Shown: one piece after another, positions 1 through 64,000 of the stretch
Layout of the letters: every line of letters begins with the position of its first letter
How positions within the stretch are numbered: the stretch's first letter is position 1
Origin: a virus
DNA: 64,000 nt
IMG/VR virus record: IMGVR_UViG_3300007512_001547
Location: 1-64,000 of that record
Direction: 5' to 3' (one strand)
Notes under the pieces: model-generated
What the model was told of the DNA's origin: nothing
Database searches by the model: none
The model's input: only the letters and a program-made list of their open reading frames with translations
Program-made: the position numbers and the translations under genes

Positions 1-27
1 TAACTCGCTAACTTAGGAGGAAAGCAC

Positions 28-480
28 ATGAAAAACAATCTATCTATCTTTAATAACTTAAGACCCATAACAGTAGGGTTTGACAATATGTTTGATCATT
101 TTGAACATATGTTAGACGACGGCGGTTTCTTTAGAAACGGTACTGTTAGTAACTTCCCACCTTACAATATTGAAAAGACTGGAAAAAATTCTTATAATGT
201 AGAACTTGCACTTGCAGGTTTTAATAAAAAGGATATAGAAGTTACATATGAGGATAACCTTTTATCAGTAAAATCTAAAAAAGAAGATACTACTGAACAA
301 ACTGATGCCGATGGTAATATGATTCATAGAGGTATTTCAAAAAGATACTTCGCAAAATCATTTACTATTGCAAACGACGTTGAAATAAAAGGAGCTGAAC
401 TTAAAGATGGTTTACTTGTAATTGCTTTGGAACGAATACTTCCGGAGGCAAAAAAAGCAAAAACTATCGAAATAAAGTAA
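28..480 (+). CDS. hsp20: Small heat-shock protein Hsp20 (alpha-crystallin family)
   Basis: ATP-independent holdase that binds unfolding proteins in the cytoplasm. The 150-residue product has a variable N-terminus and an alpha-crystallin domain from about residue 48 (YNVELALAGFNKKDIEV) to the G-x-L strand near the end (DGLLVIAL). A strong Shine-Dalgarno AGGAGG at 15-20 sits 7 nt before the ATG. Length is normal for the IbpA-type family, and hsp20 is a common gene of marine T4-like phages. It precedes dnaK, so the two may act together on aggregated proteins (inference). Assignment is secure; the client proteins are unknown. Confidence 0.95.
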   Translation: MKNNLSIFNNLRPITVGFDNMFDHFEHMLDDGGFFRNGTVSNFPPYNIEKTGKNSYNVELALAGFNKKDIEVTYEDNLLSVKSKKEDTTEQTDADGNMIHRGISKRYFAKSFTIANDVEIKGAELKDGLLVIALERILPEAKKAKTIEIK

Positions 481-492
481 GCAATATGATAG

Positions 493-527
493 GTAGGGTG
501 GTAATCACCCTACTTGTCAATAGACAA
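493..527. terminator. Tandem hairpins between hsp20 and dnaK
   Basis: GTAGGGTG (493-500) pairs perfectly with CACCCTAC (506-513) around a 5-nt loop. A second hairpin follows at once, TTGTC (514-518) with GACAA (523-527). No T-run follows the first stem, so it is not a textbook intrinsic terminator. The second stem overlaps the -35 of the dnaK promoter. It could stop hsp20 transcription or protect an mRNA end. Confidence 0.45.
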
Positions 528-548
528 ATTTAAAAAATGTGTTATAAT
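521..548 (+). promoter_or_regulatory. Sigma70-like promoter of dnaK
   Basis: TAGACA (521-526), 16-nt spacer, perfect TATAAT (543-548). The dnaK ATG is at 565 with AAGGAG between, so the leader would be only about 10 nt. Confidence 0.65.
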
Positions 549-564
549 AAGGAGATAAAACATT

Positions 565-2454
565 ATGAGTAAAATTATAGGAATAGACTTAGGTACTACA
601 AATTCATGCGTATCATTAATGGAAGGTACACAGGCAAAAGTATTAGAAAATGCAGAAGGCAAAAGAACAACACCTTCAATAGTAGCATTTGGAGATGAGA
701 AATTAGTTGGAGAACCTGCTAAAAGACAAGCGGTTTCAAATCCAGCAAATACAATATTCGCGGCTAAAAGATTAATTGGAAGAAAATTTGATGGAGATTC
801 TGTACAAAAAGATGTACAAACATCACCTTTTAAAATAGTAAAAGCAGATAATGGAGATGCTTGGATTGAAGCAAAAGGTAAAAAATATTCACCAGCACAG
901 ATCTCAGGTTTCGTTTTACAAAAAATGAAAGAAACTGCTGAAAAATATTTAGGACAAGAAGTTAAAAAAGCTGTAATAACAGTACCAGCATACTTTAATG
1001 ACTCACAAAGACAAGCAACAAAAGACGCAGGTAAAATTGCAGGACTTGAAGTTGAACGTATTGTAAACGAACCAACTGCGGCGGCACTTGCATATGGTTT
1101 AGATAAAAAGAAATCAGGCACAGTTGCAGTGTACGACCTAGGTGGTGGTACATTTGATATATCTATATTAGAAATAGGCGACGGAGTATTTGAAGTTAAA
1201 TCTACAAATGGTGATACATCATTAGGTGGAGAAGATTTTGATAATGTTCTAGTTGATTATCTTTGTAGTGAATTTAAAAAAGATACTGGTATAGACATAA
1301 AAACAGACAATTTAGCACTTCAAAGAATTAAAGAAGCGGCAGAAAAAGCTAAATGTGAATTATCATCAGCATTACAAACAGATATTAATTTACCATTTCT
1401 TACTGCTGATAAAACTGGACCAAAACACTTAAACATTAAACTTACAAGAGCAAAATTTGAATCATTAACAGAATCATTAATTAGAAAAACATTTGCTCCT
1501 TGTAAAACAGCATTAAAAGATTCAGGAATTAGTAAAGACAAAATAGATGAAGTTATCCTTGTAGGAGGTATGACTCGTATGCCAAAAGTATTAGAAACAG
1601 TTAAAAGTTTCTTTGGCAAAGAACCACACACAGGAGTTAATCCAGACGAAGTTGTAGCAATTGGAGCCGCAATACAGGGTGGAGTATTACAAGGTGACGT
1701 TAAAGATGTATTACTTTTAGATGTAACACCTTTATCACTTGGTATTGAAACACTTGGTGGTGTTGCTACTAAACTTATTGAAAAGAATACAACAATACCT
1801 ACAAAGAAAAGTCAAGTATTTTCAACTGCTGAAAACAATCAAGCGGCAGTTACAATTAGAGTTGTACAGGGTGAAAGAGAAATGGCTACTGACAATAAAC
1901 AACTTGGAAACTTTAACTTAGAAGGCATTCCACCAGCACCAAGAGGTGTACCTCAAATTGAAGTAACATTTGATATAGATGCAAATGGTATTGTAAATGT
2001 GTCTGCAAAAGATAAAGGCACAGGTAAAGAACAAAAAATTACAATACAAGCATCAGGTGGATTAAGTGAAGCCGATATTGAAAAAATGGTTAAAGATGCT
2101 GAAGCAAACAAAGAAGCAGACAAAAAGAAAAGAGAAGAGGTTGATGCTAGAAATCATGCTGACACACTTGCTGACTCTACAGAAAAATCACTTAAAGAAC
2201 ACGGTGACAAAGTTTCTGTAGAAGATAAAACAAAAATAGAAACTAGCCTAGCTGATTTAAAAGAAGCACTTAAAGGTAATGACGTTGAATCTATAAAAAG
2301 TAAAACAGGTGCCCTTACCGAAGCATCAATGAAACTAGGTGAAGCAATCTATAAAACTCAACAAGAACAAGCAAAACCAGAAGCAACTGAGAGTACATCA
2401 GGCGGTGAAAAAGAAGACGTTGTTGATGCAGATTTTGAAGAAGTTAAAAAATAA
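565..2454 (+). CDS. dnaK: Hsp70 chaperone DnaK
   Basis: Full-length Hsp70 (629 residues), an ATP-driven foldase that works with a J-protein and a nucleotide exchange factor. The N-terminal ATPase shows the phosphate loop [10 protein letters not shown], the [12 protein letters not shown] loop and the VGGMTRMP segment. The substrate-binding domain starts near residue 390 and the C-terminus ends in the usual acidic DADFEEVKK. The Shine-Dalgarno AAGGAG is just upstream of the ATG. A DnaJ-like partner is at 56694; no GrpE is in the window, so exchange may rely on the host. A complete DnaK is unusual for a phage. Codon use matches the neighbours, so any acquisition is not recent. Assignment is secure. 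Confidence 0.98.
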
Positions 2455-2466
2455 CCAATAAATATG

Positions 2467-2472
2467 TATAAT
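2467..2472 (+). promoter_or_regulatory. Possible -10 element before clpS
   Basis: Perfect TATAAT 8 nt after the dnaK stop, without a convincing -35. A 20-codon reading frame begins at ATG 2480, 7 nt downstream, and clpS begins at 2518. Either the transcript has a 40-nt leader carrying a tiny ORF, or this is a chance match in AT-rich DNA. Confidence 0.35.
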
Positions 2473-2517
2473 ATAGACAATGTCAAATTTAAAAAGTAAA
2501 CAAAACAAAGAGTTAAG

Positions 2518-2817
2518 ATGGCAACAAATATACAAACACTAACCAAAGAAAAAACTAAACTTGATGAACCAAGTTTATACGATGTTATTTTTTTAAATGA
2601 TAATATTACTACGCAGGAATTTGTAGTTAGGGTTTTAAAACAAATTTTTAATAAATCACAAGAACAAGCAGAAGCAATTATGAAAAAAATACATAATGAC
2701 GGACAAGGTACTGTAGGTTCTTATGTCCACGAAGTTGCAGAACAAAAAGGCATTGAGACTACTTTACTTGCACGGCAAGAAGGAATGCCACTGCAAATAA
2801 AAGTTAAGAGACAATGA
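2518..2817 (+). CDS. clpS: ClpS, N-degron adaptor of ClpA
   Basis: ClpS delivers proteins with destabilising N-terminal residues to the ClpA unfoldase. The 99-residue product aligns by eye with bacterial ClpS from PSLYDVIFLND to the C-terminus. The residues that hold the substrate amino group in the family appear as N27, D28 and H59. A phage ClpA lies at 58202, so both halves of the N-degron route are phage-coded while ClpP is not seen here. No clear Shine-Dalgarno precedes the ATG. The gene ends in an ATGA overlap with the next gene. Assignment is confident. Confidence 0.93.
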   Translation: MATNIQTLTKEKTKLDEPSLYDVIFLNDNITTQEFVVRVLKQIFNKSQEQAEAIMKKIHNDGQGTVGSYVHEVAEQKGIETTLLARQEGMPLQIKVKRQ

Positions 2818-3158
2818 ACCTAAAAGATTTTGTATTAGAAAATCAAAAAATAATTGAATTAGTTAAAGACAGAGTTGGTGGGCACGATGTTGTTGATACA
2901 TATTACGGCACACTTGATTATGCTACTGCAAGATTTAATACAATACTAATAAAACTTTCACAAGACAAAATAAAAGAAGTAGAACATACAACAGAAGTGT
3001 TAGAATGTTTTGATGCAATACAAGACTTCTATAATAATGTCCAACGATATCGTTTTTGGCCAAAAATTGCACGTCCATTTATTAGATTAAACTTATACGG
3101 TATTGGCACAAGACGTATTCCTAAAATAAAAAACCTATTAGATAAACTCGATAATTAA
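2814..3158 (+). CDS. Hypothetical protein (114 aa)
   Basis: Not recognised. The gene overlaps clpS by ATGA, indicating translational coupling. The product is soluble and rich in charged and aromatic residues, with a mainly helical look and a basic C-terminus (GTRRIPKIKNLLDK). No signal peptide or cysteine pair. A helper of the ClpS or redox genes around it is only a positional guess. Confidence 0.75.
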   Translation: MNLKDFVLENQKIIELVKDRVGGHDVVDTYYGTLDYATARFNTILIKLSQDKIKEVEHTTEVLECFDAIQDFYNNVQRYRFWPKIARPFIRLNLYGIGTRRIPKIKNLLDKLDN

Positions 3159-3162
3159 CAGT

Positions 3163-3363
3163 ATGATCAAGAACTGGTTATTCTGGGCAATACCTGAACA
3201 ATATGCGATGAGGTATATGGTAACTTTATGGTTTATAATGTTTATTCTTCCTACATTTGTTCTTGGAGTACAATTTACAAGATTAGGATTTGTTATAAAT
3301 TTATTATGGTATGATATTATATGGTACGGATGGATTAAATCCAAAGAAAGGAACGACAGATGA
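3163..3363 (+). CDS. Small two-helix membrane protein (66 aa)
   Basis: Two hydrophobic segments (about residues 19-36 and 42-58) followed by a short basic tail (IKSKERNDR) predict a small inner-membrane protein. It overlaps the glutaredoxin start by ATGA, so the two are probably co-translated. No family is recognised. A holin-like role is conceivable but nothing beyond topology supports it. Confidence 0.7.
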   Translation: MIKNWLFWAIPEQYAMRYMVTLWFIMFILPTFVLGVQFTRLGFVINLLWYDIIWYGWIKSKERNDR

Positions 3364-3584
3364 AAGCAATAGTATGGAGCAATATCGGATGTCATTTTTG
3401 TGAACAAGCAAAAACATTATTAAAACAAAAAGGAATCGAATACGAAGAACGAAATTTAGCAAAGGACTGGAAAATACAAGATTTATTAGAAGCAGTACCA
3501 AATGCTAGAACTGTTCCACAAATATTCATTGACGACAAGTATATTGGTAGCTACGATAAACTGGTAGAATATTTAAAAAAATAA
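3360..3584 (+). CDS. grx: Glutaredoxin
   Basis: Small thiol-disulfide oxidoreductase (74 residues) using glutathione. The dithiol active site is C11-H-F-C14, and the cis-proline loop TVPQIF and the GSYDKL glutathione-binding turn follow in order. The length is that of the compact bacterial and phage glutaredoxins. It could reduce ribonucleotide reductase or Fe-S assembly proteins; the nearby suf genes make the second attractive but unproven. The stop touches the next start. Confidence 0.93.
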   Translation: MKAIVWSNIGCHFCEQAKTLLKQKGIEYEERNLAKDWKIQDLLEAVPNARTVPQIFIDDKYIGSYDKLVEYLKK

Positions 3585-4918
3585 TGCACTTTGACTTTCC
3601 TATTGAAAAAATTAATTTTGACTTTGAAAAGCAAGGAAATTGTAATTTAAAAATTTATTGGAATGATCATGAAGTTAAAAATAATGTTATATGTGATTCT
3701 GATATAAAAGACAAAAATATATTAAAAGTTATTTTTACTAAAAACGATCCTACAGATACTAATTCGTTTGCAAAATTAAAAAGTTTTAAAATTAATAATG
3801 GAGATTTTACTACTTGGTTTTGTAAATTTGATTATAAAATTGATCAAACGCACCATAAAGATTCTAGAGAATTAATTGTTAATAACGGATATTTTGGTTA
3901 TATAGGTAGTATGAAAATTAATATTAACCAATGTAATAGTCTTTTGAAAAAAGCGGCATGGACAATTGCAGATAGAAATTTTCTAAACCCAAAAGAACGT
4001 GGAAGAGGCAATTTATATCGTGAAAAAACATTTAATACTGTATATGATGATGCAAGATGGATGTATACCGGATCATGGCCTCCAAATGTAAAAGAAATGA
4101 TCGATTATGTTGATCAATTTACAATAAAACAAACAAAACTACCAGTTATTTTTGAATCATTTAGAAAAGAAACAGAAACATGGTTAACAAAATCAAATAG
4201 AGTAAAACTAAAAAACTTTGATAACTTTGATCATTTTTGCTTTGACAAAGGTATTTTAACTTTTATTAATAGTTTTTTATTAAGATATAACGTAATTTAT
4301 AAACCACCAAAAATATATCAATTTGTAGGAGAAATATCAGAAAATAAAAACATAATTTATAAGGATATTTTTGGTGAGATTGAAAAGAACTCTACAGTTT
4401 ATTTAGAATTTCCAAGTCCGTGGTATGATAATAATAAACTTCTTGAAATTATAAAAGAAGCAAAAAGTAAAAATTGTTATACTGTTGTTGATTTAATTTG
4501 GTGCCCGGTTGCTCAAAATAAAATAGATTTAGACCTTGATTTATTTGATGAAGTATGGTTTAGTATGAATAAAACGTGGCCAATAAGCCATTTACGTCCA
4601 GCAATTAGATGGTCAAAAAAACGTATTAATGATATTTCTACTTTTATTAATAAATGGGGATATTATCCAAAAGTTGAAGCAAACATATTTTTAAATTTAA
4701 TTAAAAAATACAGTTATGATTTTATATTTGAAAAATATAAAGAAGATGCAAAAAGTATTTGTAAAACTTTTAATTTAAAACCAACTGAAGTATTATGGTT
4801 TACAAAACATGAATCAGCACAACATAAAGAAAACAATTATATTACAAAACATTTCTTTTTAGATGATTTTATTTGTATAAGAAAATTATTAGAACACAAA
4901 GGAGAATATTTCTGGTAG
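3584..4918 (+). CDS. Two-domain protein: beta-rich N-terminus plus PLP aminotransferase-like fold
   Basis: 444 residues. The first 150 or so resemble the small proteins at 11997 and 12587 (a shared pattern of hydrophobic strands, then NGYFGY and a helical stretch). The C-terminal half carries aminotransferase-like signatures: a strand ending in EFPSPW, then VVDLIW with D303 in the place of the pyridine-binding Asp, then FSMNKTW with K330 as candidate Schiff-base Lys, and an Arg a few residues on (SHLRP). These fit fold-type I class I/II aminotransferases, but the large domain is short and divergent, so activity is uncertain. It is not a SufS-type desulfurase by motif. It may modify an amino sugar or amino acid. 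Confidence 0.55.
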   Translation: MHFDFPIEKINFDFEKQGNCNLKIYWNDHEVKNNVICDSDIKDKNILKVIFTKNDPTDTNSFAKLKSFKINNGDFTTWFCKFDYKIDQTHHKDSRELIVNNGYFGYIGSMKININQCNSLLKKAAWTIADRNFLNPKERGRGNLYREKTFNTVYDDARWMYTGSWPPNVKEMIDYVDQFTIKQTKLPVIFESFRKETETWLTKSNRVKLKNFDNFDHFCFDKGILTFINSFLLRYNVIYKPPKIYQFVGEISENKNIIYKDIFGEIEKNSTVYLEFPSPWYDNNKLLEIIKEAKSKNCYTVVDLIWCPVAQNKIDLDLDLFDEVWFSMNKTWPISHLRPAIRWSKKRINDISTFINKWGYYPKVEANIFLNLIKKYSYDFIFEKYKEDAKSICKTFNLKPTEVLWFTKHESAQHKENNYITKHFFLDDFICIRKLLEHKGEYFW

Positions 4919-4947
4919 TTGACAACAACTAATAACTATTATAAAAT
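4919..4947 (+). promoter_or_regulatory. Consensus promoter of thyX
   Basis: TTGACA (4919-4924), 17-nt spacer, TAAAAT (4942-4947). The thyX ATG is at 4955, where transcription itself should begin, so the mRNA should be leaderless. Confidence 0.75.
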
Positions 4948-4954
4948 TAGATAA

Positions 4955-5590
4955 ATGAAAATTGAACTAATAGATACAATGGGTACAGACTTAACAGTGG
5001 TAAATGCCGCTAGGGTTTCTTACGCAAAAACTAAAGAACAGTTTGAAGATAACGATGAAAAGTTAATTGCATTTTTGGCAAAACATAACCACTGGTCTCC
5101 GTTTGCACATACATCATTACAATTTAGAATTAAAGCACCTGTGTTTGTTGCAAGACAATTAGTTAAACACCAAGTTGGATTAAGTTGGAACGAAGTTAGC
5201 AGACGTTATGTAGACTTTCCACCTGAAGTATACAAACCAGAATCATGGAGAGGACGTCCTATTGATTCTAAACAAGGATCTGCAGGCACAGTAGATTTAG
5301 GACATACTGTTAATCATAACTTAGAAACAGTAACAGAAAGTTGTTTAATACTTTATAACACATTGATTGATAAAGGTGTTGCACCAGAACAAGCAAGAAT
5401 GGTATTACCGCAATCAATGATGACTGAATGGTATTGGTCAGGAACGTTATATGCTTTTGCTAGAGTATGCAACTTAAGGTGTGCTAAAGACACACAAAAA
5501 GAAACACAAGACGTCGCGAATGCAATTGCGACGCATTGTAGCAAGGAATTTCCAATTAGTTGGAAGTACTTAATTGACAAACATACATAA
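4955..5590 (+). CDS. thyX: Flavin-dependent thymidylate synthase ThyX
   Basis: Makes dTMP from dUMP using methylene-tetrahydrofolate, FAD and NADPH, feeding phage DNA synthesis. The 211-residue length is normal. The ThyX motif region reads K71-H72-Q73 ... S77-W-N-E80-V-S82-R-R-Y85, where the classic form is RHR-x-x-S-x-N-E-x-S-x-R-Y. Thus the first and third positions differ and one residue is inserted, while His, Asn-Glu, Ser and Arg-Tyr are kept. This is a variant rather than an inactivated form, judging by the intact flanks (WSPFAHTS, MVLPQSMMTEW). It is transcribed from its own consensus promoter. Confidence 0.95.
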   Translation: MKIELIDTMGTDLTVVNAARVSYAKTKEQFEDNDEKLIAFLAKHNHWSPFAHTSLQFRIKAPVFVARQLVKHQVGLSWNEVSRRYVDFPPEVYKPESWRGRPIDSKQGSAGTVDLGHTVNHNLETVTESCLILYNTLIDKGVAPEQARMVLPQSMMTEWYWSGTLYAFARVCNLRCAKDTQKETQDVANAIATHCSKEFPISWKYLIDKHT

Positions 5591-5601
5591 TAGTATATAA
5601 T
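5574..5601 (+). promoter_or_regulatory. Perfect consensus promoter before the suf run
   Basis: TTGACA (5574-5579), 16-nt spacer, TATAAT (5596-5601), inside the end of thyX. The next ATG is at 5610, only 8 nt on, so the transcript starts at or 1-2 nt before the codon. It probably drives the whole sufB-sufE-sufC run. Confidence 0.85.
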
Positions 5602-5609
5602 ATACACAA

Positions 5610-5816
5610 ATGATAAAAGAAGCACTTATAAAAAAACTAGAAGGCGATATTGCTAAAATAGAAGCTAACATTGTAACTTACCTAAGCAATCCTATTTCTG
5701 TAGTAGCAGATCATATTGATTATATTACTCCTATTGAAAAGGAATTAGAAAAGTTATCTGCGGCGAAAGGTAAATTAGTATCTTTAAAAAATATTAAATT
5801 TAAGTTAGATGAATGA
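5610..5816 (+). CDS. Small coiled-coil protein ahead of sufB (68 aa)
   Basis: Not recognised. Helical and charged throughout, with heptad-like spacing in the first and last thirds. It is the first gene after the consensus promoter and overlaps sufB by 8 nt, so it is tied to the Fe-S operon. No cysteines, so it is not itself an Fe-S carrier. The role may be as an assembly helper (inference). Confidence 0.75.
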
Positions 5817-7239
5817 TGTACTTCAAGACCGACTTAACAAAAAATATGATGCTGGGTTTACAACAAACGTTGAATCAGTAACATTACCTCCAGGCCTTAA
5901 CGAAGACATAGTAACACAAATCTCAAAAATTAAAAAAGAACCTAAATGGTTGCTTGAATTTAGATTAAAAGCATACCAACGATGGAAAATTTTAAAACAG
6001 CCTGATTGGGCAAATCTTAATATTAAACCTATAGACTATCAAGCAATATCATATTACTCAGCACCAAAGCCAGGTCCTAAATCATATGATGATGTAGATC
6101 CTGAAATTAAAAAAGACTTTGAAAAGTTAGGCATACCATTAGCAGAAAGAGCCGCACTAGCAGGTGTAGCCGTTGATGCAGTATTTGATTCTGTATCTAT
6201 TGCAACTACATTCAAAGATAAGTTAGCAGAACTAGGAATTATATTTTGTTCATTCTCAGAAGCAGTACAAAAACATCCTGATCTAGTAAAAAAATATATG
6301 GGCTCTGTTATTCCAATTACAGACAATTATTTTGCAACATTAAATTCTGCTGTCTTTACAGATGGAACTTTTGTTTATGTTCCTAAAGGAGTAAGATGTC
6401 CTATGGAACTATCTACATACTTTAGAATCAATGCGGCTAACACAGGACAATTTGAACGGACTTTAATTATAGCTGACGAAGGAAGTTATGTAAGTTATTT
6501 AGAAGGCTGTACTGCACCAATAAGAAAAGAAAGTCAATTACACGCCGCCAACGTAGAACTTGTAGCATTAGATGATGCAGAAATAAAATATTCAACAGTA
6601 CAAAATTGGTACCCAGGAGATAAAGATGGCAAAGGCGGCATATACAATTTTGTAACTAAACGTGGAAAATGTAAAGGAACAAACTCAAAAATTTCTTGGA
6701 CACAAGTAGAAACAGGATCAGCTATTACTTGGAAGTATCCAAGTTGTATATTACAAGGAGATAATTCTACTGGTGAATTTTATTCTGTTGCTGTAACAAA
6801 CAATTATCAACAAGCAGATACAGGTACTAAAATGATACACCTAGGCAAAAATACAAAATCAACTATTGTATCTAAAGGAATTTCGTTAGGACACTCATCA
6901 AATACATATAGAGGTTTAGTAAAAATTAATAAAAATGCTGACAATTCAAAAAACTTTACTCAATGCGATTCATTAATGCTAGGTAATAATTGTTCTGCTA
7001 GAACTATACCATATATTGAAAATAAAAATGTATCTAGTAATTGCAGTCACGAAGCAACTACATCCAAAATTAATGATGAACAATTATTTTATGCAAGGCA
7101 ACGTGGACTAGACGAAGAAAATGCTACTAATTTAATTGTAGCAGGATTCTGTAAACAAGTATTTCAAAACTTACCTATGGAGTTTGCAGTAGAAGCCAAT
7201 AAACTATTAGAAGTTAGTATGGAAGGAGCAGTTGGATAA
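5809..7239 (+). CDS. sufB: Fe-S cluster scaffold SufB
   Basis: SufB is the scaffold of the SufBC2D complex on which sulfide and iron are assembled. The product is full length (476 residues) and follows the family from [12 protein letters not shown] through [13 protein letters not shown] to HEATTSKI and the C-terminal [15 protein letters not shown]386 in TQCDSLML lies at the same distance from the C-terminus as the essential E. coli Cys405, and is the likely assembly cysteine. It is followed by sufE and sufC in the same run, with a short sufD 6.5 kb on. A phage SufB can build clusters only if sulfur arrives through SufE from a desulfurase, which must be the host's. Identity is secure. Confidence 0.97.
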
Positions 7240-7667
7240 TGGCAAATAGATTTCATTTAGCAATACCGGCTGGAGATATAGATACGTCAATAAAATTTTA
7301 TTGTGACATATTAGGCTGTAAAAGAGGTATGGCAGAATTTAAGTATCCAGATGCTTGGGCAGACATTGACTTTTGGGGCAACGAATTAACACTACACGCA
7401 ACAGATCCTAACAAAAAAAATATAGGTGAAAGACACAATGTAGATATGGGTAATGTATCTGTTCCTCACTTTGGTGTGCATTTAGACGCACAAACATTTA
7501 AAAATGTAAAAGAAAGACTAATACAAAATAATATAAAATTTATAGATCCACCTTTTATAAGATTTAAAGGTGAAAGCAGAGAACAGGAAACAATGTTTAT
7601 CGAAGACCCAAATGGCAACTGCTTAGAAATTAAAACAATGAGGAATCCTGATGAATTATTCAAATAA
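7239..7667 (+). CDS. Glyoxalase/VOC superfamily protein
   Basis: Small metalloenzyme of the vicinal-oxygen-chelate fold (142 residues) with two beta-alpha-beta-beta-beta repeats. Candidate metal ligands are His6 (RFHLAIP), the His of VPHFGVHLD and the Glu of NCLEIKT, the usual pattern. The VOC family is broad (lyases, dioxygenases, resistance proteins) and the substrate cannot be told. It starts on the last base of the sufB stop and overlaps sufE, so it is built into the Fe-S operon, which is unusual. Confidence 0.85.
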   Translation: MANRFHLAIPAGDIDTSIKFYCDILGCKRGMAEFKYPDAWADIDFWGNELTLHATDPNKKNIGERHNVDMGNVSVPHFGVHLDAQTFKNVKERLIQNNIKFIDPPFIRFKGESREQETMFIEDPNGNCLEIKTMRNPDELFK

Positions 7668-8058
7668 ACTTACAGAATATAAAAATAATATCGAAGCCTT
7701 ACAAGAAATCGATAATTTAGAAGTTTATAGATGGTTAATTTCACTTGGTGCAAAGTTAGACGATGATCCTTTAAGTGAAGAAAAACGTATTGACAAAAAT
7801 AAAGTTAGTCGTTGTCAATTTGACTTATACGTTGATTTTGAAGATGGCAAATTTAAAGCATGGAGTAATGCCGCAATAGCAGGTGGCTATGCTTATATAT
7901 TGTTAGATATTTTTAATTCACTACCTCCAACAACAAAAATTACAGTAGAAGATTTTCAACAAATTAAACTAGACAAACTATTAACAATGAATAGAACAAC
8001 CGGCTTCTATCAAATGATTGAAATGATTATAAAGAAAATACAAAATGCTAAAAATTAA
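7651..8058 (+). CDS. sufE: Sulfur-acceptor protein SufE
   Basis: SufE takes persulfide sulfur from SufS and passes it to SufB. The 135-residue product matches the family in length and order. The acceptor cysteine is C55 in VSRCQFDLYVD, equivalent to the Cys-Gln segment of bacterial SufE, and the helical YRWLISLG and GFYQMIEMI stretches fit. It overlaps the VOC gene by 17 nt and sufC by 14 nt. The desulfurase partner SufS is absent from the window, so the host enzyme is the probable sulfur donor. Confidence 0.93.
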   Translation: MNYSNKLTEYKNNIEALQEIDNLEVYRWLISLGAKLDDDPLSEEKRIDKNKVSRCQFDLYVDFEDGKFKAWSNAAIAGGYAYILLDIFNSLPPTTKITVEDFQQIKLDKLLTMNRTTGFYQMIEMIIKKIQNAKN

Positions 8059-8782
8059 AAATTTAAAAGTATCAATTAATAATAAAGAAATAATAAAAGA
8101 TTTAAATCTTGAAATTAAACAAGGCGAGATTCATGCCCTCATGGGTCCAAACGGTTCTGGCAAAAGTACTTTGTCTAATGTTTTAGCTGGAAAAGATGGC
8201 TATAATGTTACAGGAGAGATACTTTACAAAGGAGAAGATCTTTTAAAAATGTCAATAGAAGAAAGAGCAAGAAAAGGATTGTTTATGGCTTTTCAATATC
8301 CTATAGAAATTCCTGGTGTTAATACAATTAATTTTTTAAAAAGTTCTTTAAATGTGGTTCGAAAATCTAATAAAAAAGAAGCAATAGATACTTTTGAATT
8401 TTTAGATTTAGTAAAAGAAAAAGCTAAAGCTCTTAATGTTAATGGTTCTATACTTAATAGACATCTAAACGTAGGGTTCTCGGGTGGAGAAAAAAAGAAA
8501 AATGAAATATTACAAATGTCTGTTTTAGAACCTATGTTTGCTATTTTGGACGAAACAGATTCTGGATTAGACATTGATTCTTTAAAAATAATTTCTAATG
8601 GTATTAATTCTTTAAGAAGTATATGTAGATCTTTTTTAATTATTACACACTATCAACGTTTATTAGAACACATTAAACCAGACTTTGTTCACGTACTTGC
8701 AGATGGAAAAATAATCAAAACTGGTTGCAGTGAATTAGCTGAAGAATTAGACAAAGTAGGATATGGAGATAAAAATAGTTAG
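8045..8782 (+). CDS. sufC: SufC ATPase of the Fe-S assembly complex
   Basis: ABC-type ATPase that drives the conformational change of SufBCD. The 245-residue product has Walker A GPNGSGKST near residue 34, the SufC-type signature FSGGEKKKNE near 145, and Walker B FAILDETDSGLD. The length is standard and all motifs are intact. It overlaps sufE upstream, and the TonB receptor starts 20 nt before its end. Identity is secure. Confidence 0.97.
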   Translation: MLKIKNLKVSINNKEIIKDLNLEIKQGEIHALMGPNGSGKSTLSNVLAGKDGYNVTGEILYKGEDLLKMSIEERARKGLFMAFQYPIEIPGVNTINFLKSSLNVVRKSNKKEAIDTFEFLDLVKEKAKALNVNGSILNRHLNVGFSGGEKKKNEILQMSVLEPMFAILDETDSGLDIDSLKIISNGINSLRSICRSFLIITHYQRLLEHIKPDFVHVLADGKIIKTGCSELAEELDKVGYGDKNS

Positions 8783-10436
8783 AATAGTTCTAATATTATT
8801 CTTTGCATGGATTACTACGATTCAAGCAGAGATTGTAACAATAGAAAAACGTGGTGTTGCAGATGATATTATAACTTGTGAATGGGAAAACCAAGCAGGT
8901 GTTCCTTGTGTTACAATTAGCAAATCATTACCCAATTCAAATGCAATATCAGATAAAGTTTCTCCCACAACTGTAATCACTAAAAAACAAATTGAAGAAA
9001 ATAATTTAATTGACTTACCTAAAGTTTTAAATTTTGTTAATGGTATCAATGTAACACAATCTGGATCAACTGGACAACAAACGTCTGTGTTTATGAGAGG
9101 TACAAACTCAAACCATACATTAGTTTTATTAAATGGCATACCTATTAATGATTTTTCTACTCCAACAGGAGCATTTGACTTTGGACAAGACTTTATGTCT
9201 ACTGTTACGCAAGTTGAAGTTTATAAAGGAAGTGCTGGTGCTCACTTCGGTGCTGATGCTATTGGTGGTGCTATTAATTTTGTAACTACTGTTGACTATG
9301 AAAACAAATTTTCAGTTGGTGGCAATGGTGACAGTAAAACTATACAAGGAAATTACACAAAAGTTTTAAACGACTGGCATATAAACGTACAAGGTGGAAC
9401 ACACGAATCTGAAACAGTATCAGCATTATCAGGTGGTGCTGAAACAGATGGAACTAAAAATAAATCAATTGGCGTTAATATTATAAAATGGTTTTCAGAC
9501 AAATTAAAATTTAGATCTAGTTTGTTTACACGAAACACATTTACAGAGTTAGATGGACATTCGTTGGCTATTGAAAATGGATTTAGCGATAATTCGTTTT
9601 ATGCTTTTCAAACCGGATTTGATTATATAACTAAAGACTCCATCAACTCCCTAACACTTCATACACACGAATACGATAGAGAATATGAGTCTGACAATTA
9701 CAATTCTAAATCTTATACTATCAGAACAGAACACCAAACTAAAAAGTATGGATTAGGATTTGATTACAAATACGATCAATCACTAACTGCTGATAATGAT
9801 AATGTTGGCTTATTTGGAAATTTTAATTACAACATTTTTTCATTTCATGCAAGAAAAGATAATGACAACGATAGTTATAAAGTAGGATTTTTTAAAGAGA
9901 TAGCACCTAACTTTAATATTAGAGGTAACCATTCAACAGGATATAAAAATACAACTCTTTATACACTAGAAGAACAAAGTAATTCAAACGAATTAAGTTT
10001 TGATTATAATGATTTGACATTATCTCTTTTTCAATCTGATATTGGTGATTTAAACACAGATGGCGTAGAACTATCTTATAATATTGACAACTTTACAATA
10101 TATGGATCACATTTAAACAGTAAGAAAAATGATACAATTCAATTAAGACGTCCTGAATGGATTCTTGGTGTTAATCATAATACACTATTACCTGACAATT
10201 TCCAATTAATTACAAATTACAAATTTGTAGGAGAGCATCTAGACGTACATAATTCCAATTGGTCTACTATTCCTATGCCAGAAACACACTTATTAGACAT
10301 AGGTATAACAAAAAACTATTGGGGTTACGAGTTAGGTTTAAATATTAATAACATATTAGATGAAGATTATGAAGCACCACATGGTTTTAGTCAAAATGGT
10401 CGAAACCTTAATTTTATCTTTAAAAGAAAATTCTAA
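8763..10436 (+). CDS. TonB-dependent outer-membrane receptor (BtuB-like)
   Basis: Outer-membrane barrel with plug, powered by TonB, for iron chelates or cobalamin. A signal peptide (hydrophobic about residues 5-18, cleavage likely after AWITTIQA) leads to a plug domain with VFMRGTNSNHTLVLLNG, the STPTGAFDFG turn and the GSAGAHFGADAIGGAINF close. Alternating strands follow and the protein ends in Phe, as barrels recognised by BAM do. At 557 residues it is short for the family. No standard TonB box is obvious, and two Cys lie just after the signal. It is embedded in the suf operon by a 20-nt overlap. A phage TonB receptor is unusual; uptake and superinfection blocking are both possible. Confidence 0.88.
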   Translation: MEIKIVRIVLILFFAWITTIQAEIVTIEKRGVADDIITCEWENQAGVPCVTISKSLPNSNAISDKVSPTTVITKKQIEENNLIDLPKVLNFVNGINVTQSGSTGQQTSVFMRGTNSNHTLVLLNGIPINDFSTPTGAFDFGQDFMSTVTQVEVYKGSAGAHFGADAIGGAINFVTTVDYENKFSVGGNGDSKTIQGNYTKVLNDWHINVQGGTHESETVSALSGGAETDGTKNKSIGVNIIKWFSDKLKFRSSLFTRNTFTELDGHSLAIENGFSDNSFYAFQTGFDYITKDSINSLTLHTHEYDREYESDNYNSKSYTIRTEHQTKKYGLGFDYKYDQSLTADNDNVGLFGNFNYNIFSFHARKDNDNDSYKVGFFKEIAPNFNIRGNHSTGYKNTTLYTLEEQSNSNELSFDYNDLTLSLFQSDIGDLNTDGVELSYNIDNFTIYGSHLNSKKNDTIQLRRPEWILGVNHNTLLPDNFQLITNYKFVGEHLDVHNSNWSTIPMPETHLLDIGITKNYWGYELGLNINNILDEDYEAPHGFSQNGRNLNFIFKRKF

Positions 10437-10441
10437 TCTGT

Positions 10442-10447
10442 TATAAT
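10442..10447 (+). promoter_or_regulatory. -10 element before the radical SAM gene
   Basis: TATAAT ends 5 nt before ATG 10453, the same spacing as the consensus promoters elsewhere in the window. No good -35 is visible. Confidence 0.5.
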
Positions 10448-10452
10448 ATAGT

Positions 10453-11997
10453 ATGAAACGAGTAGCACTCTTAATAGCACCACGAATACAAGATGATTTT
10501 GGTTATACTCCTGCAGGTCCGGCTTTAGTAAAAGGATCAATTAAAAAAGCAGGACATGACTGTAAAATTTTTGATTTTAACAGTGATCTTGAAAGAGAAT
10601 ATCAAGATTCAGAAATAGTTCCAATTGATAATTGGTTTATGAATCACAATTTCTATTCTGATAAAATCTATAAAAAAATACATGCTTTAATAGACAAGTG
10701 GACTGATGACGTCTTACAGTATGCACCAACCGACGTCGGAATAAGTGTATTTTCGTACAACAGTCAACGAGCAACTATAATGCTGGCAACAACCTTAAAA
10801 AGTAAAAATCCAGATATAAAAGTTTTTATTGGTGGAGCAGGATTAAACACTGATAACAAGTTTGGCAAATATTGTATGGATGAAAAAATTATTGACTGCT
10901 GGATACGTGGAGAGGGTGAACTATCAGTTCTAGCATATCTAGAAGGAAATCTTTCACATCCTGGACTTAATGGAATTCCACCAAAACAAATAGACAACAT
11001 TGACGATTTAGAATTTCCTGATTACAGTGATTATGAACTAGCCTCATATACTAACAAAAAAGGATTAGTTGCTTTACCTATTACAGGATCTAGAGGTTGT
11101 GTTAGAGCCTGTACATTTTGTGATATTGCAAGTATGTGGCCAAAATATAAATTTAGATCAGGTAAAAGTATTGCAAAAGAAATTAAAACACAGGTTAAGA
11201 AGTATGGTGCTAAAGCATTTAGATTTACCGATAGTTTAATTAATGGTTCAATGAAAGCATTTAGAGATATGACATACGAACTATCTAAATTTAGAATGGC
11301 TATAAAACCTGAAGATAGATTTATTTGGGATTCTCACTTTATTGTAAGAAATGAAAAACAAATGCCACCTCAGGACTTTAAAGTAATGGCAGAGTCTGGT
11401 GCAGGAACTTTACTAATAGGAGTAGAATCTGGATCAGCAAAAGTAAGAGAACATATGAAAAAAGGTTATACTGACGAAGATTTACATTACAGTCTCGAAC
11501 AAATATTTAAAAACAATATTAAAGTAAGATTTTTAATGATAATAGGGTACCCTACTGAAACAGAAGAGGACTTTCAACAAACATTAGACTTTTTTAATAG
11601 GTATGCTGAATATGGTCGCCAAGGATTAGTTGAGGAAGTAAATTTAGGACTTACTTTAAATCTTTTACCTAACACACCTTTATATGATAATGCTGAAAAG
11701 TTTGGACTTGATACAACAAAAGATCACATAAATGATTGGATATGTACTCAAAACCCAACATTAGATTTTAAAGAACGATTAAAAAGAAGAATAAATGCTC
11801 AACACTATGTTGAAAACTTAGGTTATAAAGTTTTTGAATCTAAAAATTATACTAGAGCATTGTCAATTGCTTGGAACGAAGTTAGTAAAATACAAATAGA
11901 TAACACTATTAAAATTGATGCTAGTAAAATAAAATTTGATAGAGAAAAAGGAATATTGGAACAGTCACCAGACTTTGATCCATTAAGAACTTATTAA
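10453..11997 (+). CDS. B12-binding-type radical SAM protein
   Basis: Radical SAM enzymes bind a 4Fe-4S cluster and cleave S-adenosylmethionine. The cluster motif is C216-x3-C220-x2-C223 (GCVRACTFC). The N-terminal 200 residues have the Rossmann-like form of B12-binding domains (DVGISVFSYNS, VFIGGAG), and later strands (LLIGVESGS, FLMIIGYPTET) complete the TIM-barrel of the Elp3/MiaB-like group. No cobalamin His motif (DxHxxG) is evident, so B12 use is not certain. The substrate is unknown. It needs Fe-S clusters and sits downstream of phage suf genes, a plausible link. Similar proteins occur in marine T4-like phages. Confidence 0.88.
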   Translation: MKRVALLIAPRIQDDFGYTPAGPALVKGSIKKAGHDCKIFDFNSDLEREYQDSEIVPIDNWFMNHNFYSDKIYKKIHALIDKWTDDVLQYAPTDVGISVFSYNSQRATIMLATTLKSKNPDIKVFIGGAGLNTDNKFGKYCMDEKIIDCWIRGEGELSVLAYLEGNLSHPGLNGIPPKQIDNIDDLEFPDYSDYELASYTNKKGLVALPITGSRGCVRACTFCDIASMWPKYKFRSGKSIAKEIKTQVKKYGAKAFRFTDSLINGSMKAFRDMTYELSKFRMAIKPEDRFIWDSHFIVRNEKQMPPQDFKVMAESGAGTLLIGVESGSAKVREHMKKGYTDEDLHYSLEQIFKNNIKVRFLMIIGYPTETEEDFQQTLDFFNRYAEYGRQGLVEEVNLGLTLNLLPNTPLYDNAEKFGLDTTKDHINDWICTQNPTLDFKERLKRRINAQHYVENLGYKVFESKNYTRALSIAWNEVSKIQIDNTIKIDASKIKFDREKGILEQSPDFDPLRTY

Positions 11998-12590
11998 TGA
12001 AAATTCAAATTATTATAGAACCAACATTTAGTAAACAATGGCCTAAATTAAGAATAAGGTTAAATGATACTGACTGGTTTAATGATTTTTGTAAACCCAA
12101 TGAAGGAAAACATTTTGTTTTAACAATGTATCCTGAAGAAATTAACCTTCAAGACTCTAATGCAATATCAATTAAACATTATGATAAATCTAGAAACGAT
12201 ACAATAGTTGACAAAGAAGGCAATATTGAAAAAGATAGAGCAATAATATTAAAATCAATATCTTTTAACGACTTAAAAGTACCAGAAGTTATTCTATACA
12301 AACAACGTTTCTTTCCTGACTGGCCTGATCAACCATTCTACACCACGAACAATTTATATTTTGGATACAATGGGGAATATTTTTATAATTTTAAAAAAGA
12401 TGTTAACAAAATGTACTATGAAAATTTAATACAAAAAGAATTACTAGCAAATATTAATAATAAAAAAATTATGACTTTACCAAGTGGAGAGGAAATAGAA
12501 AGTTTTGAATTTACAGGAAAATTAGTTAGTGGTAGCGAAAAAGAAAACATTACCTTAGATGAATTGTATAACATAGTTAATAAAAAATGA
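11997..12590 (+). CDS. Beta-rich paralogue protein A (197 aa)
   Basis: Function not recognised. The sequence suggests a beta-sandwich of the carbohydrate-binding or jelly-roll type: short strands, DTDWFN and SISFNDLKV turns, then FFPDWP and a YFGYNGEYFYNF segment. The last features recur in the next gene and in the N-terminal part of the 3584 protein, so the three are probably homologous. The TAATG junction with the radical SAM gene suggests coupling. A partner or substrate-binding module is the simplest guess. Confidence 0.7.
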   Translation: MKIQIIIEPTFSKQWPKLRIRLNDTDWFNDFCKPNEGKHFVLTMYPEEINLQDSNAISIKHYDKSRNDTIVDKEGNIEKDRAIILKSISFNDLKVPEVILYKQRFFPDWPDQPFYTTNNLYFGYNGEYFYNFKKDVNKMYYENLIQKELLANINNKKIMTLPSGEEIESFEFTGKLVSGSEKENITLDELYNIVNKK

Positions 12591-13003
12591 AAATAAAATT
12601 AAATTTAGAAACCGAATATAATAAAACTGCTCCACAATGTAGAATTTTTAGTCTAAAAGATTCTGAAACTGTTCAACTTGAAAAAGAATCAGTTGTAGAA
12701 TTAGATTTTAACTTACAAAATAAAGATACACTATCAATAAATTTTTTTAATAAAGATGGAGTTGACGATAATGTAATTAAAATTAATGAAATACATATCG
12801 ATGATATTAATATACAACATTTTATATACAATAGTACATTTTTTCCAGAATATAATGAAAATTGGTATGCTGAACAAGTTGTAAAGCCTCCTAAGTTTTA
12901 TTCTCCTTGTACAGAATTGCGACACAATGGTATATGGATTTTAAATATTACTACACCCATATGGAAAATGATGATGAACGAATGGATTAAAGATGACAGA
13001 TAA
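12587..13003 (+). CDS. Beta-rich paralogue protein B (138 aa)
   Basis: Unrecognised family, shorter homologue of the preceding protein. Shared features are the IKINEIHIDDI strand, STFFPEYN and the LRHNGIWIL segment. It overlaps the genes on both sides (4 nt upstream, 11 nt downstream). Two adjacent copies point to local duplication. Confidence 0.7.
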   Translation: MKIKLNLETEYNKTAPQCRIFSLKDSETVQLEKESVVELDFNLQNKDTLSINFFNKDGVDDNVIKINEIHIDDINIQHFIYNSTFFPEYNENWYAEQVVKPPKFYSPCTELRHNGIWILNITTPIWKMMMNEWIKDDR

Positions 13004-13718
13004 TATTCCAAAATTACTACAAGATGCAATTAACGAAAACACTTACGACATCGATGTAATAACAAAGAATTTAAAACTGCCATGGCTTAAACTAGATCTC
13101 AAATTTGATCAACCTACTGACAAAGACATTAATGAATTGATTGCTACTGACGATTGGCGTAAAAAATGGAACTTTACAGGTTTAGAAAAGAATGCATATC
13201 AAGTAAAAAATTGGAATGGTAATATTTTCTTTGGTCCTAAAGATTTCCAAAACTTTTTAAAAATATCTAACGACTTAGAACACGACCATGATGAAGATAG
13301 TAAATGTAGATTTTTTAGAAACAAAATAGAATACGATTGGTACGTTGATTCTAATAATTTTACAAGACAACAAGTTGAAAAATTACTTCCAGATGTTAAT
13401 GACATTAATATAGTAAATTCTTATACACTTCCACCCGGAGGATACGTATTTCCGCATAGAGATTATGCTATTGATAAAATGGGTCTTGCAAAATTATATG
13501 TTGCAATCAAATGGGGTGATGGTAATATTTTTGGACAATATGGCTGTGGTAATATTCCTATAAACGAAGGTGATATATTTTTAATTAACAATTACACTCT
13601 TCCACATTGGGTTTATAATGGCAGTAAAGAAAACAGAATTGTAATTGATATAAGTGCTAATTTAAATTCTCCAAACATTAAAGAAAGTATTATTAGGGCA
13701 TTTAAAAAATGGAAATAA
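12993..13718 (+). CDS. 2OG-Fe(II) oxygenase, Asp/Asn hydroxylase-like
   Basis: Double-stranded beta-helix dioxygenase that uses 2-oxoglutarate, O2 and Fe(II). The iron triad is H155-x-D157 (PHRDY) and H205 (LPHWVYN), with R215 ten residues later as the 2OG-binding Arg; this layout fits the aspartyl/asparaginyl beta-hydroxylase group. 241 residues. The first 110 residues are unassigned. The target may be a protein side chain or a small molecule. It sits between the beta-rich paralogues and mini-sufD, overlapping both neighbours. Confidence 0.82.
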   Translation: MTDNIPKLLQDAINENTYDIDVITKNLKLPWLKLDLKFDQPTDKDINELIATDDWRKKWNFTGLEKNAYQVKNWNGNIFFGPKDFQNFLKISNDLEHDHDEDSKCRFFRNKIEYDWYVDSNNFTRQQVEKLLPDVNDINIVNSYTLPPGGYVFPHRDYAIDKMGLAKLYVAIKWGDGNIFGQYGCGNIPINEGDIFLINNYTLPHWVYNGSKENRIVIDISANLNSPNIKESIIRAFKKWK

Positions 13719-14275
13719 AAAACAACTACAAAAAAATTATAAACTTAAAAGAAAATTCAGTATTAAATTACAACTTAAAAGCAAACTCGTCTGCTTGTTT
13801 ATTCTTTTGTGATTATGCTGGTTTCATAACAGAAATTAACATAAACCTAGATACAAATTCTTCATGTGAGTTATATGGTTTCTTTAAAAATACTAATGAA
13901 AACACTGCTGTTATTACTAAAGTAATACACAAAGGTAATAATTCAAAATGCGACCAAGATTTTAGATTTGTAAACAAAAATAGTATTAGTTCTTTTAAAG
14001 GTTTAATATCTGTTCCTAAACATATTAAAAATTGTGAAAGTCATATGACAAACAAGAATCTTTTACTAGATAATACTTCTCAAGCATTCGCAAAACCAGA
14101 ATTAGATATTAAAAATTCTAATGTTGTTTGTACACATAGCAGTACAACTGGCACGTTAGATGAAGATCAAATATTTTATATTCAAAGCAGAGGACTTTCT
14201 TACGAGGAATCTGTTAATATGCTCATAGAAGCATTTTATCAAGATATTAAAAGTAAAATGGAGGCAAGTTTATGA
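13709..14275 (+). CDS. sufD: Miniature SufD (C-terminal half only)
   Basis: SufD pairs with SufB in the SufBC2D complex. This 188-residue protein matches only the C-terminal half of the usual 400-plus residue SufD: beta-helix strands, then AKPELDI, CTHSSTTG, and LDEDQIFYIQSRGLSYEES. H143 in CTHSS corresponds by context to E. coli SufD His360, the residue proposed to face SufB Cys405 in cluster assembly. The frame opens with its own ATG and no remnant of the N-terminal half lies upstream, where the oxygenase occupies the DNA, so it looks like a reduced but functional gene. A second SufB-like half is the alternative reading. Confidence 0.85.
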   Translation: MEIKNNYKKIINLKENSVLNYNLKANSSACLFFCDYAGFITEININLDTNSSCELYGFFKNTNENTAVITKVIHKGNNSKCDQDFRFVNKNSISSFKGLISVPKHIKNCESHMTNKNLLLDNTSQAFAKPELDIKNSNVVCTHSSTTGTLDEDQIFYIQSRGLSYEESVNMLIEAFYQDIKSKMEASL

Positions 14276-14526
14276 AAGTAATAGAAATATTAATATATGG
14301 TTTAGGTGTTCTAGAGTTTCCGTTTGATGACACTCAAAAATGTAGACCACAAGCAGAAGAACTTCTACAAGAAAAAACAATTTGGGTTGATGAAATTAAT
14401 CGACCCGAATTTTGGGCAGAAGGCGATTACTGGATTGGCGACGATGGTAAACATTACCGTCTTGCTGGTTTTAGATGCATTGATAAGGAAACCGGAAAAG
14501 AAGTTGGCAAATCAGGATGGTACTAA
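14272..14526 (+). CDS. Hypothetical protein (84 aa)
   Basis: Not recognised. An N-terminal hydrophobic strand is followed by a Trp- and charge-rich segment (IWVDEINRPEFWAEGDYW) and a C-terminal GKHYRLAGFRCID strand pair. Joined to mini-sufD by an ATGA overlap, so probably co-translated with it. No membrane segment beyond the short N-terminus. Confidence 0.7.
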   Translation: MKVIEILIYGLGVLEFPFDDTQKCRPQAEELLQEKTIWVDEINRPEFWAEGDYWIGDDGKHYRLAGFRCIDKETGKEVGKSGWY

Positions 14527-14535
14527 AATACTAAT

Positions 14536-15339
14536 ATGAAACTAGGTATTGTAGGACATGGTTTTGTTGGTTCAGCTGTTAATCAAGGTTTTACCAAAGA
14601 CACCAAAAAATATATTGTTGATCCAAAGTATTATAGCAGTAATACTATAGAAAGTTTAATTCAATTTAACCCTGACGCAACTTTTGTAGCCGTACCTACA
14701 CCAATGTTAGAAACAGGTGAATGTAATACTGACATATTAGAATCAATATTACAAAAATTAAATCAATACAAAGGACATCTTGTTATTGTTAAAAGTACTG
14801 TACCTGCATATAAGTTACAAGCAATACAAGAAGAGTGTGTAGATTTAAAAATAGTATACAATCCAGAATTTCTTACAGAAAAAAATCATGTAGAAGATTT
14901 TAGAAATCCGCCCATGCAAATATTTGGTGGACGAAATACAGATACAGATGCAGTAGAAAAGCTATACAAAGAACATTCAGTTTGTAAACCTTGTCCTACA
15001 TACAAGACAGACATAGTAACAGCAAGTATGGTTAAGTATTGCATTAACAGTTTCCTTGCAACTAAAGTCACATTCATGAACGAAATGTATGATGTATTAA
15101 AATCATCAAAAGGTTGTGACTGGAATACTTTTATAAAAATTATATCTAATGATACACGTATAGGTAAAACACATATGAAAGTACCAGGCAATGATGGAAT
15201 GCGTGGCTATGCAGGATCTTGTTTTCCTAAAGATACAAATGCACTGGCTTGGTTTGCACGAGAGATACTTAATAAACCTTTTACACAACTAGAAACAAGC
15301 ATTAAAATTAACGACAATTTGAGAAAAAGGCAACAATGA
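14536..15339 (+). CDS. Short UDP-glucose/GDP-mannose dehydrogenase family protein
   Basis: NAD-dependent oxidation of a nucleotide sugar to the uronic acid. It has the Rossmann motif GHGFVGSA at residues 7-14, the substrate segment YNPEFLTEKN, and the catalytic Cys C229 in GSCFPKDTNAL. At 267 residues it lacks the C-terminal nucleotide-binding domain of the 400-plus residue enzymes, so it may work on a different sugar or with a partner. TAAAAT (14524-14529) ends 6 nt before the ATG without a good -35. Probably part of surface sugar biology with the SGNH and glycosyltransferase-like genes. Confidence 0.88.
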   Translation: MKLGIVGHGFVGSAVNQGFTKDTKKYIVDPKYYSSNTIESLIQFNPDATFVAVPTPMLETGECNTDILESILQKLNQYKGHLVIVKSTVPAYKLQAIQEECVDLKIVYNPEFLTEKNHVEDFRNPPMQIFGGRNTDTDAVEKLYKEHSVCKPCPTYKTDIVTASMVKYCINSFLATKVTFMNEMYDVLKSSKGCDWNTFIKIISNDTRIGKTHMKVPGNDGMRGYAGSCFPKDTNALAWFAREILNKPFTQLETSIKINDNLRKRQQ

Positions 15340-16097
15340 TATTACTTTTAGGCAATTGTATTGCACTAGGAGAACACACATTATTACCAGAAATAACTGG
15401 CAATCCTAACGTCACAACAAAACACGATTATAGTTTAACTAGTCGAAAATGGAGGAAAGAAATTACTGCATGGTTTTTAAAAAAATATTATAACCAACAA
15501 AAAGTTGCTGACAAAGAAATTTTAAGAACAGCGTTTAAAGAAAAACAAAAACAAGAAAAAAAATTAGCATTTCCTAACTACATCAAAGACTGTGTAAATG
15601 CATCAACATATGGTGCTACCTTTTTAGGAATTCATCAACAATGTAAAATATATTTGGAAAAAAACCAAAAACCTGATCTTGTACTAATCACAGACTTTCC
15701 ATTTGAAAATAGAGGTATTGCTATACATCATAACCAACAAAAATTCATAATCGAAAGTGCCATGTATTTTGTTGATCATAATCCAGAATTTGTGCCAAAA
15801 CAAGCATATCAAAAATTTTTAGATAAAAGGAAATTACAAGAAAAAGTTGGGGAAACTTTTATTAATAAAAAACGTCAAAAAAGTTACAAACTTTTAATCA
15901 AGTTTTTGCATCATCATAATTTAAAATATAAATTTGTTATTTTCTACAAAAAAAATAAAAACTTTTTTGCTGAACACAATTACATAGATTGCACACATTT
16001 TGTGGACCAATTTACAAATTCTGATCACTACCAACTATGTGCTAAAAAACTAGAACTGCAAAAACCTATTGCTGAACATATCAAAAAGCATATATAA
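15336..16097 (+). CDS. Hypothetical protein, possible divergent SGNH fold (253 aa)
   Basis: Overlaps the dehydrogenase by ATGA. The start (LLLGNCIALGEHT) and a later NSDHYQ segment loosely resemble the first and last blocks of SGNH hydrolases, and DLVLITDFPFENR would be a central strand; no canonical Ser is present in block I. The middle is basic (RKRKLQEKVGE-like helices). It stands beside a clearer SGNH-like protein. Treat as unassigned. Confidence 0.6.
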   Translation: MILLLGNCIALGEHTLLPEITGNPNVTTKHDYSLTSRKWRKEITAWFLKKYYNQQKVADKEILRTAFKEKQKQEKKLAFPNYIKDCVNASTYGATFLGIHQQCKIYLEKNQKPDLVLITDFPFENRGIAIHHNQQKFIIESAMYFVDHNPEFVPKQAYQKFLDKRKLQEKVGETFINKKRQKSYKLLIKFLHHHNLKYKFVIFYKKNKNFFAEHNYIDCTHFVDQFTNSDHYQLCAKKLELQKPIAEHIKKHI

Positions 16098-16100
16098 ACA

Positions 16101-16733
16101 ATGCTAGATCTTAAAGTATTACAGCCAAAAAAAATTTTAGGGTTAGGTAGATACCCTTTACCACACCAAGGAGATTTGTCAAAACCATACTTTATAGCTG
16201 TTGGATGTAGTTTTACAGCTGGAGCAAGAATAGATTACAATGATGTTTGGTGTAATCAGTTAGGTAACAAATTAAATTTAGAACATATAAATTTAAGTTA
16301 TCAAGGTTCTTCATTAGAATATCAGTATGAAAAAATATTACAATCAGAAACAATATTGTCCAATGCAAAATTTATTTTATGGATGCAAACATATCCTCCA
16401 CGATCTCATAGATTTTTCTTAAGAGATATAATTGGAGATCTCTATTCAAAAATTATTGCTCCTGATAAACCAATTATTTGGGAGAAGGTTGAATATTATT
16501 ATAATTTAGTTTCACACAAAAAAATTTTAATAACTAATTGTTGGGGTTGGGATTTAAAAACTAAAATTTTACTAAAAGCTAAAATTTGCAAAAAAAATAA
16601 AAACTATTTTTTTAATAAAAACAACCCTATAGATTATGGATCAGATAACCTTCATCCTGGTCCAAAATCACATTCAATACTAGCAAATGATATGTATGAT
16701 CATATGACAAAACATTTTTCCAGTTGGATTTAA
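16101..16733 (+). CDS. SGNH/GDSL hydrolase-like protein
   Basis: SGNH hydrolases remove acyl or similar groups from sugars and lipids. Block I is VGCSFTAGARI with Ser as nucleophile, block II is the Gly of SYQGSSLEY, and block V is SDNLHPG with the Asp-x-x-His pair. 210 residues, typical length. No signal peptide, so cytoplasmic; acting on a phage or host glycan precursor is plausible next to the nucleotide-sugar dehydrogenase. The catalytic triad is complete by motif but the substrate is unknown. Confidence 0.7.
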   Translation: MLDLKVLQPKKILGLGRYPLPHQGDLSKPYFIAVGCSFTAGARIDYNDVWCNQLGNKLNLEHINLSYQGSSLEYQYEKILQSETILSNAKFILWMQTYPPRSHRFFLRDIIGDLYSKIIAPDKPIIWEKVEYYYNLVSHKKILITNCWGWDLKTKILLKAKICKKNKNYFFNKNNPIDYGSDNLHPGPKSHSILANDMYDHMTKHFSSWI

Positions 16734-16752
16734 CAATGCTGATAATTATTAA
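16724..16752 (+). promoter_or_regulatory. Weak promoter candidate before purF
   Basis: TTGGAT (16724-16729), 17-nt spacer, TATTAA (16747-16752), then 3 nt to ATG 16756. Spacing matches the other promoters but both boxes are poor. Confidence 0.35.
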
Positions 16753-16755
16753 CAT

Positions 16756-18102
16756 ATGTGCGGAATAGTCGGAATATACAACGTTCCTGAAGCCTCTAAA
16801 ATTGCGGCCTTAGGAATTCATGGATTACAACATCGAGGACAAGAAGGTGCGGGAATTATTTCATACAACAAAGAATTTCATATCCATGGCGACTATGGAC
16901 GTGTTGATCATATTTTTGGTAGCGACAAAGTTATAAAAAATCTTCCAGGTAGTACAGCAATTGGACACGTTAGATACAGCACTACTGGAGGCACAGGAAA
17001 AAGTAATGTTCAACCTTTATTTTATAATTTAGACTTTGGCGGCTTTGCTATTGCCCACAATGGTGACTTTACTGATTCTGCATATTGGAGAGAAAAGCTA
17101 ACCAAAGAAGGTGCAATATTTCAAACAACAACTGACACAGAAATTATTCCACATTTGATTGCTCGAACAAAAGGTATTGATCCTGTGGATCGTTTACTTA
17201 CAGTATTGAATAAAGTAGAAGGTGCATTTAGCATAGTAACTTTACTTGATGATAAATTAGTTGTTGCTCGAGATCCATATGGCTTTCGTCCTTTAGTTAT
17301 AGGTCAATACGAAGAAGGGTACGCAATAGCATCAGAAACCTGTGCTCTTGATTTAATTGGTGCAACAAACATTAAAGATATCGATCCTGGTACAGTAATC
17401 ATATTCAGTAATGGAAAAAAAGAAACATTTTATTTAGATAAAAAAGTTACAAAACATTTTTGTATATTTGAACACATTTATTTTTCACGTCCTGATACTG
17501 TTATTGATAATCAATTAGTATACGAAGTTCGTAAAAGAATAGGAGAAGAATTAGCAAAAGAAAGTTATGTTGAATCTGACATGGTTGTTCCTGTACCTGA
17601 TTCTGGAATGGCATCTGCACTTGGATATGCTAATCAATCAAAAGTACCTTTTGAACTAGGACTTACACGAAGTCATTACAAAGGAAGAACATTTATTGAA
17701 CCTACACAAAAAATACGAGACTTAGGTGTAAGATTAAAACATAGTGCTATGCAATTGTTTAAAGATAAAACAGTTACCGTTATTGACGATTCTATTGTAC
17801 GTGGAACTACATCTAAAAAAATTATAAAAATGATACGAAAAGCAGGTGCTAAAAAAATACATATGCGTATCTCATCTCCTCCTGTAACTGGACCATGCCA
17901 TTATGGTATTGATACTCCAAACAGAAAAGAACTTATAGCTGGAGAAAGTAATGTAAACGAAATTAAAGAATTTATTGGTGCTGATTCATTAGAGTATATT
18001 TCTATAGAAGGACTACATAAAGCTATGAAAAGTAAGGGCTACTGCGACGCTTGTTTTACAGGCAACTATCCAGTTAAAAAACAATTGGCTATAAACGATT
18101 AA
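16756..18102 (+). CDS. purF: Amidophosphoribosyltransferase PurF
   Basis: First committed step of purine synthesis: PRPP plus glutamine to phosphoribosylamine. The N-terminal glutamine amidotransferase domain opens with the nucleophile directly as Cys2 (MCGIVGIYN), so no propeptide needs removal. The PRTase domain carries the PRPP loop TVIDDSIVRGTTS near residue 342. 448 residues, slightly short but complete. It would lift purine supply for phage replication, in line with thyX. Marine phages carry several pur genes. The stop TAA is part of the late promoter of the next gene. Confidence 0.96.
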   Translation: MCGIVGIYNVPEASKIAALGIHGLQHRGQEGAGIISYNKEFHIHGDYGRVDHIFGSDKVIKNLPGSTAIGHVRYSTTGGTGKSNVQPLFYNLDFGGFAIAHNGDFTDSAYWREKLTKEGAIFQTTTDTEIIPHLIARTKGIDPVDRLLTVLNKVEGAFSIVTLLDDKLVVARDPYGFRPLVIGQYEEGYAIASETCALDLIGATNIKDIDPGTVIIFSNGKKETFYLDKKVTKHFCIFEHIYFSRPDTVIDNQLVYEVRKRIGEELAKESYVESDMVVPVPDSGMASALGYANQSKVPFELGLTRSHYKGRTFIEPTQKIRDLGVRLKHSAMQLFKDKTVTVIDDSIVRGTTSKKIIKMIRKAGAKKIHMRISSPPVTGPCHYGIDTPNRKELIAGESNVNEIKEFIGADSLEYISIEGLHKAMKSKGYCDACFTGNYPVKKQLAIND

Positions 18103-18105
18103 ATA
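18100..18105 (+). promoter_or_regulatory. Late-type promoter element TAAATA
   Basis: TTAAATACACAT before ATG 18111; the TAAATA ends 5 nt before the start and no Shine-Dalgarno is present. Confidence 0.6.
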
Positions 18106-18110
18106 CACAT

Positions 18111-19742
18111 ATGAAACCATGGTTTGAAAGAGAATTAGCAGAAGCGGATATAATTAAATTCCCAGAGCCTGAAGCTAAAGTCGTACAAATGCCAAATGTG
18201 CAGGAGTATCCAGACTTTATTACAGGTGTACAAGATTTACAATCCAAGCAAAAAGACGGTACAATATCACAAGAATCATACGATAAACTTTACACAGAGC
18301 TAATACACAGATTTATGAAGAAAGAGAGTTTTGAAACTCCTTGGTTCATAAGAGAAGCTAATTTGAGCAGAGTTTCAACAGGATCACGAACACTTTATAT
18401 CAACAATATTAATAAATTATTAAAAAAAAATACACCTTTTCCTATTGGTAGACAAAAGAAAAAATTAAAAGGCACCTTTGTTCCCGATCCAGGACAAGAA
18501 ATTAAAGATTTCAGCGATACACTTACAGGAAAACTTAATGGAGAAGAAGTTGAAATAGCGGCAACTTCTCTTTTTAAAAGTGCAGATATAAGAGGTGGTC
18601 AAACACTAAAAACAGGAGAAGCGAAAAAACTTTGGAATACTGGATATGTATCGGAAGGTCTTTTTGGAATGGGATTATTCTTAGCATTATTATTAGATCG
18701 TCCACTATCAGATATTGATATCAAAGACGGAGTTAAAAAATTTCTTAAAACAAATGGTGGTACAGTAACAAAAGTTAATCCAAAAACTAAAGATAGTGTC
18801 TCACTAAAAATTTATTTGCCAGAAGTAGATTGGGACGGTTTAATTAATCCAAAAACATATGAGCATCCAGACATAATAGGACATTCTAAATCAATTGCTG
18901 ATTATACTAACAGCTCTGCAGATTGGAAAGAAATAGACAACAGTTTTGTAAAAAATCAAAAGATTGATAATATAGAAGTAATCGCAGATGGGACATCTGC
19001 ACAAAAAGCAACCAAGGTTGATGTCTATATCAAATATGCTAATGGCAAACGAATGAAATTTGAACGTTCAATTAAAAGTGGAAAGGTAAAACAATTTGGG
19101 CAAGGTCCAGTAGGTGGTGCTTTAGGACAACGAGAAAAAAAATATGGCGAGAAAGGAACATCGCACCATTCTTGGTATCCTGGAAAAGGATCTAGAGAGG
19201 CACGTTGGAGTTATCAAGAAGATTTTTGGAATAATATGGGTGTAAATATCTCAAATGCAGAAAATGATTTTATGGGATATAAATCTGATATTACAGACAA
19301 GTTAAATAAAAAAGCAAAATGGACAAAAAAAGACAAAGATATAGCCATAGACATTGAAAGAGAAATACATTATTTTCCATATCAAGTAGCTACAAAAGAA
19401 TTGAATGATAAGTTAAAAGGAAATAAAGATGAATACAAAACACTTATACACATTAATGGAGCATTACAAGATTATGCTGGTGCCAAAATGATTCACATTT
19501 ATTCTGGAGGATACAGAGTAATGGATTTTAAAAAACTAGATAAGTTAGTTGGTGCCCTTGACCTAAAAGCATTTTTCAAAGATACAGGAATGTATCCTAA
19601 AGTTATTATTGGAGACGATGATACACCTGCTGGAGAATTTATATCAGTAACTCTTAAAACGGATCAAGGCAAAGCATCAAACCAAGTTGATATGGGCGAA
19701 TTAATTAAAAAAGTAACCACTGTTGAAAAACGCGACTATTAA
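18111..19742 (+). CDS. Large hypothetical protein, late expressed (543 aa)
   Basis: Not recognised. N-terminal 85 residues are acidic and helical (DFITGVQDLQSKQKDGTISQESY). The rest is mixed and lysine-rich, with a GLFGMGLFLALLL hydrophobic stretch near residue 185, a KVDVYIKYANGKR strand and a Trp-rich HHSWYPGKGSREARW motif near 347. No signal peptide or known catalytic motif. The late promoter suggests a virion or packaging role, perhaps injected with the DNA (inference). Confidence 0.75.
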   Translation: MKPWFERELAEADIIKFPEPEAKVVQMPNVQEYPDFITGVQDLQSKQKDGTISQESYDKLYTELIHRFMKKESFETPWFIREANLSRVSTGSRTLYINNINKLLKKNTPFPIGRQKKKLKGTFVPDPGQEIKDFSDTLTGKLNGEEVEIAATSLFKSADIRGGQTLKTGEAKKLWNTGYVSEGLFGMGLFLALLLDRPLSDIDIKDGVKKFLKTNGGTVTKVNPKTKDSVSLKIYLPEVDWDGLINPKTYEHPDIIGHSKSIADYTNSSADWKEIDNSFVKNQKIDNIEVIADGTSAQKATKVDVYIKYANGKRMKFERSIKSGKVKQFGQGPVGGALGQREKKYGEKGTSHHSWYPGKGSREARWSYQEDFWNNMGVNISNAENDFMGYKSDITDKLNKKAKWTKKDKDIAIDIEREIHYFPYQVATKELNDKLKGNKDEYKTLIHINGALQDYAGAKMIHIYSGGYRVMDFKKLDKLVGALDLKAFFKDTGMYPKVIIGDDDTPAGEFISVTLKTDQGKASNQVDMGELIKKVTTVEKRDY

Positions 19743-19785
19743 TCACTACACATTAAATCCCAAAAAATAAACCATAAGTATTAGT

Positions 19786-20364
19786 ATGACGGATACTCAA
19801 GGCAAATTACTTGTAGCACCACCTAGTATGCCAGATTGGAGATTCCAAAAAACTGTTCTCTATGTTTGGCGTCATGACATATCAGGTGCGGCGGCAGTTA
19901 TTATTAACAAAAAGTGTAATCACCCTGATTTTAAGCACATATGCGAAGAAGGTCGTGTTGATAGAAACTTACAAATTAATCTACCTGTATATTATGGAGG
20001 CCCAATCTTAAACAATATTATTGGCGTCCTACACACAAAAGACTTTCAATTAGGAAGTACAAACGCAAATAGCAACTATCCACTAGCATTTACATTAGAT
20101 AAAAAAATGCTTGAAGTTCTTGCAAAAGGAGGTGGACCTAAACAAAAAATGATTACAATGGGGATGGCAAGTTGGGAATCTCAACAACTTGAAGACGAAA
20201 TAGATGCATTACCTCCAAGAAAACGTGCAATGAGTTGGTTAATATTACCGTATGATGAAAAAATTGTATTTGGACCACAACCAGAGGATCTTTGGGAAAT
20301 GTGCGTTTCACGTGCTGTAGAAAATAAAACTAAAGAAATTACTAATAAGATTTTTAAAATATAA
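19786..20364 (+). CDS. AlgH/YqgE family protein (UPF0301)
   Basis: 192-residue member of the AlgH/YqgE family, from GKLLVAPPSMPD to the C-terminal helices. Family hallmarks seen are AAAVIINKK, VYYGGPI and GMASWESQQLEDEI. The biochemical role is unsettled; in pseudomonads algH has been linked to alginate regulation. Members occur in marine T4-like phages. It converges without spacing on the minus-strand gene that follows. Confidence 0.88.
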   Translation: MTDTQGKLLVAPPSMPDWRFQKTVLYVWRHDISGAAAVIINKKCNHPDFKHICEEGRVDRNLQINLPVYYGGPILNNIIGVLHTKDFQLGSTNANSNYPLAFTLDKKMLEVLAKGGGPKQKMITMGMASWESQQLEDEIDALPPRKRAMSWLILPYDEKIVFGPQPEDLWEMCVSRAVENKTKEITNKIFKI

Positions 20365-20787
20365 TTACCCGTACGGGCCAGCAATTGGACAGGTACTAGT
20401 TAATAAGTGCCAAAGTTTGTCATAGTCCCAATCAAAATTATGCTGTTCTTTTAAGTATTGTTTCTGCAATGGCCAAGCATCTTTCTCCATTTGATTTACA
20501 CAATCATAATCTATTTCATTTATATCCTGCAGATAATGAATTACTTCATGTAATAATACTGATAGGCTCCATGGATCAGTTCTATCCCATGTGTCTGGCA
20601 ATATTATTAAATCAAGTTTAATATCATAAAATCCATGTAATGTAACACCTTCATACTTTTCACCACCATAATATGCTTCTTCCATTTTATCCTGTGTTAC
20701 AAACAAAATCGTTGGTTCAGGAACATCTATATTATAATTTGTGTTAGCTCCTATCCAAATCATCAGAGCCATAATAATTTCTTTCAT
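20365..20787 (-). CDS. Exported HExxH metallopeptidase-like protein (minus strand)
   Basis: One of only two convincing minus-strand genes. The 140-residue product begins with a hydrophobic segment (IIMALMIWIG) that may be a signal or anchor, and contains H80-E81-V-I-H84 (LLHEVIHYLQ), the zinc peptidase signature, with E and D residues downstream as possible third ligands. I chose the second ATG (20785-20787) because a late element TAAATA on the same strand (20799-20794) ends right against the first ATG, leaving 6 nt to the second. Zinc-protease activity is predicted only from the motif. Confidence 0.75.
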   Translation of the reverse strand: MKEIIMALMIWIGANTNYNIDVPEPTILFVTQDKMEEAYYGGEKYEGVTLHGFYDIKLDLIILPDTWDRTDPWSLSVLLHEVIHYLQDINEIDYDCVNQMEKDAWPLQKQYLKEQHNFDWDYDKLWHLLTSTCPIAGPYG

Positions 20788-20793
20788 TGACAT

Positions 20794-20799
20794 TATTTA
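20794..20799 (-). promoter_or_regulatory. Late-type promoter element, minus strand
   Basis: Reads TTAAATA on the minus strand, 6 nt before the second ATG of the metallopeptidase-like gene. It faces away from the plus-strand element at 20829, giving a divergent pair. Confidence 0.5.
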
Positions 20800-20828
20800 A
20801 TACTTTCGAGTTTAAAAATTTATAACAA

Positions 20829-20834
20829 TAAATA
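20829..20834 (+). promoter_or_regulatory. Late-type promoter element before htrA-like gene
   Basis: CAATAAATATC; the TAAATA ends 5 nt before the GTG start at 20840, with no Shine-Dalgarno. Confidence 0.6.
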
Positions 20835-20839
20835 TCATA

Positions 20840-21901
20840 GTGAAAAAGATCTTTTTAGTTACAGTGTTTGTTCTCTTTTCCTCAATATCTTTTGCCGAAA
20901 TTGATATCGATTGGAAGTGGGGAAAGGTATTCGATAGTGTTGTATTAATCAGCGGTGAGAATGTAGCTGAAACAATACCTAAAAGTCCTGACGTAGCACC
21001 ACACGAAAAAGAACAAAAGTTTGATTCTCTTAAACCAAGGATTATTCCATATGGCATGGGAACAGGTTTTTTTATTAATAAAATTCATATAGTAACAAAT
21101 TATCATGTTATTAAAAATTTTGATAAGATATCAATTTATGCTTTTAATCATTTGTTTCCAATAACAGATGTTACACTTGTAGGTTATGATGAAGAAATTG
21201 ATATTGCAGTACTACAAATTAATGAAGACGTTGAACATCATTTTTTAAGATGGTCAGATACTGCTCCTCTTATCGGGGAAGATGTTTATGCACTTGGACA
21301 TGGAATGAGTCAATTATGGTCATTAACAAAAGGTATTTTAAGTTATGATTATCGACAAAATCCAGGCACAAGTTTTGTTCATTATATGCAAACTGATGCT
21401 GTTATAAATTCTGGTAACTCGGGAGGTCCATTGCTTAATGAAGATGGCGAAGTTATAGGTGTTAATACCTTACTAATCTCACCAGACAAATATTATGTTG
21501 GATACGGTTATATCCTTCCAACGCCTTTAGTCAAACGAGCAGTTACTCAAATTTTAGCAACTGGAGAACACATTAAACCGTTTATGGGAATTCTAATGGG
21601 TCATATTGAAGGACGAGAACAGTACGAAGAATTAAAAGCAAAAGAAATAGGTCACTATTTAGAAATTAAAGAAGTTACTAAAAATTCGCCAGCAGACCAT
21701 TTTGGATTATTAGCAGGCGATATAATAATTTCAATTGACGATAAAGATATTCAAGTAGTACCTCAAGTAATTGAATTGCTATGGGAACGAAATCCTGGTG
21801 ACCAAGTAAGTTTCAAAGTTTATAGAGATCATGAATATCATACTATCGATATCGTTTTAGGAAAAGCAAAAAACCAAAAACCCAACAAATATCCAAAATA
21901 A
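20840..21901 (+). CDS. Secreted HtrA/DegP-like serine protease with PDZ domain
   Basis: Periplasmic trypsin-fold protease and quality-control factor. A signal peptide (residues 1-19, VFVLFSSISFA) is followed by the protease domain with the complete triad H89 (TNYHVI), D121 (EIDIAV) and S194 (SGNSGGP), and one PDZ domain from about residue 250 (SPADHFGLLAGDIIISIDD). 353 residues, the size of DegS or short DegQ forms. The start is GTG, chosen because the late element sits 5 nt before it and the signal peptide begins there. Encoded just ahead of the secreted FecR protein, it may process or protect exported phage products (inference). An HtrA in a phage is rare. Confidence 0.92.
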   Translation: MKKIFLVTVFVLFSSISFAEIDIDWKWGKVFDSVVLISGENVAETIPKSPDVAPHEKEQKFDSLKPRIIPYGMGTGFFINKIHIVTNYHVIKNFDKISIYAFNHLFPITDVTLVGYDEEIDIAVLQINEDVEHHFLRWSDTAPLIGEDVYALGHGMSQLWSLTKGILSYDYRQNPGTSFVHYMQTDAVINSGNSGGPLLNEDGEVIGVNTLLISPDKYYVGYGYILPTPLVKRAVTQILATGEHIKPFMGILMGHIEGREQYEELKAKEIGHYLEIKEVTKNSPADHFGLLAGDIIISIDDKDIQVVPQVIELLWERNPGDQVSFKVYRDHEYHTIDIVLGKAKNQKPNKYPK

Positions 21902-21938
21902 ACATTATATACGCATAGATAATAAATGCACATATTAT

Positions 21939-21960
21939 TAAATATCTATGAGCGAGGTTA
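21939..21960 (+). promoter_or_regulatory. Late element plus SD-like box, copy 1
   Basis: TAAATAT, 3 variable bases, TGAGCGAGGT. The same arrangement with identical spacing recurs at 22134-22153 before the FecR gene. Only the 3 central bases differ. Confidence 0.55.
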
Positions 21961-21969
21961 ACGTACAAA

Positions 21970-22110
21970 ATGGCAGGTCGATCAAAAAAGATCTATCAAA
22001 TAACTCACACTCTCGTAACGACAAAAGAATCTAATCTCAAAGGCAACATAACTAATCTCTTGGCTATACATAGCCAGCCTCTTGACCACGGCATGAGTGT
22101 CTTTGAGTAG
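21970..22110 (+). CDS. Possible 46-residue leader protein
   Basis: An ATG frame of 46 codons (begins MAGRSKKIYQ, ends DHGMSVFE) lies in the 255-nt space before the FecR gene, 12 nt after the GCGAGG box of copy 1. A competing 28-codon frame starts at ATG 21948 inside the same box. The peptide is basic at the N-terminus and unrecognised. The region also has a small hairpin (GGCTA 22062-22066 with TAGCC 22071-22075). It may be a small protein gene or an untranslated leader. Confidence 0.35.
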   Translation: MAGRSKKIYQITHTLVTTKESNLKGNITNLLAIHSQPLDHGMSVFE

Positions 22111-22131
22111 ATTCTATCTCTAATACACCCA

Positions 22132-22153
22132 TATAAATATTGCTGAGCGAGGT
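22132..22153 (+). promoter_or_regulatory. Late promoter TATAAATA and SD of the FecR gene, copy 2
   Basis: Exact T4 late consensus TATAAATA at 22132-22139, then TGAGCGAGGT whose GCGAGG serves as Shine-Dalgarno for ATG 22157. Confidence 0.7.
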
Positions 22154-22156
22154 ATT

Positions 22157-25100
22157 ATGTCAGAGCATTCCATTGGAAAAATTACAATTACTGACGGTGT
22201 CGTTGTAATTCAACGAGATAATCAGTCAATAGAACTACAAGAAGGCGATTCTATCTATCTTAATGATGTTGTAGAAGCCAAAGGCGGTTCTGTTGGTATT
22301 GCATTTGCTGACCAAACCTCAATGTCAATTGATCCAGGTGCAAAAATGGTCATTGACGAATTTGTTTATGACCCTGAAGATCCTACAACAGGTTCAATGA
22401 GCGCCAATGTAATCACAGGAAACTTTTCTTTTGTTTCAGGACAAATTGCCAAAGTGGGTAATGATGCAATGAAAGTTACAACACCTGTGTTAACAATTGG
22501 TGTTAGAGGTACACAGGTTGCAGGTAAGGCCAATACAGATGGTGAAGAAAACGAGATAGTTCTACTGCCAAACGATGATGGCACAGTTGGACAGATTATG
22601 ATCAAAAACGAATCTGGCGAAGTGTTATTGACAAAAGCATTTGAGGCAACAACAATTATAAATGCTTATACTGTTCCTACTGTACCTGTTATATTACCAA
22701 AAGAAATAGTTCTTAAAAAGTTTGCTTCTACTATTGCAACAACTAGAAAAACAGAAGCAAAAGCAGAAGTAGAAAGAGAAACGGAAGAAGCAGTTAGAGA
22801 AAAAGAAAAAGCCGAGGATGAAAAAGAAGAACTAGAAGAGGAAAAAGAAAAACTTGAGGAAGAACAAGAAGAACTAGAAGAAGAAAAGGAAGAACTAGAA
22901 GAAAAAGTTGAGGAACTTGAAGAAGAGAAAGAGGAAGTAGCAGAAGAGAAAGAAGAAATCGAAGAGAAACTTGAAGAAGTATTTGAAGAGAAAGAAGAAA
23001 TCGAAGAGAAGAAAGAAGAAGTTGTAGAAGAAATTGAGGAACTCGAAGAGAAATTAGAAGATGCCAACATACAAGAAAGACAGGCCATCGAGAAAGAACT
23101 AGAAAAATTAGAAGAAGAATTTGAAGAGATAGAGGACGAAGTACAAGAGATCGAGAAAGAGATTGATGTAGTTGCCAAAGAGAAGGTAGCGGTTGAGAAG
23201 AAAGTACGAGAGATTGAGAAAGAATTCGTTGAAGCAAAAAAAGATTTTGTTGAGATAGAACAAAAAGTAGAATTTGTTGAAAAAGAAGTATTAGAAGTAA
23301 TTGAAAAAGAACTAGTGATAGAGCAAGAGATTAAACTAGTTGAAGAAAAATTTGAAGCCATTGTAGAAGAATTTGAAGTGTTCCAAAAAGAATTCGTGCA
23401 GGAGTTCGAGGACTTCATTCCAGAAGAGGAGATACAACAGTTTATGGAAGAAGCACCAATAGAACTTATTGAGGAATTCCAAGAAAACATAATAGAAAAA
23501 TTAGAAGAAGAAAAAGTAAACATACAGGAAAATGAGAACGAAGTAAAGAAAGATGAGGAAGTAGAAGATCCATTTGCTGAAGAAAACGTTGAGAAGGCTA
23601 TAAAGGACTTGGACCAAAAGCAGGAAGAACTGATAGGTGAAGTAGACGAACTGATAGAGAAAGATATGGAACTTCAAGAAGAGGCTAAGGAACTAGATGA
23701 GAAAGCACAGCAACTTGAGGAAGAAGCACAGGAATTAGAAAAGGAAGCACGTCAATTAGAAGAAGAGGCAGAGAAAGCCTACGCAAACAATGACGAAGAA
23801 GCAATACAGGAAATCGAAGAAAAGTTCCAAGAACTAGATGAGAAGTTTGAGGAAGTTGATCAAGGGTTCCAACAAATTGACGAGGGTTTCCAAGAATTAG
23901 ACAAAGAGTACAAAGAACTTGACGAACAGTTCCAAGAGGTCAACGAGCAGTTTATCGATATAGATGAACAATTTCAGGAAGTGATAGAGTTCGAGCAGAA
24001 ACTTGAAGATAACCAACAGGTTGATGGACCAGGGTTCAACGAAGACAATGATGTGTTTAACGTGCCTGAAGATCAACAAGTAGACAACATAAAAGTAGAA
24101 CAGTTTATAAAGGAAGAAAAAGAAAAAGCACTAGAAAATAATGTGTTTGCCCAAGAGGCAGAGGATTTCTTTGAAAACGAGGAAGTTATCATAAACGAAG
24201 ATGTAGATGATCAAGTAAAAGATTTGTTTATCCTTAATGCACAAAACATTGATCAATTTATAGAAGGTGCTGGTAGTGGTATTAATAATGCAGAAGATTA
24301 TGAGGATCAAGAAAATGAATGGGCAGACTATGATGCCATAATGGACTACAACGAAGAAGCATACGAAGATCAACTAGAAGCAGATGCATGGTTTGATCAA
24401 TGGATAGCAGATTTGGCTGAAGAACAAAATATAAACGTTGCTCCATGGTTAGATATGCCAAACGATACAAGTGTTGCTGAAAGCCTATCTGTAGGAACGA
24501 CTTTAGGTTATGTGTATGGTTCAGACGCAAACGGTGATCAATTAACTTACAGCATATTAAGTGATGCATCAGGCAAGATTGCAATAGACGGAAGTAGATT
24601 GTATTTGAAAGAATCATTTGATACCATTTCATCCGACACAGAGTATTCCGTATTATTAAAAGTGCAAGATCCATATGGTGCATCTGATGTGGACGAATGG
24701 ACAGTTACAGTTGAGAACAACCACTCGCCTGTGATATCCAACACTAGTGCTGTGTCATTAGCAGAGAACGTTAGCACAGGTACAGCGGTGGCAACAATAT
24801 CTGCCTCTGACGCTGAAAGCGAAACAATAACATATTCAATAACAGCAGGTAATGACGAAGGCAAGTTTTCTATCAACAGTTCAACAGGTGTAATCACATA
24901 CAACACACAGACGGCTGTGCTGACCACAGAAACGTTTGAAAGCACTTCCGATGGTGCAACACCAACAGGTTGGACAGGATCAACAGTTGACGCCACGACC
25001 TACTACGGAAAAATATTAGGTAGGTTCAATGGAGATTCAAACACAGGACAGGATGTCTACAAGACATTTGATTTCAACAGTTCACACGCAGGCAAACGAG

Positions 25101-27247
25101 TCGAGATAGATTTCAACTTCTGGGAGTTTGGTACGTGGGACGCAACTAATCACGGATCACTGGATCAGAGATTCATGGTGTACGTGAACGACACGTTAGT
25201 TGTGCAGGACTTGAGAAGATACACAGGCTCAAACCAACAGAAGTATGGAGAAACAGTGGGTAACCTAGGCACAGGTTGGCAGGCGGCACCAGTTGAATCT
25301 GGCATGGCTATTGTAAACCAATATCAAGAAGGTGAACTTTACAGGGTGTACGGTACACTAGACAGCAATGGTGACATAAAATTAGGATTTGGTGCGAGAC
25401 TGGACGAGGGTATCAACAACGAGAGTGGTGCTGTTGACAACATAAAGATATCACTAACAGATTTAAATTACGAGGACGACACGCAACACGTTCTCACAAT
25501 TACGGCGACCGACGCAGGTAACAACACAGACACAGTTACACAGACAATCAATGTGACAGACGTCAACGAAGCACCATATTTCATTGACAATGTGTATGCG
25601 GCGAGAACGATAGCAGAGAACGGCTCGTCTGGTACAGATGTTGCCAAGGTACACGCAGAAGATCTCGAGGGAGATTCCATAACATATTCAATCACAGCAG
25701 GTAACACCGGCAATAAATTTACAATTAACTCATCGACGGGTCTGATCGAGACAGCAGGTGCACTGGACTATGAGACGACCAGTTCATACACATTAACGAT
25801 TACAGCAACTGATGAGCATAGTGCAACCGACACAACCACGATAACAGTGAACGTGTCTGATGACACATCGGACAATAGTTTCGCCCAAGGCATAAGCAAC
25901 ACTTCTATAGATGCCTGGGGAGCAAGATACTCGCATGACATGGTATTAAACAACGCATGGGCGGAAGGTAATGTTTTAGTGATGCACGGTGACAGAACTT
26001 TAAGCGGTAGCACCCAACTGGGTGGCAATCTTGGAGATACTCAGGCTGGATCATTATCTGTTTCCTACGATAATGATAGTGCTGGTAATTTTTCTACTAT
26101 GAGTTTGGCATACGTATCACAGTTTTCACAGATTTGGGATGGAAATTGGAACACAAGGGTTAATAGCAATAGTGATCTAACTGATCTTTGGGGCAAATAC
26201 CTCATGGCAGGAGGCTCGTTGGTTGTAGTCACAGAACACTCTGGTTGGGACAATGCCAAGAATGCCGACGTAGAAGATTTCATCAATGTGATTGACACAA
26301 CGTCATCGACTAACAACAATTTGATCAGTGGATCCGGTCCAACTCCACAACACCTACAACCAGATTACCTAGGGTACTCTGAAGGAAGTTCGGAACTGGA
26401 GTTAAAGCCGGGACAGTCAACATCAACCTATCACAAAGAGTACATGGGTAGAGGAGATCTGGTGTTCCAAGAAACAGGTAATGACAACGATGGTGCAGTG
26501 GCAGAATGGAGCAGAGAAGACACAGAAGCGGTGTACACAGGAGCATTCCTTGCCTGGGGTGACATTGATGCTCACAGTCACATCTCTTCTTTTGGATCAG
26601 AACAAGCACATTGGGAGATTGCTAGATGGTTAACAGAACAGAACGAGGACGCAATGACAGAATCGGACGGTGCAGGCATAGTGGTTGACTCTGAATACCT
26701 TCCGAGGTTTGCAGATTCATATGGATCCGGGATACACGAGACAGAGAATGATATTACTGCTATAGAATCACTTCACCTAGGTAACAATGTGTACATTGGG
26801 GGTGGTATGGATCACATCGACCTTGTGTGGGATGACTCGGCGGACGCCGCATACTGGGCCTTTAACTCAGACATGGACAACGGTGCAACACCAACTCAAG
26901 CAGATGATCACTATGGTGTGATAGGTTATGACCGGGACGGTGATGGAGATCTCTGGGAGACCACTGACACATTCACCCTAAACAAAATCAAGATACTGGA
27001 TGACTCGGAGGACTACCTGACACAAGACCCAGATGCCAGTGGCGATTATTACTTTAAAATAACACCGGTTGTTTACGCTGGTGGCAGTTGGCAAGTGGTC
27101 ACCTCACAAACAGTGACAGTTTCAAACACAACAGGCTACAACGATTACCTTGATTTAGATGCAGTTTCTGATGCTTTCGACAACATAAATTACGCACTGA
27201 TCGAGACAGAGTCGGCACTAATATCAGAAGTTGTGGTTTCTACATAA
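22157..27247 (+). CDS. Giant FecR/coiled-coil/cadherin surface protein, probable type I secretion cargo
   Basis: 1696 residues in four parts. Residues about 1-170: FecR domain (KITITDGVVVIQRDNQSI, VRGTQVAG), typical of proteins placed beside type I systems. About 195-640: a very long Glu/Lys coiled coil. About 760-1238: three cadherin-like repeats (DANGDQLTYSI; DAESETITYSI; DLEGDSITYSI), the second split by an inserted domain of about 180 residues (919-1098). About 1241-1696: unrecognised acidic, Trp-rich domain with calcium-like DRDGDGDLWE. No Sec signal is present, and TolC, ABC and HlyD-like genes follow, so export by type I secretion is inferred. The 3' half is clearly more GC-rich than the rest. 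It could be an adhesin displayed on the infected cell or carried on the virion. Confidence 0.88.
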   Translation: MSEHSIGKITITDGVVVIQRDNQSIELQEGDSIYLNDVVEAKGGSVGIAFADQTSMSIDPGAKMVIDEFVYDPEDPTTGSMSANVITGNFSFVSGQIAKVGNDAMKVTTPVLTIGVRGTQVAGKANTDGEENEIVLLPNDDGTVGQIMIKNESGEVLLTKAFEATTIINAYTVPTVPVILPKEIVLKKFASTIATTRKTEAKAEVERETEEAVREKEKAEDEKEELEEEKEKLEEEQEELEEEKEELEEKVEELEEEKEEVAEEKEEIEEKLEEVFEEKEEIEEKKEEVVEEIEELEEKLEDANIQERQAIEKELEKLEEEFEEIEDEVQEIEKEIDVVAKEKVAVEKKVREIEKEFVEAKKDFVEIEQKVEFVEKEVLEVIEKELVIEQEIKLVEEKFEAIVEEFEVFQKEFVQEFEDFIPEEEIQQFMEEAPIELIEEFQENIIEKLEEEKVNIQENENEVKKDEEVEDPFAEENVEKAIKDLDQKQEELIGEVDELIEKDMELQEEAKELDEKAQQLEEEAQELEKEARQLEEEAEKAYANNDEEAIQEIEEKFQELDEKFEEVDQGFQQIDEGFQELDKEYKELDEQFQEVNEQFIDIDEQFQEVIEFEQKLEDNQQVDGPGFNEDNDVFNVPEDQQVDNIKVEQFIKEEKEKALENNVFAQEAEDFFENEEVIINEDVDDQVKDLFILNAQNIDQFIEGAGSGINNAEDYEDQENEWADYDAIMDYNEEAYEDQLEADAWFDQWIADLAEEQNINVAPWLDMPNDTSVAESLSVGTTLGYVYGSDANGDQLTYSILSDASGKIAIDGSRLYLKESFDTISSDTEYSVLLKVQDPYGASDVDEWTVTVENNHSPVISNTSAVSLAENVSTGTAVATISASDAESETITYSITAGNDEGKFSINSSTGVITYNTQTAVLTTETFESTSDGATPTGWTGSTVDATTYYGKILGRFNGDSNTGQDVYKTFDFNSSHAGKRVEIDFNFWEFGTWDATNHGSLDQRFMVYVNDTLVVQDLRRYTGSNQQKYGETVGNLGTGWQAAPVESGMAIVNQYQEGELYRVYGTLDSNGDIKLGFGARLDEGINNESGAVDNIKISLTDLNYEDDTQHVLTITATDAGNNTDTVTQTINVTDVNEAPYFIDNVYAARTIAENGSSGTDVAKVHAEDLEGDSITYSITAGNTGNKFTINSSTGLIETAGALDYETTSSYTLTITATDEHSATDTTTITVNVSDDTSDNSFAQGISNTSIDAWGARYSHDMVLNNAWAEGNVLVMHGDRTLSGSTQLGGNLGDTQAGSLSVSYDNDSAGNFSTMSLAYVSQFSQIWDGNWNTRVNSNSDLTDLWGKYLMAGGSLVVVTEHSGWDNAKNADVEDFINVIDTTSSTNNNLISGSGPTPQHLQPDYLGYSEGSSELELKPGQSTSTYHKEYMGRGDLVFQETGNDNDGAVAEWSREDTEAVYTGAFLAWGDIDAHSHISSFGSEQAHWEIARWLTEQNEDAMTESDGAGIVVDSEYLPRFADSYGSGIHETENDITAIESLHLGNNVYIGGGMDHIDLVWDDSADAAYWAFNSDMDNGATPTQADDHYGVIGYDRDGDGDLWETTDTFTLNKIKILDDSEDYLTQDPDASGDYYFKITPVVYAGGSWQVVTSQTVTVSNTTGYNDYLDLDAVSDAFDNINYALIETESALISEVVVST
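22943..23010 (+). repeat. Direct repeat in coiled-coil coding DNA
   Basis: A 26-nt purine-rich segment at 22943-22968 recurs at 22985-23010 inside the coiled-coil region. It encodes EEKEEIEEK, so the coil probably grew by short duplications. Confidence 0.7.
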
Positions 27248-27249
27248 AA

Positions 27250-27255
27250 TAAATA
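27250..27255 (+). promoter_or_regulatory. Late-type promoter element before tolC-like gene
   Basis: AAATAAATATACAT; TAAATA ends 10 nt before ATG 27266, no Shine-Dalgarno. Confidence 0.5.
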
Positions 27256-27265
27256 TACATATTAA

Positions 27266-29116
27266 ATGAAAAAATTAGTTAATTACATCCTAATAGCAAT
27301 AATGCTGAACTGGAACGTGACTGTTTTTGCGGACGACGATGTTGAGGGTTGTAAATGGGAAGTAGTTGAAGAAACTGAACAGTATCTACAGGAACAATGT
27401 ATAGGAGTAGACGGTCAATATAGTGCAAGAATAAGATCTAAACCTATCGACAACAGTATAGTATATGTAAAAACTGAAAAGAAAGATGCAAATCCTATAC
27501 AAAAATATAGAGACAGTGAAGTATTAAAAACACCGATTGGTGTACATGACGATTTAAAAATTGCAGAGTTAAAAGAAGAAGTTGAAACAACTGCAAAAAA
27601 AATTGATCAACTAAAAATAGATCAAGCAGTAGAAGAAAAGAAAAAAATTGAGTTAGATGTAGTTGAAAAAGCAATTGAACACATTGAAGAAAAGAAAACT
27701 GCAGAAACAGAAAAAGCACAAGTACTTGATCCAAAACTTAAAAATGAATTAAACAAAAAAGACATACATGAAGAGTCAGATAAAAAAATTATTGCAGAAG
27801 CAGAAGAAAAAGAATGGAAAGAAGTAGATGAAAATGTTGAAGTTGCGGAAGTAGAAAAAGAGCCTAAAATTAATTGGATGACATTGTATCAAATGTTACC
27901 AAGACTTATTTTAGAAAACGAAAAAGTTAAAGCGGCAGAATTAGATTATGAAGCGGCATTAGAAACATTAAAATCAGAATATTCTGCATACTATCCTCAA
28001 GTAACAATTACTGTAGGAAACAACTGGGAAGACGACAGATCAGTTTCTAAAGGCACATATCCTAGCAATACAATTACACATGACGGAAAACACGGTGTAC
28101 AAAAATCTATTTCAATTACACAAATGTTATGGGACTTTGGAAGAACAACGGCTGTTATCGACAAAGCAAAACACACAGCACAACAGGCCTATTATAGATT
28201 AGAACTTGCAACAGAAGATGTTGTTATGGAAGCCATTAATGCATGGTTAAATCTACAGAAAGCATACAACACACACGAAGCAAATAAAAAAGTAGAAGCA
28301 AATGCAAAAATTACACTTGCAATGACAATAGAGAAAGTTAAAGCAGGACAAGGTTCTAAACTAGAACAACTGCAAATAGAACAGCAATATAGAACATATC
28401 AAACAATAGTAATGACAAGTAACCTACAACTTGATTCAGCAATACAGAGATTCCAAAATGTATGGAGATACTATCCTACAGATGTTGCAAGTATGCCAAT
28501 ACCATTTGCAGACTTATTAGGTATCATACCTGATTCAGGAAGATCGGTAACTGACAACACTACATTAAAAATTGCACATTTAGATATTGAGATTGCAAAA
28601 GAACAAAAGAAATTTAGCGATGCAGAGTTTAGACCTAGAATAGATGGTAAACTTTCTTACACAGAAAAAGACGGAGAGTTAAGTGGTGGATATGATACTG
28701 ATGACGCACAAAAAGAAGAGTTTAGAGCAGATATTACATTAACTTGGAAACTGTTTGCTGGAGGTAAAAACAAACATATGAATAGTGCTGATAGAATAAG
28801 AATGGAAGCCGCTATTACAAGATATGCTGATACTAAAAGAACAGTACAAGAACAATTTACCAATGCATGGAACAACTATGTATTAGTTGAAAAAAATCTA
28901 GAGACTCTAAAAAGAACAGTAGAAATCAATGATGAGATGTACAAACTTACACTTGCAGACTTTCAAGCAGGTAATTCACCTATAATGGCTGTGTTTGGCA
29001 TGAAGACAGCACATATTATGAGTGAAGTTGCTTATGCAAATGCTCAACTAGATTTATTAATTGCTAGATACCAATTACATAAAGTTCTAGGACTCGTAGA
29101 TCCAAAACTAGACTAA
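27266..29116 (+). CDS. TolC-like outer-membrane channel protein with N-terminal coiled-coil extension
   Basis: TolC trimers form the outer-membrane exit duct of type I secretion. A signal peptide (residues 1-22, IAIMLNWNVTVFA) precedes an extra charged region of about 180 residues, then the outer membrane efflux domain from about residue 205: two helical hairpin repeats with strands (YYPQVTITVGNNW, QMLWDFGRT, ADITLTWKLFAGGKN). The core is normal length. The N-terminal extension is rich in Glu and Lys and echoes the coil of the FecR protein. It lies directly between the cargo gene and the ABC/HlyD genes, so it very likely serves them. Confidence 0.9.
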   Translation: MKKLVNYILIAIMLNWNVTVFADDDVEGCKWEVVEETEQYLQEQCIGVDGQYSARIRSKPIDNSIVYVKTEKKDANPIQKYRDSEVLKTPIGVHDDLKIAELKEEVETTAKKIDQLKIDQAVEEKKKIELDVVEKAIEHIEEKKTAETEKAQVLDPKLKNELNKKDIHEESDKKIIAEAEEKEWKEVDENVEVAEVEKEPKINWMTLYQMLPRLILENEKVKAAELDYEAALETLKSEYSAYYPQVTITVGNNWEDDRSVSKGTYPSNTITHDGKHGVQKSISITQMLWDFGRTTAVIDKAKHTAQQAYYRLELATEDVVMEAINAWLNLQKAYNTHEANKKVEANAKITLAMTIEKVKAGQGSKLEQLQIEQQYRTYQTIVMTSNLQLDSAIQRFQNVWRYYPTDVASMPIPFADLLGIIPDSGRSVTDNTTLKIAHLDIEIAKEQKKFSDAEFRPRIDGKLSYTEKDGELSGGYDTDDAQKEEFRADITLTWKLFAGGKNKHMNSADRIRMEAAITRYADTKRTVQEQFTNAWNNYVLVEKNLETLKRTVEINDEMYKLTLADFQAGNSPIMAVFGMKTAHIMSEVAYANAQLDLLIARYQLHKVLGLVDPKLD

Positions 29117-29125
29117 CAGATTCAT

Positions 29126-29131
29126 TAAATA
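29126..29131 (+). promoter_or_regulatory. Late-type promoter element before ABC membrane gene
   Basis: TTAAATACACATAT; TAAATA ends 8 nt before ATG 29140, no Shine-Dalgarno. Confidence 0.6.
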
Positions 29132-29139
29132 CACATATA

Positions 29140-29895
29140 ATGAAAAACCTAATACGACATCTGTCCAAAGAACCAGGCACGGCATCAATGCTGTTTACCA
29201 GCAGTTTCATAATTGGTATTTGTGCTTTGGCCCCTGCACTATTTGTTATAATTGTTCTTAACAAGTATCTAACATCAGGTGTCACAGCAACATTAATAAG
29301 TTTGTCAATTGGAGCAGTGTTGGCCATAGCATTTGAGTTCACTTTTAGACAGAACAGAGGCAAGATGATGACCGCTTTCAACCAACGTGTGTATGATCCT
29401 CTGTTGAAAGCATTTGGAGAAAAATTTAGCAAAGCAGGACAACTCACTGCACAGCAGTATAAAAAATTAGACAGTGCAGGCACAATGATTAAAAATATGA
29501 GGACATCATCGATGACTAGTTGGATATTGGACTGGCCTTTTGTGTTGATGTTTTTGATTGTGTTGCTGTACATAAATTGGGCCGCATCAATAATCACAGC
29601 AATATTCATGTTGGTAATGTACTTTTTGATAACATGGAAAAAGAACGTGTCCATGTCACAGGACACACAGAGCAACATAGAAATATTTTTAAACGGATTA
29701 CAGACAATCGTGATCATGTCAGTTGGTGCAATGATGATTATAGCCGGCACACTGGACATTGGATTACTGATCGGTTCTAACATATTGGCCGCCCGAGCAT
29801 TACAAGGAACCAGCAAGTATGCCAAGGCAAACGAATTTTTAAAGCAACGAGATCAAGCAGTTGGAGAAATAATAAATTATGTCAAAAGCAAGTAG
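29140..29895 (+). CDS. Type I secretion ABC transporter membrane domain without ATPase
   Basis: Matches the transmembrane domain of PrtD/HlyB-type exporters: the opening SSFIIGICALAPALFVIIVLNKYL resembles the family's first helix, and about six hydrophobic segments follow with the expected cytosolic loops. It stops at 251 residues; no peptidase C39 domain and no nucleotide-binding domain are present, although full exporters run to about 560-700. The HlyD-like gene overlaps the end, so there is no room for a frameshifted ATPase. Either the ATPase is supplied in trans, or the protein has lost active transport. Base composition is richer in GC than the cyclase gene nearby. Confidence 0.82.
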   Translation: MKNLIRHLSKEPGTASMLFTSSFIIGICALAPALFVIIVLNKYLTSGVTATLISLSIGAVLAIAFEFTFRQNRGKMMTAFNQRVYDPLLKAFGEKFSKAGQLTAQQYKKLDSAGTMIKNMRTSSMTSWILDWPFVLMFLIVLLYINWAASIITAIFMLVMYFLITWKKNVSMSQDTQSNIEIFLNGLQTIVIMSVGAMMIIAGTLDIGLLIGSNILAARALQGTSKYAKANEFLKQRDQAVGEIINYVKSK

Positions 29896-30580
29896 TAGAT
29901 TCTTTTTTGCGATAACAACACTGTTTGTTATATTCTTCGTTTGGATGGTATTTGCAAAAGTAGACATAACAACACAGGCAGTTGGAATTGTTGTACCTGA
30001 GAAAAACATCACAAAACTAGGCACAATGGTCACAGGAGAAATTGTTGCTGTGAATTACAAGCAAGGAGATGTTGTCAAGAAAGGTGATGTCATAATAACA
30101 ATCAATCCAGGAGTTGGTTACGAACCTAGAAACATTGTGGCAAACATTGATGGCAGGATACAAGAACTCACTTATAGAAATCCAGGTTCCGTTGTAAAAC
30201 AGGGTGACGGACTTGCAATACTTGTACCATTAGATCAGAAACTTATAGTTAATGGAAGGCTTCTTGTAAAAGATAGAGGTTATGTCAAGGTTGGAATGGA
30301 CGCAAAAGTGAGACTTGCCAATCAAGACCAATTAAAATTTGATAGCATTGATGCAAAAATAATATCCATATCTCCAGATGCTGTACAGTCTGACAGTGCC
30401 GCATGGTATGACATAGAACTAGAAATAGAAAAAGAATTTTTCACAAGTGGTGACACGACTTACAATCTTGTGCCTGGTATCCATGTGTATGTTTTCATAT
30501 TAACAGGAGAGAGAACAGTATTAAGTTATATAACAACACCTTTCCATAACGGAATAGGGCAGGCACTACAGGAAAGGTAA
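29879..30580 (+). CDS. Short HlyD-like membrane fusion protein
   Basis: Periplasmic adaptor linking the inner-membrane exporter to TolC. One N-terminal membrane helix (FFFAITTLFVIFFVWMVFA) is followed by the two lipoyl half-motifs (GEIVAVNYKQGDVVKKGDVI and GRIQELTYRNPGSVVKQGD) and a beta-barrel domain (KVGMDAKVRL). At 233 residues it is half the usual HlyD size, because the long helical hairpin that normally separates the lipoyl halves is replaced by about 20 residues. It overlaps the ABC gene and touches the cyclase start. How it would reach TolC without the hairpin is unclear; the TolC extension might compensate (inference). Confidence 0.85.
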   Translation: MSKASSRFFFAITTLFVIFFVWMVFAKVDITTQAVGIVVPEKNITKLGTMVTGEIVAVNYKQGDVVKKGDVIITINPGVGYEPRNIVANIDGRIQELTYRNPGSVVKQGDGLAILVPLDQKLIVNGRLLVKDRGYVKVGMDAKVRLANQDQLKFDSIDAKIISISPDAVQSDSAAWYDIELEIEKEFFTSGDTTYNLVPGIHVYVFILTGERTVLSYITTPFHNGIGQALQER

Positions 30581-32508
30581 TGAGATTTTTTACAAGCATA
30601 TGGATGGTTATTATTGTTGCTATTGTATTGCTAGGTGTCAGAGTAAACAATAACGATACTGTAAAAACTTTAAGATACAAAACGTGGGATTACTTTCAAA
30701 CTATACATCCTAGACAAGACGTTAGTGATTTAGTTACTATTGTTGATATAGGCGAAAAAGATATTGCAAAGTATGGACAATGGCCATGGCCTAGACATAT
30801 AATGGCAATGCTTCATGCACGATTAGGCGACGCAGGAGCAGTAGTAATTAATTACAATATTCTTTTTGCTGAACCAGATCGTATGGGATCAACCCAATAT
30901 CTAAATTCTTTTCCGATGTCTGATGAAACTAGAGAACTATTACAAAAAAATTTAGTAGACACAGACAAAGTTTTTTCTATAGTAATAAAAGAATCTGGCA
31001 ATACTATTTTAATGATGAGTGTTAAAAATAACATTGATAACATTTTACCTAGCACAACGCAAATTATAAAAAAAGGAAATGTAGAGCCATGGTTATGGAA
31101 CTATGCAGGTATAGTACCTCCTTTGACTGAACTTACAGTAGGTGTAGCAGGAAGTGGTGTAAATGTAACAGCACCCGAACCTGATTCTGTTGTAAGAAAA
31201 ATGCCAATACTAATAACAATAGGCAACAAAATATATCCTAGTATGTTAATTGAAAATGTTAGAGTAATTAACAAATCGAAAAGAATTAAAGTTGTTGCTA
31301 AAGAACACGGTATAGACGAAATCCTTGTTAAAAAGAATGCTGGAATACCTGTAAATCATAATGCAGAAATGTATATAAATTATGCAGATCCAAAAAAATA
31401 TAATCACGTATCTGCTGACTATGTTTTAAGTTCTGAATTTGATGCAAATACAGTTAAAGGAAAAATAGTAGTTGTTGGATTAGATGCCGCGGGATTAAGT
31501 GTGTTAAAATATACACCGTTTGGATTAGCTACAGATCAAGAAATTACTGCTCAAGCATTAGATACATTACTAACAGGAAAATATTTGACTAGGCTTCCAC
31601 AGGCAGATACATATGAAATTTTGTTTATGGGTTTACTAGGATTATTAATGATTATATTAATTCCTAGAGTATCAGTATTATTTTCTATTCCGTTATTAGT
31701 TTTTGTATTAGGTGGAATAAGTTATGCATCATTTATGGCTTATGCAAATAAAGGATTTTTAATTGACCCATCATTTGCAGTACTTTATATATTTTTAATT
31801 TGGTCACATAGCACATACAATAATTTTGCAACACAAAGTAGATTAAGAAAACAAATTAAAAAACAATTTGAACATTATTTAGATCCTGGCATGGTTAAAA
31901 AGTTACAAAAGAATCCATCATTGTTAAAATTAGGTGGCGAAACAAAAACAATGACTTTCTTATTTTCAGACATAAGAGGATTTACACCTATTAGTGAAAA
32001 GTATAAAGGTAATCCAGAAGGACTTACAAAATTAATTAATAGATTTTTAACTAGGATGACCAATGTTATTATTGCTAACGGCGGCACAATAGATAAATTT
32101 ATGGGCGACTGTATAATGGCATTTTGGAATGCTCCACTTGATGTACCAAATCATCAAGTATTAGCAATACAAACTGCTCTACAAATGCAAACCGAATTAG
32201 CAAAATTAAATAAAGAATTAGAAGCTGAAGGATTACCAAACATTAACATAGGCATAGGAATCAACACAGGTGAAGCACTTGTAGGCAACATGGGTTCTGA
32301 TCAAAGATTTGATTATTCTGTAATAGGTGACTCTGTTAACCTTGCATCACGTTTAGAAAGCTCTAGTAAAACATTAGGAAAAACTTTAGTAATTTCAGAC
32401 AATACAGTGCAAGATATTTACGAAGGTGTATTTCCGTTTGAGTATATTGACCATATTACAGTCAAAGGCAAAACAGAAGAAATCAAAGTGTATACAATCA
32501 AAAGTTAA
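30580..32508 (+). CDS. CHASE2-domain adenylate cyclase
   Basis: Membrane sensor that makes a cyclic nucleotide. An N-terminal helix anchors a periplasmic CHASE2 domain (about 30-340: TIVDIGEKDIAKYGQWPWPR, VVINYNILFAEPD), then two or three helices (about 350-420) and a class III cyclase domain. The metal-binding Asps are D464 (FSDIRGFT) and D510 (KFMGDC). Purine-selecting residues K506 and D578 point to ATP, and the transition-state pair N587 and R591 (VNLASR) is present, so the enzyme should be active. 642 residues, complete. It starts on the last base of the HlyD stop. CHASE2 cyclases are often linked with FecR-type genes in bacteria, suggesting the module was taken as a block. Confidence 0.95.
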   Translation: MRFFTSIWMVIIVAIVLLGVRVNNNDTVKTLRYKTWDYFQTIHPRQDVSDLVTIVDIGEKDIAKYGQWPWPRHIMAMLHARLGDAGAVVINYNILFAEPDRMGSTQYLNSFPMSDETRELLQKNLVDTDKVFSIVIKESGNTILMMSVKNNIDNILPSTTQIIKKGNVEPWLWNYAGIVPPLTELTVGVAGSGVNVTAPEPDSVVRKMPILITIGNKIYPSMLIENVRVINKSKRIKVVAKEHGIDEILVKKNAGIPVNHNAEMYINYADPKKYNHVSADYVLSSEFDANTVKGKIVVVGLDAAGLSVLKYTPFGLATDQEITAQALDTLLTGKYLTRLPQADTYEILFMGLLGLLMIILIPRVSVLFSIPLLVFVLGGISYASFMAYANKGFLIDPSFAVLYIFLIWSHSTYNNFATQSRLRKQIKKQFEHYLDPGMVKKLQKNPSLLKLGGETKTMTFLFSDIRGFTPISEKYKGNPEGLTKLINRFLTRMTNVIIANGGTIDKFMGDCIMAFWNAPLDVPNHQVLAIQTALQMQTELAKLNKELEAEGLPNINIGIGINTGEALVGNMGSDQRFDYSVIGDSVNLASRLESSSKTLGKTLVISDNTVQDIYEGVFPFEYIDHITVKGKTEEIKVYTIKS

Positions 32509-32511
32509 ATA
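32506..32511 (+). promoter_or_regulatory. Late-type promoter element
   Basis: GTTAAATACACACATA overlapping the cyclase stop; TAAATA ends 8 nt before ATG 32520. Confidence 0.6.
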
Positions 32512-32519
32512 CACACATA

Positions 32520-32801
32520 ATGAATCAATTTTTTAGTCTAGTAGCAGAATTAGGATTACCAATTGCCGCAACAGTGGGAATGGGTGTATTCATACTGTTC
32601 ATAATCAAATATATTTTAAACGGTATTGTAAATTCAATTAAATTTATTGAAAGTGTTATATCTCAACTTGATAACAGAGTAAAAACAATGAACAACGATA
32701 TTATAAAAATTGATCAAGAAGTGTCAGAGCAACTAGGCATACCTGTAGACACAGACAGAGTGGCTAGGGCAGACGGCAAAGTAGATGCGAGGAAAGACTA
32801 A
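32520..32801 (+). CDS. Small membrane protein with coiled-coil tail, paralogue 1
   Basis: 93 residues: short N-terminus, one membrane helix (LPIAATVGMGVFILFIIKYI), then a charged coil (LDNRVKTMNNDIIKID). This design recalls BhlA/UviB-type holin-like proteins, but the match is by topology only. The next gene is a paralogue. Late expression fits a lysis or secretion-accessory role. Confidence 0.75.
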   Translation: MNQFFSLVAELGLPIAATVGMGVFILFIIKYILNGIVNSIKFIESVISQLDNRVKTMNNDIIKIDQEVSEQLGIPVDTDRVARADGKVDARKD

Positions 32802-33049
32802 TGGACGTTGTAAGCAAAACAATGACAGTAACGACAATCATACAGGACTATGGGTTCCCCACTGTCGCTGTGTTCTTCCTTGCATATTTTATATGGTTCC
32901 TTTGGAAATACATTACAAACGAAATTACTCCAAAATTAAATTCCACATCAGCAACACTTATCAAACTCATTGATAGAGTACGTATGCTGGACAATGACCT
33001 TATTCGACTACAGGCTAAAGTGAGAACTGTTAGCAAAAAGAAGAAGTAG
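32801..33049 (+). CDS. Small membrane protein with coiled-coil tail, paralogue 2
   Basis: 82 residues with the same plan as the preceding gene: FPTVAVFFLAYFIWFLWKYI helix and LIDRVRMLDNDLIRLQAKV coil, then a KKKK end. Starts on the last base of the paralogue's stop. The DNA is richer in GC at its start than the first copy, so the pair is either old or from different sources. Confidence 0.75.
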   Translation: MDVVSKTMTVTTIIQDYGFPTVAVFFLAYFIWFLWKYITNEITPKLNSTSATLIKLIDRVRMLDNDLIRLQAKVRTVSKKKK

Positions 33050-33092
33050 TCTTATAACTTCTAATAGCAGATTACTTACAATTCACAACACG

Positions 33093-33113
33093 TAAATAAA
33101 TTTGGTCGGGAGA
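33093..33113 (+). promoter_or_regulatory. Late-type promoter with Shine-Dalgarno
   Basis: CGTAAATAAAT with TAAATA at 33093-33098, then GGGAGAG near 33108, before ATG 33119 (20 nt from the element). Confidence 0.55.
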
Positions 33114-33118
33114 GAAAA

Positions 33119-33370
33119 ATGAATTTCATAATGGTAATAATAATATGTCTTGGTGCGAATTGCCAAGCAATTTGGGACAAGCAACAATATTCAACTATTA
33201 ACGATTGCCTTGTGGCATCAGGACCTGTTAAAGAATATATGATGCAGGTTTATCCAACTTCGGCTGGCCAAATATACTGCATGGACGAACAACAATTTAA
33301 AAATTACCAAGAATATATAGAAAATGGTGGTAAACCTACCATAGAAGAATATAACAAACCATCATCTTAA
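33119..33370 (+). CDS. Small exported cysteine-containing protein (83 aa)
   Basis: An N-terminal hydrophobic stretch (FIMVIIICLGANC) is followed by a conserved-looking core with Cys near residues 30 and 58 (TINDCLVASG, AGQIYCMDEQ) that may form a disulfide. Similar small proteins occur in marine T4-like phages. Function unknown; periplasmic location inferred. Confidence 0.75.
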   Translation: MNFIMVIIICLGANCQAIWDKQQYSTINDCLVASGPVKEYMMQVYPTSAGQIYCMDEQQFKNYQEYIENGGKPTIEEYNKPSS

Positions 33371-33399
33371 TTGACAGATTTTGGTTTTCGCAGTAAAAT
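33371..33399 (+). promoter_or_regulatory. Consensus promoter before DUF2061 gene
   Basis: TTGACA (33371-33376), 17-nt spacer, TAAAAT (33394-33399), then 5 nt to ATG 33405. Predicted leaderless. Confidence 0.75.
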
Positions 33400-33404
33400 A
33401 AACT

Positions 33405-33728
33405 ATGGAAAGTAAAATCAGAAGAAGTCTGGTTAAAACCTTGACTTGGAGAATCCTTGCGACTACTGATACATTTTTAATCAGTTGGATAATTACAGGT
33501 TACTTAACACTAGCCGGTGCCATTGCAGGTATTGAGGTAATAACAAAAATGTTTTTATATTATGCTCACGAAAGAGGTTGGAGCAAAATTAAATGGGGTT
33601 ACATAGGACCTGAGGAACACACTCATATATTTCCTTTTGCAGAAGATTGGAAACCTATAAAATACGATTTTAGAGATAAAAATACTCATATAAAATATGA
33701 TTTTAGAGATAAAAAAAACGATGAGTAA
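33405..33728 (+). CDS. DUF2061 membrane protein
   Basis: Small inner-membrane protein of the DUF2061 family: RRSLVKTLTWRILATTDTFLISWIITG and GIEVITKMFLYYAHERGW are hallmarks, giving two membrane helices. 107 residues. The C-terminal tail (IKYDFRDKNTH then IKYDFRDKKND) comes from a 33-bp in-frame duplication. Function of the family is unknown. Confidence 0.88.
   Translation: MESKIRRSLVKTLTWRILATTDTFLISWIITGYLTLAGAIAGIEVITKMFLYYAHERGWSKIKWGYIGPEEHTHIFPFAEDWKPIKYDFRDKNTHIKYDFRDKKNDE
33656..33716 (+). repeat. 33-bp in-frame tandem duplication
   Basis: The unit starting at 33656 is repeated from 33689, nearly identical for 28 nt, adding 11 residues to the DUF2061 protein tail. The near identity suggests a recent event. 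Confidence 0.85.
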
Positions 33729-33891
33729 CTATATTAAAAGTTTAGCAAGTTTTTTATTCAATAAAATGAATAATTATCAAAATGATAACAAAGTAAGAAA
33801 AGAAAAACCAATGCTTTGGCCTTCTGGAATATATTTCACAGAAAAAAATATAGAAAATTGGATAAAAGAACACGATAAAAAAAATGACTAA
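33721..33891 (+). CDS. Hypothetical protein (56 aa)
   Basis: Starts at MSNYIKSLAS, inside the last codons of the DUF2061 gene; an upstream ATG at 33697 would give 8 extra residues from the duplicated region and is less likely. Basic, with a WPSGIYFTEKNIENWIKEH helix at the end. No family recognised. Confidence 0.6.
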   Translation: MSNYIKSLASFLFNKMNNYQNDNKVRKEKPMLWPSGIYFTEKNIENWIKEHDKKND

Positions 33892-34075
33892 ATGTTGGGA
33901 ATTTAAATTGAAACTAGAAAAGAAAACTATTAAAACTTTTGTTTATAGTAATGATGGAAAAGATATTGAATTAAGATTTCCTAATAACAAGGTTACTAAT
34001 ATAAAAGAGATTGACGATCCATTAAAAGATGTTTCTTGGACTGGGTGGAAACCAAAGAAAAAGGAATACACATGA
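33884..34075 (+). CDS. Hypothetical protein (63 aa)
   Basis: Small basic protein of predicted beta strands (CWEFKLKLEK, KTFVYSNDG, DIELRFPN) ending VSWTGWKPKKKEYT. Overlaps both neighbours (8 nt upstream, ATGA downstream). Unrecognised. Confidence 0.6.
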   Translation: MTKCWEFKLKLEKKTIKTFVYSNDGKDIELRFPNNKVTNIKEIDDPLKDVSWTGWKPKKKEYT

Positions 34076-34605
34076 TCCACGCAATGATAGACTTAGAAAC
34101 GTTAAGCACAAATCCTGATGCAGTAATTTTAACTGTTGGTGGTGTTAAATTTGATCCATGCACTCACGCAGAACCATCACAAGGAATGTATTTTAGAGTT
34201 GACGTAGATTCACAAACTGCAAAAGGCAGAGAAGTAATGCAAGAAACATTAGACTGGTGGAGTACGCAACCAAAAGAAATATCCGATGAAGCACTAGGTG
34301 ACAAAGATAGAATTAGTTTAGAAGAAATGATTAAAACTATTAACAAATGGTCTGTTGGCGTTGATGTATTTTGGTGTCAAGGCCCATTATTTGATTATGC
34401 TATACTACAAAATTTATATAAACAATTAGGTCATCCAGTTCCATGGCAATACTGGCAAATACGAGATTCGCGAACTTTGTTTAGTCTAGTACCACGTGAT
34501 TTAAATGAAAAGAGAACTGGACTACACAACGCATTAGAAGATTGTTACTTTCAAGCAAAGAAAGTACAAAAAGTATATAAACAATTAGGAATTAAAAATG
34601 TATAA
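34072..34605 (+). CDS. DnaQ-like 3'-5' exonuclease (DexA/Rv2179c-like)
   Basis: RNase H-fold exonuclease. Exo I is DLETLST with catalytic Asp and Glu at the N-terminus, and Exo III is HNALEDCYFQ with His and Asp near the C-terminus. 177 residues, in the size range of T4 DexA-like and Rv2179c-like enzymes. I place the start at the ATG giving MIHAMIDLETL, which overlaps the previous stop as ATGA; an ATG 36 nt earlier exists but would add residues not usual for the fold. Acts on DNA or RNA 3' ends. Confidence 0.88.
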   Translation: MIHAMIDLETLSTNPDAVILTVGGVKFDPCTHAEPSQGMYFRVDVDSQTAKGREVMQETLDWWSTQPKEISDEALGDKDRISLEEMIKTINKWSVGVDVFWCQGPLFDYAILQNLYKQLGHPVPWQYWQIRDSRTLFSLVPRDLNEKRTGLHNALEDCYFQAKKVQKVYKQLGIKNV

Positions 34606-34918
34606 ACCTCTTCCAGATGGAATTACAATTAAATATTCTAAAATACAAGGCTTAGGTTTATATGCTACAAAAGATTTTCCAAAAGATACAGTATTTGGAA
34701 TTGTACATATTAAAAATAAAAATTTTCCACATGGTCATATAAGAACAGCTTTAGGTGCATTTTATAATCATTCAGAAAACCCAAATTGTAAAACATATCA
34801 AGGATTTTGGCATCAATTGCCAGTAGTATATCTTATGTCAATTAAAGACATTAAAGCAAATGATGAATTAGTTGCCAAATATACATTATACATGGATTTT
34901 GATGACGACGGAAATTAA
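34598..34918 (+). CDS. SET-domain protein (probable lysine methyltransferase)
   Basis: Compact SET fold of 106 residues: SKIQGLGLYATKDF (cofactor loop), AFYNHSENPNC (the pseudoknot NHS..NC motif) and the ELVAKYTLYM close with the catalytic Tyr. No pre- or post-SET zinc regions. Substrate unknown; a host or phage protein lysine is likely. Overlaps both neighbours. Confidence 0.85.
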   Translation: MYKPLPDGITIKYSKIQGLGLYATKDFPKDTVFGIVHIKNKNFPHGHIRTALGAFYNHSENPNCKTYQGFWHQLPVVYLMSIKDIKANDELVAKYTLYMDFDDDGN

Positions 34919-35273
34919 TTGGTATTCTATTGAGGATTTATACACAATAGAAAAATATAAAATACGACACAATAAAAATCCAGTTACTAAATGGATCAAA
35001 TTACCTTGTGTGTATAAAATAAAAATTAATAATAAAATTGTACACGTAGGGAGATCAGACACTTGTAAAAAACATGGTGGTGCTGAAAAAGTAAGAAAGG
35101 CGTTGGTTAACCTATTAAATGTTTTAGGACACAATCCAAGTGTTACAAAAACCAAATATTGGGGAAAAATTAGATTGCAACATAAACCAAATTCTAGTAA
35201 TATTAAAATAGGAATCATAAAAACTAATGCCATCAAAAAAACCTACATACAAGAAACCCAGAGAAGTAATTGA
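34902..35273 (+). CDS. Possible GIY-YIG-like protein
   Basis: 123 residues, very basic. The segment PCVYKIKINNKIVHVGRS resembles the GIY and YIG strands of GIY-YIG nucleases (here VYK and HVG), but the downstream catalytic Arg and Glu cannot be placed confidently. Start chosen at MTTEINW, within the SET gene; an ATG at 34872 is possible. May be a small nuclease or a degenerate copy. Confidence 0.5.
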   Translation: MTTEINWYSIEDLYTIEKYKIRHNKNPVTKWIKLPCVYKIKINNKIVHVGRSDTCKKHGGAEKVRKALVNLLNVLGHNPSVTKTKYWGKIRLQHKPNSSNIKIGIIKTNAIKKTYIQETQRSN

Positions 35274-35640
35274 ATACTACGAAGAATGTACTTGGCTTAA
35301 TCCAACGAACGTACCACCAATGTTTCAAAATGAGAAAGTTTCTGTATTTTACGACAAATATCCTGTTGTAAAAGGACATTTATTGTTTGTTCCAAAAAAA
35401 AATGATATTGAACACGTAGGTGAAGCATACAAACTTGCTTTTTATTGTGGGGAACAATGGATTAAAGAAAAGAAAATGGATGGTTTTAATATTGGACAAA
35501 ATATAGGTAAGGCGGCGGGTCAATCTATTATGTGGCCACACGTACATTTTATTCCTAGACGCAATGGAGACTGTGATAAAAATACAAATAACGGAATTAG
35601 ACTATCTCATCCTAAAGGTGACCACAAGGAATATTATTAA
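35227..35640 (+). CDS. HIT-family nucleotide hydrolase
   Basis: HIT proteins cleave nucleotide phosphoanhydride or phosphoramidate bonds. The 137-residue product has the fold's strands (VFYDKYPVVKGHLLFVPK) and the motif GQSIMWPHVHFIPR. The usual H-x-H-x-H has Trp at the first position, while the middle (catalytic) and last His remain. This is a variant pattern, so activity is probable. Overlaps the previous gene by 47 nt. Confidence 0.85.
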   Translation: MPSKKPTYKKPREVIEYYEECTWLNPTNVPPMFQNEKVSVFYDKYPVVKGHLLFVPKKNDIEHVGEAYKLAFYCGEQWIKEKKMDGFNIGQNIGKAAGQSIMWPHVHFIPRRNGDCDKNTNNGIRLSHPKGDHKEYY

Positions 35641-35873
35641 TGGCAATTTATATTTCACCAGATGGAGGAGAAACTGTGTACAGACAAAAAAAAGATGGTA
35701 CTCGAGGCAAACTTGTTTCACAATCACAGTATGCTAAAGATATAGAAAAAGAAATCGACGAAGCAGAAATGGTTGGCAGAGAAGCAATCAAACTAAGACG
35801 TAAGTATCCTACCCTACAAAAAGCATGGGATAGATATGTTACCATATGGCATTTAATTAACGATAATGAGTAG
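35640..35873 (+). CDS. Conserved phage-type hypothetical protein (77 aa)
   Basis: Begins MAIYISPDGGETVY, a start I associate with small proteins of marine T4-like phages. The rest is a charged helix bundle. Starts on the last base of the HIT stop. Function unknown. Confidence 0.7.
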   Translation: MAIYISPDGGETVYRQKKDGTRGKLVSQSQYAKDIEKEIDEAEMVGREAIKLRRKYPTLQKAWDRYVTIWHLINDNE

Positions 35874-35883
35874 TAATACACAT

Positions 35884-35934
35884 ATGCCCAAAAACAATTT
35901 TACCATGCGTATACGTGGCTCTATGTGCGTTTAA
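35884..35934 (+). CDS. Possible 16-residue peptide
   Basis: ATG at 35884 preceded by TAATACACAT, similar to the TAAATACACATATG starts elsewhere, opens a 16-codon frame (MPKNNFTMRIRGSMCV). Too short to trust; it may simply be spacer before the next late promoter. Confidence 0.2.
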   Translation: MPKNNFTMRIRGSMCV

Positions 35935-35942
35935 AGGGGTAT

Positions 35943-35948
35943 TAAATA
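35943..35948 (+). promoter_or_regulatory. Late-type promoter element
   Basis: ATTAAATAGTAGT; TAAATA ends 5 nt before ATG 35954 and decides that start over an upstream in-frame ATG at 35915. Confidence 0.6.
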
Positions 35949-35953
35949 GTAGT

Positions 35954-36586
35954 ATGACCAAGTATGTTTCTATAATAGGCAATGGTGAATCACGAAGAGG
36001 ATTTGATATAAGTCCTTTAAAAGACTTCTCAACTGTGGTTGGCTGTAATGCTTTATACAGAGATTATATGCTTGAATATGTTGTATGTTGCGATAAACAT
36101 ATGTGCCAAGAGGCCGCAAATACAGTCAGTAAAAATACAAATATTTTTACCAGAGATAGATGGTTTAAACAATTTCAATTTTGGCCAAATGTAAAAAGAT
36201 TACCAGAATTACCTTACGAAGGAGACAAAAGACAAGACGATCCTTTTCATTGGGGGACTGGACCTTATGCAGGAGTGTTAGCATTAACTTTTAAACCAAA
36301 AGCAATTTTCATGTTAGGGTTTGATCTCTACGACCGAAATAAAAAAATTAATAATATGTACACAGGTTCACATGGATACACTTATATTAAAAGACCTGTA
36401 GATCCATCTTATTGGATATATCAATTTGATAAATTAATGAAATTATCACCTGACGTACGATGGATTGTGGTAAATGAAGAAAATTGGAAAATGCCAAAGG
36501 AATGGAAAGCACATAAAAACGTTTTCCAAGAATCATATGAAGGCATGGCTAAATTTATTAATAAGCAGTTGACAAAATCTAAATAA
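35954..36586 (+). CDS. GNGESR protein 1, GT42 sialyltransferase-like fold
   Basis: 210 residues. Opens with a strand and glycine loop G9-N-G-E-S-R14, then VVGCNALYRDY and later WGTGPYAGVLALTFKPKAIFMLGFDLY. The order (GNGxS loop, xxxCN, TSG-like helix, then GxDxY) is that of GT42 enzymes such as Campylobacter CstII. A paralogue lies at 40120. It could place a nonulosonic or other acidic sugar on a host or phage glycan. The match is by eye, so the fold is likely but donor and activity are open. Confidence 0.6.
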   Translation: MTKYVSIIGNGESRRGFDISPLKDFSTVVGCNALYRDYMLEYVVCCDKHMCQEAANTVSKNTNIFTRDRWFKQFQFWPNVKRLPELPYEGDKRQDDPFHWGTGPYAGVLALTFKPKAIFMLGFDLYDRNKKINNMYTGSHGYTYIKRPVDPSYWIYQFDKLMKLSPDVRWIVVNEENWKMPKEWKAHKNVFQESYEGMAKFINKQLTKSK

Positions 36587-36596
36587 CGTTTATACT
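36569..36596 (+). promoter_or_regulatory. Consensus promoter before Sm-like gene
   Basis: TTGACA (36569-36574), 16-nt spacer, TATACT (36591-36596), then 6 nt to ATG 36603. Predicted leaderless. Confidence 0.75.
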
Positions 36597-36602
36597 AATA
36601 CT

Positions 36603-36908
36603 ATGTTTAATAATTTTAAAGAAGGAAATCTTGTTACTTTAAAACTTACATCAGGTGAAGAAGTAATTGCAAAATTTAAATTACTTAATGATGATTATAT
36701 TAGCATTGAGAAAGCACTAGTATTAATGCAAGGACCACAAGGATTGGCATTTGGAACATTTTTTTCAACTGCTGAACAAACAGAACCTATTAATATTGCT
36801 AAAGATAAAGTTACATCTATTGCAAACATTAATGATAAAATTAAAACAGAATATGAAAGAATATTTTCTACAGTGAAAATGCCTGACAAACCAAAAATTA
36901 TAGTATAA
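36603..36908 (+). CDS. Sm-like (Hfq/LSm-fold) small protein
   Basis: 101 residues. The N-terminal part reads as an Sm1-like strand set (GNLVTLKLTSGEEVIAKFKLLNDDYISIEKALVL) with a following Sm2-like segment. Such proteins bind RNA as rings; here only fold-level similarity can be claimed. Driven by a consensus early-type promoter and followed by a TAATG-coupled gene. RNA regulation in early infection is a reasonable guess. Confidence 0.6.
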   Translation: MFNNFKEGNLVTLKLTSGEEVIAKFKLLNDDYISIEKALVLMQGPQGLAFGTFFSTAEQTEPINIAKDKVTSIANINDKIKTEYERIFSTVKMPDKPKIIV

Positions 36909-37165
36909 TGACACATTTTGACAAACATAGTAAAAGTATTAAAGCATTACTTGATGTTACAGAAGCGATGCTTCATGCAATGGAAAAACACGATGTTGAC
37001 CCTGAATCTGTTGCAAACAGACCTGAATTTTCTGTATTAATTCACTTCTTAAAATCTATTCTAGATGGTGAATTAAATATACCAAACGAACTTACTGACA
37101 GCATACGAAACAAATCTGAAGAATTAGGACTTGATTTTGAAAAATTTAAAAGGAGATTACACTAA
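36908..37165 (+). CDS. Hypothetical protein (85 aa)
   Basis: Helical protein with no recognised motif (ALLDVTEAMLHAMEKH, VLIHFLKSILDGE). Coupled by TAATG to both neighbours, so made with the Sm-like protein and QueD. Confidence 0.65.
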   Translation: MTHFDKHSKSIKALLDVTEAMLHAMEKHDVDPESVANRPEFSVLIHFLKSILDGELNIPNELTDSIRNKSEELGLDFEKFKRRLH

Positions 37166-37665
37166 TGGCTGACGATTATGATAATGTAACAGAAGAATGT
37201 TTTACATCAACAAAAAGTTTTTGGAACTTTCCTTGTGCTCATAGACAATATAGACACGATGGCAATTGCCATTTAATTCATGGATACAGCAGAAGTTTTC
37301 ACTTTGTATTTGGTTGTAAAAGTTTTACTAAAGAAGGTTTTGTAGTTGATTATGGCGATCTAAAAGATGTAAAAGCACATTTAGATCATATGTATGACCA
37401 TACATTGGTGCTTGATGAAGAAGATCCATATATGGATACTTTTAAAAAATTAGAACAAGCAGGTGTATGCAGAATTAGAACTCATCCCATGGGGCCTGGC
37501 ATGGAAGGTACCGCACATTATCTTTGTGAATGGGCAGACAAACTTTTACGTGAAAAATCTCGTGGACGTGCTTGGGTTATTAGTGTTGAGGCTAGAGAGA
37601 ATGACAAAAATAGCTCAATCTATACAAACCCAAATGCAGGATTCAAGGGATGGACAAACACATAA
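37165..37665 (+). CDS. queD: 6-carboxytetrahydropterin synthase-like protein QueD
   Basis: T-fold enzyme of the 7-deazaguanine (queuosine/preQ0) route. Zinc ligands lie in CAHRQ and CHLIHGYS, then VVDYGDLKDVK and the catalytic region DHTLVLDEED and THPMGPGMEGTA follow. 166 residues, slightly longer than cellular QueD. Common in marine T4-like phages, where products can serve tRNA or DNA modification. No QueC, QueE or QueF is in the window. Confidence 0.92.
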   Translation: MADDYDNVTEECFTSTKSFWNFPCAHRQYRHDGNCHLIHGYSRSFHFVFGCKSFTKEGFVVDYGDLKDVKAHLDHMYDHTLVLDEEDPYMDTFKKLEQAGVCRIRTHPMGPGMEGTAHYLCEWADKLLREKSRGRAWVISVEARENDKNSSIYTNPNAGFKGWTNT

Positions 37666-38792
37666 CAGATAATTTCCTATATGAAAACATTGTTATTCGA
37701 CTTAACAATAAACAGTTAAGAATAAACATCTACGATACACCATTAGGCAAAAGATGGTTAGAAGCATTAAGAGATAATCTAAAACAAAAAAGAATATTAG
37801 AAAAAAACTTCTGCTTTTTAGGCTGGGCAGATTCCAAAAGAGATTTAACTTATCTTTGCGAAGAATTAAACAAAAATATAGCACAAATTAATTCATTTAA
37901 TTTTAACCCACCATATCCTAAATTAAAAACTTTCACAAACGAAGATTTTCAATATTCGGATAAGTTACCAATTGGCTACATGATAGATAATGATCCAATG
38001 AAAACTCCAGGTTTAAGATTAAAACACGATGCTTGTAATTTATTACATCGTTACTTTGAAGAACTACAAGGTACTGCTTGGAACCTTTCAACATGGTACA
38101 AACAAGCAGACAATGATACAAAATATGCAATAAGACAATTAAATATTTTATGTCACGAAATAGAAAGTTGGGTTCATGCCTATAGAAAAAGTAAGATCGA
38201 ACCTGAATGGATGAGATGCAGTCAAATTACAACTTTTTTAAATGCACCAAGATATGATTTACATGAAGAAGATTATGAATTATTCAAACAAAACAGATAT
38301 GATAGAGAATTAGGGGGAGTATATCTACATTGGAGTCAGGTAGGAAAAACACTTTACGAAGTTTGGAGAGATGAAGATGCACCAGAAATGGATGAAACAA
38401 CCTGTTCTGCTATAAATCACCAAAAATATTATAGTGGAGAGTTTGATATTGATTGGGGACAAACAATTACTGAAGATACTTTTGATTGGAAAAAAGGAGA
38501 GATGGACAATTATAAAAATTGGTTAAAAGAAAATAATTACGATTGGGGAGATCCCAAATTATCACTTGGCTATATTAAATTAGGACAGGTAGATATGAAA
38601 CTGGCATTTCAAAATAAACCTTTTCTGGAAGTTTACAAACAAATGAAAAATAATTTAAATATAAAAAGTATCCATATCATTGGTTCATATACGACAGAAT
38701 GTGAATATCCATACACACTAGATAATGACGATTGGAAACAAAGACAAATGGAAGGATTAAAACGAGGTTATGAATCATATAGTATGCGTTAA
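37650..38792 (+). CDS. Hypothetical protein (380 aa)
   Basis: Not recognised. Soluble, Trp- and Asp-rich, with LRLKHDACNLLHRYFEELQGTAWNLS and a calcium-free acidic DIDWGQTITEDTFDW stretch. The N-terminal IVIRLNNKQLRINIYD strands suggest a beta start. Overlaps queD by 16 nt and the glycosyltransferase by 23 nt. May belong with the sugar genes downstream. Confidence 0.7.
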   Translation: MDKHITDNFLYENIVIRLNNKQLRINIYDTPLGKRWLEALRDNLKQKRILEKNFCFLGWADSKRDLTYLCEELNKNIAQINSFNFNPPYPKLKTFTNEDFQYSDKLPIGYMIDNDPMKTPGLRLKHDACNLLHRYFEELQGTAWNLSTWYKQADNDTKYAIRQLNILCHEIESWVHAYRKSKIEPEWMRCSQITTFLNAPRYDLHEEDYELFKQNRYDRELGGVYLHWSQVGKTLYEVWRDEDAPEMDETTCSAINHQKYYSGEFDIDWGQTITEDTFDWKKGEMDNYKNWLKENNYDWGDPKLSLGYIKLGQVDMKLAFQNKPFLEVYKQMKNNLNIKSIHIIGSYTTECEYPYTLDNDDWKQRQMEGLKRGYESYSMR

Positions 38793-39465
38793 ATGGGGTA
38801 ACAAATACATTTCACAATATGTAAATGTACTTTATAATATGGTTAAAAGGAATACTACCGTGCCTTTTGAATTTCACTGTATTACTGACGATATCAAAGG
38901 ATTAGATCCACATATCAAAACAATAAAACTGCCAAATGACCCATGGATTAAAACATGGTGGAGTAAGTTATGGATGTTTGGTGGACATTTTCCATTACAA
39001 GGCAATATATTATATTTTGATTTAGATGTAATTGTTTTTAAAAATATTGACGAATTATTCAATTATAATCCAGACAAGTTTATGATTATTAGAGATTTCA
39101 ATAGATGTAGAATTAAAGATTGGAAATTATGCAATTCAAGTGTAATGAGATGGAAAACAGGTACTGTAAATTACCTATGGGATGACTTCGTTTCTAAACC
39201 TAATGTAGTAATGGGAGACAACCATGGAGATCAAGATTGGATTACTAAAAGAGCAAAACAAGATACAAACCACTGGCCAGATGATTGGATACGTTCTTAT
39301 AAATGGGAAATGATTGGTTACAAAGACACAAAAGCAAGACGTGGACCAAAACTTATATTTGACCGACCTCCAAAAATTATAGAAGCAAACAAAGTAGCAG
39401 TTTTTCATGGTGAACCTAAACCGTTTAACTGTGGAGATGCTTTTGTTGAGGAAAATTGGAAATGA
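38770..39465 (+). CDS. Glycosyltransferase family 8-like protein
   Basis: 231 residues with a GT-A fold pattern: IVCVKWGNKYISQYVNVL, HCITDD, and the metal-binding D-x-D in LYFDLDVIVFKNIDEL, then DQDWITKR and VAVFHGEPKPF near the end. This order fits GT8-like retaining transferases. Donor and acceptor unknown. With two GNGESR proteins nearby it suggests phage-driven glycan changes. The end overlaps the next start as ATGA. Confidence 0.78.
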   Translation: MNHIVCVKWGNKYISQYVNVLYNMVKRNTTVPFEFHCITDDIKGLDPHIKTIKLPNDPWIKTWWSKLWMFGGHFPLQGNILYFDLDVIVFKNIDELFNYNPDKFMIIRDFNRCRIKDWKLCNSSVMRWKTGTVNYLWDDFVSKPNVVMGDNHGDQDWITKRAKQDTNHWPDDWIRSYKWEMIGYKDTKARRGPKLIFDRPPKIIEANKVAVFHGEPKPFNCGDAFVEENWK

Positions 39466-39776
39466 AAAAGTTTGGTAAAGTAAAAATAGCAAGTATGAAA
39501 CCATTAGAGGAGATTCCTGACGACTGTGGTTATGAAAAAAGATTCAAATACGATATTGATATGCAATCAAATGGCATAATGGGTGAATGTATAGAATGGT
39601 GTCAAATTAATTGTAAAAAGAAATGGGGTTGGTGGTTTGAGGGGCCTGATTTAACTAATCCCTATAATCATAATTGGGAAAATCAAAACAGTTATATGAG
39701 TTTTGAAAATAAAAGAGAAGCTATGGCATTCTTTTTGGCCATCGGAATACAAAATATGGGAGATACAAACAAATAA
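39462..39776 (+). CDS. Hypothetical protein (104 aa)
   Basis: Start taken at MKKFGKVK because it forms the ATGA overlap with the glycosyltransferase; an ATG 6 nt earlier is possible. Trp-rich core (KKKWGWWFEGPDL) and three Cys. Similar proteins occur in marine phages; function unknown. Its stop is part of the next late promoter. Confidence 0.65.
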   Translation: MKKFGKVKIASMKPLEEIPDDCGYEKRFKYDIDMQSNGIMGECIEWCQINCKKKWGWWFEGPDLTNPYNHNWENQNSYMSFENKREAMAFFLAIGIQNMGDTNK

Positions 39777-39779
39777 ATA
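39774..39779 (+). promoter_or_regulatory. Late-type promoter element before iscA-like gene
   Basis: AAATAAATATT; TAAATA ends 5 nt before ATG 39785, no Shine-Dalgarno. Confidence 0.6.
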
Positions 39780-39784
39780 TTAAT

Positions 39785-40120
39785 ATGAAATGGTTTGATA
39801 TAACAGATTCAGCAAAAGCACAAATGGAAAAATTGCTTTCTAAAAATCCTGGCAAGTATGCTGTAAGTTTGGCAGTATTAGGAGGAGGATGTGCAGGTTT
39901 CAAATACGATTGGGGATTTATTGATTCTAAAGATAAAGTAGGCTCCGAAGACATCACTGAAGATTGGGGTACTGGTCGTTTTGTTGTTGATGAAACTTCT
40001 ATGCTCTATATTGCAGGCACAAAAATTGATTGGATAGAAGAAACATTTGGTTCTCAATTTGAAATTGTCAATCCAAACAGTTCAAGCTCTTGTGGATGTG
40101 GAGAAAGTTTTGGTGTCTAA
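39785..40120 (+). CDS. A-type Fe-S carrier protein (IscA/SufA/ErpA)
   Basis: Carries and delivers Fe-S clusters. All three family cysteines are present: C36 (GGGCAGFKY), C103 and C105 (SSSCGCGESF). 111 residues, standard length. A-type carriers are frequent in marine T4-like phages. Here it has its own late promoter, apart from the suf run with the consensus promoter, so delivery may be timed for virion proteins or late enzymes. Stop overlaps the next start as TAATG. Confidence 0.95.
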   Translation: MKWFDITDSAKAQMEKLLSKNPGKYAVSLAVLGGGCAGFKYDWGFIDSKDKVGSEDITEDWGTGRFVVDETSMLYIAGTKIDWIEETFGSQFEIVNPNSSSSCGCGESFGV

Positions 40121-40890
40121 TGGACACAGCATTCATAATAGGTAATGGCGAGTCAAGAAATATATTTCCAATAAAAGATTTAAAAAATAAAGGCATAATA
40201 TATGGTTGTAATGCCATATACAGAGACTATCCTGAACTATGTGATCATATTGTAGCAGTTAATCCACCAATGTATGAAGAATTAAAACAATGGTATGATG
40301 AAACAAATCCTAATCTAAAAATACACGGACTTGATGACATATCCAAATGGAATTATCTATGCGATGGAGACTCACAAGCCAATTTCTCTCCAAATGCAGG
40401 TATACCAATAGGTTTAAAACTTTATAGAGTTTGGCGAGGAGGTGACATTAAAAAAGGTAATGAAATTAGAACAATTGATTTTACTGAATCAAAAGGATCT
40501 GGTACTTCAGCAATATTACTAGCCGTAGAATCAGGTATTAAAAATATAGTAATATTGGCGTTTGACATACTAGGTTCAAGACAATGGGAATTTAGCAAAA
40601 GAGGAGAACATAGCAGAGAACAAAATAATATGTACAAAAATACAACAAATTATCCTTCAAGAATCAACATGAAAGCCTATCTCAAATATGAATGGCTATT
40701 TCAATTAAGACAAACATTCCGTAAACATCCAAATACAAATTTTTATTTTATTAATCGTAGAGAATACCTAGATGGTAATCATTTTTTAAGATCTTACTTT
40801 GATCAACCTAATATTAAAGTTGGAATTTATGCAGATTTAAGACGTTGGGTAGACGGAGATCGTGATAAAATTAATTGGCGGAAATTATAA
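40120..40890 (+). CDS. GNGESR protein 2, GT42-like fold
   Basis: 256 residues. FIIGNGESR, IIYGCNAIYRDY and GTSAILLAVESGIKNIVILAFDIL repeat the pattern of the 35954 protein, with an insertion of about 40 residues in the middle. Start chosen at MDTAFIIGNG, which overlaps the iscA stop; an ATG 30 nt upstream is in frame but would lengthen beyond the paralogue. Same cautious GT42-like assignment. Its end overlaps the minus-strand gene by 6 nt. Confidence 0.6.
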   Translation: MDTAFIIGNGESRNIFPIKDLKNKGIIYGCNAIYRDYPELCDHIVAVNPPMYEELKQWYDETNPNLKIHGLDDISKWNYLCDGDSQANFSPNAGIPIGLKLYRVWRGGDIKKGNEIRTIDFTESKGSGTSAILLAVESGIKNIVILAFDILGSRQWEFSKRGEHSREQNNMYKNTTNYPSRINMKAYLKYEWLFQLRQTFRKHPNTNFYFINRREYLDGNHFLRSYFDQPNIKVGIYADLRRWVDGDRDKINWRKL

Positions 40891-41163
40891 AGTAACTGTA
40901 CTCGAAGCATCAAGTTTGTAAATCTTACGCATTTTAATACCTACTTTTTGAGCAAATTTCTTGCTATCACAATACGAACAAACGTGTTTATAATCATTAC
41001 TTGCTCTATCTGGATCTACTTGTGACCTAGGTCTTAAAAATGTTACTCCACACGAATCACATTTAAAATAATATATGGTATTTTTTCTATGAAACGTATG
41101 ATATACGCCTAATTTACTTTGACGTTCATACAATCTCATCGTTTTCAACGTTTCTATGAACAT
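40885..41163 (-). CDS. Phage zinc-finger-like protein (minus strand)
   Basis: 92 residues with two CxxC pairs (CDSCG and CSYCD) spaced 27 residues apart in a basic protein, consistent with one structural zinc site. The segments MRLYERQSKLGVYHTFHRK and KKFAQKVGIKMRKIYK resemble a small conserved protein of marine T4-like phages. The ATG at 41163 is chosen since a late element on the same strand ends 5 nt before it; ATG 41139 is the alternative. Single-gene strand switch before the fibre genes. Function unknown; nucleic-acid binding is plausible. Confidence 0.8.
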   Translation of the reverse strand: MFIETLKTMRLYERQSKLGVYHTFHRKNTIYYFKCDSCGVTFLRPRSQVDPDRASNDYKHVCSYCDSKKFAQKVGIKMRKIYKLDASSTVTL

Positions 41164-41167
41164 ATAA

Positions 41168-41182
41168 GTATTTAATAAATAC
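41168..41182. promoter_or_regulatory. Near-palindromic bidirectional late promoter
   Basis: GTATTTAATAAATAC: TAAATA reads on the plus strand at 41176-41181 (toward ATG 41196) and on the minus strand at 41174-41169 (toward ATG 41163). Only the centre base breaks the palindrome. Confidence 0.65.
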
Positions 41183-41195
41183 GTATTATAATAAT

Positions 41196-42605
41196 ATGGC
41201 ACGATTAATAATAGACACTGGAACAGAAGGAAACACGGCAACAGGCGATACTTTACGTGGCGCTATGGCGAAGATCAACGCGAATTTCGTAGAGGTCTAC
41301 GATGATTTAGCCGGATCTAGTTTGGGTGGATTATTCACAAACAACCAAACCAATGGTGATGTAAAAATACAAGCCAATGGAACGGGTATAGTCGAAATAG
41401 ATCAATTACAAATTACAGATGATGCAATAACTTCGCTTGTTACAAACGGTGATGTGACACTAGCAGGTAACGGCACAGGTGTGGTACACGTGAACGATAC
41501 ATTAACAGTTGGTGTTAACAATACCAATGCAACCATAACAACTCTTGGAACTGGTGATTTAACATTAAGCACAAACAGTGGCACAAATTCAGGTACAATA
41601 AAAATAGCTGATGGTGCAGGTGGAAACATCACAGTTGAGCCTAATGGCTCAGGTGACATTTTATTAAAGGCAGGTGGTCAAGTTGGTATAGGAGATGTTA
41701 GTTCACCTGACACTTCATTACATATTAAACAATCCACTGCAACCATAACACTCCAGAGAACAAGTGATGCAAACACACCAGGTATTGATTTCCAAAGTGC
41801 CGGCGGTGACGTCAGAGCCAAGATGTACATGGATGGTACTAATGGAACAAACAAAGAAATTATTTTTAAAGTAAGAGATAATTCAAGTACGGACGAAAGA
41901 TTTAGAGTTACATGGACCGGGGCCAGTGTAACAGGAACTTTTAACATTATGAGTGATAGTGATTCTTCTTTAAGTGATGCTACCATCAGCATGACTGAGA
42001 ACAAAATTACAACATTAAGATCTAACGATAATCTAGAATTATCTGCGAATGGTACAGGCAAGGTCTATACAGACAGTAATTTACATTTACATTCTGCTAC
42101 ACCGCTTATTCAATTTCAAAGAACAGACAACGCAAACGTGCCTGGAATAAGTTTTTTAGGTGATGGTGGAACAGAAGGGGCCAGTATTAAATTTGATGGA
42201 ACTGATGGTACAACAAACGAAATAATTTTAAGTTCTTTTTATTCTAGTGCTGTAACAGAAAGACTTAGAGTTACAACAACAGGAGCCAAAGTTTCAGGCA
42301 CTTTGGACGTAGACGGTGCCATCACGATAACAGATAACAAAATTAGTGCTTCAAGAAGTAATGACGATTTAAATTTAGCGGCGTCAGGAACTGGTAATAT
42401 TGTTGTTGGTGCAATTACAATAAACGGTACAACTATAAGTTCAGCAGATTCAACAAAAATATCAATTGCAGAAGCAGTAGATATAAATGGTAATTTAGTT
42501 GCAACAGGATCACAAATAGATTTTACTAATCTTCCAACATCGGATCCAAGTGTTGCAGGAAGACTTTGGAGAAGTGGAACAGATCTAAAAATTAGTATAG
42601 GATAA
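41196..42605 (+). CDS. Virion fibre-like protein with GTG-repeat modules (469 aa)
   Basis: N-terminal module TGDTLRGAMAKINANFVEVYDDL is shared with the genes at 42612 and 43667 and is typical of fibre or tail-associated proteins in marine T4-like phages. Behind it come repeats of the form DLTLSxNxGTN and ASGTGNIVVGAITINGTTI, a beta-helix-like pattern. No C-terminal enzyme domain. Host contact or tail decoration is likely. Confidence 0.8.
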   Translation: MARLIIDTGTEGNTATGDTLRGAMAKINANFVEVYDDLAGSSLGGLFTNNQTNGDVKIQANGTGIVEIDQLQITDDAITSLVTNGDVTLAGNGTGVVHVNDTLTVGVNNTNATITTLGTGDLTLSTNSGTNSGTIKIADGAGGNITVEPNGSGDILLKAGGQVGIGDVSSPDTSLHIKQSTATITLQRTSDANTPGIDFQSAGGDVRAKMYMDGTNGTNKEIIFKVRDNSSTDERFRVTWTGASVTGTFNIMSDSDSSLSDATISMTENKITTLRSNDNLELSANGTGKVYTDSNLHLHSATPLIQFQRTDNANVPGISFLGDGGTEGASIKFDGTDGTTNEIILSSFYSSAVTERLRVTTTGAKVSGTLDVDGAITITDNKISASRSNDDLNLAASGTGNIVVGAITINGTTISSADSTKISIAEAVDINGNLVATGSQIDFTNLPTSDPSVAGRLWRSGTDLKISIG

Positions 42606-42611
42606 TAAACA

Positions 42612-43610
42612 ATGGCACAGACAACAATTAATGTAGGTAGTAACGCAAATGACGGAACAGGTGATGATTTAAGATCAGCATTTATTTCTGTAAATGCTAA
42701 CTTCACAGAATTATATGCGGCATCTCCTGCAACTTCTTCAATATCACTTGCAGGAAATACAATTTCTACAAATGCCTCAAATGCAAATTTAAAATTATTA
42801 GCATCTGGTACAGGTGTTATAGAATTAGAAGGAATTCAAATTAGAGATAACCACATTGAAGGTACAAGATCAAATGAAGATTTAATTGTATCTGCATCAG
42901 GTACAGGAAACATTATTGTAGGTGCAATTAGAATTAATGGTACAACTTTAAGTGCAGATGATTCTAGTTCAATTAAAATTAATGAAACATTACAAGTCAA
43001 TACAATTTCTTCTGATGATTCTAGTGCTGTAACAGTCTCAGACAATTTAAATATATCTGGAACTTTAAGTGTAAACACAATTGATACCAATTCAATTTCA
43101 TCTTCAGACTCAACTGCAATACAAATTAATGATGCATTAAACGTTTCTGGAACTTTAAGTGCAAACATACTTGACACAAACGTAATATCGTCTACAGATT
43201 CTAGTGCTGTAACAATATCAGACAACTTGCAAGTCAATGGAACACTAACAGCAACATCAATTACTGGATTAACCGTATTAAACAATTCTTCACAATCAGA
43301 TGGCACAGTAACACACGCAGGTTCATCTGGACAACAACCATTAGACAGTTTTGTTCATGCAACTTACAGAAGTGCAAAATATCAAGTTAGTATTACAGAT
43401 GCGGCAGAGAGTAGATATGCACTTGACGAAATCTACGTAACTCATAACGGTACAACTGCTTTCATATCAACAACAGGTGTAAGTTCAACTGGAGCATCAT
43501 TAGCAACTTACTCAGCAGATATTAGTGGTAACAACTGTAGAATTTTAATAGTTCCTGTATCTAATAATTCAGTTACATATAAGTTTGTTAAAACGTTAAT
43601 CAAAGTATAA
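42612..43610 (+). CDS. Virion fibre-like protein (332 aa)
   Basis: Same N-terminal module (NDGTGDDLRSAFISVNANFTELY) and GTG modules as its neighbours. Residues about 130-220 consist of a 30-residue unit repeated three times (ISS.DS.A..I.D.L.VSGTLS). The C-terminal 100 residues (QPLDSFVHATYRSAKYQVSITDA) look like a globular tip also seen in phage structural proteins. The repeat length could tune fibre length. Confidence 0.8.
   Translation: MAQTTINVGSNANDGTGDDLRSAFISVNANFTELYAASPATSSISLAGNTISTNASNANLKLLASGTGVIELEGIQIRDNHIEGTRSNEDLIVSASGTGNIIVGAIRINGTTLSADDSSSIKINETLQVNTISSDDSSAVTVSDNLNISGTLSVNTIDTNSISSSDSTAIQINDALNVSGTLSANILDTNVISSTDSSAVTISDNLQVNGTLTATSITGLTVLNNSSQSDGTVTHAGSSGQQPLDSFVHATYRSAKYQVSITDAAESRYALDEIYVTHNGTTAFISTTGVSSTGASLATYSADISGNNCRILIVPVSNNSVTYKFVKTLIKV
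43000..43270 (+). repeat. 90-bp tandem repeat in fibre gene
   Basis: Segments 180 nt apart (43017-43046 and 43197-43226) and 90 nt apart (43056 and 43146) are near identical, giving about three 90-bp units in frame. Confidence 0.8.
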
Positions 43611-43638
43611 AATTACATTCGGTTTATAAAATTTCTAA

Positions 43639-43657
43639 TAAATAATCATATTAGGAG
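43639..43657 (+). promoter_or_regulatory. Late-type promoter with Shine-Dalgarno
   Basis: TAAATA at 43639-43644, AGGAG near 43653, ATG 43667 (22 nt from the element). Confidence 0.65.
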
Positions 43658-43666
43658 ATTTAAAAC

Positions 43667-45529
43667 ATGGCACAACAAACAGTTAGCATAGGTTCATCAG
43701 CAAATGACGGTACAGGTGATCCATTAAGAACAGCATTTACAAAGATAAATGCAAATTTTACAGAATTATACGGCGATACTGCCGAAGCAAATGATATACT
43801 AGATGATACATCACCCCAATTAGGTGGTAATCTAGATATAAACGGATTTAATATTACATCAGCAAGATCAAACGAAAATATTAGAATTATTCCTAACGGA
43901 ACAGGTACAGTTGAGCTTGAAGGAACAACTAATGTTACAGGAAGTTTAACAGCAACAGGAAATATTTTTGCAAATGGAAACATTAACCTTGGTGATGGTG
44001 CAGGTGACCAAACAAAAGTAACTGGTGTATTTGAAGCAGACCAATTACAAATTGATGGTACAACATTAACAAGCACAGTTACAAACGGTGACGTAACTAT
44101 AACTGGAAATGCAACAGGTGGTGTCATTATTGAAAATTTAACTTTTAATGATAACACAATAACCTCACCTTCAAACAGTCATATATCAATTCAACCAGGT
44201 GGAACAGGTAATGTTGTAGTAGGTGCAGTAACAGTTAGTGGTACAACTTTAAGTGCGGCAGATTCATCTCAAATTACAATAGCAGAAGCATTACAAGTTA
44301 ACGGTGCGGCAACTTTAGGAACAAGTGTAACATTGGCAACAGGTGCAACTGTAACAGGTATCTTAGATGAAGATGCTATGGGAACAAATTCAGCAACACA
44401 ACTTGCTACACAACAATCAATAAAAGCATATGCAGATACAAAAGCAGTATTAACAGGTTCAACTAATAATACTATTACAACAGTAACAGGTGCTCATGCA
44501 TTCCAAGGTGAAGCAAACTTAACTTTTGATGGTAGTACACTAGCCGTAACAGGAGCAGGAACATTTAGTACTACTTTAGGAATAACTGGAACACTAACAA
44601 CAGCAGATATTACTACAACTGGAACACACACAGTTACAGGACAATCAGATATTGACTATGTAAGAATTAAAGATCATGCAATTACAACAAATGCCTCAAA
44701 TGCTAACTTAGACCTTTCAGCAAATAGTACAGGTGTTGTTAATGTTGCATCAGCAATGACAACTATTGGACAAACTATTACAGGTGACGTTGTTGTTACA
44801 GGTAGAATGGATGTTGACAACGTTGCAATAAACGGAAACGGTATTATAGCAACAAATTCAAATGGTGCGTTAAACATAAATCCTAATGGTACAGGTATAA
44901 TCACACTGGGTGGATCTTATGTTCATGTACCTGAACAAATATTATGTGGAGAACTATGGTGCGATTATGGTATAGAAATGGGCACAGGAGCCACTATTGC
45001 ACAACGATCAACTAACGAAAATTTAGTATTTGAAACTAACGGTACTGGAGTAGTAACTACTGCTTCACAATTAACATTGACTGGATCTTTTAAACCAGCA
45101 ATACATACTTTCACGGCAACTGATGCAATTACAGAAACAGAACACGCAGGTAGAACATTATTACTTGGTGAAGTAGGTGGTAATGCACTAGTTACATTAA
45201 CACTACCAGACGCAACAGGTTCAGGTGCAACATACAAATTCATAGTAACAGTTGTGAACACATCAACCTATGTAATCAAAGCACCAGATGCCAATAACAC
45301 TATTGACGGTATCATGATGTACCTAGATGAAGACGCAACGGCAGTTACAGCATTTCCAACAGTAGCGGCTACTGATACTATCACCATTAATGGTGGTACA
45401 ACAGGTGGTCAAATAGGTGACTATCTTGAACTAGTTGATATAGCAACTGACCAATGGCACGTTAGAGGAACTATGAGATGCCTTACAGGTGTTAATCCAG
45501 CAACTTGCTTTAGTGCTACTGTATCTTAA
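43667..45529 (+). CDS. Virion fibre-like protein (620 aa)
   Basis: Largest of the three GTG-module proteins. N-terminal NDGTGDPLRTAFTKINANFTELY is followed by many modules (NIRIIPNGTGTVELEG; ISIQPGGTGNVVVGAV; LNINPNGTGIITLGG) and a C-terminal domain with LVTLTLPDATGSGATYKF, a pattern common in phage decoration domains. Has both late promoter and strong ribosome site, so high late expression is expected. Confidence 0.82.
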   Translation: MAQQTVSIGSSANDGTGDPLRTAFTKINANFTELYGDTAEANDILDDTSPQLGGNLDINGFNITSARSNENIRIIPNGTGTVELEGTTNVTGSLTATGNIFANGNINLGDGAGDQTKVTGVFEADQLQIDGTTLTSTVTNGDVTITGNATGGVIIENLTFNDNTITSPSNSHISIQPGGTGNVVVGAVTVSGTTLSAADSSQITIAEALQVNGAATLGTSVTLATGATVTGILDEDAMGTNSATQLATQQSIKAYADTKAVLTGSTNNTITTVTGAHAFQGEANLTFDGSTLAVTGAGTFSTTLGITGTLTTADITTTGTHTVTGQSDIDYVRIKDHAITTNASNANLDLSANSTGVVNVASAMTTIGQTITGDVVVTGRMDVDNVAINGNGIIATNSNGALNINPNGTGIITLGGSYVHVPEQILCGELWCDYGIEMGTGATIAQRSTNENLVFETNGTGVVTTASQLTLTGSFKPAIHTFTATDAITETEHAGRTLLLGEVGGNALVTLTLPDATGSGATYKFIVTVVNTSTYVIKAPDANNTIDGIMMYLDEDATAVTAFPTVAATDTITINGGTTGGQIGDYLELVDIATDQWHVRGTMRCLTGVNPATCFSATVS

Positions 45530-45546
45530 TAGTATCTAAAACTCAA

Positions 45547-45563
45547 TAAATACTGGTGAAGGA
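45547..45563 (+). promoter_or_regulatory. Late-type promoter with Shine-Dalgarno
   Basis: TAAATA at 45547-45552, GAAGGAG near 45558-45564, ATG 45574 (21 nt). Confidence 0.65.
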
Positions 45564-45573
45564 GTAAGTTCTA

Positions 45574-48075
45574 ATGTCGACACCAGTGTGGTCAACCACA
45601 GCAGGTAAACTTGCATCAATTGATGAGCAAGTGTCATATTCGCTACAATTAGAAGCGAATACAGCCGATTCTACGGCTATCACTTACTCCGTAATTGCAG
45701 GGAGCCTACCTTCAGGAATGGAACTTACTTCAGCAGGCTTACTTACAGGGATTCCAGCTGAGGTTTCGAAAAGAACTAGATACACCTTCGTTGTACGTGC
45801 CACAGCTGGAACAACAATTACAGATAGAAATTTTTATTTAGATATAGAAGGTGCAGACGCACCAACATTTACAACTGCATCAGGACAACTCCAGTTAGAT
45901 GACTCTTCAAGAGTTGGTTTATATTGGATATTGGATGGATCATCGTTATCATTCCAAATAGCGGCAAGTGATACAGATACAAGAGCAGGACAATCGTTAG
46001 TTTATGAAATTGTACAAGGTGCATTACCACCAGGTATTACTATGTCAGCAACAGGATTAATATCTGGAATAGTACAACTTACAGAAGATGAACGATATGG
46101 ACCACAAGGTGGATATGCAGAAGATTATGATGATTATGTTTACGATAGAACAGTATTTTCAAAATCTAGATCAATAAATTATGATTTTATAGTAAGAGTT
46201 TCAGATAGTACAAGTTATGTAGATCAAAATAATTCAATATTTGTTTATACAGCAGATTATTGGAGAGTATCAAATTCAGAAATTACAGTAGACATGAATG
46301 AAATAGGGGGTTCAGCATTAACAGTTGATTTTAGTGCTAATAGAAGACCAATTTTCAAAACAGCATCAGCCCTTGGAACATTTAGACATGACAACGCCTG
46401 TGTAATTAAAATTGACGTTGAAGATTTTGATCCATTACAAGCAGATTTAGAATATTCAATCGTATCAGGTGCTATGCCTTCAGGTTTATCAATTAATATT
46501 AGCTCTGGAGAAATATATGGAACATTGGCAAGACAGACCGCTATTGAAACAAGTTATACATTTACAATAAGAGCGAACAGAGTTGTATCAACTGGAATAA
46601 ATGTGTTCACTGATCAAATATTTACAATGAAAGTAATTGGTGAAATTGATATTGGAATTACATTTACAACTCCAGCAACCATTGGTACATTGACGGCAGA
46701 TATTCCAAGTATATTATCATTTTCAGCAGTAGCAGAAGAAACAAATAGAGTTTTAACTTATAGTTTAACATCTGGATCGTTGCCAACAGGTATAACATTA
46801 TCTCCACAAGGAAATTTAATAGGAACAATTGATCCAAGTGACTTTACTGATTCAACTCGAGCATATACATTTACAGTTACGGTTAGTGACCAATATCAGT
46901 CATTAGCAACATCAAAAGAATTTACATTAAACATTGACATACCATATACTACTATTGAATATGGTAATATGACCGGACATTCAACATCTTTTATTGATCA
47001 AAATATATTTTATAATATTGCACAAGATCCAAATATTAATTCTCCTGAATATATTTACAGACCAGAGGATAATAATTTTGGAATGAAACTAAATCCTGAA
47101 ATGTTAATGATGGCAGGATTACAAGCACAAACACTTACAGCATTCCAACAACAAATGGAACAAAATCATGCTCCAAAAACTTTATATTTTGGAGAATTAA
47201 AAACAGCAGTTGCAAAAGAAAACAATATTATAAAATATGAAGTTGTTTATCTTGAAATGACAGACAAACTTGTTAATAATGATGGTACAGCAATTAGTTC
47301 ATCGGTTTCATTAAGAACAGATGTTGCAAAACCTATGTTAGGTCCAAGAGCAGGAACAGTTAATTTAACTACTGATATGGATGACTTCAATATTACAACC
47401 TCTGGCGGATTATCATTTAGCACGTCTGGCTCTAAAGTTCCATATGCTGGTCAAATTTCAGCAGATTTAGATTATATGGCAACACTTTATCCAAATGCAG
47501 TTGCAAATATGAGAAGTAGAATGAAAACTTTAGGACATAAAGAATGGGACCATTTGCCTTTATGGATGAAAACAACACAATCAGGTGACCTAGCACCATT
47601 GGGGTTTGTATTAGCAGTACCTATATGTTATTGCAAGGCAGGTACATCTGCTTTGTTAAAGAAAAGAATAAAAGATAAAGGATTAATTTTTAGAAATATT
47701 GACTTTATTGTAGATAGATATCAAGTTAGTAAAAGCAAAGTTACACCTGCTAAATTCACAGCAGATGGCTCAACTACTACATTCCAATTAGATGAGATTG
47801 TACATGAAGAAGATATTTTGGTTAAAGAAGGTAGTGATATTGTTTATGCTGGAGACGGAGTAACAGCAGACAATAACCAAAAGCCAACAGATTTAACTGC
47901 TGATGGTGAATTAAGATCTGCAGACCATGAATATGGCATTGAACTTACTCATAATACTTCAACTAGTAAAACTACAATTACTTTTACCAAAGAAGTACCG
48001 TCAGACGGCACTATTATTACAGTCGAAAGAGCTAACGATAAATATCTTAAATTTAGAAGCAAAGGAATATTTTAA
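45574..48075 (+). CDS. Ig-like repeat virion protein (He_PIG type, 833 aa)
   Basis: Four putative Ig-like repeats with the SLPSGM..S..G...G signature: AGSLPSGMELTSAGLLTG, QGALPPGITMSATGLISG, SGAMPSGLSINISSGEIYG and SGSLPTGITLSPQGNLIG, ending near residue 450. The C-terminal 380 residues are unlike these and include a helix-rich stretch (MLMMAGLQAQTLTAFQQQM) and a terminal beta domain (STTTFQLDEIVHEEDILVKEG). Typical of long tail or neck fibres in marine T4-like phages. Coupled by TAATG to the next gene. Confidence 0.82.
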   Translation: MSTPVWSTTAGKLASIDEQVSYSLQLEANTADSTAITYSVIAGSLPSGMELTSAGLLTGIPAEVSKRTRYTFVVRATAGTTITDRNFYLDIEGADAPTFTTASGQLQLDDSSRVGLYWILDGSSLSFQIAASDTDTRAGQSLVYEIVQGALPPGITMSATGLISGIVQLTEDERYGPQGGYAEDYDDYVYDRTVFSKSRSINYDFIVRVSDSTSYVDQNNSIFVYTADYWRVSNSEITVDMNEIGGSALTVDFSANRRPIFKTASALGTFRHDNACVIKIDVEDFDPLQADLEYSIVSGAMPSGLSINISSGEIYGTLARQTAIETSYTFTIRANRVVSTGINVFTDQIFTMKVIGEIDIGITFTTPATIGTLTADIPSILSFSAVAEETNRVLTYSLTSGSLPTGITLSPQGNLIGTIDPSDFTDSTRAYTFTVTVSDQYQSLATSKEFTLNIDIPYTTIEYGNMTGHSTSFIDQNIFYNIAQDPNINSPEYIYRPEDNNFGMKLNPEMLMMAGLQAQTLTAFQQQMEQNHAPKTLYFGELKTAVAKENNIIKYEVVYLEMTDKLVNNDGTAISSSVSLRTDVAKPMLGPRAGTVNLTTDMDDFNITTSGGLSFSTSGSKVPYAGQISADLDYMATLYPNAVANMRSRMKTLGHKEWDHLPLWMKTTQSGDLAPLGFVLAVPICYCKAGTSALLKKRIKDKGLIFRNIDFIVDRYQVSKSKVTPAKFTADGSTTTFQLDEIVHEEDILVKEGSDIVYAGDGVTADNNQKPTDLTADGELRSADHEYGIELTHNTSTSKTTITFTKEVPSDGTIITVERANDKYLKFRSKGIF

Positions 48076-48638
48076 TGGCAAGTAACATAGTACCAGGTAA
48101 CGTAGACGGCACTTATCCTAAAGCAGGACAGGATAACAGTTCACAAGGATTTAGAGATAATTTTAGTGCAATTAAAAACAATTTTACTGAAGCAGTAACA
48201 GAAATAGAAGCATTACAAACAAACAAAGCAAACTTAAACGCTTCAAGTGATTTTGCTGATAATGAAGTTATTAGAGCAAAATTTAAAGATACATCAGAAA
48301 CAGTATACGCACATGGTACAACTGGTGGTGCAATTACATTAAATCACCAAAATGGACATTACCAAACTATAACGTCTAATGCATCTATAACATTATCATT
48401 TACCAATTGGCCTGCTACAGCAACACTGGGTAGAATTGTATTAGATATTACGTTTGCATCTACAGCACACACGATTACAATTCCAACTGCTGTATTAGTA
48501 TCTGGTTTAGTATTAGGTGGAGATGGCTCTTCTAATACAATAACTTGTCCAACATCTGGAAGATATGTTTACGAGTTTACAACTCCAGATGCAGGTACAA
48601 CAATTTTAATGAACCAATTGGGTAACAACTACATCTAA
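48075..48638 (+). CDS. Virion fibre-associated protein (187 aa)
   Basis: Begins IVPGNVDGTYPKAGQDNSS, then FRDNFSAIKNNFTEAVTEI, a divergent form of the N-terminal module of the three fibre genes. The C-terminal half is a beta domain (GAITLNHQNGHYQTI). Well represented in marine T4-like phages as a structural protein. Confidence 0.8.
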   Translation: MASNIVPGNVDGTYPKAGQDNSSQGFRDNFSAIKNNFTEAVTEIEALQTNKANLNASSDFADNEVIRAKFKDTSETVYAHGTTGGAITLNHQNGHYQTITSNASITLSFTNWPATATLGRIVLDITFASTAHTITIPTAVLVSGLVLGGDGSSNTITCPTSGRYVYEFTTPDAGTTILMNQLGNNYI

Positions 48639-48650
48639 TAGGAGGTAGTA

Positions 48651-48902
48651 ATGTATTTTCATCCATTACAAGAAGAAATCGGAAATTTATCTGAAGAAGA
48701 TATCTCCAAAAGAATAAAAGAGCTTTCTAGAAAAGTTGCTATTGCTAGACGAGGCAGAAATCCAGACATGTTACAAAAACTACAACATGCACTTGGAACT
48801 TATCAAGATGCTATTAGACAAAGAAGAGTTGAACAATGGCACAAAGACTTTAAAAAAGCAAGAGGCGAACCAGATTTAGGTGATTTAATCAACATTGAAT
48901 AG
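48651..48902 (+). CDS. Conserved phage-type helical protein (83 aa)
   Basis: A good Shine-Dalgarno (GGAGG near 48642) precedes the ATG. Helical and basic-acidic throughout (DISKRIKELSRKVAIARRGRNPDML). Similar small proteins occur beside structural genes in marine T4-like phages; function unknown. Confidence 0.72.
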   Translation: MYFHPLQEEIGNLSEEDISKRIKELSRKVAIARRGRNPDMLQKLQHALGTYQDAIRQRRVEQWHKDFKKARGEPDLGDLINIE

Positions 48903-48914
48903 TAAGTATGTTTA

Positions 48915-49547
48915 ATGCCAAATTCATTTAGTTGGAAAACAAAATTTAAATCAATTATAATTGTAGACGGTGAATTATTCGCAAACGAATATAGTATTAA
49001 ACTTTTCATAACACCCTACACTGCAAATTTAAAAGAACAAACAGAATATTTTGATAGATTAAAAAATCTCTTTGAAATGGTAATGGCGAATACAATTACT
49101 ACATGGAAAGATGAACCTCTTTACCATACTTTACAAAAATCATCTAACAATAGATTTATAGAATTACCAAAGCCACCATATGATCAAATAATGGCGGCGG
49201 TATGCTTCTGCAAAGCAAATGCAATTTTAGATTCTGTAATTGTAGTGAATAAATTAGAACTTTCTAGTTGGCAAGGGGATGGTATTACATATTCGGTTGA
49301 CAAAGATAGTAAAGAACTTATACTATTAGATACACCTGATTGGTTTTCAAAAAAATATGAAGGTTTTGATCCATGGTGGTTAAGGGCAGACACGGCAACA
49401 TATGATAGAGAACTTGATAAAGGCATATACACAGGACACTTTAGTTGGAATAATAAAATACCAGTTGACAAGAAGCACGAAACCCATGCTAAAATATTTG
49501 AGTTTAATCCAAAGGTTTTAGATGGTGGGAAAGATAAAAATAAATGA
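48915..49547 (+). CDS. Hypothetical protein (210 aa)
   Basis: Begins with strands FKSIIIVDGELFANEYSIKLFITPY. A cysteine pair CFCKAN and a Trp-rich FDPWWLRAD follow. No motif recognised. Overlaps the next gene by 26 nt. Probably structural or replication-linked by position, without direct support. Confidence 0.7.
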   Translation: MPNSFSWKTKFKSIIIVDGELFANEYSIKLFITPYTANLKEQTEYFDRLKNLFEMVMANTITTWKDEPLYHTLQKSSNNRFIELPKPPYDQIMAAVCFCKANAILDSVIVVNKLELSSWQGDGITYSVDKDSKELILLDTPDWFSKKYEGFDPWWLRADTATYDRELDKGIYTGHFSWNNKIPVDKKHETHAKIFEFNPKVLDGGKDKNK

Positions 49548-50043
49548 AACAGGTGATTGTATCTTTACAGAAGAAGATGCAATAGATTCACTCTATACTA
49601 ATCCAGACTTCGATATATCAAAATTATTCTTTGAAGACACTGAACAATACAATAACAGCATAAAAAATACCGGAATTGATCTACAACAATTACAAACTGT
49701 ACCAAAACGACCTACTCCAGCAAAAGTTGATGCAACAAATATTGCTAATTGGCACATGCCACAAAAGTATTATGAATTAAATGTATTGGAATGGTTATTG
49801 AATAAGTGTCAAAACGATTTTGAGAAAAAAAGAGTAGAACAAGAATATTTGTTATTTGAAAAGAAAAACTTTATAAAAGTATTACAATTTTTAATCTACT
49901 TTGTAGATACATTACGAAAAAACAATATAGTATGGGGTGTGGGTAGAGGTAGTAGTGTGGCAAGTTTTTGTTTATTTTTAATTGGCGTACATAAGATAAA
50001 TCCATTGCAATATAACTTAAATATCGCCGAATTTTTAAGATGA
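49522..50043 (+). CDS. Fragment-like protein with DNA polymerase III alpha (DnaE) motif
   Basis: 173 residues. The C-terminal part reads WGVGRGSSVASFCLFLIGVH then INPLQYNLNIAEFLR, which matches the GRGS..GS...Y.LGI..DP..Y.L.F.RFL segment in the palm of C-family polymerases. The protein ends just there, before the catalytic Asp residues, so it cannot polymerise. The N-terminal 100 residues are unlike DnaE. It may be a host-derived piece kept as a clamp- or polymerase-binding protein. Confidence 0.72.
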   Translation: MVGKIKINETGDCIFTEEDAIDSLYTNPDFDISKLFFEDTEQYNNSIKNTGIDLQQLQTVPKRPTPAKVDATNIANWHMPQKYYELNVLEWLLNKCQNDFEKKRVEQEYLLFEKKNFIKVLQFLIYFVDTLRKNNIVWGVGRGSSVASFCLFLIGVHKINPLQYNLNIAEFLR

Positions 50044-50052
50044 TAAGTAAAA

Positions 50053-50063
50053 TATAATAGGAG
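50053..50063 (+). promoter_or_regulatory. -10 element plus Shine-Dalgarno
   Basis: TATAAT (50053-50058) directly followed by AGGAG, before ATG 50070. No clear -35. The same TATAAT-plus-SD arrangement precedes dnaK. Confidence 0.45.
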
Positions 50064-50069
50064 CATAAA

Positions 50070-50456
50070 ATGGTAGCAAGAGCACCCAGAAAAAGAATGT
50101 ATAGAACAATGCAAGGTCGTATGGTAGATATTGAAAAATTACGAACGGCAAACGAAACAGTTAGAGCCGTTGGTAATATGAATGTTAATGCTAGAGGTGA
50201 TGTATTAGGACCACATGGACAAATTGTAACATCAAAAGCAGAAGTAATGAAAACATATTACGAACAACCAAAAGGTAAGGTTGATGATACACCTGCAAGA
50301 GCAAAACCTACACCTCCAAGAAAAACACCTCCAACACCAGTACAAAAAATGACTCCAGTGGAATCAAAACCAACTGCTAAACCAGTAGAAACATTTAAAC
50401 CAAAAACTCCCACTGAGAAAAAAGGTATTGACGCCGCACTTGACGGATTAGAATAA
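50070..50456 (+). CDS. Proline-rich conserved phage protein (128 aa)
   Basis: The N-terminus (ARAPRKRMYRTMQGRMVDIEKL) and NVNARGDVLGPHGQIV resemble a protein widespread in marine T4-like phages. The C-terminal half is a Pro/Lys/Thr-rich linker ending in a short helix (GIDAALDGLE). Role unknown, perhaps a scaffold or virion linker. Confidence 0.75.
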   Translation: MVARAPRKRMYRTMQGRMVDIEKLRTANETVRAVGNMNVNARGDVLGPHGQIVTSKAEVMKTYYEQPKGKVDDTPARAKPTPPRKTPPTPVQKMTPVESKPTAKPVETFKPKTPTEKKGIDAALDGLE

Positions 50457-50468
50457 ATCTTATATAAT
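50440..50468 (+). promoter_or_regulatory. Consensus promoter of the gp31-like gene
   Basis: TTGACG (50440-50445), 17-nt spacer, TATAAT (50463-50468), then 6 nt to ATG 50475. Lies in the end of the previous gene. Predicted leaderless. Confidence 0.78.
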
Positions 50469-50474
50469 ACTTCT

Positions 50475-50918
50475 ATGTCACAAATAGAGGACTTACAAGC
50501 AAAAGGATTTGGATCGCATGGCGGTAAACAATACACCGTTGATCATGATATCACTCCACTTAAAAAAAGAGTATTAGTATCTGATATGCACTTCGGTGAA
50601 ACAAGATCTAAAGGCGGTATTATACTTGTAGATGACGATGGATCACAATCAGGTATTCATCCTAGATGGGCAAAAGTTTATGCTATTGGAAATCAACAAG
50701 AAGATGTAAAAATTGGACAATGGCTATTAGTTTCACACGGTCGTTGGTCTAGAGCATTCAAAGTTGCTAAAAACGGTATTGAATTAGAAGTAAGAATGAT
50801 TGACGAAAACGATATCTTGCTTGTATCAGACGAAGAGCCAGAACAAAATAGAAAACAAGCCGGATATGTCAACACAGGTGGACACCAACAAATGACTAAA
50901 CTTCCCGGCAATGACTAA
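50475..50918 (+). CDS. Co-chaperonin, GroES/T4 gp31-like
   Basis: Caps the GroEL cage; T4 gp31 replaces host GroES to fold the major capsid protein. The 147-residue product has the GroES beta-barrel pattern (ITPLKKRVLVSDMHFGET, GGIILVDDD, RWAKVYAIG, GQWLLVSHGRW) with a mobile-loop region after MHFGETRSKG. It is longer than GroES, with an extra acidic C-terminal tail. Forms part of the phage chaperone set with DnaK, DnaJ and Hsp20. Confidence 0.85.
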   Translation: MSQIEDLQAKGFGSHGGKQYTVDHDITPLKKRVLVSDMHFGETRSKGGIILVDDDGSQSGIHPRWAKVYAIGNQQEDVKIGQWLLVSHGRWSRAFKVAKNGIELEVRMIDENDILLVSDEEPEQNRKQAGYVNTGGHQQMTKLPGND

Positions 50919-51297
50919 AAAAATTAAACTTAAAAGAATGTTTGTGCCTATAGACAAACTTGTCACAATGGCCGAACTAGGGTTGGGTGCAAAACGACCA
51001 CTCAACAAAGAAAAAAGAGGTTGGATAAACAAACTAAAAAAACAATCAGAGCCGTTGGATCCAATACTTGTAACACCTATAAAAGATTCTGGTTACTTTC
51101 TATTAACAGATGGATGGCATAGAGTACAGGCGGCAAAAGCAATGAAAGAAAAAGAAATCGAAGCACTACCATTACCAGCAGATATAGGATTAAGCATGGC
51201 TAAAGCAAATAAAATTTTACGAGATATCGATCGTCAATATGGATTTAAATTAGAATGCAGTGAAATTATAGGAGAATGGGCATTCTACAAAGATTGA
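50911..51297 (+). CDS. ParB/Srx-fold nuclease-like protein
   Basis: 128 residues with the ParB N-terminal core: DPILVTPIKDSGYFLLTDGWHRVQAAKAMKEKEIEA in place of the usual PI.V....Y.L.DG.HR..A. The GWHR box stands in for the family's GxRR/GHRR motif. No helix-turn-helix domain follows, so DNA partition is unlikely; small phage ParB-like proteins can be nucleases or CTP-binding factors. Overlaps the gp31-like gene by 8 nt. Confidence 0.75.
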   Translation: MTKKIKLKRMFVPIDKLVTMAELGLGAKRPLNKEKRGWINKLKKQSEPLDPILVTPIKDSGYFLLTDGWHRVQAAKAMKEKEIEALPLPADIGLSMAKANKILRDIDRQYGFKLECSEIIGEWAFYKD

Positions 51298-51322
51298 CAA
51301 TTAACAATAATTTATATATTAT
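51294..51322 (+). promoter_or_regulatory. Consensus promoter of the clamp loader gene
   Basis: TTGACA (51294-51299), 17-nt spacer, TATTAT (51317-51322), then 6 nt to ATG 51329. Predicted leaderless. Confidence 0.75.
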
Positions 51323-51328
51323 TACTAT

Positions 51329-52255
51329 ATGAAAGAACTTTGGGTAGAGAAGTATAGACCAAAAACATTAAAAGAATATGTTGTTCGTGATGAAGCACAA
51401 CGACAACAAATACAATCTTGGATAAATGATAAAGCAATTCCACATTTATTATTAAGTGGTGCACCTGGTGTTGGTAAAACTACACTTGCAAAAGTATTAT
51501 TCAACGAACTTGAAGTAAGCAGTTATGATATATTAGAAATAAATGCTTCTAGAGAAAATTCTGTAGATATTGTAAGAGAAAAAATTAATAACTTTGTACA
51601 AATTATGCCATTTGGTGCATACAAATATGTATTACTTGATGAAGCAGACTATATGAGTCCAAATGGACAAGCGGCATTACGTGGTGTAATGGAAACATAT
51701 CATACTTCAGCAAGATTTATAATAACTTGCAATTATCCAAATAGAATTATTCCGGCACTTCATAGTAGATGTCAAGGTTTCCATATGGAAGTAATTGACA
51801 AAACAGAATTTACAGCAAGGGTAGCAGAAATATTAATTTCTGAACAAACTGAACAAGACATTGAAACTCTAGACACTTATGTAAAAGCAACATATCCTGA
51901 TTTAAGAAAATGTATTAATATGATACAGCAAAATTGCAGAGATGGCAAACTTATGCCACCAACAAGTGGAGATTCAGGACAACAAGATTATAGATTACAA
52001 ATGGTTGAGCTGTTTAAAGCAGGTAAAATAAACGAAGCAAGAAAATTAGTATGTAGTCAAGCAAGGCCCGAAGAATGTGAAGAAATATACAGATGGTTGT
52101 ATGATAATTTAGAAATAATATCCAAAGAAGATGAGCTACAAGACAAAGCAGTGCTAATTATTAAGCAGGGATTAGTAGATCATTCATTTGTTGCTGATCC
52201 TGAAATAAATTTAGCAAGTGTTATGATTAAACTAGCAAGGTTAAACAATGGGTAA
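51329..52255 (+). CDS. Sliding clamp loader large subunit (T4 gp44-like)
   Basis: AAA+ ATPase that opens the gp45 clamp and loads it on DNA. Walker A GAPGVGKTT near residue 45, Walker B LLDEADYM near 101, sensor 1 FIITCNYPNRI, and the SRC arginine-finger motif in HSRCQGF. 308 residues, as expected. The N-terminus LWVEKYRPKTLKEYV is the family's opening. The small subunit (gp62) is not evident beside it. Confidence 0.95.
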   Translation: MKELWVEKYRPKTLKEYVVRDEAQRQQIQSWINDKAIPHLLLSGAPGVGKTTLAKVLFNELEVSSYDILEINASRENSVDIVREKINNFVQIMPFGAYKYVLLDEADYMSPNGQAALRGVMETYHTSARFIITCNYPNRIIPALHSRCQGFHMEVIDKTEFTARVAEILISEQTEQDIETLDTYVKATYPDLRKCINMIQQNCRDGKLMPPTSGDSGQQDYRLQMVELFKAGKINEARKLVCSQARPEECEEIYRWLYDNLEIISKEDELQDKAVLIIKQGLVDHSFVADPEINLASVMIKLARLNNG

Positions 52256-52526
52256 AAAACATAATAAAAAAAGATTCTTTTGTGTCAAATACATTATAAA
52301 ACCGGATAAAAAGTTTGACGAATTTGTAGAACTATCCAAAAAGAAAATTGGTCCTGGAAAAATGTTAGAATACACTGTGGTGTTAGATCTTGTAAATGAG
52401 GAAATTATTAAGAACGATCTGCCTGGCATACCAGTTGCAGAAAGAGATAATATACCCTATTCACGTATTCTAGACCACTATAAAAAGTGGTATGCCGAAG
52501 CAATTAATACCTTTCTTGAGTCATAG
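52248..52526 (+). CDS. Hypothetical protein next to the clamp loader (92 aa)
   Basis: Overlaps the clamp loader by 8 nt, the place where gp62 often sits, but it does not resemble gp62. Basic N-terminus (GKKHNKKRFFCVKY), then KIGPGKMLEYTVVLDLVNEEI strands and a C-terminal helix. Conserved-looking, unassigned. Confidence 0.68.
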   Translation: MGKKHNKKRFFCVKYIIKPDKKFDEFVELSKKKIGPGKMLEYTVVLDLVNEEIIKNDLPGIPVAERDNIPYSRILDHYKKWYAEAINTFLES

Positions 52527-52535
52527 TCTAATCGC

Positions 52536-52541
52536 TAAATA
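52536..52541 (+). promoter_or_regulatory. Late-type promoter element
   Basis: CGCTAAATAGTAG; TAAATA ends 8 nt before ATG 52550. Likely start of the lysis and late block. Confidence 0.6.
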
Positions 52542-52549
52542 GTAGCATT

Positions 52550-53032
52550 ATGCATGATGTATTAGATATAATCCGTAACGTACAGTCTTTATACGCAGTA
52601 GGACCTACTTTAACAATTTTAAAAGATTTTGAAAGAGTTTTAGACGAGTTAGATGTGTATGTTTTTCAAAATTGGGAAGATGGTGAATTACTATCAGGAC
52701 CAGTTGATTCAAGACATTTTGTTACTTGTTCATTTATGTGGCCTGCTGATAAAATGCCTGACCCTTCAGGTGGCAAAAGATTGTTAGACAGAGGTTGTAA
52801 AGTTACATATGCAAAAGACGAATTACTAAAACCAAGAGAAATAAAGTCTCCGGAAGATTATAGACCAGGTACAACTAAAGGTAAAATTGATGGGCACGAT
52901 ATTTGGGTAGTAGAGATTAAAATGCCAAAAGAATTAATTGGTAATTTTAAACATGGCAAAGACGAAATTGATAGCCAAGACGAATCTGATATGGGTGCAG
53001 GGGACCTAAATAGTTTAGATGCAACAATTTAA
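52550..53032 (+). CDS. Conserved phage-type protein (160 aa)
   Basis: The core VDSRHFVTCSFMWPADKMPDP and HDIWVVEIKMPKELI is of a kind I associate with marine T4-like phages, where it is usually unannotated. Mixed fold, acidic C-terminus (ESDMGAGDLNS). Late promoter and overlap with the next gene suggest a joint virion role. Confidence 0.72.
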   Translation: MHDVLDIIRNVQSLYAVGPTLTILKDFERVLDELDVYVFQNWEDGELLSGPVDSRHFVTCSFMWPADKMPDPSGGKRLLDRGCKVTYAKDELLKPREIKSPEDYRPGTTKGKIDGHDIWVVEIKMPKELIGNFKHGKDEIDSQDESDMGAGDLNSLDATI

Positions 53033-53759
53033 TGAAGGATTAAAAGCTGGCGATTTAGAAGGCGTTGTTTCAAAAACGTTCTCAGTAGATCAATATAAAT
53101 CAAAAATGGGCGATGACAGGAACATTATGGTTCTTGCATTTGTTGTTAATGGTTTAGCACCAGCAAAAGATTTAGAACGTTTCGCTGAAACTGGATACAA
53201 AGAAGTATTAGATGCAGATGCTACGCCAGGCACAATGGCAGATGGCAAACATAGAGTATTTGTTGAGTTTCAAAGAGATGAAAAAGTTGATCGACACATT
53301 TATAAATTTTTAGAAGACCTTAAAAAATTAACTAATATTGAGACGTTCCATTTTACATATCATAAAAGAGATGTACCATTTGAAGCATCAGCAAAGAATC
53401 TAGCGGATGTATTACCAAGAACACCAATAGCATACACACAAAAAATTAGTTCATTAAGATTAGGTGAAGTAAAAAATTTCTTTGATAAGTTTAATATGAT
53501 GGAATTTAAGTTAGATAACAATATTGTTGACATAAAAAAACAAAATGCAGAAGCACTTAAATTTGAATTACACGCATTTGGTGATACACAAATGATAATA
53601 AACGAAGTAAAAGCATTTAAAATAGATCAAGAAGCAATGAGTGAGTGTATCTACCTCACAAAATATTTTGGACCATATCAAATTACCAAAACTACAGAAG
53701 ACAGATTCATTTTTTCTAAAGGCCAAGAGTCGGCTTTGTTAAGTAAAAGTGGATGGTAA
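53019..53759 (+). CDS. Conserved phage-type protein (246 aa)
   Basis: Partner of the preceding gene by 14-nt overlap. Residues 1-130 look alpha/beta (NIMVLAFVVNG, KHRVFVEFQRDEKVDRHIYKFLEDL); the remainder has repeated strand-helix units. No catalytic motif found. Virion or assembly role inferred from position only. Confidence 0.7.
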   Translation: MQQFNEGLKAGDLEGVVSKTFSVDQYKSKMGDDRNIMVLAFVVNGLAPAKDLERFAETGYKEVLDADATPGTMADGKHRVFVEFQRDEKVDRHIYKFLEDLKKLTNIETFHFTYHKRDVPFEASAKNLADVLPRTPIAYTQKISSLRLGEVKNFFDKFNMMEFKLDNNIVDIKKQNAEALKFELHAFGDTQMIINEVKAFKIDQEAMSECIYLTKYFGPYQITKTTEDRFIFSKGQESALLSKSGW

Positions 53760-54217
53760 GATTAAGCGAAAATTTCAGTTTACAAGAATTTACTAAAAGT
53801 CAAACTGCTGAACGAAGAGGCATTGATAATACTCCTGTTGAAGGACATTTAGAAAATGCAAAAGCATTATTTGAAAATGTAGTACAACCTGTTAGAGATA
53901 ACTTTGGCGTAACAGTAATTAATTCAGGATATAGAAGTGGTGATTTAAACTATGCAATTGGTGGTTCAAATACTTCACAACATTGTAAAGGACAAGCAGT
54001 AGATATAGAATGTCCAGGCACTCCAAACTATGACGTTGCCAAGTGGATTGAAGATAACCTTGATTTTGACCAATTAATTTTGGAATTTTACACACCAGGC
54101 ATACCAGATTCTGGTTGGATTCATGTTAGTTATAAAACAGAAGACAATCGCAACGCATCATTAACAGCGATGAAAGAAAATGGAAAAACAGTCTACAAGC
54201 CTGGTTTAATTCAATAA
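53753..54217 (+). CDS. M15-family peptidase, probable endolysin
   Basis: Zinc D-Ala-D-Ala-type or L-Ala-D-Glu peptidase that cuts peptidoglycan. Zinc ligands H77 and D84 (SQHCKGQAVD) and H124 (WIHVSY) form the M15 pattern, with the NFSLQEFTKSQTA start of the M15_3 subgroup. 154 residues, a single domain without a signal peptide. Followed by a spanin-like pair, so it is the best endolysin candidate. Confidence 0.9.
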   Translation: MVRLSENFSLQEFTKSQTAERRGIDNTPVEGHLENAKALFENVVQPVRDNFGVTVINSGYRSGDLNYAIGGSNTSQHCKGQAVDIECPGTPNYDVAKWIEDNLDFDQLILEFYTPGIPDSGWIHVSYKTEDNRNASLTAMKENGKTVYKPGLIQ

Positions 54218-54220
54218 ATA
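54215..54220 (+). promoter_or_regulatory. Late-type promoter element before spanin-like gene
   Basis: CAATAAATACGTACATT; TAAATA ends 8 nt before ATG 54229. Confidence 0.6.
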
Positions 54221-54228
54221 CGTACATT

Positions 54229-54702
54229 ATGTTCGGACAAATTAGAATGATTTTTACCCTAATTATCATTATGGGTATAGCAGGTGCAGGTATGTATGTT
54301 TTCAAATTGAGAGCAGACAATGCCACACTTAAAGCAAACCAAATACAATTAGAAACTGCTATTACAGAACAGAACAAAGTTCTAGAACAACAAAAAGCAG
54401 ATTTTGAAGCAATCATGGAAAGTAATAAAAAATTAAATGTCTTAATACAAACATTTAAAAAAGATTTAGACGATTTAGATAAAAGATTTAATAAGAAAAA
54501 AAGAGATGTTGGCAAACTAGCAATAGCAAAAACAAAATCAGTTGAAAGAATTATAAACAAAGGTGCTGAGAATGCCCAAAGATGTGTTGAGTTGGCATCA
54601 GGTGCTGAACACACAGAAGAAGAATTAAAAGCAACAAAACGATCGGAGATTAATACGGAATGCCCAAGTTTAGCAAACCCGAGTTACGTACATTATGAGT
54701 AA
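54229..54702 (+). CDS. Inner-membrane spanin-like protein (Rz-like)
   Basis: One N-terminal membrane helix (MIFTLIIIMGIAGAGMYVF), then a long periplasmic coiled coil (about 30-110) and a short C-terminal region with two Cys. 157 residues. This is the layout of Rz, which spans the periplasm to the o-spanin. The next gene is a small lipoprotein overlapping by 8 nt, completing the pair. Confidence 0.78.
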   Translation: MFGQIRMIFTLIIIMGIAGAGMYVFKLRADNATLKANQIQLETAITEQNKVLEQQKADFEAIMESNKKLNVLIQTFKKDLDDLDKRFNKKKRDVGKLAIAKTKSVERIINKGAENAQRCVELASGAEHTEEELKATKRSEINTECPSLANPSYVHYE

Positions 54703-55045
54703 AATTATTGCATTAGTATTAATAGTGTTTTTAACTGGTTGTTCAATCGGTGGTGAGAAAAAAATAAAAATATTTTCAGTCGAAGAGCCAAGACAAAAAT
54801 TAGATTATCCAATGCCTACTGCATTACAACTTGAACAACTTAAATGGATAGTCATTACAAGTGCAAACGCAGAAGAAGTATTTAAAAAATTAGAAGAAGC
54901 AGGAATTGATCCTGTATTATTTGGATTAACAGATAAAGATTTTGAAATGCTGGCAAAAAACTTTGCACAAATAAGACAAAAATTACAAGAAACTAACAAT
55001 TTATTAGAAGAATACAAAAAATATTACGAAACGGAAAGTGAATAA
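54695..55045 (+). CDS. Outer-membrane lipoprotein, o-spanin-like (Rz1-like)
   Basis: Lipoprotein signal with lipobox L-T-G-C16, then a mostly helical mature part of 100 residues (KLQETNNLLEEYKKYYETE). Longer than lambda Rz1 and not Pro-rich, but the gene order after an Rz-like gene and the overlap support an outer-membrane spanin subunit. A simple lipoprotein of other function is possible. Confidence 0.7.
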   Translation: MSKIIALVLIVFLTGCSIGGEKKIKIFSVEEPRQKLDYPMPTALQLEQLKWIVITSANAEEVFKKLEEAGIDPVLFGLTDKDFEMLAKNFAQIRQKLQETNNLLEEYKKYYETESE

Positions 55046-55272
55046 TGTTTATCTTTCATTGGATTAAAGAATTTTTTTTAACAATATGGTTTTGGATCGT
55101 AGGACATCCTTTGGAACTAACTTATTGGTTTGAAGGAACTGAATTTAAAGTACAAGTACGTAAATTTAAAGAAGTAAAACCAAATCATATTGTTTTTAAA
55201 AATATGGATACTGATAAACACGTTGTTGTTAAATCAGATGTACCAATCAAATATATAGTAAGGGAAAAATAA
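55045..55272 (+). CDS. Small membrane-associated protein (75 aa)
   Basis: Hydrophobic N-terminal segment (FHWIKEFFLTIWFWIVG) followed by a small beta domain (GTEFKVQVRKFKEVKPNHIVF). Coupled by TAATG to both neighbours in the lysis block. Function unknown. Confidence 0.68.
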   Translation: MFIFHWIKEFFLTIWFWIVGHPLELTYWFEGTEFKVQVRKFKEVKPNHIVFKNMDTDKHVVVKSDVPIKYIVREK

Positions 55273-55709
55273 TGTACGAATATAGATGTAAAGTGTTAAA
55301 AGTAATTGACGGTGATACTGTTGATGTTGATATTGACTTAGGTTTTGGTACGTGGATACACAATGAACGTGTTAGAATTATGGGAATAGACACACCTGAA
55401 TCAAGAACAAGCAATGACATAGAAAAGAAATTTGGATTAGCGGCTAAAAATAGATTACAAGAGTTATTAGGTGAGAATGCTATTTTAAAAACACAAGTAA
55501 GCAAAAAAGGTGAAGATATGAAGGGTAAATTTGGACGTATCCTAGGTAATTTTAAAACTGAAGATGGGCGTATATGTGCAACTATACTTTGTGAAGAAGG
55601 TCATGCTGTGGCTTATTTTGGTGGTGCTAAAGAAGATATACACGAACAACACATTAAAAATAGAAAAAAACTTGTTAAAGAGGGTCTAGTTGAAGGCCCA
55701 ATTCAATAA
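55272..55709 (+). CDS. Staphylococcal-nuclease-like (SNase/TNase) protein
   Basis: OB-fold nuclease of 145 residues. Catalytic set by motif: DGDTVDVD, RVRIMGIDTPE (Arg, Asp and Glu) and KFGRILG (second Arg). No signal peptide, so it acts in the cytoplasm, perhaps on host DNA. Next to lysis genes. Related forms occur in marine phages. Confidence 0.88.
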   Translation: MYEYRCKVLKVIDGDTVDVDIDLGFGTWIHNERVRIMGIDTPESRTSNDIEKKFGLAAKNRLQELLGENAILKTQVSKKGEDMKGKFGRILGNFKTEDGRICATILCEEGHAVAYFGGAKEDIHEQHIKNRKKLVKEGLVEGPIQ

Positions 55710-55724
55710 ATACGTATAAAAAGG
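55707..55724 (+). promoter_or_regulatory. Late-type promoter with Shine-Dalgarno
   Basis: CAATAAATACGTA with TAAATA at 55707-55712, AAGGA near 55721, ATG 55731 (18 nt). Confidence 0.6.
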
Positions 55725-55730
55725 AAAAAC

Positions 55731-56321
55731 ATGGAATTTATAATAACACTTGCAATGAAATTTTGGCAATGGACTTTAGTGATTGTTTTTATTCTAATAG
55801 GTTGGCTTATAAACGTATTAGATAAAAGAAAACCACCTAAAGTAGAATTTACATATAAAGAATTTCCACATATGCAACCATTAAAAATATCTACAAAAGG
55901 TATAGGATTTTTTAAAGGTATATTAATGTGGATACTATCAACAAGAAACTGGACTGTCACAAAAGATTGGTACTACAACATAAACGGAACTGATTACGTA
56001 ATACCTGCAGGATTTACATTTGATGGTGCAAGTATTCCAAAATTCCTAAGAACTTTTTTCTCTCCAGTTGGAGTATTATTAATGGGTGGACTTGTACACG
56101 ACTACGGTTACAAGTATCAAACACTACTTCTTAAAAACAAAAAAGAAACTATTGGCATTAAAGATCAAAAATGGATGGATAAAACATTCAGAGATATTAA
56201 CATCTTTGTTAACGGGTTTTATACTATGAACTACCTATCATATTGGTCATTGAGACTTGGCGGTTTTATGGCATGGAACGGACACAGAAAAAGAAATGCT
56301 AAAATTGAAGGTATAAAATAA
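55731..56321 (+). CDS. DUF1353 protein with N-terminal membrane anchor
   Basis: 196 residues. A membrane helix (FWQWTLVIVFILIGWLI) precedes the DUF1353 domain: DYVIPAGFTFDGASIPKFLR and GGLVHDYGYKY are its hallmark segments. The family is common in phages and has no settled function. Coupled by TAATG to the next membrane gene, in the lysis block. Confidence 0.87.
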   Translation: MEFIITLAMKFWQWTLVIVFILIGWLINVLDKRKPPKVEFTYKEFPHMQPLKISTKGIGFFKGILMWILSTRNWTVTKDWYYNINGTDYVIPAGFTFDGASIPKFLRTFFSPVGVLLMGGLVHDYGYKYQTLLLKNKKETIGIKDQKWMDKTFRDINIFVNGFYTMNYLSYWSLRLGGFMAWNGHRKRNAKIEGIK

Positions 56322-56644
56322 TGGCTGACGATTTAGTTAAAGTTAAAAAAACTACAGAAGAATACGAATTAAAAAAAAGCGATCTTGTTCCAGAAACTGG
56401 TGATGACGCTCCTACGGTAACAAATAAAATTGCAGGATTATTAGATAAATTTAGAGTTATTCCTCGACTAGTAATGTTGGCCTACATCTTTGCTTTTTAT
56501 ACATCAGTTAAATGGTTTATGGGTTTAGAAGATCCAACAAATGCTCAAGCTATGTTTATATCAACAATAGTTGGTGCCGGTGCGGCATTCTTTGGATTGT
56601 ATGTTGGTAAGCCAGGAGCAACACTTCCAAAAAACAAAAAATAA
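56321..56644 (+). CDS. Holin-like two-helix membrane protein (107 aa)
   Basis: A charged N-terminal region of about 45 residues, then two membrane helices (LVMLAYIFAFYTSVKWFM and MFISTIVGAGAAFFGLYVG) and a basic tail. The size, topology and nearby endolysin and spanins suit a holin. Not proven; similar proteins occur in marine T4-like phages. Confidence 0.62.
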   Translation: MADDLVKVKKTTEEYELKKSDLVPETGDDAPTVTNKIAGLLDKFRVIPRLVMLAYIFAFYTSVKWFMGLEDPTNAQAMFISTIVGAGAAFFGLYVGKPGATLPKNKK

Positions 56645-56654
56645 TTACCAAACA

Positions 56655-56682
56655 TTGACAATTCACAGATCTGTAATATAAT
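56655..56682 (+). promoter_or_regulatory. Consensus promoter of dnaJ-like gene
   Basis: TTGACA (56655-56660), 16-nt spacer, TATAAT (56677-56682), then 11 nt to ATG 56694. Very short leader without a Shine-Dalgarno. Confidence 0.75.
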
Positions 56683-56693
56683 AATTACTGTAA

Positions 56694-57536
56694 ATGAAGA
56701 ATTATTATGATATGCTAGGTGTGGCTGAAAACGCATCTAATGACCAAATAAAAAAGGCTTTTAAAAGTATTGCTAAAAAAGAACACCCAGATCGTGGTGG
56801 CGATGAAGTAAAATTTAAAGAAGCCAACGAAGCATACGACACATTAAAAGATACAAAGAAAAGACACGAGTATGATACTGTAAGAAAGTATGGTCAAAGT
56901 ATGGGTGGACAAGGTGGAAACTTCCATTTTACTTCAGAAGACTTTTTTGGCGATGATATATTTGAAAATTTCTTTTCTGGATTTGGCGGACCTAATGTGC
57001 GAACAAGATTCCGTCAAAGACAACGTGCAAACAAATCAGTAAATGTACGTATGGCAATATCAATTAAAGAAGCAATGAATAGTATGGAAAAAACTATTAA
57101 CTATAGATTGCCATCAGGCAAAGAAGAATTTGCCACAGTTAAAATACCTGCTGGTATACAACATGGAGTAACTTTCAAATATAAAGGTATGGGAGATAAT
57201 TCACTTAAAAGTATACCACGTGGAGATTTATTAGTACAAATGAGTGTATTAGATTCTGATGGTTATACAAGAGACGGAAACGACTTACATACTAATAAAA
57301 CTATTGATTGTTTTCAAGCTATAAGAGGATGTGTAATAGAATTAAAAACATTAACTGATTCTACTATAAAAGTGCAAGTACCTGCAGGCACACAACCAGA
57401 TACATTAATTGCTTGTAAGGGACAAGGTATGCCTATACACAAAACGTTAAATATTAGAGGAAATCTGTATGTGAAAATTATAGTTTTAATTCCACAACTA
57501 TCAGCTGGTGACTTAAAGAAAATAAAAGATTTATGA
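56694..57536 (+). CDS. DnaJ-like co-chaperone (class B, CbpA-like)
   Basis: Stimulates the DnaK ATPase. The J domain fills residues 1-65 with the essential HPD at 31-33. A Gly/Phe-rich linker (GGQGGNFHFTSEDFFGDDIF) leads to the two C-terminal substrate domains (VNVRMAISIKEAMN, RGNLYVKIIVLIPQ). The zinc-finger region of class A DnaJ is absent. 280 residues. With dnaK at 565 the phage has a J-protein/Hsp70 pair. Confidence 0.95.
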   Translation: MKNYYDMLGVAENASNDQIKKAFKSIAKKEHPDRGGDEVKFKEANEAYDTLKDTKKRHEYDTVRKYGQSMGGQGGNFHFTSEDFFGDDIFENFFSGFGGPNVRTRFRQRQRANKSVNVRMAISIKEAMNSMEKTINYRLPSGKEEFATVKIPAGIQHGVTFKYKGMGDNSLKSIPRGDLLVQMSVLDSDGYTRDGNDLHTNKTIDCFQAIRGCVIELKTLTDSTIKVQVPAGTQPDTLIACKGQGMPIHKTLNIRGNLYVKIIVLIPQLSAGDLKKIKDL

Positions 57537-58036
57537 TACAATTATTCTCATGGCCACATCAAGTATTAAATGAAGTAAGTTCTGTTTGGACTAAAGAAGA
57601 TTCTATTAAAGGTTACAATGACATAGAACAATTTGAAAATGATATGATAAAATTTATGTTAGAAAATAAAGGAATGGGTCTTGCGGCAAACCAAATAGGG
57701 ATTACCAAGCGATTCTTTGCAATTGGTAGTGATACGTTTGACAAATTTAAAAAACCTGTTATAATATGGAATCCACGGGTGATAACAGAAAGTGAAGAAA
57801 AAGTTATACACGAGGAAGGGTGTTTAAGTTTTAAAGGCATCTTTATAAAAGTAGAAAGACCAAAAGTAATAGAAGTAGAATATGAAACAACGCAAGAAAC
57901 AAAAGAAACAGCAAGACTGGACAACATGGAATCCAAGTGTTTCCAACATGAACTTGATCACCTTGAAGGTATTACGTTTAATAAAAGAATTAGTAAATTA
58001 CGATGGGACATGGCAAAGAAAAAAATAACAGGATAA
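57533..58036 (+). CDS. def: Peptide deformylase
   Basis: Removes the N-formyl group from new proteins. All three motifs are intact: GMGLAANQIG, EEGCLSF with metal ligand C97, and H139-E140-L-D-H143. 167 residues, full length. Phage deformylases are common in the sea. By exposing N-termini it also affects N-degron recognition, which is interesting beside ClpA and ClpS. Confidence 0.95.
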   Translation: MIQLFSWPHQVLNEVSSVWTKEDSIKGYNDIEQFENDMIKFMLENKGMGLAANQIGITKRFFAIGSDTFDKFKKPVIIWNPRVITESEEKVIHEEGCLSFKGIFIKVERPKVIEVEYETTQETKETARLDNMESKCFQHELDHLEGITFNKRISKLRWDMAKKKITG

Positions 58037-58251
58037 AAAAGAAAAAGGTATGGAAAATTTTAGATGGAACTTACAAGAAACCAATAGGCAAAGAGGATGT
58101 AGAGAGACTAATAGCGGCAGTACAACAGGAATGCTATTGGGACGACAGAGATGTGGAAACTTGGGACGAAATAAACTCGGGCAAAATAGATTGGAGTGGA
58201 GATGTTAGAAGCAAACGAAAGCCTAGAAAACATATTCGAAAACGCAGTTAA
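58003..58251 (+). CDS. Hypothetical basic protein (82 aa)
   Basis: Overlaps the deformylase by 34 nt and clpA by about 50 nt. Lys/Arg-rich ends (KEKNNRIKKKK, KRKPRKHIRKR) with an acidic centre (ECYWDDRDVETWDE). No family recognised; overlap on both sides makes it less certain. Confidence 0.55.
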   Translation: MGHGKEKNNRIKKKKVWKILDGTYKKPIGKEDVERLIAAVQQECYWDDRDVETWDEINSGKIDWSGDVRSKRKPRKHIRKRS

Positions 58252-60544
58252 AGAAGCAGAGAATAGAAAACACGAATACGTTACTATTGAACACGTACTT
58301 CTTGCACTTATAAAAGACGAACATATTAGCACAACACTAACTGAATTTAAAATAAATGTTGCAGGACTAATAAAAGATATTGCAGAATACCTTGATACTA
58401 AATGTAATGATATTATTTCAAAAGCTACAACTAAGGTAGTTCCAAGAAAAACTGCTTCATTAGAAAGATTAATGAATAGAGCGTTTACTCAAGCACTATT
58501 CCAAGGTAGACAAGATGTATCATCAATTGATATTTTAATATCTATATTTTCTGAAAAGAAAAGTTATGGTGCATTTTTCTTAAAGAAACATCAAGTAAAC
58601 AAACAAGATTTACTTGATTTAGTATCAACTGAAACTATACTCGATGAAGGTATGGCAACTTTAGGTGGAGGTTTAAGTGGAGGTCAACCACAATCAGAAC
58701 AAAAACTAAGACCTAACCAAGCAGATAGAGTATTAAAGAGTTATTGTGAAAATTTAAACCAAAAATATTTTGATAAGAAAATTGATCCTGTTATAGGCAG
58801 AGAAGACGAAACAAATCAATTAAAACAGATATTAGCAAGAAGAAATAAAAATAATGTATTAATAGTAGGTGATCCTGGTGTTGGTAAGACAGCAGTGGTA
58901 GAAGGACTAGCAAGACGTATTGCAAAAAACAAAGATGATGTACCTGAATACATTAAGGATCACATAGTTTGGAATTTAGATGTAAACTCTTTAATAGCAG
59001 GATCTAAATTTAGAGGAGATTTTGAAGAAAGATTAAAACTAATTGTAAATGCATTAGACCAAAAAGGCAAATCGATATTGTTTATTGATGAAGCACATAT
59101 GATGGTTGGTGCTGGTGCTACTGGAAGTGGTAATAGCATGGATATGGCTAATATGATTAAACCTGCATTACTAAAAGGTAACATAAAAGTAATTGCATCT
59201 ACTACATGGGAAGAATATAGAAAATATTTTGAAAAAGATAGAGCATTAATGAGAAGGTTCCAAAGATTACAAATAGGTGAGCCTAAAAATGAAACTGCGA
59301 TTAAAATATTAAAAGGTGTAAAACAATATTATGAAAAGTTTCATAAATGCACAATTACTGATGAGGCTTGTGAAGACGCAGTAGAATATTCATCAAAATT
59401 TATAGCAGATAAAAAATTACCTGACAAAGCAATTGATATTATCGACGTTGCCTGTGCAAGATTAAGATTAAATGGAACTAAAGATGGTAAAATAGATCAC
59501 GAAGAAATTATACACGAGATTGCGGCAATAACTGGTATTAGTATTGAACAATTATCTCAAAAACAAGCAAGTAATTTAAAAACATTAGAAGAAAAAATGA
59601 AATTACAAGTGTTTGGGCAAGATAAAGCAATTAACACTATTGTAGACAAAATATTAGTTGCAAGAGCAGGATTAAAAACTTTAAACAAACCAATTGGTTC
59701 ATTTTTATTTTTAGGACCAACAGGTTGTGGTAAAACTGAAACTGCAAGACAATTAGCAAAAACTTTAGGTGTTGAACTATTAAGATTTGACATGTCAGAA
59801 TATCAAGAGAAACATTCTATTGCAAAACTAATTGGATCACCTCCAGGTTACGTTGGATTTGAAGATACTACAATGGGTGGTGGTATGTTTATAAACGAAG
59901 TAGAAAAAAATCCACACGCAGTTGTATTATTTGATGAAGTAGAAAAAGCACATCGTGATGTATCTAATATGTTGTTACAAGTTATGGACTATGGTACAGT
60001 GACTGGTTCTAATGGTAAAAAAGCAGATTGTAGGAATATTACACTTATTATGACTTCTAACCTAGGTGCAGAAGAAATGGAAAGAAACAGTATTGGCTTT
60101 GGTCCTAGTGAAAGAACAGGCGAAGATGATGCCGCATTAAAACGATTCTTCCCACCAGAATTTAGAAACAGATTAGATGCAACAATTAAATTTGATAAAC
60201 TAGCAAAAGACACAATGAAATTAATTGTTAAAAAATTCTTAGCAGAACTTAATGCAATGACCATTGAGAAAAATGTAGAAGTTAATGCTACCAACGAAGC
60301 TATTGAATTTTTAATTAAAAAAGGATTTAATTCTAAAATGGGAGCAAGACCTTTACAAAGAGTTATTGATGATGAAATTAAAAAACCATTATCTCGAATG
60401 ATCTTGTTTGGTGAACTTACAGAAGGCGGAATGGTAGAAGTAAATTTATCTAACGACGTTATACCAAAACTTACAGTTGCATTTAAAACAACTAAAATTA
60501 TAGATAATTTTAAACCTAAAATTAAAAATGAGAATCCATCATAA
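58202..60544 (+). CDS. clpA: ClpA, AAA+ unfoldase of ClpAP
   Basis: Unfolds substrates and feeds them to ClpP. N domain (about 1-140), D1 with Walker A GDPGVGKTA near residue 223 and Walker B ILFIDEAHMM, D2 with Walker A GPTGCGKTE near 505 and Walker B VVLFDEVEKAH. The segment ERNSIGFGPS is the IGF-type loop that docks ClpP, and it is retained. 780 residues, full length; no ClpB-type middle coil, so it is ClpA, not ClpB. ATG 58202 has GGAG 5 nt upstream; a GTG at 58196 is possible. The ClpS adaptor is at 2518, and ClpP must come from the host or elsewhere in the genome. Confidence 0.96.
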   Translation: MLEANESLENIFENAVKEAENRKHEYVTIEHVLLALIKDEHISTTLTEFKINVAGLIKDIAEYLDTKCNDIISKATTKVVPRKTASLERLMNRAFTQALFQGRQDVSSIDILISIFSEKKSYGAFFLKKHQVNKQDLLDLVSTETILDEGMATLGGGLSGGQPQSEQKLRPNQADRVLKSYCENLNQKYFDKKIDPVIGREDETNQLKQILARRNKNNVLIVGDPGVGKTAVVEGLARRIAKNKDDVPEYIKDHIVWNLDVNSLIAGSKFRGDFEERLKLIVNALDQKGKSILFIDEAHMMVGAGATGSGNSMDMANMIKPALLKGNIKVIASTTWEEYRKYFEKDRALMRRFQRLQIGEPKNETAIKILKGVKQYYEKFHKCTITDEACEDAVEYSSKFIADKKLPDKAIDIIDVACARLRLNGTKDGKIDHEEIIHEIAAITGISIEQLSQKQASNLKTLEEKMKLQVFGQDKAINTIVDKILVARAGLKTLNKPIGSFLFLGPTGCGKTETARQLAKTLGVELLRFDMSEYQEKHSIAKLIGSPPGYVGFEDTTMGGGMFINEVEKNPHAVVLFDEVEKAHRDVSNMLLQVMDYGTVTGSNGKKADCRNITLIMTSNLGAEEMERNSIGFGPSERTGEDDAALKRFFPPEFRNRLDATIKFDKLAKDTMKLIVKKFLAELNAMTIEKNVEVNATNEAIEFLIKKGFNSKMGARPLQRVIDDEIKKPLSRMILFGELTEGGMVEVNLSNDVIPKLTVAFKTTKIIDNFKPKIKNENPS

Positions 60545-61208
60545 TAAATTATATTACGGTAAGTACCAATTTAAAAATATCTTTAAAATGCCATGGGCAG
60601 GTATTTTATATCCCACAACAGATCAAAAACTTTTAGAGATGATTCAAGGTAAAGATAAAAGTGTAAGGTATCTTAATACAAAATGGTATAAAACATCACC
60701 AGATGTAATTAAATTAGCACAATTTATTTTAGATCATAGAACAAAAATGAAATTTAGGCTACAACAAAAGTATGCAATTTTTTATTCTAATAAAAGTCTG
60801 GCACAATTATTAATTGAAACATTTTGGGATTCTTGGTATGGAGCAAAAAGCATTGATCCAAAATATAATAAATTAGGTAAAAATACAATTGGGTGTCGAA
60901 GATTACCACACGACAAATATCAATATCAAATACATTTAAAGAAAGACGTACATCAACATATTACAAAACAAGAAAGACAAAACCTATGGCACTTCTTAGA
61001 ACGAAATGTGGATAACTGTTTAGTTACTAACAAATATGTATTAGACTATCTTGAAGGAAAATATCCACATTGTTATCACGGGTATTTTTATGTAAGTGAG
61101 CAAAAAATGTTAACTCCAATCTATATGTTAGCACAAAAAGCAATAGATAAAGTTATAAAATATGTAAAAATAAAAAATGAAAGCAATAAAAAAATTAAAA
61201 GAAAATAA
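60528..61208 (+). CDS. Hypothetical protein (226 aa)
   Basis: Not recognised. Basic and rich in aromatic residues, with KLAQFILDHRTKMKFRLQQKYAIFYSN and a Cys/His cluster near the end (KYPHCYHGYFYVSEQ). Overlaps clpA by 17 nt and the next gene by 32 nt. Nucleic-acid binding is plausible from charge only. Confidence 0.68.
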   Translation: MRIHHNKLYYGKYQFKNIFKMPWAGILYPTTDQKLLEMIQGKDKSVRYLNTKWYKTSPDVIKLAQFILDHRTKMKFRLQQKYAIFYSNKSLAQLLIETFWDSWYGAKSIDPKYNKLGKNTIGCRRLPHDKYQYQIHLKKDVHQHITKQERQNLWHFLERNVDNCLVTNKYVLDYLEGKYPHCYHGYFYVSEQKMLTPIYMLAQKAIDKVIKYVKIKNESNKKIKRK

Positions 61209-61473
61209 TATATTTGGGGAAGATTCTATTGTAGAGTCCTTTATTGAAAAACAATTATGGGGAACACCGTTTTTTAAGAAAGCATATTTACGAGTAAAAA
61301 TTGCAAAAAATAATTATTGTATTTGTGAAGAACGTGGTGAGGCTGACGGTAAAGCACACAAAATAAAATACATTAATATACTGACTGTTGATGGGCAAGA
61401 ACCAAACGAATTGGCCGCAGTATATGGATTAGGTCCAAAAACCGAAAGATTCAAGAAGCATAGAAACAAATAA
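61177..61473 (+). CDS. Hypothetical protein (98 aa)
   Basis: Basic, mixed fold (FKKAYLRVKIAKNNYCICEERG then KYINILTVDGQEP). Overlaps the previous gene; its stop forms part of the next late promoter. Unrecognised. Confidence 0.62.
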   Translation: MKAIKKLKENNIFGEDSIVESFIEKQLWGTPFFKKAYLRVKIAKNNYCICEERGEADGKAHKIKYINILTVDGQEPNELAAVYGLGPKTERFKKHRNK

Positions 61474-61476
61474 ATA
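61471..61476 (+). promoter_or_regulatory. Late-type promoter element
   Basis: AAATAAATAAC; TAAATA ends 7 nt before ATG 61484, no Shine-Dalgarno. Confidence 0.6.
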
Positions 61477-61483
61477 ACAACAA

Positions 61484-62059
61484 ATGGCACAGACAAGCAC
61501 AACAGTATTAGCATCAAAGTCACATAAAGCAAACGTAACAGGTACGGATATCAGTTTTACTGCTACAGGTAGTGAATATAAAATTTCAGCAACAAGCACT
61601 ACATTAAACAATTTTGCGGTACGTGATTTAATTACAGTATCAGGAACTACAAACAACAATTCAACGTTTACTGTAAAAACTGTATCATCTAGCACAGAAC
61701 TTATTGTCGAAGAAATTGTTACAACAGAAACATCAGATGGTTCTACTACAACTACTTTAGATCATACTGGATTTGTTTCTAATAAAATTAAAGGTGATGG
61801 ATATTATTCACAACCAGACGGTGTACATACTGTGGCACACAAAGTTTCTGCAACATTAACTGGTGCAATTAAAATGCAGGGTTCACTTGCAACAACACCA
61901 TCTGAAGATGACTGGTTTGATATTTCAGGCACTACATTTACAACAGATCAAAGCACTACAATATCTAGTTCCAATTTTACTGGCAATTTTGTTTGGGTTA
62001 GAGCAAAAGCAACATCAGTTACAGCCGGTACAATAACTTCTACACAATTAAATCACTAA
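61484..62059 (+). CDS. Probable virion surface protein (191 aa)
   Basis: Ser/Thr-rich all-beta protein (AQTSTTVLASKSHKANVTGTD; NNNSTFTVKTVSS) of the sort found as decoration or fibre proteins in marine T4-like phages. The C-terminal half (VSATLTGAIKMQGSLATTP) resembles a small binding domain. Late promoter supports a structural role. Confidence 0.72.
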   Translation: MAQTSTTVLASKSHKANVTGTDISFTATGSEYKISATSTTLNNFAVRDLITVSGTTNNNSTFTVKTVSSSTELIVEEIVTTETSDGSTTTTLDHTGFVSNKIKGDGYYSQPDGVHTVAHKVSATLTGAIKMQGSLATTPSEDDWFDISGTTFTTDQSTTISSSNFTGNFVWVRAKATSVTAGTITSTQLNH

Positions 62060-62098
62060 CTTATCCACAATTACCAAAAATAAACCGTTGATTTACTA

Positions 62099-62113
62099 GG
62101 TCTATATAAGACC
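62099..62113. terminator. Small hairpin in the 97-nt gap
   Basis: GGTCT (62099-62103) pairs with AGACC (62109-62113) around ATATA. No T-run. Could be a weak terminator after the virion gene; the promoter at 62122 follows. Confidence 0.35.
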
Positions 62114-62121
62114 AACTTTGG

Positions 62122-62149
62122 TTGACATTTACCATTAATATGCTATACT
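62122..62149 (+). promoter_or_regulatory. Consensus promoter before membrane gene and subtilase
   Basis: TTGACA (62122-62127), 16-nt spacer, TATACT (62144-62149), then 7 nt to ATG 62157. Predicted leaderless. Confidence 0.78.
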
Positions 62150-62156
62150 AGTATTA

Positions 62157-62342
62157 ATGGACGATAAAGAAATTGAAAAAATACAAACAATAGATATTAC
62201 AGTTACAGCTGAATCATTAGATGCTCATGTAATTTGTCTAAGACAAAATGGGTATTCCGTACAAAAAGCATATTATAGATTAACACAATTAGCAATAGCA
62301 TTTTTATTAGGTGCATTTATAATGGGTACTATATTAAAATGA
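62157..62342 (+). CDS. Small tail-anchored membrane protein (61 aa)
   Basis: Soluble N-terminal 40 residues (ITVTAESLDAHVICLRQNG) and one C-terminal membrane helix (LAIAFLLGAFIMGTIL). ATGA overlap with the subtilase gene suggests coupling. Function unknown. Confidence 0.72.
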   Translation: MDDKEIEKIQTIDITVTAESLDAHVICLRQNGYSVQKAYYRLTQLAIAFLLGAFIMGTILK

Positions 62343-64000
62343 CATCTAAATTTAAAAATACAATATTAGCTGGATTGGCAGGATTATCATTAACCGCTTG
62401 TGGTGGAGGAGGTGGTGGTGCTCCGGGTGCCGTTAACGATTTTATTAATGATGATTTATCCAATTTATCAGGTTCTGAATCTATTGTAAGTTCATATTCA
62501 AGTTTATTATCAAGTTTTCAATCAACTATATCAGGTGGTGATTATTCTGCCATACAGGCAGTATTAACAGGACCTAATGCAGAAGATATTGCAACCGCAA
62601 ATACATTATTAGGACAACTTAATCAAGCAGAAGCACTTTGGTCAGCAACAGAAGATTTAATCGCACAACAAAGCGATGGTGACAAATACACAATTTATAA
62701 CTCTAACTCATACAAAGAAGCATATGCGGCCATTCTCTATATGAAAAATTATGTTAAACCTATTATACAAAAAGTATCAAATGGTAATGCAGTTTCTATT
62801 ACAGAATATAATTTAGTTGTAAAAGAAGCTAAAGCACAAGAAATTATTAATATAGAAAAAGATACAACTGCAACAAGTTATGCTGAAACTAAAAAAATTA
62901 AAAGTACGGCAACAATTGCTGGCACACCTACAATTTCTACTGTTGATTCACAAGGTGAAGTACAATCATCTACTAGTTCATGGGTAACTGTATATCAAGG
63001 GGGTGGACAAGAAACAAGAACAATTACAACTACTACACCTAATTATCGAACTACTACAACAACACCTTGTACGATAGTTAGAACGACTTTATTAAATGGT
63101 TCAACTGTTGATAGTGCCTGCACATATGGAACACCGACTGTTTCTACAACAACTTTAGACCCAACAATTACAGAAGTTACTGAAACTAGAGAAGGAGACA
63201 ATCCAGTTACAGGTACAACAACATTAGAAGCAACAGTAACTACGGTTACTGAAACAAGCGACAACTATGTTGTAACAAATTATGCAGATGGTGACGAACA
63301 AACATCTACTACAAATGGCACGACAACAACTACAACTGCTAATAGAGATGTAGTAACTGACGTTAACAATGGAAACAATACTACAACAAGAACGACAGTT
63401 AGATATGTTGATACTACCGTGACAACTCCTGTAACAACAAGAGTATATTTTGTTAGAACATACACAGATATTACAAAGAAAAATACAAGAACAATTACAA
63501 CTACTACACCTAAAATACAAAACACATACAAAGATGGTACAACTGAAATTATAAATGGTACTGCAACAGTAGTGACTGGCGACTGGGTGGCTTCTACTAT
63601 TGATACTTCTACAAGAACCGAAGAAAGAGAAGTAAGTTCAACAACTGCAAACACAGTTAGTACAACTGCTGATTCAGGTACACAGATTGCACAGGTTGTT
63701 ATATCAAATGCATACACAGATACAGATAACACACTTGGAACAAAAACAGAAAATATGTCTACAGTTGTATCAGATCATAAAACTACTGAATTTAATAGAA
63801 ACCACGGATTGAATACAATAAATGCCGCGGAGGCTTATGCTAAAGGGTGGACAGGTAAAGGTGCAGTATTAGGAGTAATTGATACATACCAACAAACTAA
63901 TCACCCAGAATTAAATGGCAAATATAAATTTTACAATGATTATACAAGATATGACAACACGGTATCTACTTCAGGTAATACACAGGTTCACGGTACACAC
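62339..64000 (+). CDS. Subtilisin-like lipoprotein, truncated by window end
   Basis: Open from ATG 62339 to the last base (554 codons, no stop). Lipoprotein signal with lipobox L-T-A-C21 followed by a Gly run. Residues 24-190 are helical, about 190-480 are Thr-rich beta (TTTTTP-like runs), and a peptidase S8 domain begins near 500: catalytic Asp D515 (VLGVIDTYQQ) and His H551 in HGTH at the edge. The Ser region lies beyond the window. A surface-anchored protease made by a phage is unusual; it might clear receptors or process exported proteins such as the FecR product. Transcribed with the small membrane gene from a consensus promoter. Confidence 0.88.
   Translation, partial: MTSKFKNTILAGLAGLSLTACGGGGGGAPGAVNDFINDDLSNLSGSESIVSSYSSLLSSFQSTISGGDYSAIQAVLTGPNAEDIATANTLLGQLNQAEALWSATEDLIAQQSDGDKYTIYNSNSYKEAYAAILYMKNYVKPIIQKVSNGNAVSITEYNLVVKEAKAQEIINIEKDTTATSYAETKKIKSTATIAGTPTISTVDSQGEVQSSTSSWVTVYQGGGQETRTITTTTPNYRTTTTTPCTIVRTTLLNGSTVDSACTYGTPTVSTTTLDPTITEVTETREGDNPVTGTTTLEATVTTVTETSDNYVVTNYADGDEQTSTTNGTTTTTTANRDVVTDVNNGNNTTTRTTVRYVDTTVTTPVTTRVYFVRTYTDITKKNTRTITTTTPKIQNTYKDGTTEIINGTATVVTGDWVASTIDTSTRTEEREVSSTTANTVSTTADSGTQIAQVVISNAYTDTDNTLGTKTENMSTVVSDHKTTEFNRNHGLNTINAAEAYAKGWTGKGAVLGVIDTYQQTNHPELNGKYKFYNDYTRYDNTVSTSGNTQVHGTH

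What the first reader, a model, noticed from the sequence alone, without database searches (positions are those of the whole stretch)
20840..33049. Phage-encoded surface-secretion and cAMP-signalling island
A late-promoter-led run codes a periplasmic HtrA protease, a 1696-residue FecR/coiled-coil/cadherin protein, TolC, an ABC exporter membrane domain, a short HlyD and a CHASE2 adenylate cyclase, inside a genome otherwise typical of T4-like phages. In bacteria FecR-type cargo, type I export and CHASE2 cyclases are associated; a phage carrying the set suggests it remodels the infected cell surface (aggregation, adhesion, exclusion of other phages) or builds a virion appendage. I know of no described phage system of this composition.
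Basis: partly seen in the sequence, partly recalled or inferred. Interest (0 to 1): 0.92.

Follow-up and report, generated by a model that had tools for sequence, protein, structure and literature searches.

The report
Phage cassette for displaying giant adhesins
A marine T4-like virus of bacteria carries a late-expressed gene set that looks built to display a giant sticky protein on the infected cell through a stripped-down type I secretion channel coupled to a cAMP-making sensor; it is a sister of a known phage curli-fibre set and has not, as far as I could find, been described.

Summary
20840-33049 encodes HtrA, a 1696-aa FecR/coiled-coil/cadherin protein, TolC, an ABC membrane domain, a short HlyD and a CHASE2 adenylate cyclase, led by real T4-type late promoters, inside a genuine phage genome (137.6 kb record).

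Cultured phages HTVC008M and Melnitz carry the same FecR domain and cyclase attached to curli (T8SS) genes instead; that curli-FecR-cyclase cassette is published (PMC9599517, PMC7029224). So 'nothing like it is described' is only partly right: this is a type-I-secretion sister cassette that I did not find described.

Its striking feature is reduction: the ABC subunit has lost its ATPase and second coupling loop, HlyD its TolC-contacting hairpin, while TolC gained about 200 residues; ABC subunit and HlyD are under strong purifying selection (dN/dS 0.03-0.11). No exporter ATPase was found elsewhere in the phage.

Best reading: a LapA-like display device whose periplasmic FecR domain is read by the CHASE2 cyclase, promoting infected-cell adhesion or excluding rival phages. 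Function is inferred, not shown.

The parts
20365..20793 (-). DUF6647 protein, 142 aa, N-terminal hydrophobic segment, HExxH motif (HEVIH); candidate periplasmic metalloprotease, divergent to the island
   Evidence: PF20352; present with HExxH upstream of FecR in 12 of 13 contigs that reach this far, not found in the curli-type loci examined
20827..20834 (+). late promoter octamer AATAAATA before HtrA
20840..21901 (+). HtrA/DegP-like periplasmic serine protease, 353 aa, GTG start, signal peptide by inspection, catalytic triad present; optional member
   Evidence: PF13365, PF13180, TIGR02037, triad; in only 2 of 13 contigs
22132..22139 (+). late promoter octamer TATAAATA, the only exact copy in the window, just before the FecR gene
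22157..27247 (+). Giant adhesin-like protein, 1696 aa: N-terminal FecR domain (no signal peptide by inspection), long acidic coiled coil, cadherin repeats, conserved C-terminus (FDxINYALIETESALISEVVV)
   Evidence: PF04773, PF00028; AlphaFold model of residues 1-200 mean pLDDT 91.6; relatives L128 and L129 end in serralysin-type RTX; C-termini compared
27248..27255 (+). late promoter octamer AATAAATA before TolC
27266..29116 (+). TolC-family outer-membrane channel, 616 aa, with signal peptide by inspection and about 200-residue charged N-terminal extension before the OEP core
   Evidence: PF02321, TIGR01844 from residue 206, A5, extension lengths
29140..29895 (+). Type I secretion ABC transmembrane domain, 251 aa, without nucleotide-binding domain and with the segment between TM4 and TM5 (second coupling loop) removed
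   Evidence: TIGR03375/TIGR01842 TMD part, alignment with bacterial full-length homologues, AlphaFold model matching HlyB/PrtD TMD, dN/dS 0.03-0.11
29879..30580 (+). HlyD-type membrane fusion protein, 233 aa, without the long alpha-hairpin
   Evidence: PF13437, TIGR01843, matches HlyD (8dck_C) 65-136 and 327-478 only, A4, dN/dS 0.03-0.09
30580..32508 (+). CHASE2 sensor (14-356) + class III adenylate cyclase (455-641), 642 aa; metal Asp464/Asp510, Lys506, Ser580, Asn587, Arg591 present
   Evidence: PF05226, PF00211; catalytic residues; tree
32520..32801 (+). phrog_18771 small membrane protein a (93 aa)
   Evidence: flanks both T1SS-type and curli-type cassettes
32801..33049 (+). phrog_18771 small membrane protein b (82 aa), paralogue of a

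Best explanation
This is a late-expressed phage cassette that makes the infected cell display a giant adhesin. Inferred order of events: (1) late in infection the FecR/cadherin protein, lacking a Sec signal, is exported C-terminus first through a reduced type I channel (NBD-less ABC membrane domain, hairpin-less HlyD, TolC with a long periplasmic extension); (2) the coiled coil and cadherin repeats reach the outside while the N-terminal FecR domain stays on the periplasmic side, working like the retention module of LapA-type adhesins; (3) the extracytoplasmic CHASE2 domain of the cyclase senses the occupied or stalled FecR/export complex and the cyclase makes cAMP, which acts on host cAMP readers; (4) a periplasmic protease (DUF6647, sometimes also HtrA) trims or releases the adhesin. 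The purpose is probably to bind neighbouring cells or particles, or to exclude competing phages. Shown: gene content, late promoters, synteny, homology, exporter reductions, purifying selection, intact cyclase residues. Inferred: export, retention, sensing, cleavage and benefit. How export is powered without an ATPase is unknown; the host's ABC exporters or a non-ABC source are the candidates.
For: Synteny FecR-TolC-ABCtm-HlyD-cyclase in 26 viral contigs (as far as each contig reaches) and further ones. FecR relatives L128 and L129 end in serralysin-type RTX, a type I substrate hallmark, and C-termini fall into two conserved classes. The T1SS-type FecR starts without a signal peptide in the window, whereas curli-type FecR proteins have one. 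The FecR N-domain model resembles the PupR surface-signalling domain (6ovk, TM about 0.5) and, over its first half, 5ix9 'cell surface anchoring domain' of an antifreeze (ice-binding) protein (37% identity over 62 aligned columns, 1.1 A; sequence profile E 1.5e-4). Bacterial relatives have TolC-FecR/RTX-ABC-HlyD beside a CHASE2 cyclase, with cNMP-binding domains fused to an HlyD and alone, so cAMP and export look linked there. FecR domain and cyclase are shared with curli cassettes, and T1SS-type cyclases form one clade; L107 carries both cassettes, each with its own cyclase. dN/dS 0.03-0.11 for ABCtm and HlyD. Late promoters.
Against: No exporter NBD in the phage: the only ABC ATPase over the cut-off is SufC-like, at 8045-8782, and the 148-kb record G001 has none over the cut-off. 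No cNMP-binding domain in eight phage records searched, so any cAMP reader must be the host's. No LapG family protease and no di-alanine site after the FecR domain by inspection. The window's own adhesin has no RTX match. The 5ix9 match covers only half of the FecR domain. Melnitz-infected cultures showed no clumping with the sister curli cassette (PMC9004378).
Confidence: 0.5

Rival explanations
1. The reduced ABCtm/HlyD/TolC do not export anything by themselves: they are an anchoring or gating scaffold (or a controlled leak used around lysis), and the giant protein is exported by the host's complete type I exporter.
For: ABCtm lacks NBD and second coupling loop, HlyD lacks the TolC-contacting hairpin; bacteria of low GC related to the MAG that co-binned such phage contigs have complete FecR/T1SS exporters. 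A lysis-pore role was proposed for the sister curli pore (PMC9004378).
Against: A cognate TolC and HlyD in the same conserved operon with the cargo point to a dedicated conduit; there is no evidence that the real host carries such an exporter, and the host is unknown.
Confidence: 0.25
2. The proteins build or decorate the virion (appendage or fibre).
For: Same late promoter type as the tail-fibre and baseplate genes; adhesin-like repeats.
Against: TolC, HlyD, ABCtm and CHASE2 cyclase are membrane or envelope proteins; bacterial counterparts look like cell-surface systems; no similarity of the large protein to phage fibres beyond weak coiled-coil matches to tail proteins.
Confidence: 0.07
3. 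The cassette serves iron or nutrient uptake: FecR as in ferric-citrate signalling, with the phage TonB-receptor-like protein (8763-10436) and SUF genes.
For: A TonB plug-domain protein, SufB, a SufC-like ATPase and a SufD-like fragment lie upstream in the same window; the FecR fold resembles anti-sigma regulators; an uptake role was suggested for the curli cassette (PMC9599517).
Against: FecR is fused to a giant coiled-coil/cadherin adhesin and travels with export genes; no sigma factor was seen in the island; curli-type cassettes carry FecR in other gene neighbourhoods.
Confidence: 0.08

Closest known systems
Pelagiphage curli (type VIII secretion) cassette CsgF-CsgG-curlin-FecR-curlin-adenylate cyclase (PMC9599517; PMC7029224; HTVC008M, Melnitz)
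   Same: FecR domain (36-38% identity) and CHASE2 cyclase (34-40%) homologous; the phrog_18771 pair lies near both; late promoter octamers before the HTVC008M CsgF gene and the Melnitz phrog_18771 gene
   Different: Exporter and surface protein exchanged: TolC/ABCtm/HlyD and a giant adhesin instead of CsgG/CsgF and curlin; FecR lacks a Sec signal peptide; DUF6647 added; cyclase in a separate clade
LapA/LapBCE/LapDG retained adhesin system (and FrhA/CraA of Vibrio; PMC6890996)
   Same: Giant repeat adhesin (FrhA has cadherin repeats), TolC-type channel, type I secretion components, an adjacent putative protease, a second-messenger enzyme
   Different: No LapG; cAMP cyclase instead of a c-di-GMP receptor; reduced exporter; retention not shown
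Alphaproteobacterial FecR/RTX type I secretion + CHASE2 cyclase loci (L050, L096-L098)
   Same: Same gene set; ABC and HlyD homologous
   Different: Bacterial ABC (about 530 aa) keeps the NBD, HlyD (about 425 aa) the hairpin, and cNMP-binding domains are present; the phage lacks all three
Sinorhizobium CyaD/CyaK-Clr cAMP pathway with the FecR-domain protein SMc02177 (PMC5498481)
   Same: CHASE2-type cyclase signalling with a FecR-domain protein among the cAMP-Clr targets
   Different: Transcriptional pathway, no exporter cassette

Membership tests
Canonical type I secretion system | ABC exporter with nucleotide-binding domain | tested here: not met
   251 aa, NBD absent in all 13 phage homologues aligned; the listed relatives in 385 alphaproteobacterial genomes lie in open frames of about 470 aa or more, apart from the two phage contigs inside one MAG
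Canonical type I secretion system | Membrane fusion protein with long alpha-hairpin reaching TolC | tested here: not met
   HlyD residues about 137-326 missing; absent in 15 of 16 phage homologues, about 60 aa left in L021; bacterial relatives nearly all at least 328 aa, apart from two short open frames of 208 and 186 aa
Canonical type I secretion system | TolC-family outer membrane channel | tested here: met
   PF02321 166.8 bits, TIGR01844 match below its cut-off
Canonical type I secretion system | Substrate with C-terminal RTX/secretion signal and no Sec signal | tested here: inconclusive
   No Sec signal in the window protein by inspection; RTX/serralysin C-terminus in L128 and L129 but not in the window; conserved C-termini
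LapA-type retained adhesin | N-terminal retention module | tested here: inconclusive
   Half-domain match to 5ix9 cell-surface anchoring domain; retention_LapA model hit below cut-off in the bacterial relative L050
LapA-type retained adhesin | LapG-family protease (PF06035) | tested here: not met
   0 of 5 phage records
LapA-type retained adhesin | LapD-type c-di-GMP receptor | not tested
   The cassette has a class III cyclase instead; no dedicated search for LapD was run
Pelagiphage curli-FecR-cyclase cassette | CsgG/CsgF and curlin repeats | tested here: not met
   No CsgG/CsgF hit in the window
Pelagiphage curli-FecR-cyclase cassette | FecR domain and CHASE2 cyclase in one cassette | tested here: met
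Class III adenylate cyclase | Two metal Asp, substrate Lys, transition-state Asn and Arg | tested here: met
   D464, D510, K506, N587, R591 in 19 of 19 T1SS-type cyclases; activity itself not tested

The most novel reading that the evidence does not exclude
Phages have evolved an ATPase-free type I export and retention apparatus: an ABC membrane domain that lost its NBD and second coupling loop, a fusion protein that lost its hairpin, and a TolC that grew a periplasmic extension, which together thread and hold a giant adhesin using a non-ABC energy source, with a CHASE2 cyclase reporting the state of the channel.
Probability: 0.3. Interest if true: 0.88.

Novelty: new variant of a known kind. 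Interest (0 to 1): 0.72.

Why it matters
It shows that what many marine phages share is a FecR-domain protein plus CHASE2 cyclase, to which either a curli or a type-I-like exporter is attached, one cyclase per exporter. That makes the role of the published curli cassettes testable from a second angle. The reduced exporter, kept under strong purifying selection, questions what an ABC membrane domain can do without its ATPase, and gives a minimal natural system for how giant adhesins are threaded and held.

Tried and rejected
Chimeric contig: rejected, because independent contigs keep island and flanks. Bacterial-only island: rejected; the single genome-contig scan hit only two contigs of a MAG, and these carry the phage's flanking genes, hence misbinned phage. 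ABC ATPase at 8045-8782 as the missing NBD: rejected, it sits among SufB, SufD-like and radical SAM genes and is read as SufC. Decaying pseudogenes: rejected by dN/dS 0.03-0.11. HtrA as a core part: rejected, 2 of 13 contigs. LapG homologue: none. cNMP-binding effector in the phage: none in eight records. ClpA-like unfoldase (58196-60544) as a substitute motor: present in three T1SS-type and absent in three curli-type records, but the sample is small and confounded by phage lineage, so kept only as a lead. Literature searches for a phage type I secretion/FecR/CHASE2 cassette found only the curli version; most subscription papers and preprints are not in that library.
Full report
Observation. 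The ORFs described are present and their assignments are supported by Pfam, PHROGs and NCBIfam: HtrA 20840-21901, FecR/coiled-coil/cadherin 22157-27247, TolC 27266-29116, ABC transmembrane domain 29140-29895, short HlyD 29879-30580, CHASE2 cyclase 30580-32508, and two phrog_18771 proteins to 33049. The surroundings are phage: clamp loader, baseplate wedge/tail-fibre connectors, a virion structural protein. The record is 137,583 bases. The clamp loader's best named relatives are only about 54% identical, so the phage is T4-like in a broad sense and not a close relative of any named record by that gene.

Late expression. The octamer NATAAATA is strongly depleted (for TATAAATA, 2 in the whole record against about 28 expected; for AATAAATA, 18 against about 40). 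In the window all 12 copies lie on the + strand and 11 lie 6-31 nt before an ORF start (P about 1e-13). Three precede HtrA, FecR and TolC; others precede tail-fibre genes. In HTVC008M the same octamer lies just before CsgF.

Conservation. One scan with the HlyD protein gave 26 viral contigs. As far as each contig reaches, they keep TolC-ABCtm-HlyD-cyclase, nearly always followed by the phrog_18771 pair in either orientation, often with one or two small membrane ORFs between HlyD and the cyclase that the window lacks. Where contigs reach further, FecR precedes TolC. Of 13 distinct contigs (counting the window) that reach upstream of FecR, 12 have DUF6647 (HExxH, divergent) and 2 have HtrA. The only genome-contig hits were two contigs of a 'Rickettsiales' MAG that carry the phage's flanking genes, i.e. 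phage.

Relation to the curli cassette. tblastn against annotated phages found the cyclase and the FecR domain in HTVC008M and Melnitz, where they sit in CsgF-CsgG-curlin-FecR-curlin-cyclase; identity 34-40%. That cassette is published, including FecR and adenylate cyclase (PMC9599517; curli part PMC7029224). A survey of FecR and cyclase relatives sorted loci into curli (95 with curli, FecR and cyclase) and type I (15 with FecR and cyclase, 27 more where no FecR was seen, mostly cut contigs); one contig, L107, carries both cassettes, each with its own cyclase. Loci overlap or repeat contigs in part, so these are not independent counts. In a quick tree the phage cyclases separate from the 21 bacterial ones sampled, and the T1SS-type ones form one supported clade (FastTree, limited bacterial sampling, so origin is not settled).

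Exporter reduction. The ABC subunit aligns with bacterial T1SS permeases through TM1-TM4 and TM5-TM6 but lacks the segment between TM4 and TM5 and the NBD. Its AlphaFold model (mean pLDDT 81) matches HlyB and PrtD membrane domains (TM about 0.7-0.8, rmsd about 8-10 A, so the fold is clear but the arrangement loose). HlyD matches residues 65-136 and 327-478 of a solved HlyD and lacks the hairpin between; L021 keeps a short one. TolC has about 175-210 residues before its core in the members where this could be measured; a bacterial TolC of the related locus is only 445 aa. dN/dS is 0.03-0.11 in ABCtm and HlyD, so these are most likely working proteins. In alphaproteobacterial genomes the relatives are in full-length frames with very few exceptions. 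The phage has no exporter NBD that I could find.

Cargo. The T1SS-type FecR protein lacks a Sec signal in the window, whereas the curli-type has one (by inspection). Relatives L128 and L129 end in a serralysin-type RTX domain, and C-termini fall into two conserved classes. The FecR domain model (pLDDT 91.6) matches PupR surface-signalling domains and, in its first half, 5ix9, the cell-surface anchoring domain of an ice-binding protein. This supports, but does not prove, LapA-like retention (mechanism as in PMC6890996).

Signalling. All catalytic residues of a class III cyclase are present. In low-GC bacterial relatives the locus holds FecR/RTX cargo, a full exporter, the CHASE2 cyclase, a cNMP-binding protein and an HlyD fused to a cNMP-binding domain, which suggests that cAMP acts on export there. 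Eight phage records have no cNMP-binding domain, so a phage-made signal would need host readers. FecR/CHASE2 pairing across two unrelated exporters is the main reason to infer that CHASE2 senses the FecR domain; no direct evidence exists.

Verdict. The finding is real and interesting, but it is a variant of a described kind of phage cassette. The unusual part is the reduced, apparently ATPase-free type I apparatus. Host, energy source and benefit remain open.

Noticed in passing
5809-14275: SUF iron-sulphur genes in the phage: SufB (5809-7239), SufC-like ATPase (8045-8782), SufD-like fragment (13709-14275), with a TonB plug-domain protein (8763-10436) and a radical SAM protein (10453-11997).
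   Followed up: partly
565-2454: Phage-encoded full-length DnaK/Hsp70, 629 aa; a DnaK-like start also lies in the related contig L257.
   Followed up: no
16756-18102: Protein with glutamine amidotransferase and phosphoribosyltransferase domains, PurF-like.
   Followed up: no
58196-60544: ClpA-like AAA+ protein present in three T1SS-type phage records and absent in three curli-type ones.
   Followed up: partly
L107:1-10536: One contig carries the type I cassette and a curli cassette side by side, each with its own cyclase.
   Followed up: partly
L265:9755-12529 and L267:9755-12715: Large FecR proteins in another phage context, after a glycine-rich 638-aa protein; no cyclase or exporter found within the locus.
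   Followed up: no
curli-type phage cyclases: 9 of 71 have Ser instead of the transition-state Asn, and 9 have Asp at the second substrate position; possibly altered activity.
   Followed up: no
32520-33049: Paired small membrane proteins (phrog_18771) flank both cassette types, in either orientation; a holin-like role is a guess.
   Followed up: no
L044, L045: Two phage contigs are misbinned in the MAG 'Rickettsiales bacterium MED657' and would mislead host gene surveys.
   Followed up: yes

Follow-up and report, generated by a model that had tools for sequence, protein, structure and literature searches.

A conserved phage membrane domain of the type I secretion ABC-exporter family without its own ATPase, encoded beside a giant FecR protein

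ABC exporters are described as a membrane domain plus an ATPase, and to our knowledge the case that a lone membrane domain can transport usefully comes from an engineered truncation of LmrA. The viral DNA analysed here (the window, the whole stretch of 64,000 nt taken from a virus record of 137,583 bases, IMGVR_UViG_3300007512_001547) holds a gene for such a lone membrane domain, placed between genes for a TolC-family channel and an HlyD-family adaptor, and raises the question of what a phage could do with a type I secretion system (T1SS) in which the nucleotide-binding domain (NBD) is missing. The cluster begins with a giant FecR protein and continues through TolC, the membrane domain, HlyD and a CHASE2 cyclase to a pair of small membrane proteins, with the genes joined by overlaps or short gaps.

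Identity and fold of the membrane domain

The gene at 29140..29895 (+ strand) has an ATG start and a TAG stop, and encodes 251 aa with six hydropathy peaks, corresponding to six transmembrane (TM) segments. This agrees with the sequence-only reading, which had described a gene ending after about six membrane segments and overlapped by the next one; the HlyD gene starts at 29879, giving a 17 nt overlap. The absence of the NBD was likewise borne out, as the open reading frame (ORF) ends at 251 aa and no PF00005 match was found within the cluster. Profile searches matched the product to TIGR03375 (LssB type I secretion permease/ATPase, E 1.9e-18, with a score of 66.1 bits that lies below the curated NCBIfam cut-off of 693 bits), TIGR01842 (PrtD, E 2.1e-9) and phrog_2392 'ABC transporter' (E 1.7e-10), and Pfam ABC_membrane gave no match to the 251 aa protein. 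An AlphaFold2 monomer model, built with 11 viral sequences, reached a pLDDT of 81 and a pTM of 0.73, and places the TM helices at about residues 12–43, 48–70, 125–145, 147–168, 174–201 and 207–222. Foldseek searches with this model returned HlyB/HlyD (8dck) at the top, with PrtD (5l22) and PCAT1 near, and VIA-align superposed 250 residues on HlyB 140–451 (Z 18.9), with the entire phage protein pairing with 312 residues of HlyB. This confirmed the product as a six-TM type I secretion ABC-exporter membrane domain without an ATPase of its own. It shares with the LssB, PrtD and HlyB transporters the six-helix type IV membrane domain and the TolC and HlyD neighbours, but differs from them in lacking the NBD, the ICL2 loop with coupling helix 2, and an N-terminal C39-like domain.

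Alignment by hhalign paired phage residues 10–222 with residues 153–425 of full-length LssB, leaving about 60 LssB residues between TM4 and TM5 without a phage counterpart. The same gap recurred when the cellular transporters L151 and L152 were aligned, and TIGR03375 positions about 302–360 were absent in all four records searched. By the established anatomy of type IV exporters, the missing stretch is ICL2, which carries coupling helix 2. In the model, TM4 passes into TM5 via a five-residue turn, and ICL1, the TM2–TM3 loop, is kept at near full length in both hhalign and the model. Since coupling helix 1 is missing even from PrtD-type transporters (PMC8277102) and ICL2 is gone, the phage membrane domain is probably without any coupling helix. 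TM6 (0.97) and the first loop on the periplasmic side (0.92) were the most conserved parts of the protein, and the TM4–TM5 turn (0.56) and the ICL1 tip (0.63) the least, as would be expected of a protein in which the NBD contact has been lost and the channel and adaptor contacts retained.

Adaptor and outer membrane channel

The adaptor gene (29879..30580, +) encodes a 233 aa HlyD-family protein, with matches to Pfam HlyD_3 (E 1.2e-17) and TIGR01843 (E 5.6e-45), which retains the membrane helix, the lipoyl halves, the beta-barrel and the C-terminal ALQER. In BLASTP against a full adaptor, residues 16–77 aligned with 35–96 and residues 88–233 with 248–396, so that the 151-residue hairpin of the full adaptor (97–247) is reduced to 10 residues; the missing hairpin is common to all ten aligned HlyD relatives. 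The alpha-hairpin is the part of the adaptor that reaches TolC in type I secretion systems. Deletion of ICL2 and loss of this hairpin take the reduction further than the sequence-only reading had noted. The phage HlyD gave a weak match (E 0.002) to the 'Membrane fusion protein' 4kks, which we take to be BesA. BesA resembles the phage protein in being an adaptor without an alpha-hairpin, but serves an RND pump (PMC4446572), whereas the phage adaptor sits with type I parts.

The channel gene (27266..29116, +; 616 aa) matched Pfam OEP (E 6e-49) and TIGR01844 (E 3.8e-36), and its product has a hydrophobic N-terminus and an N-terminal periplasmic extension of about 180 aa, with a conserved cysteine pair (C29, C45) and a predicted 51 aa helix of low confidence. 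One idea is that this extension might replace the lost HlyD hairpin, for which the model, with pLDDT of about 30–65 in the extension, is too weak.

The giant FecR protein as putative substrate

Upstream of the channel lies a gene for a 1696 aa protein (22157..27247, +) composed of a FecR region, an acidic coiled coil and cadherin repeats, with a net charge of -288, no cysteine and no Sec signal. All eight viral giant proteins, the window copy included, lack a signal-like N-terminus and contain 0–1 Cys, and their charge per 100 aa is -16 to -19 (n=8), compared with -12 to -14 in cellular homologues (n=4) and -5 to -10 in the FecR proteins of curli phages (n=2). RTX repeats with a serralysin-type C-terminus were found in the relatives L015, L020 and L022, weakly in L016, and the giant protein of L055 has a C-terminus resembling that of the RTX/serralysin relatives; in the window copy, profile searches recognised cadherin repeats but no RTX. 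Because of the missing Sec signal and cysteines, the net charge of -288 and the RTX C-termini of relatives, the giant protein looks like a type I secretion substrate, as judged from its sequence features.

A three-frame reading also revealed a 46 aa ORF (21970..22110, +) resembling part of the FecR-protein N-terminal module, which in comparison with L008 and L007 is out of frame with the main FecR ORF of the window. The N-terminal module is thus split off at 21970–22157, either by a true truncation or by a contig error.

Cyclase and small membrane proteins

The gene following HlyD (30580..32508, +) overlaps the HlyD stop codon by its first base and encodes a 642 aa protein with CHASE2 (E 2.4e-41) and class III nucleotide cyclase (Guanylate_cyc, E 1.7e-23) domains. 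It is followed by two genes for small TM plus coiled-coil proteins, one at 32520..32801 (+; phrog_18771, 52% identity to HTVC008M gp11) and the other, a phrog_18771 paralogue, at 32801..33049 (+). A holin-like nature of these two proteins was considered and had no Pfam support, and a phrog_18771-type protein is possibly what was termed a 'histidine kinase' in PMC9599517. The tiny TM plus coiled-coil pair occurs in both curli-type and T1SS-type modules (window 32520–33049; L023 6900–7462).

Conservation and single origin of the reduced gene

Viral contigs were scanned using either the one protein or alignments as query, which gave 20 loci encoding the membrane domain and 29 encoding the adaptor. 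In 20/20 membrane-domain loci a protein of 247–251 aa precedes the short HlyD, with 53–96% identity to the window copy, and the reduced gene is also present in records of 137, 148 and 172 kb. Comparison of the window copy with six relatives gave a dN/dS of 0.04–0.17 (Nei–Gojobori), indicating strong purifying selection, and a maximum-likelihood tree placed 13 phage copies in a monophyletic group (support 100/99) on a long branch. As the phage copies form a single group on a long branch, the NBD was probably lost one time, with the reduced gene retained afterwards. The protein is shorter than every known relative, as would be seen if the truncation came from faulty sequencing or assembly, or from pseudogene decay. 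The sequence-only reading had named a sequencing error, with a fused ATPase restored downstream, as what would undo it; the near-constant length in all 20 loci and the low dN/dS speak against this, and identical ends, strong purifying selection and one origin together rule out error or decay, to which we assign a negligible probability.

Search for an ATPase

The sequence-only reading had proposed, as a check, looking for a lone ABC ATPase of the PrtD/HlyB type elsewhere in the genome, and a search of the 137.6 kb record gave SufC only. A Walker A scan of the 64 kb window found motifs at 8144 (SufC), 51458 (clamp loader), and 58868 and 59714 (Clp), and no exporter NBD; a scan for the signature motif in the surroundings of a set of viral membrane-domain loci likewise returned SufC alone. 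The sole ABC_tran (PF00005) match above cut-off in the 137.6 kb record, at 8096–8557, falls within a gene (8045–8782) whose product has E. coli SufC as best PDB match (E 6e-89) and which adjoins SufB (5809–7239) and SufE (7651–8058), ruling it out as the missing exporter ATPase. The 148 kb G001 and 172 kb G010 records, both of which carry the module, gave no ABC_tran match above cut-off, and neither did further related records of up to 180 kb; sub-threshold PF00005 matches in related records corresponded to frames of clamp-loader-like or Clp-like size. The records of 137–172 kb hence contain no T1SS ATPase, and as these are perhaps fragments, a remote phage ATPase is possible.

The SUF genes of the phage (SufB, a glyoxalase-like gene, SufE and SufC) occupy 5809–8782, and are followed by genes for a TonB-receptor-plug protein (8763–10436) and a B12/radical SAM protein (10453–11997).

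Cellular FecR type I systems

A full-length counterpart of the cluster was present on a 387 kb contig of genome G020, which encodes a 448 aa TolC, a FecR-RTX giant protein of 981 aa, a full-length PrtD-type ABC transporter of 529 aa and a hairpin-bearing HlyD of 424 aa; a CHASE2 cyclase lies a few kb farther. The FecR regions of phage and G020 share 47% identity (E 1e-40), the cyclases 36%, the HlyD adaptors 31% and the TolC channels 24%. Genome G109 encodes TolC, FecR, ABC and HlyD in matching order, and G050 encodes FecR, ABC and HlyD. These cellular FecR-RTX systems, those of G020 and G050 coming from marine bacteria with small genomes, are thus like the phage cluster in combining a FecR giant protein, an ABC protein and HlyD, together with TolC in G020 and G109, but their ABC transporter is full-length (about 530–590 aa) and their HlyD has the hairpin.

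When 145 related genomes were searched with a profile, the membrane domain was found only in frames of at least 467 aa, with the exception of two copies in G020, which are 255 aa frames on contigs with phage-like synteny. A membrane-domain-only gene was sought in bacterial chromosomes by a contig pattern scan, which reaches close relatives only and gave just two contigs, with phage-like synteny, of the MAG MED657. G020 measures 2.0 Mb, compared with 0.9–1.6 Mb for near relatives, and the phage contigs in the MAG may be contamination, which leaves the link between MAG and host weak. The phage copies may or may not descend from the G020 clade, relative to which the tree placed them with support of 76/66 and on long branches. 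The reading we favour is that a phage lineage took up a bacterial FecR-adhesin T1SS and then reduced its parts.

The cellular NBDs of the G020 clade keep the Walker A motif and the Q-loop, with the catalytic Glu changed to Asp in 17/19 and the switch His lost in 19/19. Sites with the Glu to Asp change hydrolyse ATP far more slowly than the transport cycle proceeds (PMC7756269), and the FecR T1SS of these small-genome bacteria (L155–L174, G020–G050) may likewise hydrolyse ATP slowly or do without hydrolysis, to judge by their motifs.

A curli counterpart in other phages

The cyclase is related to the CHASE2 cyclases of the Pelagibacter phage HTVC008M (37% identity) and the methylophage Melnitz (33%), both of which carry, besides the cyclase, a FecR protein and relatives of the small proteins together with CsgF, CsgG and curlin-repeat proteins. 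This curli, FecR and cyclase module has already been described (PMC9599517, PMC7029224, PMC9004378). The two kinds of module are alike in their FecR protein, CHASE2 cyclase and phrog_18771-type small proteins, and differ in their conduit, as the curli modules have CsgG/CsgF as outer pore, with Sec-type N-termini on the FecR and curlin proteins, whereas the cluster described here has TolC, the membrane domain and HlyD, and a giant protein without a Sec signal. CsgG (PF03783) was not found in four phage records with the T1SS-derived cluster (G000, G001, G002 and G010). We infer that the cluster is the T1SS counterpart of the pelagiphage curli modules. No paper on a T1SS-derived phage module was found in the part of the literature covered, and PMC9599517 makes no mention of HlyD, TolC or 'type I secretion'. 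Phages would accordingly equip one FecR plus cyclase core with two unrelated secretion conduits, one of curli type and one T1SS-derived, and it may be this core, not the pore, that matters for remodelling the surface of the infected cell.

Possible mechanism and alternatives

From this anatomy we infer how the parts might assemble, in which direction they might work and what might energise them. We tentatively favour an ATP-independent phage conduit for the FecR adhesin, reduced from a bacterial T1SS, as a good possibility that falls somewhat short of probable. A dimer of the membrane domain, a ring of the short HlyD and TolC would form a trans-envelope channel, and the unfolded, strongly anionic giant protein would enter it at a basic cytoplasmic face; the membrane domain has a net charge of +12 and its ICL1 of +8, and PrtD also has a basic entry (PMC8277102). 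The membrane potential could then pull the acidic protein outward, calcium-dependent folding of the cadherin or RTX parts in seawater could act as a ratchet, and the giant protein would be held or displayed on the infected cell, with the CHASE2 cyclase reporting envelope or surface state. The more far-reaching claim, that a conserved natural T1SS derivative evolved in a phage from a bacterial adhesin exporter, threads a giant polypeptide through both membranes without an ATPase, driven by membrane potential acting on the hyperacidic chain and by calcium folding outside, is possible but held with considerable doubt.

We know of no case of ATP-free type I secretion. Ion leakage would be expected of a wide passive channel, which counts against the conduit; so does the window's giant protein, which has no recognised RTX repeats, with only some of its relatives carrying them. 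Secretion of PrtG requires ATP hydrolysis by PrtD (PMC8277102), which also counts against ATP-free export. The nearest precedent is LmrA-MD, which without its NBD is reported to act as a secondary-active ethidium–proton translocator that uses no ATP (PMC2704374); it is likewise an ABC exporter membrane domain without NBD, but it is an engineered truncation handling small molecules, whereas the phage protein is natural, is also without ICL2, and lies beside an adaptor, a TolC and a giant protein. The limitation of this precedent to small molecules weighs against the ATP-free conduit.

The sequence-only reading had reasoned that an exporter without its own ATPase would need one from the host or from a second phage gene, or would work as a passive docking complex. 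Of this, the lack of an own ATPase stands, and a second phage ATPase has no candidate in the 137–172 kb records. Supply in trans by the host, with the phage membrane domain joining a host T1SS transporter in a hybrid dimer or ring, or recruiting a free host NBD, so that export is ATP-driven, is in our view unlikely. It would fit the near full-length ICL1, the many related genomes with FecR-type or other T1SS-like ABC transporters, and the one MAG in which two copies of the phage cluster occur with two full-length T1SS transporters. However, the relation of that MAG to a host is unproven, its phage contigs being perhaps contamination, and a host ATPase is disfavoured because ICL2, which transmits NBD motion, is deleted: coupling helix 2 is missing with it from every copy, coupling helix 1 is already absent in PrtD-type transporters (PMC8277102), and the cytoplasmic regions that remain, including the poorly conserved ICL1 tip, are the least conserved of the protein. 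A passive docking complex is compatible with the data, with ATP-free export at least equally likely given a giant neighbour with T1SS-substrate features. In such a complex nothing would be exported, and the membrane domain would be a scaffold or pore, either a platform for surface sensing and signalling that anchors HlyD, TolC, FecR and cyclase or a conduit for the uptake of nutrients or for depolarisation and lysis at a set time, as suggested for the CsgGF of phages. That energy coupling and hairpin have both been lost is consistent with a static assembly, the FecR, cyclase and small-protein core is common to the curli modules, for which a role as pore, in uptake or in lysis has been put forward (PMC9004378, PMC7029224, PMC9599517), and two small membrane proteins adjoin the cyclase. 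The giant protein argues against this, as it has T1SS-substrate features and, unlike the FecR and curlin proteins of the curli phages, no Sec signal, so that it would stay in the cytoplasm if the complex did not export it; we regard the passive role as somewhat unlikely. It is quite improbable that the membrane domain and the short HlyD are dominant-negative subunits that jam a host FecR-adhesin T1SS and so alter the cell surface against superinfecting phages: homology with the cellular FecR system holds component by component, and subunits without NBD or hairpin would poison mixed complexes, but a phage that only needs a poison has no need to encode its own TolC, giant substrate and cyclase.

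The phages hold a natural lone membrane domain, kept by selection in many marine phage genomes, with the NBD, the coupling loop and the adaptor hairpin all cleanly gone, beside a putative substrate with the hallmarks of type I secretion. Such a system would allow one to ask what role ATP plays for type I exporters, and if calcium folding outside the cell and the membrane potential can do without it.

Other genes around the module

Just upstream of the module, a gene for a DegP/HtrA-type periplasmic protease is located at 20840..21901 (+), and its membership of the module is uncertain. Some relatives have a gene for a variable small membrane protein between HlyD and cyclase (L008 9008–9391, L040 874–1152), which is absent from the window. 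Sugar- or haem-type genes lie just upstream of the module in L007 (10–930 and 1572–2429) and L026 (314–1117), with predicted products resembling the haem-synthesis proteins 5-aminolevulinate synthase and HemC, or KdsA, which belongs to the LPS core sugar pathway. Elsewhere in the window, 565–2454 encodes a DnaK-type chaperone (best match DnaK, about 66%) and 58196–60544 a Clp-type ATP-dependent protease ATPase.

Follow-up and report, generated by a model that had tools for sequence, protein, structure and literature searches.

A phage CHASE2 class III cyclase at the end of a type I secretion-like gene module, with sensor and enzyme halves that appear to be exchanged separately

Why would a phage carry a membrane-bound enzyme predicted to make cAMP, and what might such an enzyme sense? 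The question is raised by one gene in a stretch of 64,000 nucleotides (hereafter, the window), which comprises positions 1 to 64,000 of the IMG/VR record IMGVR_UViG_3300007512_001547. The original prediction described the gene as a complete CHASE2 adenylate cyclase in a phage, responding to a periplasmic signal, and proposed that it could alter host catabolite control or bacterial immunity based on cyclic nucleotides. The description is well supported apart from the assignment of one residue; the membrane CHASE2 adenylate cyclase stands, and the proposed purposes draw no direct support from the gene's context.

The source record has 137,583 bases and is probably a piece of a larger genome. We regard it as phage because it encodes a clamp loader, a T4-type DNA polymerase (E 4e-192), a baseplate/tail-fibre connector, tail-fibre-like proteins and virion structural proteins. 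The clamp loader is nearest to those of PA5oct-like Pseudomonas phages (54%). Searches of the record with T4 portal and Gp23 profiles gave no match, and no control gave a match either.

Several other genes in the record deserve mention. An iron-sulphur assembly set (5809-8782, 13709-14275 and 39785-40120) consists of SufB, SufE, SufC, a shortened SufD-like SUFBD-core protein and an A-type carrier; SufB is rare among the isolate phages in the collection searched. SufC is adjoined by a TonB-dependent receptor with a Plug domain (8763-10436), and an outer membrane receptor is unusual in a phage. A chaperone set (28-2454, 56694-57536 and 58196-60544) comprises a full-length DnaK (HSP70 E 1e-273), a Clp-type ATPase, and Hsp20-like and DnaJ-like proteins, the last two assigned by reading the sequence alone; some of the isolate-phage records that match DnaK look bacterial. 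There is also a PurF-like amidophosphoribosyltransferase with glutamine amidotransferase and phosphoribosyltransferase domains (16756-18102), and the right part of the record holds several radical SAM proteins and a Nol-like carbamoyltransferase.

The cyclase gene runs uninterrupted from its ATG to its stop codon (Table 1), and its start codon shares one base with the stop codon of hlyD (TAATG). Both of its Pfam domains score far above the cut-off, CHASE2 at E 2e-41 and Guanylate_cyc at E 2e-23. An AlphaFold model, built with 25 sequences and with a mean pLDDT of 86, shows an N-terminal helix (residues 7-23) before CHASE2, a mixed alpha/beta domain, three more helices (342-363, 366-391 and 398-430) and a cyclase fold, so that, as in CHASE2 sensors, one helix opens the protein and additional helices lie ahead of the output domain. 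Foldseek matched the model to CyaB, Cya2, CyaC and photoactivated cyclases. Because the predicted topology puts CHASE2 in the periplasm, the enzyme is expected to answer a periplasmic signal. The cyclase half has a dN/dS of about 0.09-0.14 among the pairs with estimable dS, and we conclude that the gene is maintained and not there by chance. Promoter and terminator scans gave nothing above chance.

Table 1. Genes of the export module and domains of its cyclase, with positions in the window
Feature	Position	Strand	Remarks
Large surface protein with FecR domain, coiled coil and cadherin domains, 1696 aa	22157..27247	+	without evident signal peptide
TolC/OEP-type outer membrane channel, long N-terminal extension	27266..29116	+	PF02321 E 6e-49
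ABC exporter transmembrane domain alone, 251 aa, without nucleotide-binding domain	29140..29895	+	
Shortened HlyD-type membrane fusion protein, 233 aa	29879..30580	+	HlyD_3 E 1e-17
CHASE2 class III nucleotide cyclase (AC)	30580..32508	+	642 aa; Pfam domains, complete ORF
CHASE2 domain, aa 14-356, predicted periplasmic	30619..31647	+	Pfam and AlphaFold helices
Class III cyclase domain, aa 455-641, with D464, K506, D510, S580, N587, R591	31942..32502	+	

In the active site, D464, K506, D510, N587 and R591 lie where the original prediction placed them, giving the two metal-binding Asp residues (D464 and D510) and the transition-state residues (N587 and R591) of a class III cyclase. The mis-assigned residue is D578, which had been named as adenine-selecting. 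It exists, but in alignments to CyaC (1wc1) and Pseudomonas aeruginosa CyaB (3r5g) the second adenine-contacting position is S580, which pairs with the Thr of their K/T pair, while D578 pairs with the Asp two residues upstream and is ruled out as a selector. Adenine is specified by Lys with Asp, Thr or Ser, as opposed to Glu and Cys, and here the alignments give K506/S580. Lys/Ser is the class IIIb-type combination among class III cyclases, and the pair is accordingly class IIIb-like, still pointing to an adenylate cyclase. The guanylyl cyclase Cya2 is among the closest solved relatives; in alignments, the K506 position is Glu in natural Cya2 (2w01) and Lys in the related adenylate/guanylate chimera 6fht. 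Of 130 phage cyclases aligned (129 distinct locus sequences and the window's own), 129 share all six residues (D464, K506, D510, S580, N587 and R591), the exception being that of Methylophilales phage Melnitz. The Melnitz cyclase (12001-14052 of its locus) has D at 580 and S at 587 and keeps both metal Asp residues and the Lys. The window's enzyme is thus intact and, as judged from its sequence, probably active as a membrane-bound cAMP maker.

The cyclase is the last of five tightly packed genes, following those for the FecR-cadherin protein, the OEP channel, the ABC membrane domain without ATPase and the small HlyD, and the FecR-cadherin protein is the probable export substrate. Compared with bacterial HlyD, the phage protein lacks the segment that separates the lipoyl halves. 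The ABC protein has no Pfam match; it matches PHROG ABC transporters, and its predicted fold matches HlyB, PCAT1 and PrtD, which in the model makes it an exporter membrane domain without an ATPase. The outer membrane channel and HlyD-type adaptor of type I secretion are therefore present, but we call the module T1SS-like and not a T1SS because its ABC protein has no nucleotide-binding domain. A search for an exporter ATPase in the 137,583-base record found one clear ABC ATPase, SufC, and export by this module is to be taken as predicted. Since the record is a fragment, an ATPase, or indeed a cAMP receptor, could sit outside it. Directly upstream of the FecR-cadherin gene lies an HtrA-like trypsin/PDZ protease (20840-21901), which we dropped as a module member as it is found in no other phage locus fetched. 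Downstream, the interval between the cyclase and the ORF at 33405 holds a pair of small ORFs (32520-33049) that include a hydrophobic stretch and have no Pfam match.

The FecR-cadherin, OEP, ABC and HlyD genes also precede the cyclase in many marine IMG/VR phage contigs, which are partly redundant, and the truncations recur with them. Measured stop-to-stop on complete ORFs, and leaving aside a few exceptional values in both sets, the ABC proteins have 253-295 residues in phage loci versus 531-772 in most bacterial loci, and the HlyD proteins 234-266 (one 323) versus 402-633. The phage ABC membrane domains are 33-96% identical to the window's and their frames are intact. Among isolate phages, the OEP gave no match, and the only HlyD matches were weak ones in records that are short or look bacterial. 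The literature searched yielded no description of a FecR-cadherin/OEP/ABC/HlyD/cyclase module, which is seemingly undescribed.

The cyclase itself is not new, contrary to what the original prediction implied. The recommended search for similar enzymes in other phages found them in the marine contigs and, already annotated, in Pelagibacter phage HTVC008M and Melnitz, where the gene closes a curli module that includes FecR. The adenylate cyclase and FecR genes of pelagiphage T8SS islands are a subject of Wittmers et al. (2022; PMC9599517), who inferred an alphaproteobacterial origin of the T8SS module, and pelagiphage curli genes were described by Zaragoza-Solas et al. (2020; PMC7029224). A match in Acinetobacter phage MD-2021a was rejected as a relative, its cyaA lying in a bacterial-type context. 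What appears to be new is the T1SS-like module together with a mosaic of sensor and enzyme.

This mosaic emerges from quickly built trees with selected representatives. For the CHASE2 half, all 19 phage proteins linked to T1SS genes fall into a single clade (support 100); for the cyclase half, the curli-linked proteins nest among these 19, and a constraint to one clade is rejected (AU p 4e-48). These trees group the sensor halves according to the export module, T1SS-like or curli, and spread the catalytic halves across both.

One contig, L002, holds both modules, in the order OEP-ABC-HlyD-AC1, an inverted curli module and AC2. Relative to AC1, the window's cyclase is 98% identical in the CHASE2 half and 83% in the cyclase half, whereas relative to the curli-linked AC2 the values are 24% and 87%. 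At the nucleotide level, the upstream HlyD and ABC genes are mostly 60-74% identical between the window and L002, about 1 kb of sensor is 96-100% identical and the cyclase 75-78%, with a dS of 0.04 for the sensor and 0.92 for the cyclase. The small ORFs after the window's cyclase fall outside this alignment. Four other contigs (L054, L068, L174 and L167) show the reverse, similar upstream genes and a divergent sensor, so far as sequence comparison goes breaking the linkage of the sensor to the adjoining HlyD. The CHASE2 half thus appears to be swapped between phages as a cassette, independently of the enzyme half. The window's record has one cyclase, and a possible origin is that, in an L002-like ancestor, the two cyclase domains recombined and the curli genes were lost. 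Across seven complete operons, whose pairs are non-independent, sensor distances correlate with those of OEP (rho 0.87), HlyD (0.78) and FecR (0.67), and do not track the adhesin C-terminus (0.13) or the cyclase half (-0.26). The match between sensor and module is a correlation among related genomes, and simple linkage inside recombining blocks could explain it.

Bacterial relatives place the cyclase in similar company. Among 79 bacterial CHASE2-cyclase loci, which are best matches and not a random sample, T1SS genes lie nearby in 37, FecR in 22 and curli genes in one; 28 have none of these. Seven low-GC (31-34%) marine alphaproteobacterial loci (L194, L217, L220, L221, L224, L227 and L239) have the order ABC-HlyD-cyclase. 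By a profile built from these loci, all seven have an HlyD whose N-terminus carries a cNMP-binding domain, and one or two small cNMP-binding ORFs 3' of the cyclase; Pfam confirms the HlyD domain (PF00027) in the five loci tested (L194, L217, L220, L221 and L239), and likewise the small proteins in five loci tested for them. Candidate cAMP readers therefore sit directly beside the enzyme. The MED657 'Rickettsiales' assembly includes, beside the bacterial locus L194, a contig (L176) with the phage-type module and a cyclase of 66% identity; the contig may come from a phage binned along with the bacterium, and so hint weakly at a host.

A search of 16 phage records (the window's and 15 others, among them the HTVC008M and Melnitz genomes, most of the rest being fragments) gave no PF00027 cNMP-binding protein, and the signal would therefore be read by host proteins. 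The reading that we favour, with moderate confidence, is of an active class IIIb-type adenylate cyclase serving as the module-specific envelope sensor of a surface-export island and making cAMP for host-encoded receptors. During infection, the phage would equip the surface of its host with an adhesin-like protein. CHASE2 would report on the export module's state in the periplasm, the FecR domain being the first candidate for its ligand, and the cytosolic cyclase domain would convert that signal into cAMP. Its readers could be host cNMP-binding proteins like those that accompany the bacterial operons, or a CRP-type regulator. A bolder generalization, which we offer tentatively and think rather unlikely as a whole, is that the surface-export modules of marine phages are interchangeable and come each with a CHASE2 sensor of its own, joined to a recombining catalytic domain, and that the cAMP so made commands host cNMP effectors, including the cNMP-domain HlyD that would gate secretion in some marine alphaproteobacteria.

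Other readings have to be weighed against that of a module-specific sensor. The cyclase might simply raise host cAMP and so act on a CRP-type regulon of catabolite or surface genes, its place beside export genes being inherited from a bacterial donor operon. A host receptor is required anyway, given the negative phage search, and bacterial CHASE2 cyclases already adjoin T1SS and FecR genes. Nevertheless, the phages keep the linkage to an export module in two module types, the sensor sorts with the module and no CRP target is indicated by sequence, so that we give this explanation a minority chance, though a real one. Catabolite control, as first suggested, draws no direct support from the context, in which the gene closes an export/adhesin operon.

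Decay is a much less probable account: the entire T1SS-like module could have been acquired from bacteria and be degenerating, to judge by its shortened HlyD and its lack of an ATPase domain, but identical truncations with intact frames in phages as diverged as the ABC proteins show them to be, purifying selection on the cyclase (dN/dS about 0.1) and the near-invariant active site all speak against it. We consider it slightly less probable still that the enzyme disturbs cyclic-nucleotide immunity such as Pycsar. PADLOC PycC models do match the cyclase domain (best E 2e-29), as is expected of class III cyclases, which share the fold. Pycsar signals, however, are cCMP or cUMP, the K506/S580 pair is of the adenylate type and, to our knowledge, 3',5'-cAMP is not an established CBASS or Pycsar signal. 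Pycsar joins a pyrimidine cyclase to an adjacent cyclic-nucleotide effector; here the setting is surface export, none of the neighbouring module proteins was recognised as a defence effector and no cNMP-binding domain was found in the record. The immunity role first proposed thus finds no direct support.

These comparisons show that the cyclase known from curli islands of phages repeatedly accompanies surface-export modules of two unrelated kinds at least, and that its sensor and enzyme halves have separate histories; they also provide concrete candidates for the readers of phage-made cAMP. It thereby becomes testable how phage second messengers contribute to remodelling the surface of the infected cell.

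The closest known system is the pelagiphage curli (T8SS) island, HTVC008M gp14-gp19, likewise a phage-borne surface-export module with FecR and a terminal homologous CHASE2 cyclase, 37% identical to the window's over 99% of the protein. The window's module differs in being T1SS-like (OEP, ABC membrane domain and HlyD) with a cadherin-type substrate in place of CsgF, CsgG and curlin, and its CHASE2 half belongs to another clade; CsgG (PF03783), a mark of the curli island, has no match in the 137,583-base fragment. In Melnitz (MZ577097), CHASE2 and cyclase lie at the end of the curli module just as the window's cyclase ends its own, although the catalytic domains are just about 40% identical. 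CyaC of Spirulina and CyaB of P. aeruginosa share the catalytic fold and the metal, lysine and transition-state residues, but their solved catalytic fragments are without CHASE2 and have Thr where the phage cyclase has Ser at the second purine-contacting position. Finally, alphaproteobacterial loci such as L194, L217, L221 and L239 have the ABC, HlyD and CHASE2 cyclase order of the phage module; at best, bacterial cyclase domains reach about 60% identity to that of the phage, and the FecR domain of an alphaproteobacterial secreted protein is about 47% identical to its phage counterpart. In the bacterial loci, the ABC protein keeps its ATPase and HlyD is full length, whereas the phage versions are truncated, and the low-GC marine loci add to HlyD and downstream of the cyclase the cNMP-binding domains and proteins for which the phage records searched gave no match.

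Follow-up and report, generated by a model that had tools for sequence, protein, structure and literature searches.

In Escherichia coli, ClpA, ClpS, and ClpP form an N-degron machine (PDB 6w1z, 7uiv, 2w9r). With regard to phages, the presence of ClpA and ClpS genes and the idea of a phage ClpS feeding the ClpAP of the host have already been published (PMC6102473, PMC7824862). Agrobacterium phage Atu_ph07 was reported to carry ClpA, ClpS, ClpP, ClpB, and DnaJ (PMC6102473), and a ClpS of phage origin was proposed to deliver targets to the ClpAP of the host (PMC7824862). In that proposal, both ClpA and ClpP are given by the host.

The DNA analysed here (the window) comprises 64,000 nucleotides, i.e., positions 1-64,000 of the 137,583-bp record IMGVR_UViG_3300007512_001547 (G000). 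The adaptor hijack of host Clp that may take place here would be the same as in the published proposal; however, this phage has ClpA and ClpX of its own to give, and its likely host is mostly devoid of ClpA. Like this virus, Atu_ph07 and Sinorhizobium phage Phosso carry clpX, clpS, and clpA and have the nearest DNA polymerases (50.6% for Phosso, 45.5% for Atu_ph07), and Phosso shares the order dnaJ-def-clpA and a small heat-shock protein (sHSP) gene near clpS. Unlike it, both encode ClpP and have Rhizobiaceae as hosts, and the top 20 phage matches for the DnaK of the window include neither of them. The PA5oct group (Pseudomonas) and RaK2-like phages have a phage ClpA as here, which is only ~37-38% identical to that of the window; PA5oct also has ClpS but, unlike the virus of the window, carries ClpP between clpS and clpA. 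Compared with the E. coli machine, the architecture of ClpA, the IGL/IGF loop, the fold of ClpS, and the residues contacting ClpA are the same, whereas ClpA is 45% identical, ClpP is absent, ClpS has Asn for Asp and Gln for the gatekeeper Met, and the second AAA+ module (D2) of ClpA has an insertion after the GYVG loop. To judge from the open-access literature, the loss of clpP from its conserved place, a likely host mostly without ClpA and ClpS, and the altered ClpS pocket are new. The features of the locus are listed in Table 1.

Table 1. Features of the chaperone and Clp genes, with positions in the window.
Feature	Positions	Strand	Basis
Small heat-shock protein (IbpA-like), in the clpX-sHSP-(dnaK)-clpS block	28..480	+	Pfam
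dnaK, SAR11-like, directly upstream of clpS	565..2454	+	Pfam, tree
clpS, ClpS-type adaptor, 99 aa	2518..2817	+	PF02617, E 1.5e-25; predicted fold
ClpS degron-pocket stretch NDNITTQ (Asn47 kept; Asp49 to Asn; Met53 to Gln)	2596..2616	+	Alignment
ClpS His equivalent to Caulobacter His79, kept	2692..2694	+	Alignment
clpS-to-clpA interval, place of clpP in most relatives, without clpP here	2818..58201	.	Fully sequenced
dnaJ-like co-chaperone, 4-bp overlap with def	56694..57536	+	ORF list, Pfam
def, peptide deformylase (all three motifs: GMGLAANQ, EGCLS, HELDH)	57533..58036	+	Pfam
82-aa ORF of no known family, lying between def and clpA and also present in some close relatives	58003..58251	+	ORF list, Pfam
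clpA, phage unfoldase of the ClpA type with two AAA+ modules, 780 aa counted from ATG	58202..60544	+	Pfam, NCBIfam, PHROG, alignment with E. coli ClpA
ClpA D1 Walker A, GDPGVGKT	58868..58891	+	Aligned with E. coli ClpA 214-221
ClpA D1 Walker B, ILFIDEAH	59075..59098	+	Alignment with E. coli ClpA
ClpA D2 Walker A, GPTGCGKTE	59714..59740	+	Alignment with E. coli ClpA
ClpA D2 pore-1 loop, PPGYVGF, then 4-residue insertion (TTMG type)	59840..59881	+	Alignment
ClpA D2 Walker B, VVLFDEVEK	59921..59947	+	Alignment with E. coli ClpA
ClpA IGF ClpP-docking tripeptide (loop ERNSIGFG)	60092..60100	+	Aligned with E. coli IGL 617-619

The virus is best explained as a T4-like jumbo phage belonging to a marine sister group of Phosso and Atu_ph07, which are isolated jumbo phages of 469 kb and 490 kb, respectively. 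A second contig (G037) shares the initial 20,793 bp of the record with 100% identity and extends it upstream by 72 kb; a ~80% identical contig (G019) extends ~100 kb past the other end. No terminal overlap closing the genome was found, and the genome is incomplete; it measures at least ~210 kb and probably exceeds 300 kb. The genomes of relatives are 330-490 kb in size.

Several other genes were observed in this virus. The window contains SUF iron-sulphur genes (sufB, sufE, and sufC, close together at 5809-8782), an IscA/SufA-type scaffold gene (39785-40120), and a type I secretion-like set in a region of locally raised GC (22157-32508), which consists of a 1,696-aa cadherin-repeat protein, an outer-membrane efflux protein, HlyD, and a CHASE2-guanylate cyclase protein. 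In G037, there are genes for a TctA transporter subunit, its likely partner TctC, and the iron permease FTR1 (24245-26720 and 48697-49287; L137, L138). In addition, many ORFs starting like radical SAM/SPASM proteins occur in G000 (69198-123471) and G037 (20225-40941), one of which was tested and confirmed.

The host is most likely a member of SAR11 (Pelagibacterales), as inferred from several lines of evidence. Among the matches listed, the DnaK of the phage shares 78-79% identity with those of Pelagibacteraceae, and in a tree built from these matches three DnaK sequences from phages are nested within SAR11 (support 99). GC content and tetranucleotide use of the phage are nearer to SAR11 than to the other alphaproteobacteria in the comparison. 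Islands with a lone phage-type ClpS near pilin genes were detected in two SAR11 genomes, AH-287-G19 (G058) and G107; the ClpS copy of the former groups with phages (100/97), and both islands carry ORFs whose homologues in the phage lie a few kb upstream of clpX. These islands (G058:C10 8675-19045, L331; L384 83-9112) also contain phage-related lipoproteins and an 852/853-aa membrane-like ORF. They may represent a satellite or the remains of phages, and they show gene exchange rather than infection. It appears that, unlike ClpA and ClpS, only the phage DnaK is of SAR11 descent. A recent capture of clpA or clpS from SAR11 was considered and rejected: phage ClpA forms one deep branch and phage ClpS groups with phages, and Thr52 and Ile78, common to phage and SAR11 ClpS, are not supported by the tree as a sign of descent.

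Most SAR11 genomes carry ClpP without ClpA and ClpS. Among 118 genomes of Pelagibacteraceae with a completeness of 85% or more, strong matches were found for ClpP in 109, ClpA in 14, and ClpS in 15; all but one of these ClpS share the genome with ClpA (14/15), the two genes being adjacent wherever coordinates are listed. In the 34 genomes nearest by DnaK, ClpA occurs only in G065, whose DnaK lies near the phage DnaKs in the tree. ClpB-like proteins were detected in three of these 34, all outside the main group, and the remaining ones have only ClpX- and Lon-sized matches. In other alphaproteobacteria, ClpA and ClpS are present in 21 of 23 genomes, and the rhizobial genomes examined have clpS-clpA. 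Aat (PF03588) was found in none of five phage contigs and 37 SAR11 genomes but in all four other alphaproteobacteria. SAR11 ClpP retains Ser97, His122, and Asp171 (numbered by the E. coli ClpP sequence) and most residues of the docking cleft. No report on the loss of ClpA/ClpS in SAR11 or on jumbo phages of SAR11 was found in the open-access literature.

An earlier note on this DNA, made from the sequence alone, had described a ClpA with both AAA+ modules and the loop ERNSIGFG, which is borne out by Pfam and alignment. Clp_N, two AAA modules, and D2-small all score far above cut-off, and the alignment with E. coli ClpA runs end to end (E 3.5e-200, phmmer). A chance match is excluded. The reading frame has 782 codons (58196-60544) and opens with GTG at 58196; the ATG at 58202, given as the start in the earlier note, is the likely start, because GGAG lies upstream and many relatives align from that Met. 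The alignment contains no large insertion, i.e., the middle domain of ClpB/ClpC is absent. Walker A, Walker B, and Arg fingers are intact in both modules, and sensor 2 and both pore-1 loops are present. The docking loop has the form xGF in all 73 phage ClpA, 10 SAR11 ClpA, and 20 other alphaproteobacterial ClpA sequences, so IGF is the ordinary alphaproteobacterial form; the loop is absent from the ClpB rows of the alignment. Assignment as a pseudo-enzyme or as ClpB was rejected, the motifs and the IGF loop being intact. The NCBIfam score (887.7 bits) lies under the equivalog cut-off of 993.15, which is an annotation threshold for cellular ClpA and not a biological feature; such a score is expected for a member of the deep, separate phage branch in which this ClpA sits (tree support 100/100; PHROG 4871). 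The four-residue insertion after the D2 GYVG loop is typical of the clade of the window and absent from cellular ClpA.

A ClpX of the same virus (417 aa), absent from the earlier note, is encoded in G037, 0.4-1.7 kb left of the first base of the window. It has a zinc finger, an AAA module, and an SGIGFG loop (IGF), and its gene precedes those for sHSP, DnaK, and ClpS; in Phosso and Atu_ph07, clpX likewise stands before clpS. The virus thus has two predicted unfoldases of the kind that works with ClpP, plus an adaptor, but no peptidase is known from it.

The predicted structure of ClpS (AlphaFold2, mean pLDDT 82.6) lies within 0.6-1.0 Å of Caulobacter ClpS, by which its pocket residues are numbered here; residues 1-15 are modelled with low confidence, resembling the disordered N-terminal extension of known ClpS. 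In Caulobacter ClpS, the side chains of Asn47, Asp49, and His79 contact the α-amino group of the substrate, and Met53 (Met40 in E. coli) is the gatekeeper (PMC12493166). The claim of a phage ClpS with the N-degron pocket residues holds only in part: the gene, the fold, and six residues (Asn47, Asp48, Thr51, Val56, Met75, and His79) are in place, but positions 49 and 53 are changed, and the protein lacks the canonical recognin set of Asn47, Asp49, His79, and Met53. Position 49 is Asn in 12 of 13 ClpS sequences of the clade and Ser in the other, versus Asp in all 40 cellular ones (30 alphaproteobacterial and 10 SAR11), while Gln at position 53 is peculiar to the virus of the window within its clade. 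The loss of Asp49 predicts a weakened or changed recognition of N-termini. On the other hand, the positions of ClpS-ClpA contact (PMC12493166) are kept on both sides, namely Glu and Lys of EVAEQK in ClpS and Glu23, Glu28, Thr81, and Arg86 in ClpA.

It is possible, if short of probable, that this ClpS serves as a switch rather than as an N-degron adaptor, binding ClpA and blocking ssrA-type or self degradation, with a changed pocket that reads other signals or none. The substitutions at positions 49 and 53 and the lack of Aat in the phage contigs and SAR11 genomes examined favour such a role; however, Asn47, His79, and most of the pocket are kept, Asn can still form hydrogen bonds, and pocket variants exist in bacteria, such as Leptospira ClpS1 (PMC12493166). 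This possibility concerns ClpS only and is compatible with the use of host ClpP. A natural ClpS variant in which the amino-group Asp is replaced throughout a clade is also useful for learning the role of that residue.

The genes around clpA and clpS are mainly chaperone genes. The genes dnaJ and def, the 82-aa ORF, and clpA follow one another head to tail with overlaps, and the arrangement dnaJ-def-clpA is shared by most of 80 loci, including some with as little as ~50% ClpA identity, and by Phosso; Atu_ph07 has dnaJ-clpA. In nearly all members of the clade, the sHSP gene immediately precedes clpS. The deformylase beside clpA had been taken as a link to N-terminal processing. The synteny is real and old, but it does not itself imply N-degron work, and nothing shows such a functional tie; deformylases are common in phages and are usually explained by translation (PMC7162821).

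This chaperone block, together with the retention of clpA by phages whose hosts have ClpA, makes a role without ClpP the main rival explanation. According to it, ClpA would act mainly as an unfoldase/disaggregase with the DnaJ, DnaK, and sHSP of the phage in order to help fold, assemble, or recycle bulk phage protein, and ClpS would modulate the choice of aggregates. The conserved dnaJ-(def)-clpA block, the isolated phages of ClpA-bearing hosts that keep clpA, and the position of clpS next to sHSP and, in the window, dnaK agree with it, as does the lack of ClpB-type disaggregases in the DnaK-nearest SAR11, in which only short AAA matches were found. It was also reported, in work cited in PMC6102473, that ClpS steers ClpA towards aggregates. 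However, a chaperone free of ClpP need not keep the xGF loop, which is found in every phage ClpA compared; a phage ClpX with an IGF loop is present as well, and many relatives encode ClpP. Taken together, this explanation appears rather unlikely.

The absence of ClpP from the window, as stated in the earlier note, holds for the whole record, and a search beyond it, which the note had suggested, detected no ClpP in G037 of the same virus or in its relative G019, the genome being incomplete. A 50-row ClpP profile run with filters off against six contigs gave a best E of 0.84. None of 30 contigs of the clade (2.16 Mb) has ClpP, whereas in the wider ClpA group it was found in 10 out of 20. The order clpS, clpP, clpA is shared by Phosso, Atu_ph07, PA5oct, and the long contigs G018, G026, and G027, while G032 differs. 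On the circular map of Phosso, clpS lies at 398,039, clpP at 30,200, and clpA at 125,457, and with clpX the order in Phosso and Atu_ph07 is clpX-clpS-clpP-clpA. Another contig (G025) spans its own clpS-clpA interval completely and likewise lacks clpP there. A complete phage-encoded ClpAP is thus not present in the sequenced part of this genome. A divergent ClpP-like protein, perhaps a prohead protease, was observed in five contigs of the wider group (G016, G026, G028, G030, and G032; L109-L113), in two of which it stands beside a regular ClpP. That a ClpP of the virus itself, or a distant ClpP-like peptidase, lies in the unsequenced part and makes host ClpP unneeded would suit relatives of 330-490 kb that have ClpP, given a record of 137.6 kb, but is very improbable in view of the ~210 kb of this virus and ~100 kb of a close relative without it, the contrast between clade and wider group, and the emptiness of the conserved place.

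The reading towards which these data lean is that the phage supplies the unfoldases ClpA and ClpX and the adaptor ClpS to the ClpP of a host mostly without ClpA and ClpS. That the phage pair could capture host ClpP, as had been suggested, is supported at the sequence level by the intact IGF loop of ClpA, the absence of clpP from its place, the IGF loop of ClpX, and the docking cleft kept in the ClpP of the likely host lineage. Briefly, phage ClpA would be an active double-ring unfoldase that docks on host ClpP by its IGF loops, and phage ClpX would dock on the same ClpP clefts. ClpS would bind the N-domain of ClpA and select or exclude substrates. A typical SAR11 cell has ClpP and ClpX and lacks both ClpA and ClpS; on infection, its ClpP would acquire an unfoldase and an adaptor that are new to it and come from the phage. 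Several points speak against this reading: the genome is incomplete and a clpP may lie elsewhere in it, the host is only a likely one, 14 of the 118 Pelagibacteraceae, including G065, do have clpS-clpA, and RaK2-like Klebsiella phages carry clpA though enterobacteria have their own. The latter means that a ClpP-independent role, such as assembly or disaggregation, may be the general function.

With regard to N-degrons, most SAR11 lack ClpA, ClpS, and Aat, so there is possibly no host pathway to redirect, and the phage may install an N-degron pathway, or something like one, rather than redirect that of the host. This is the weakest part of the mechanism, because the whole clade has lost the Asp that contacts the amino group and there is no transferase to feed the pathway. 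In its fullest form, in which both sides have suffered losses (ClpP in the SAR11 jumbo phage; ClpA, ClpS, and Aat in the host) and the phage equips the host ClpP with ClpA, ClpX, and a ClpS whose N-degron pocket is modified, and so creates an infection-time degradation pathway with phage-specific degrons that the cell otherwise lacks, the proposal is tentative and somewhat unlikely. If the use of host ClpP is right, the phage goes beyond borrowing a regulator of its host: it would provide one of the most abundant bacterial groups of the ocean with the half of a protease that is missing there, and the choice of ClpP substrates during infection would be directly testable with two purified phage proteins and one host protein.
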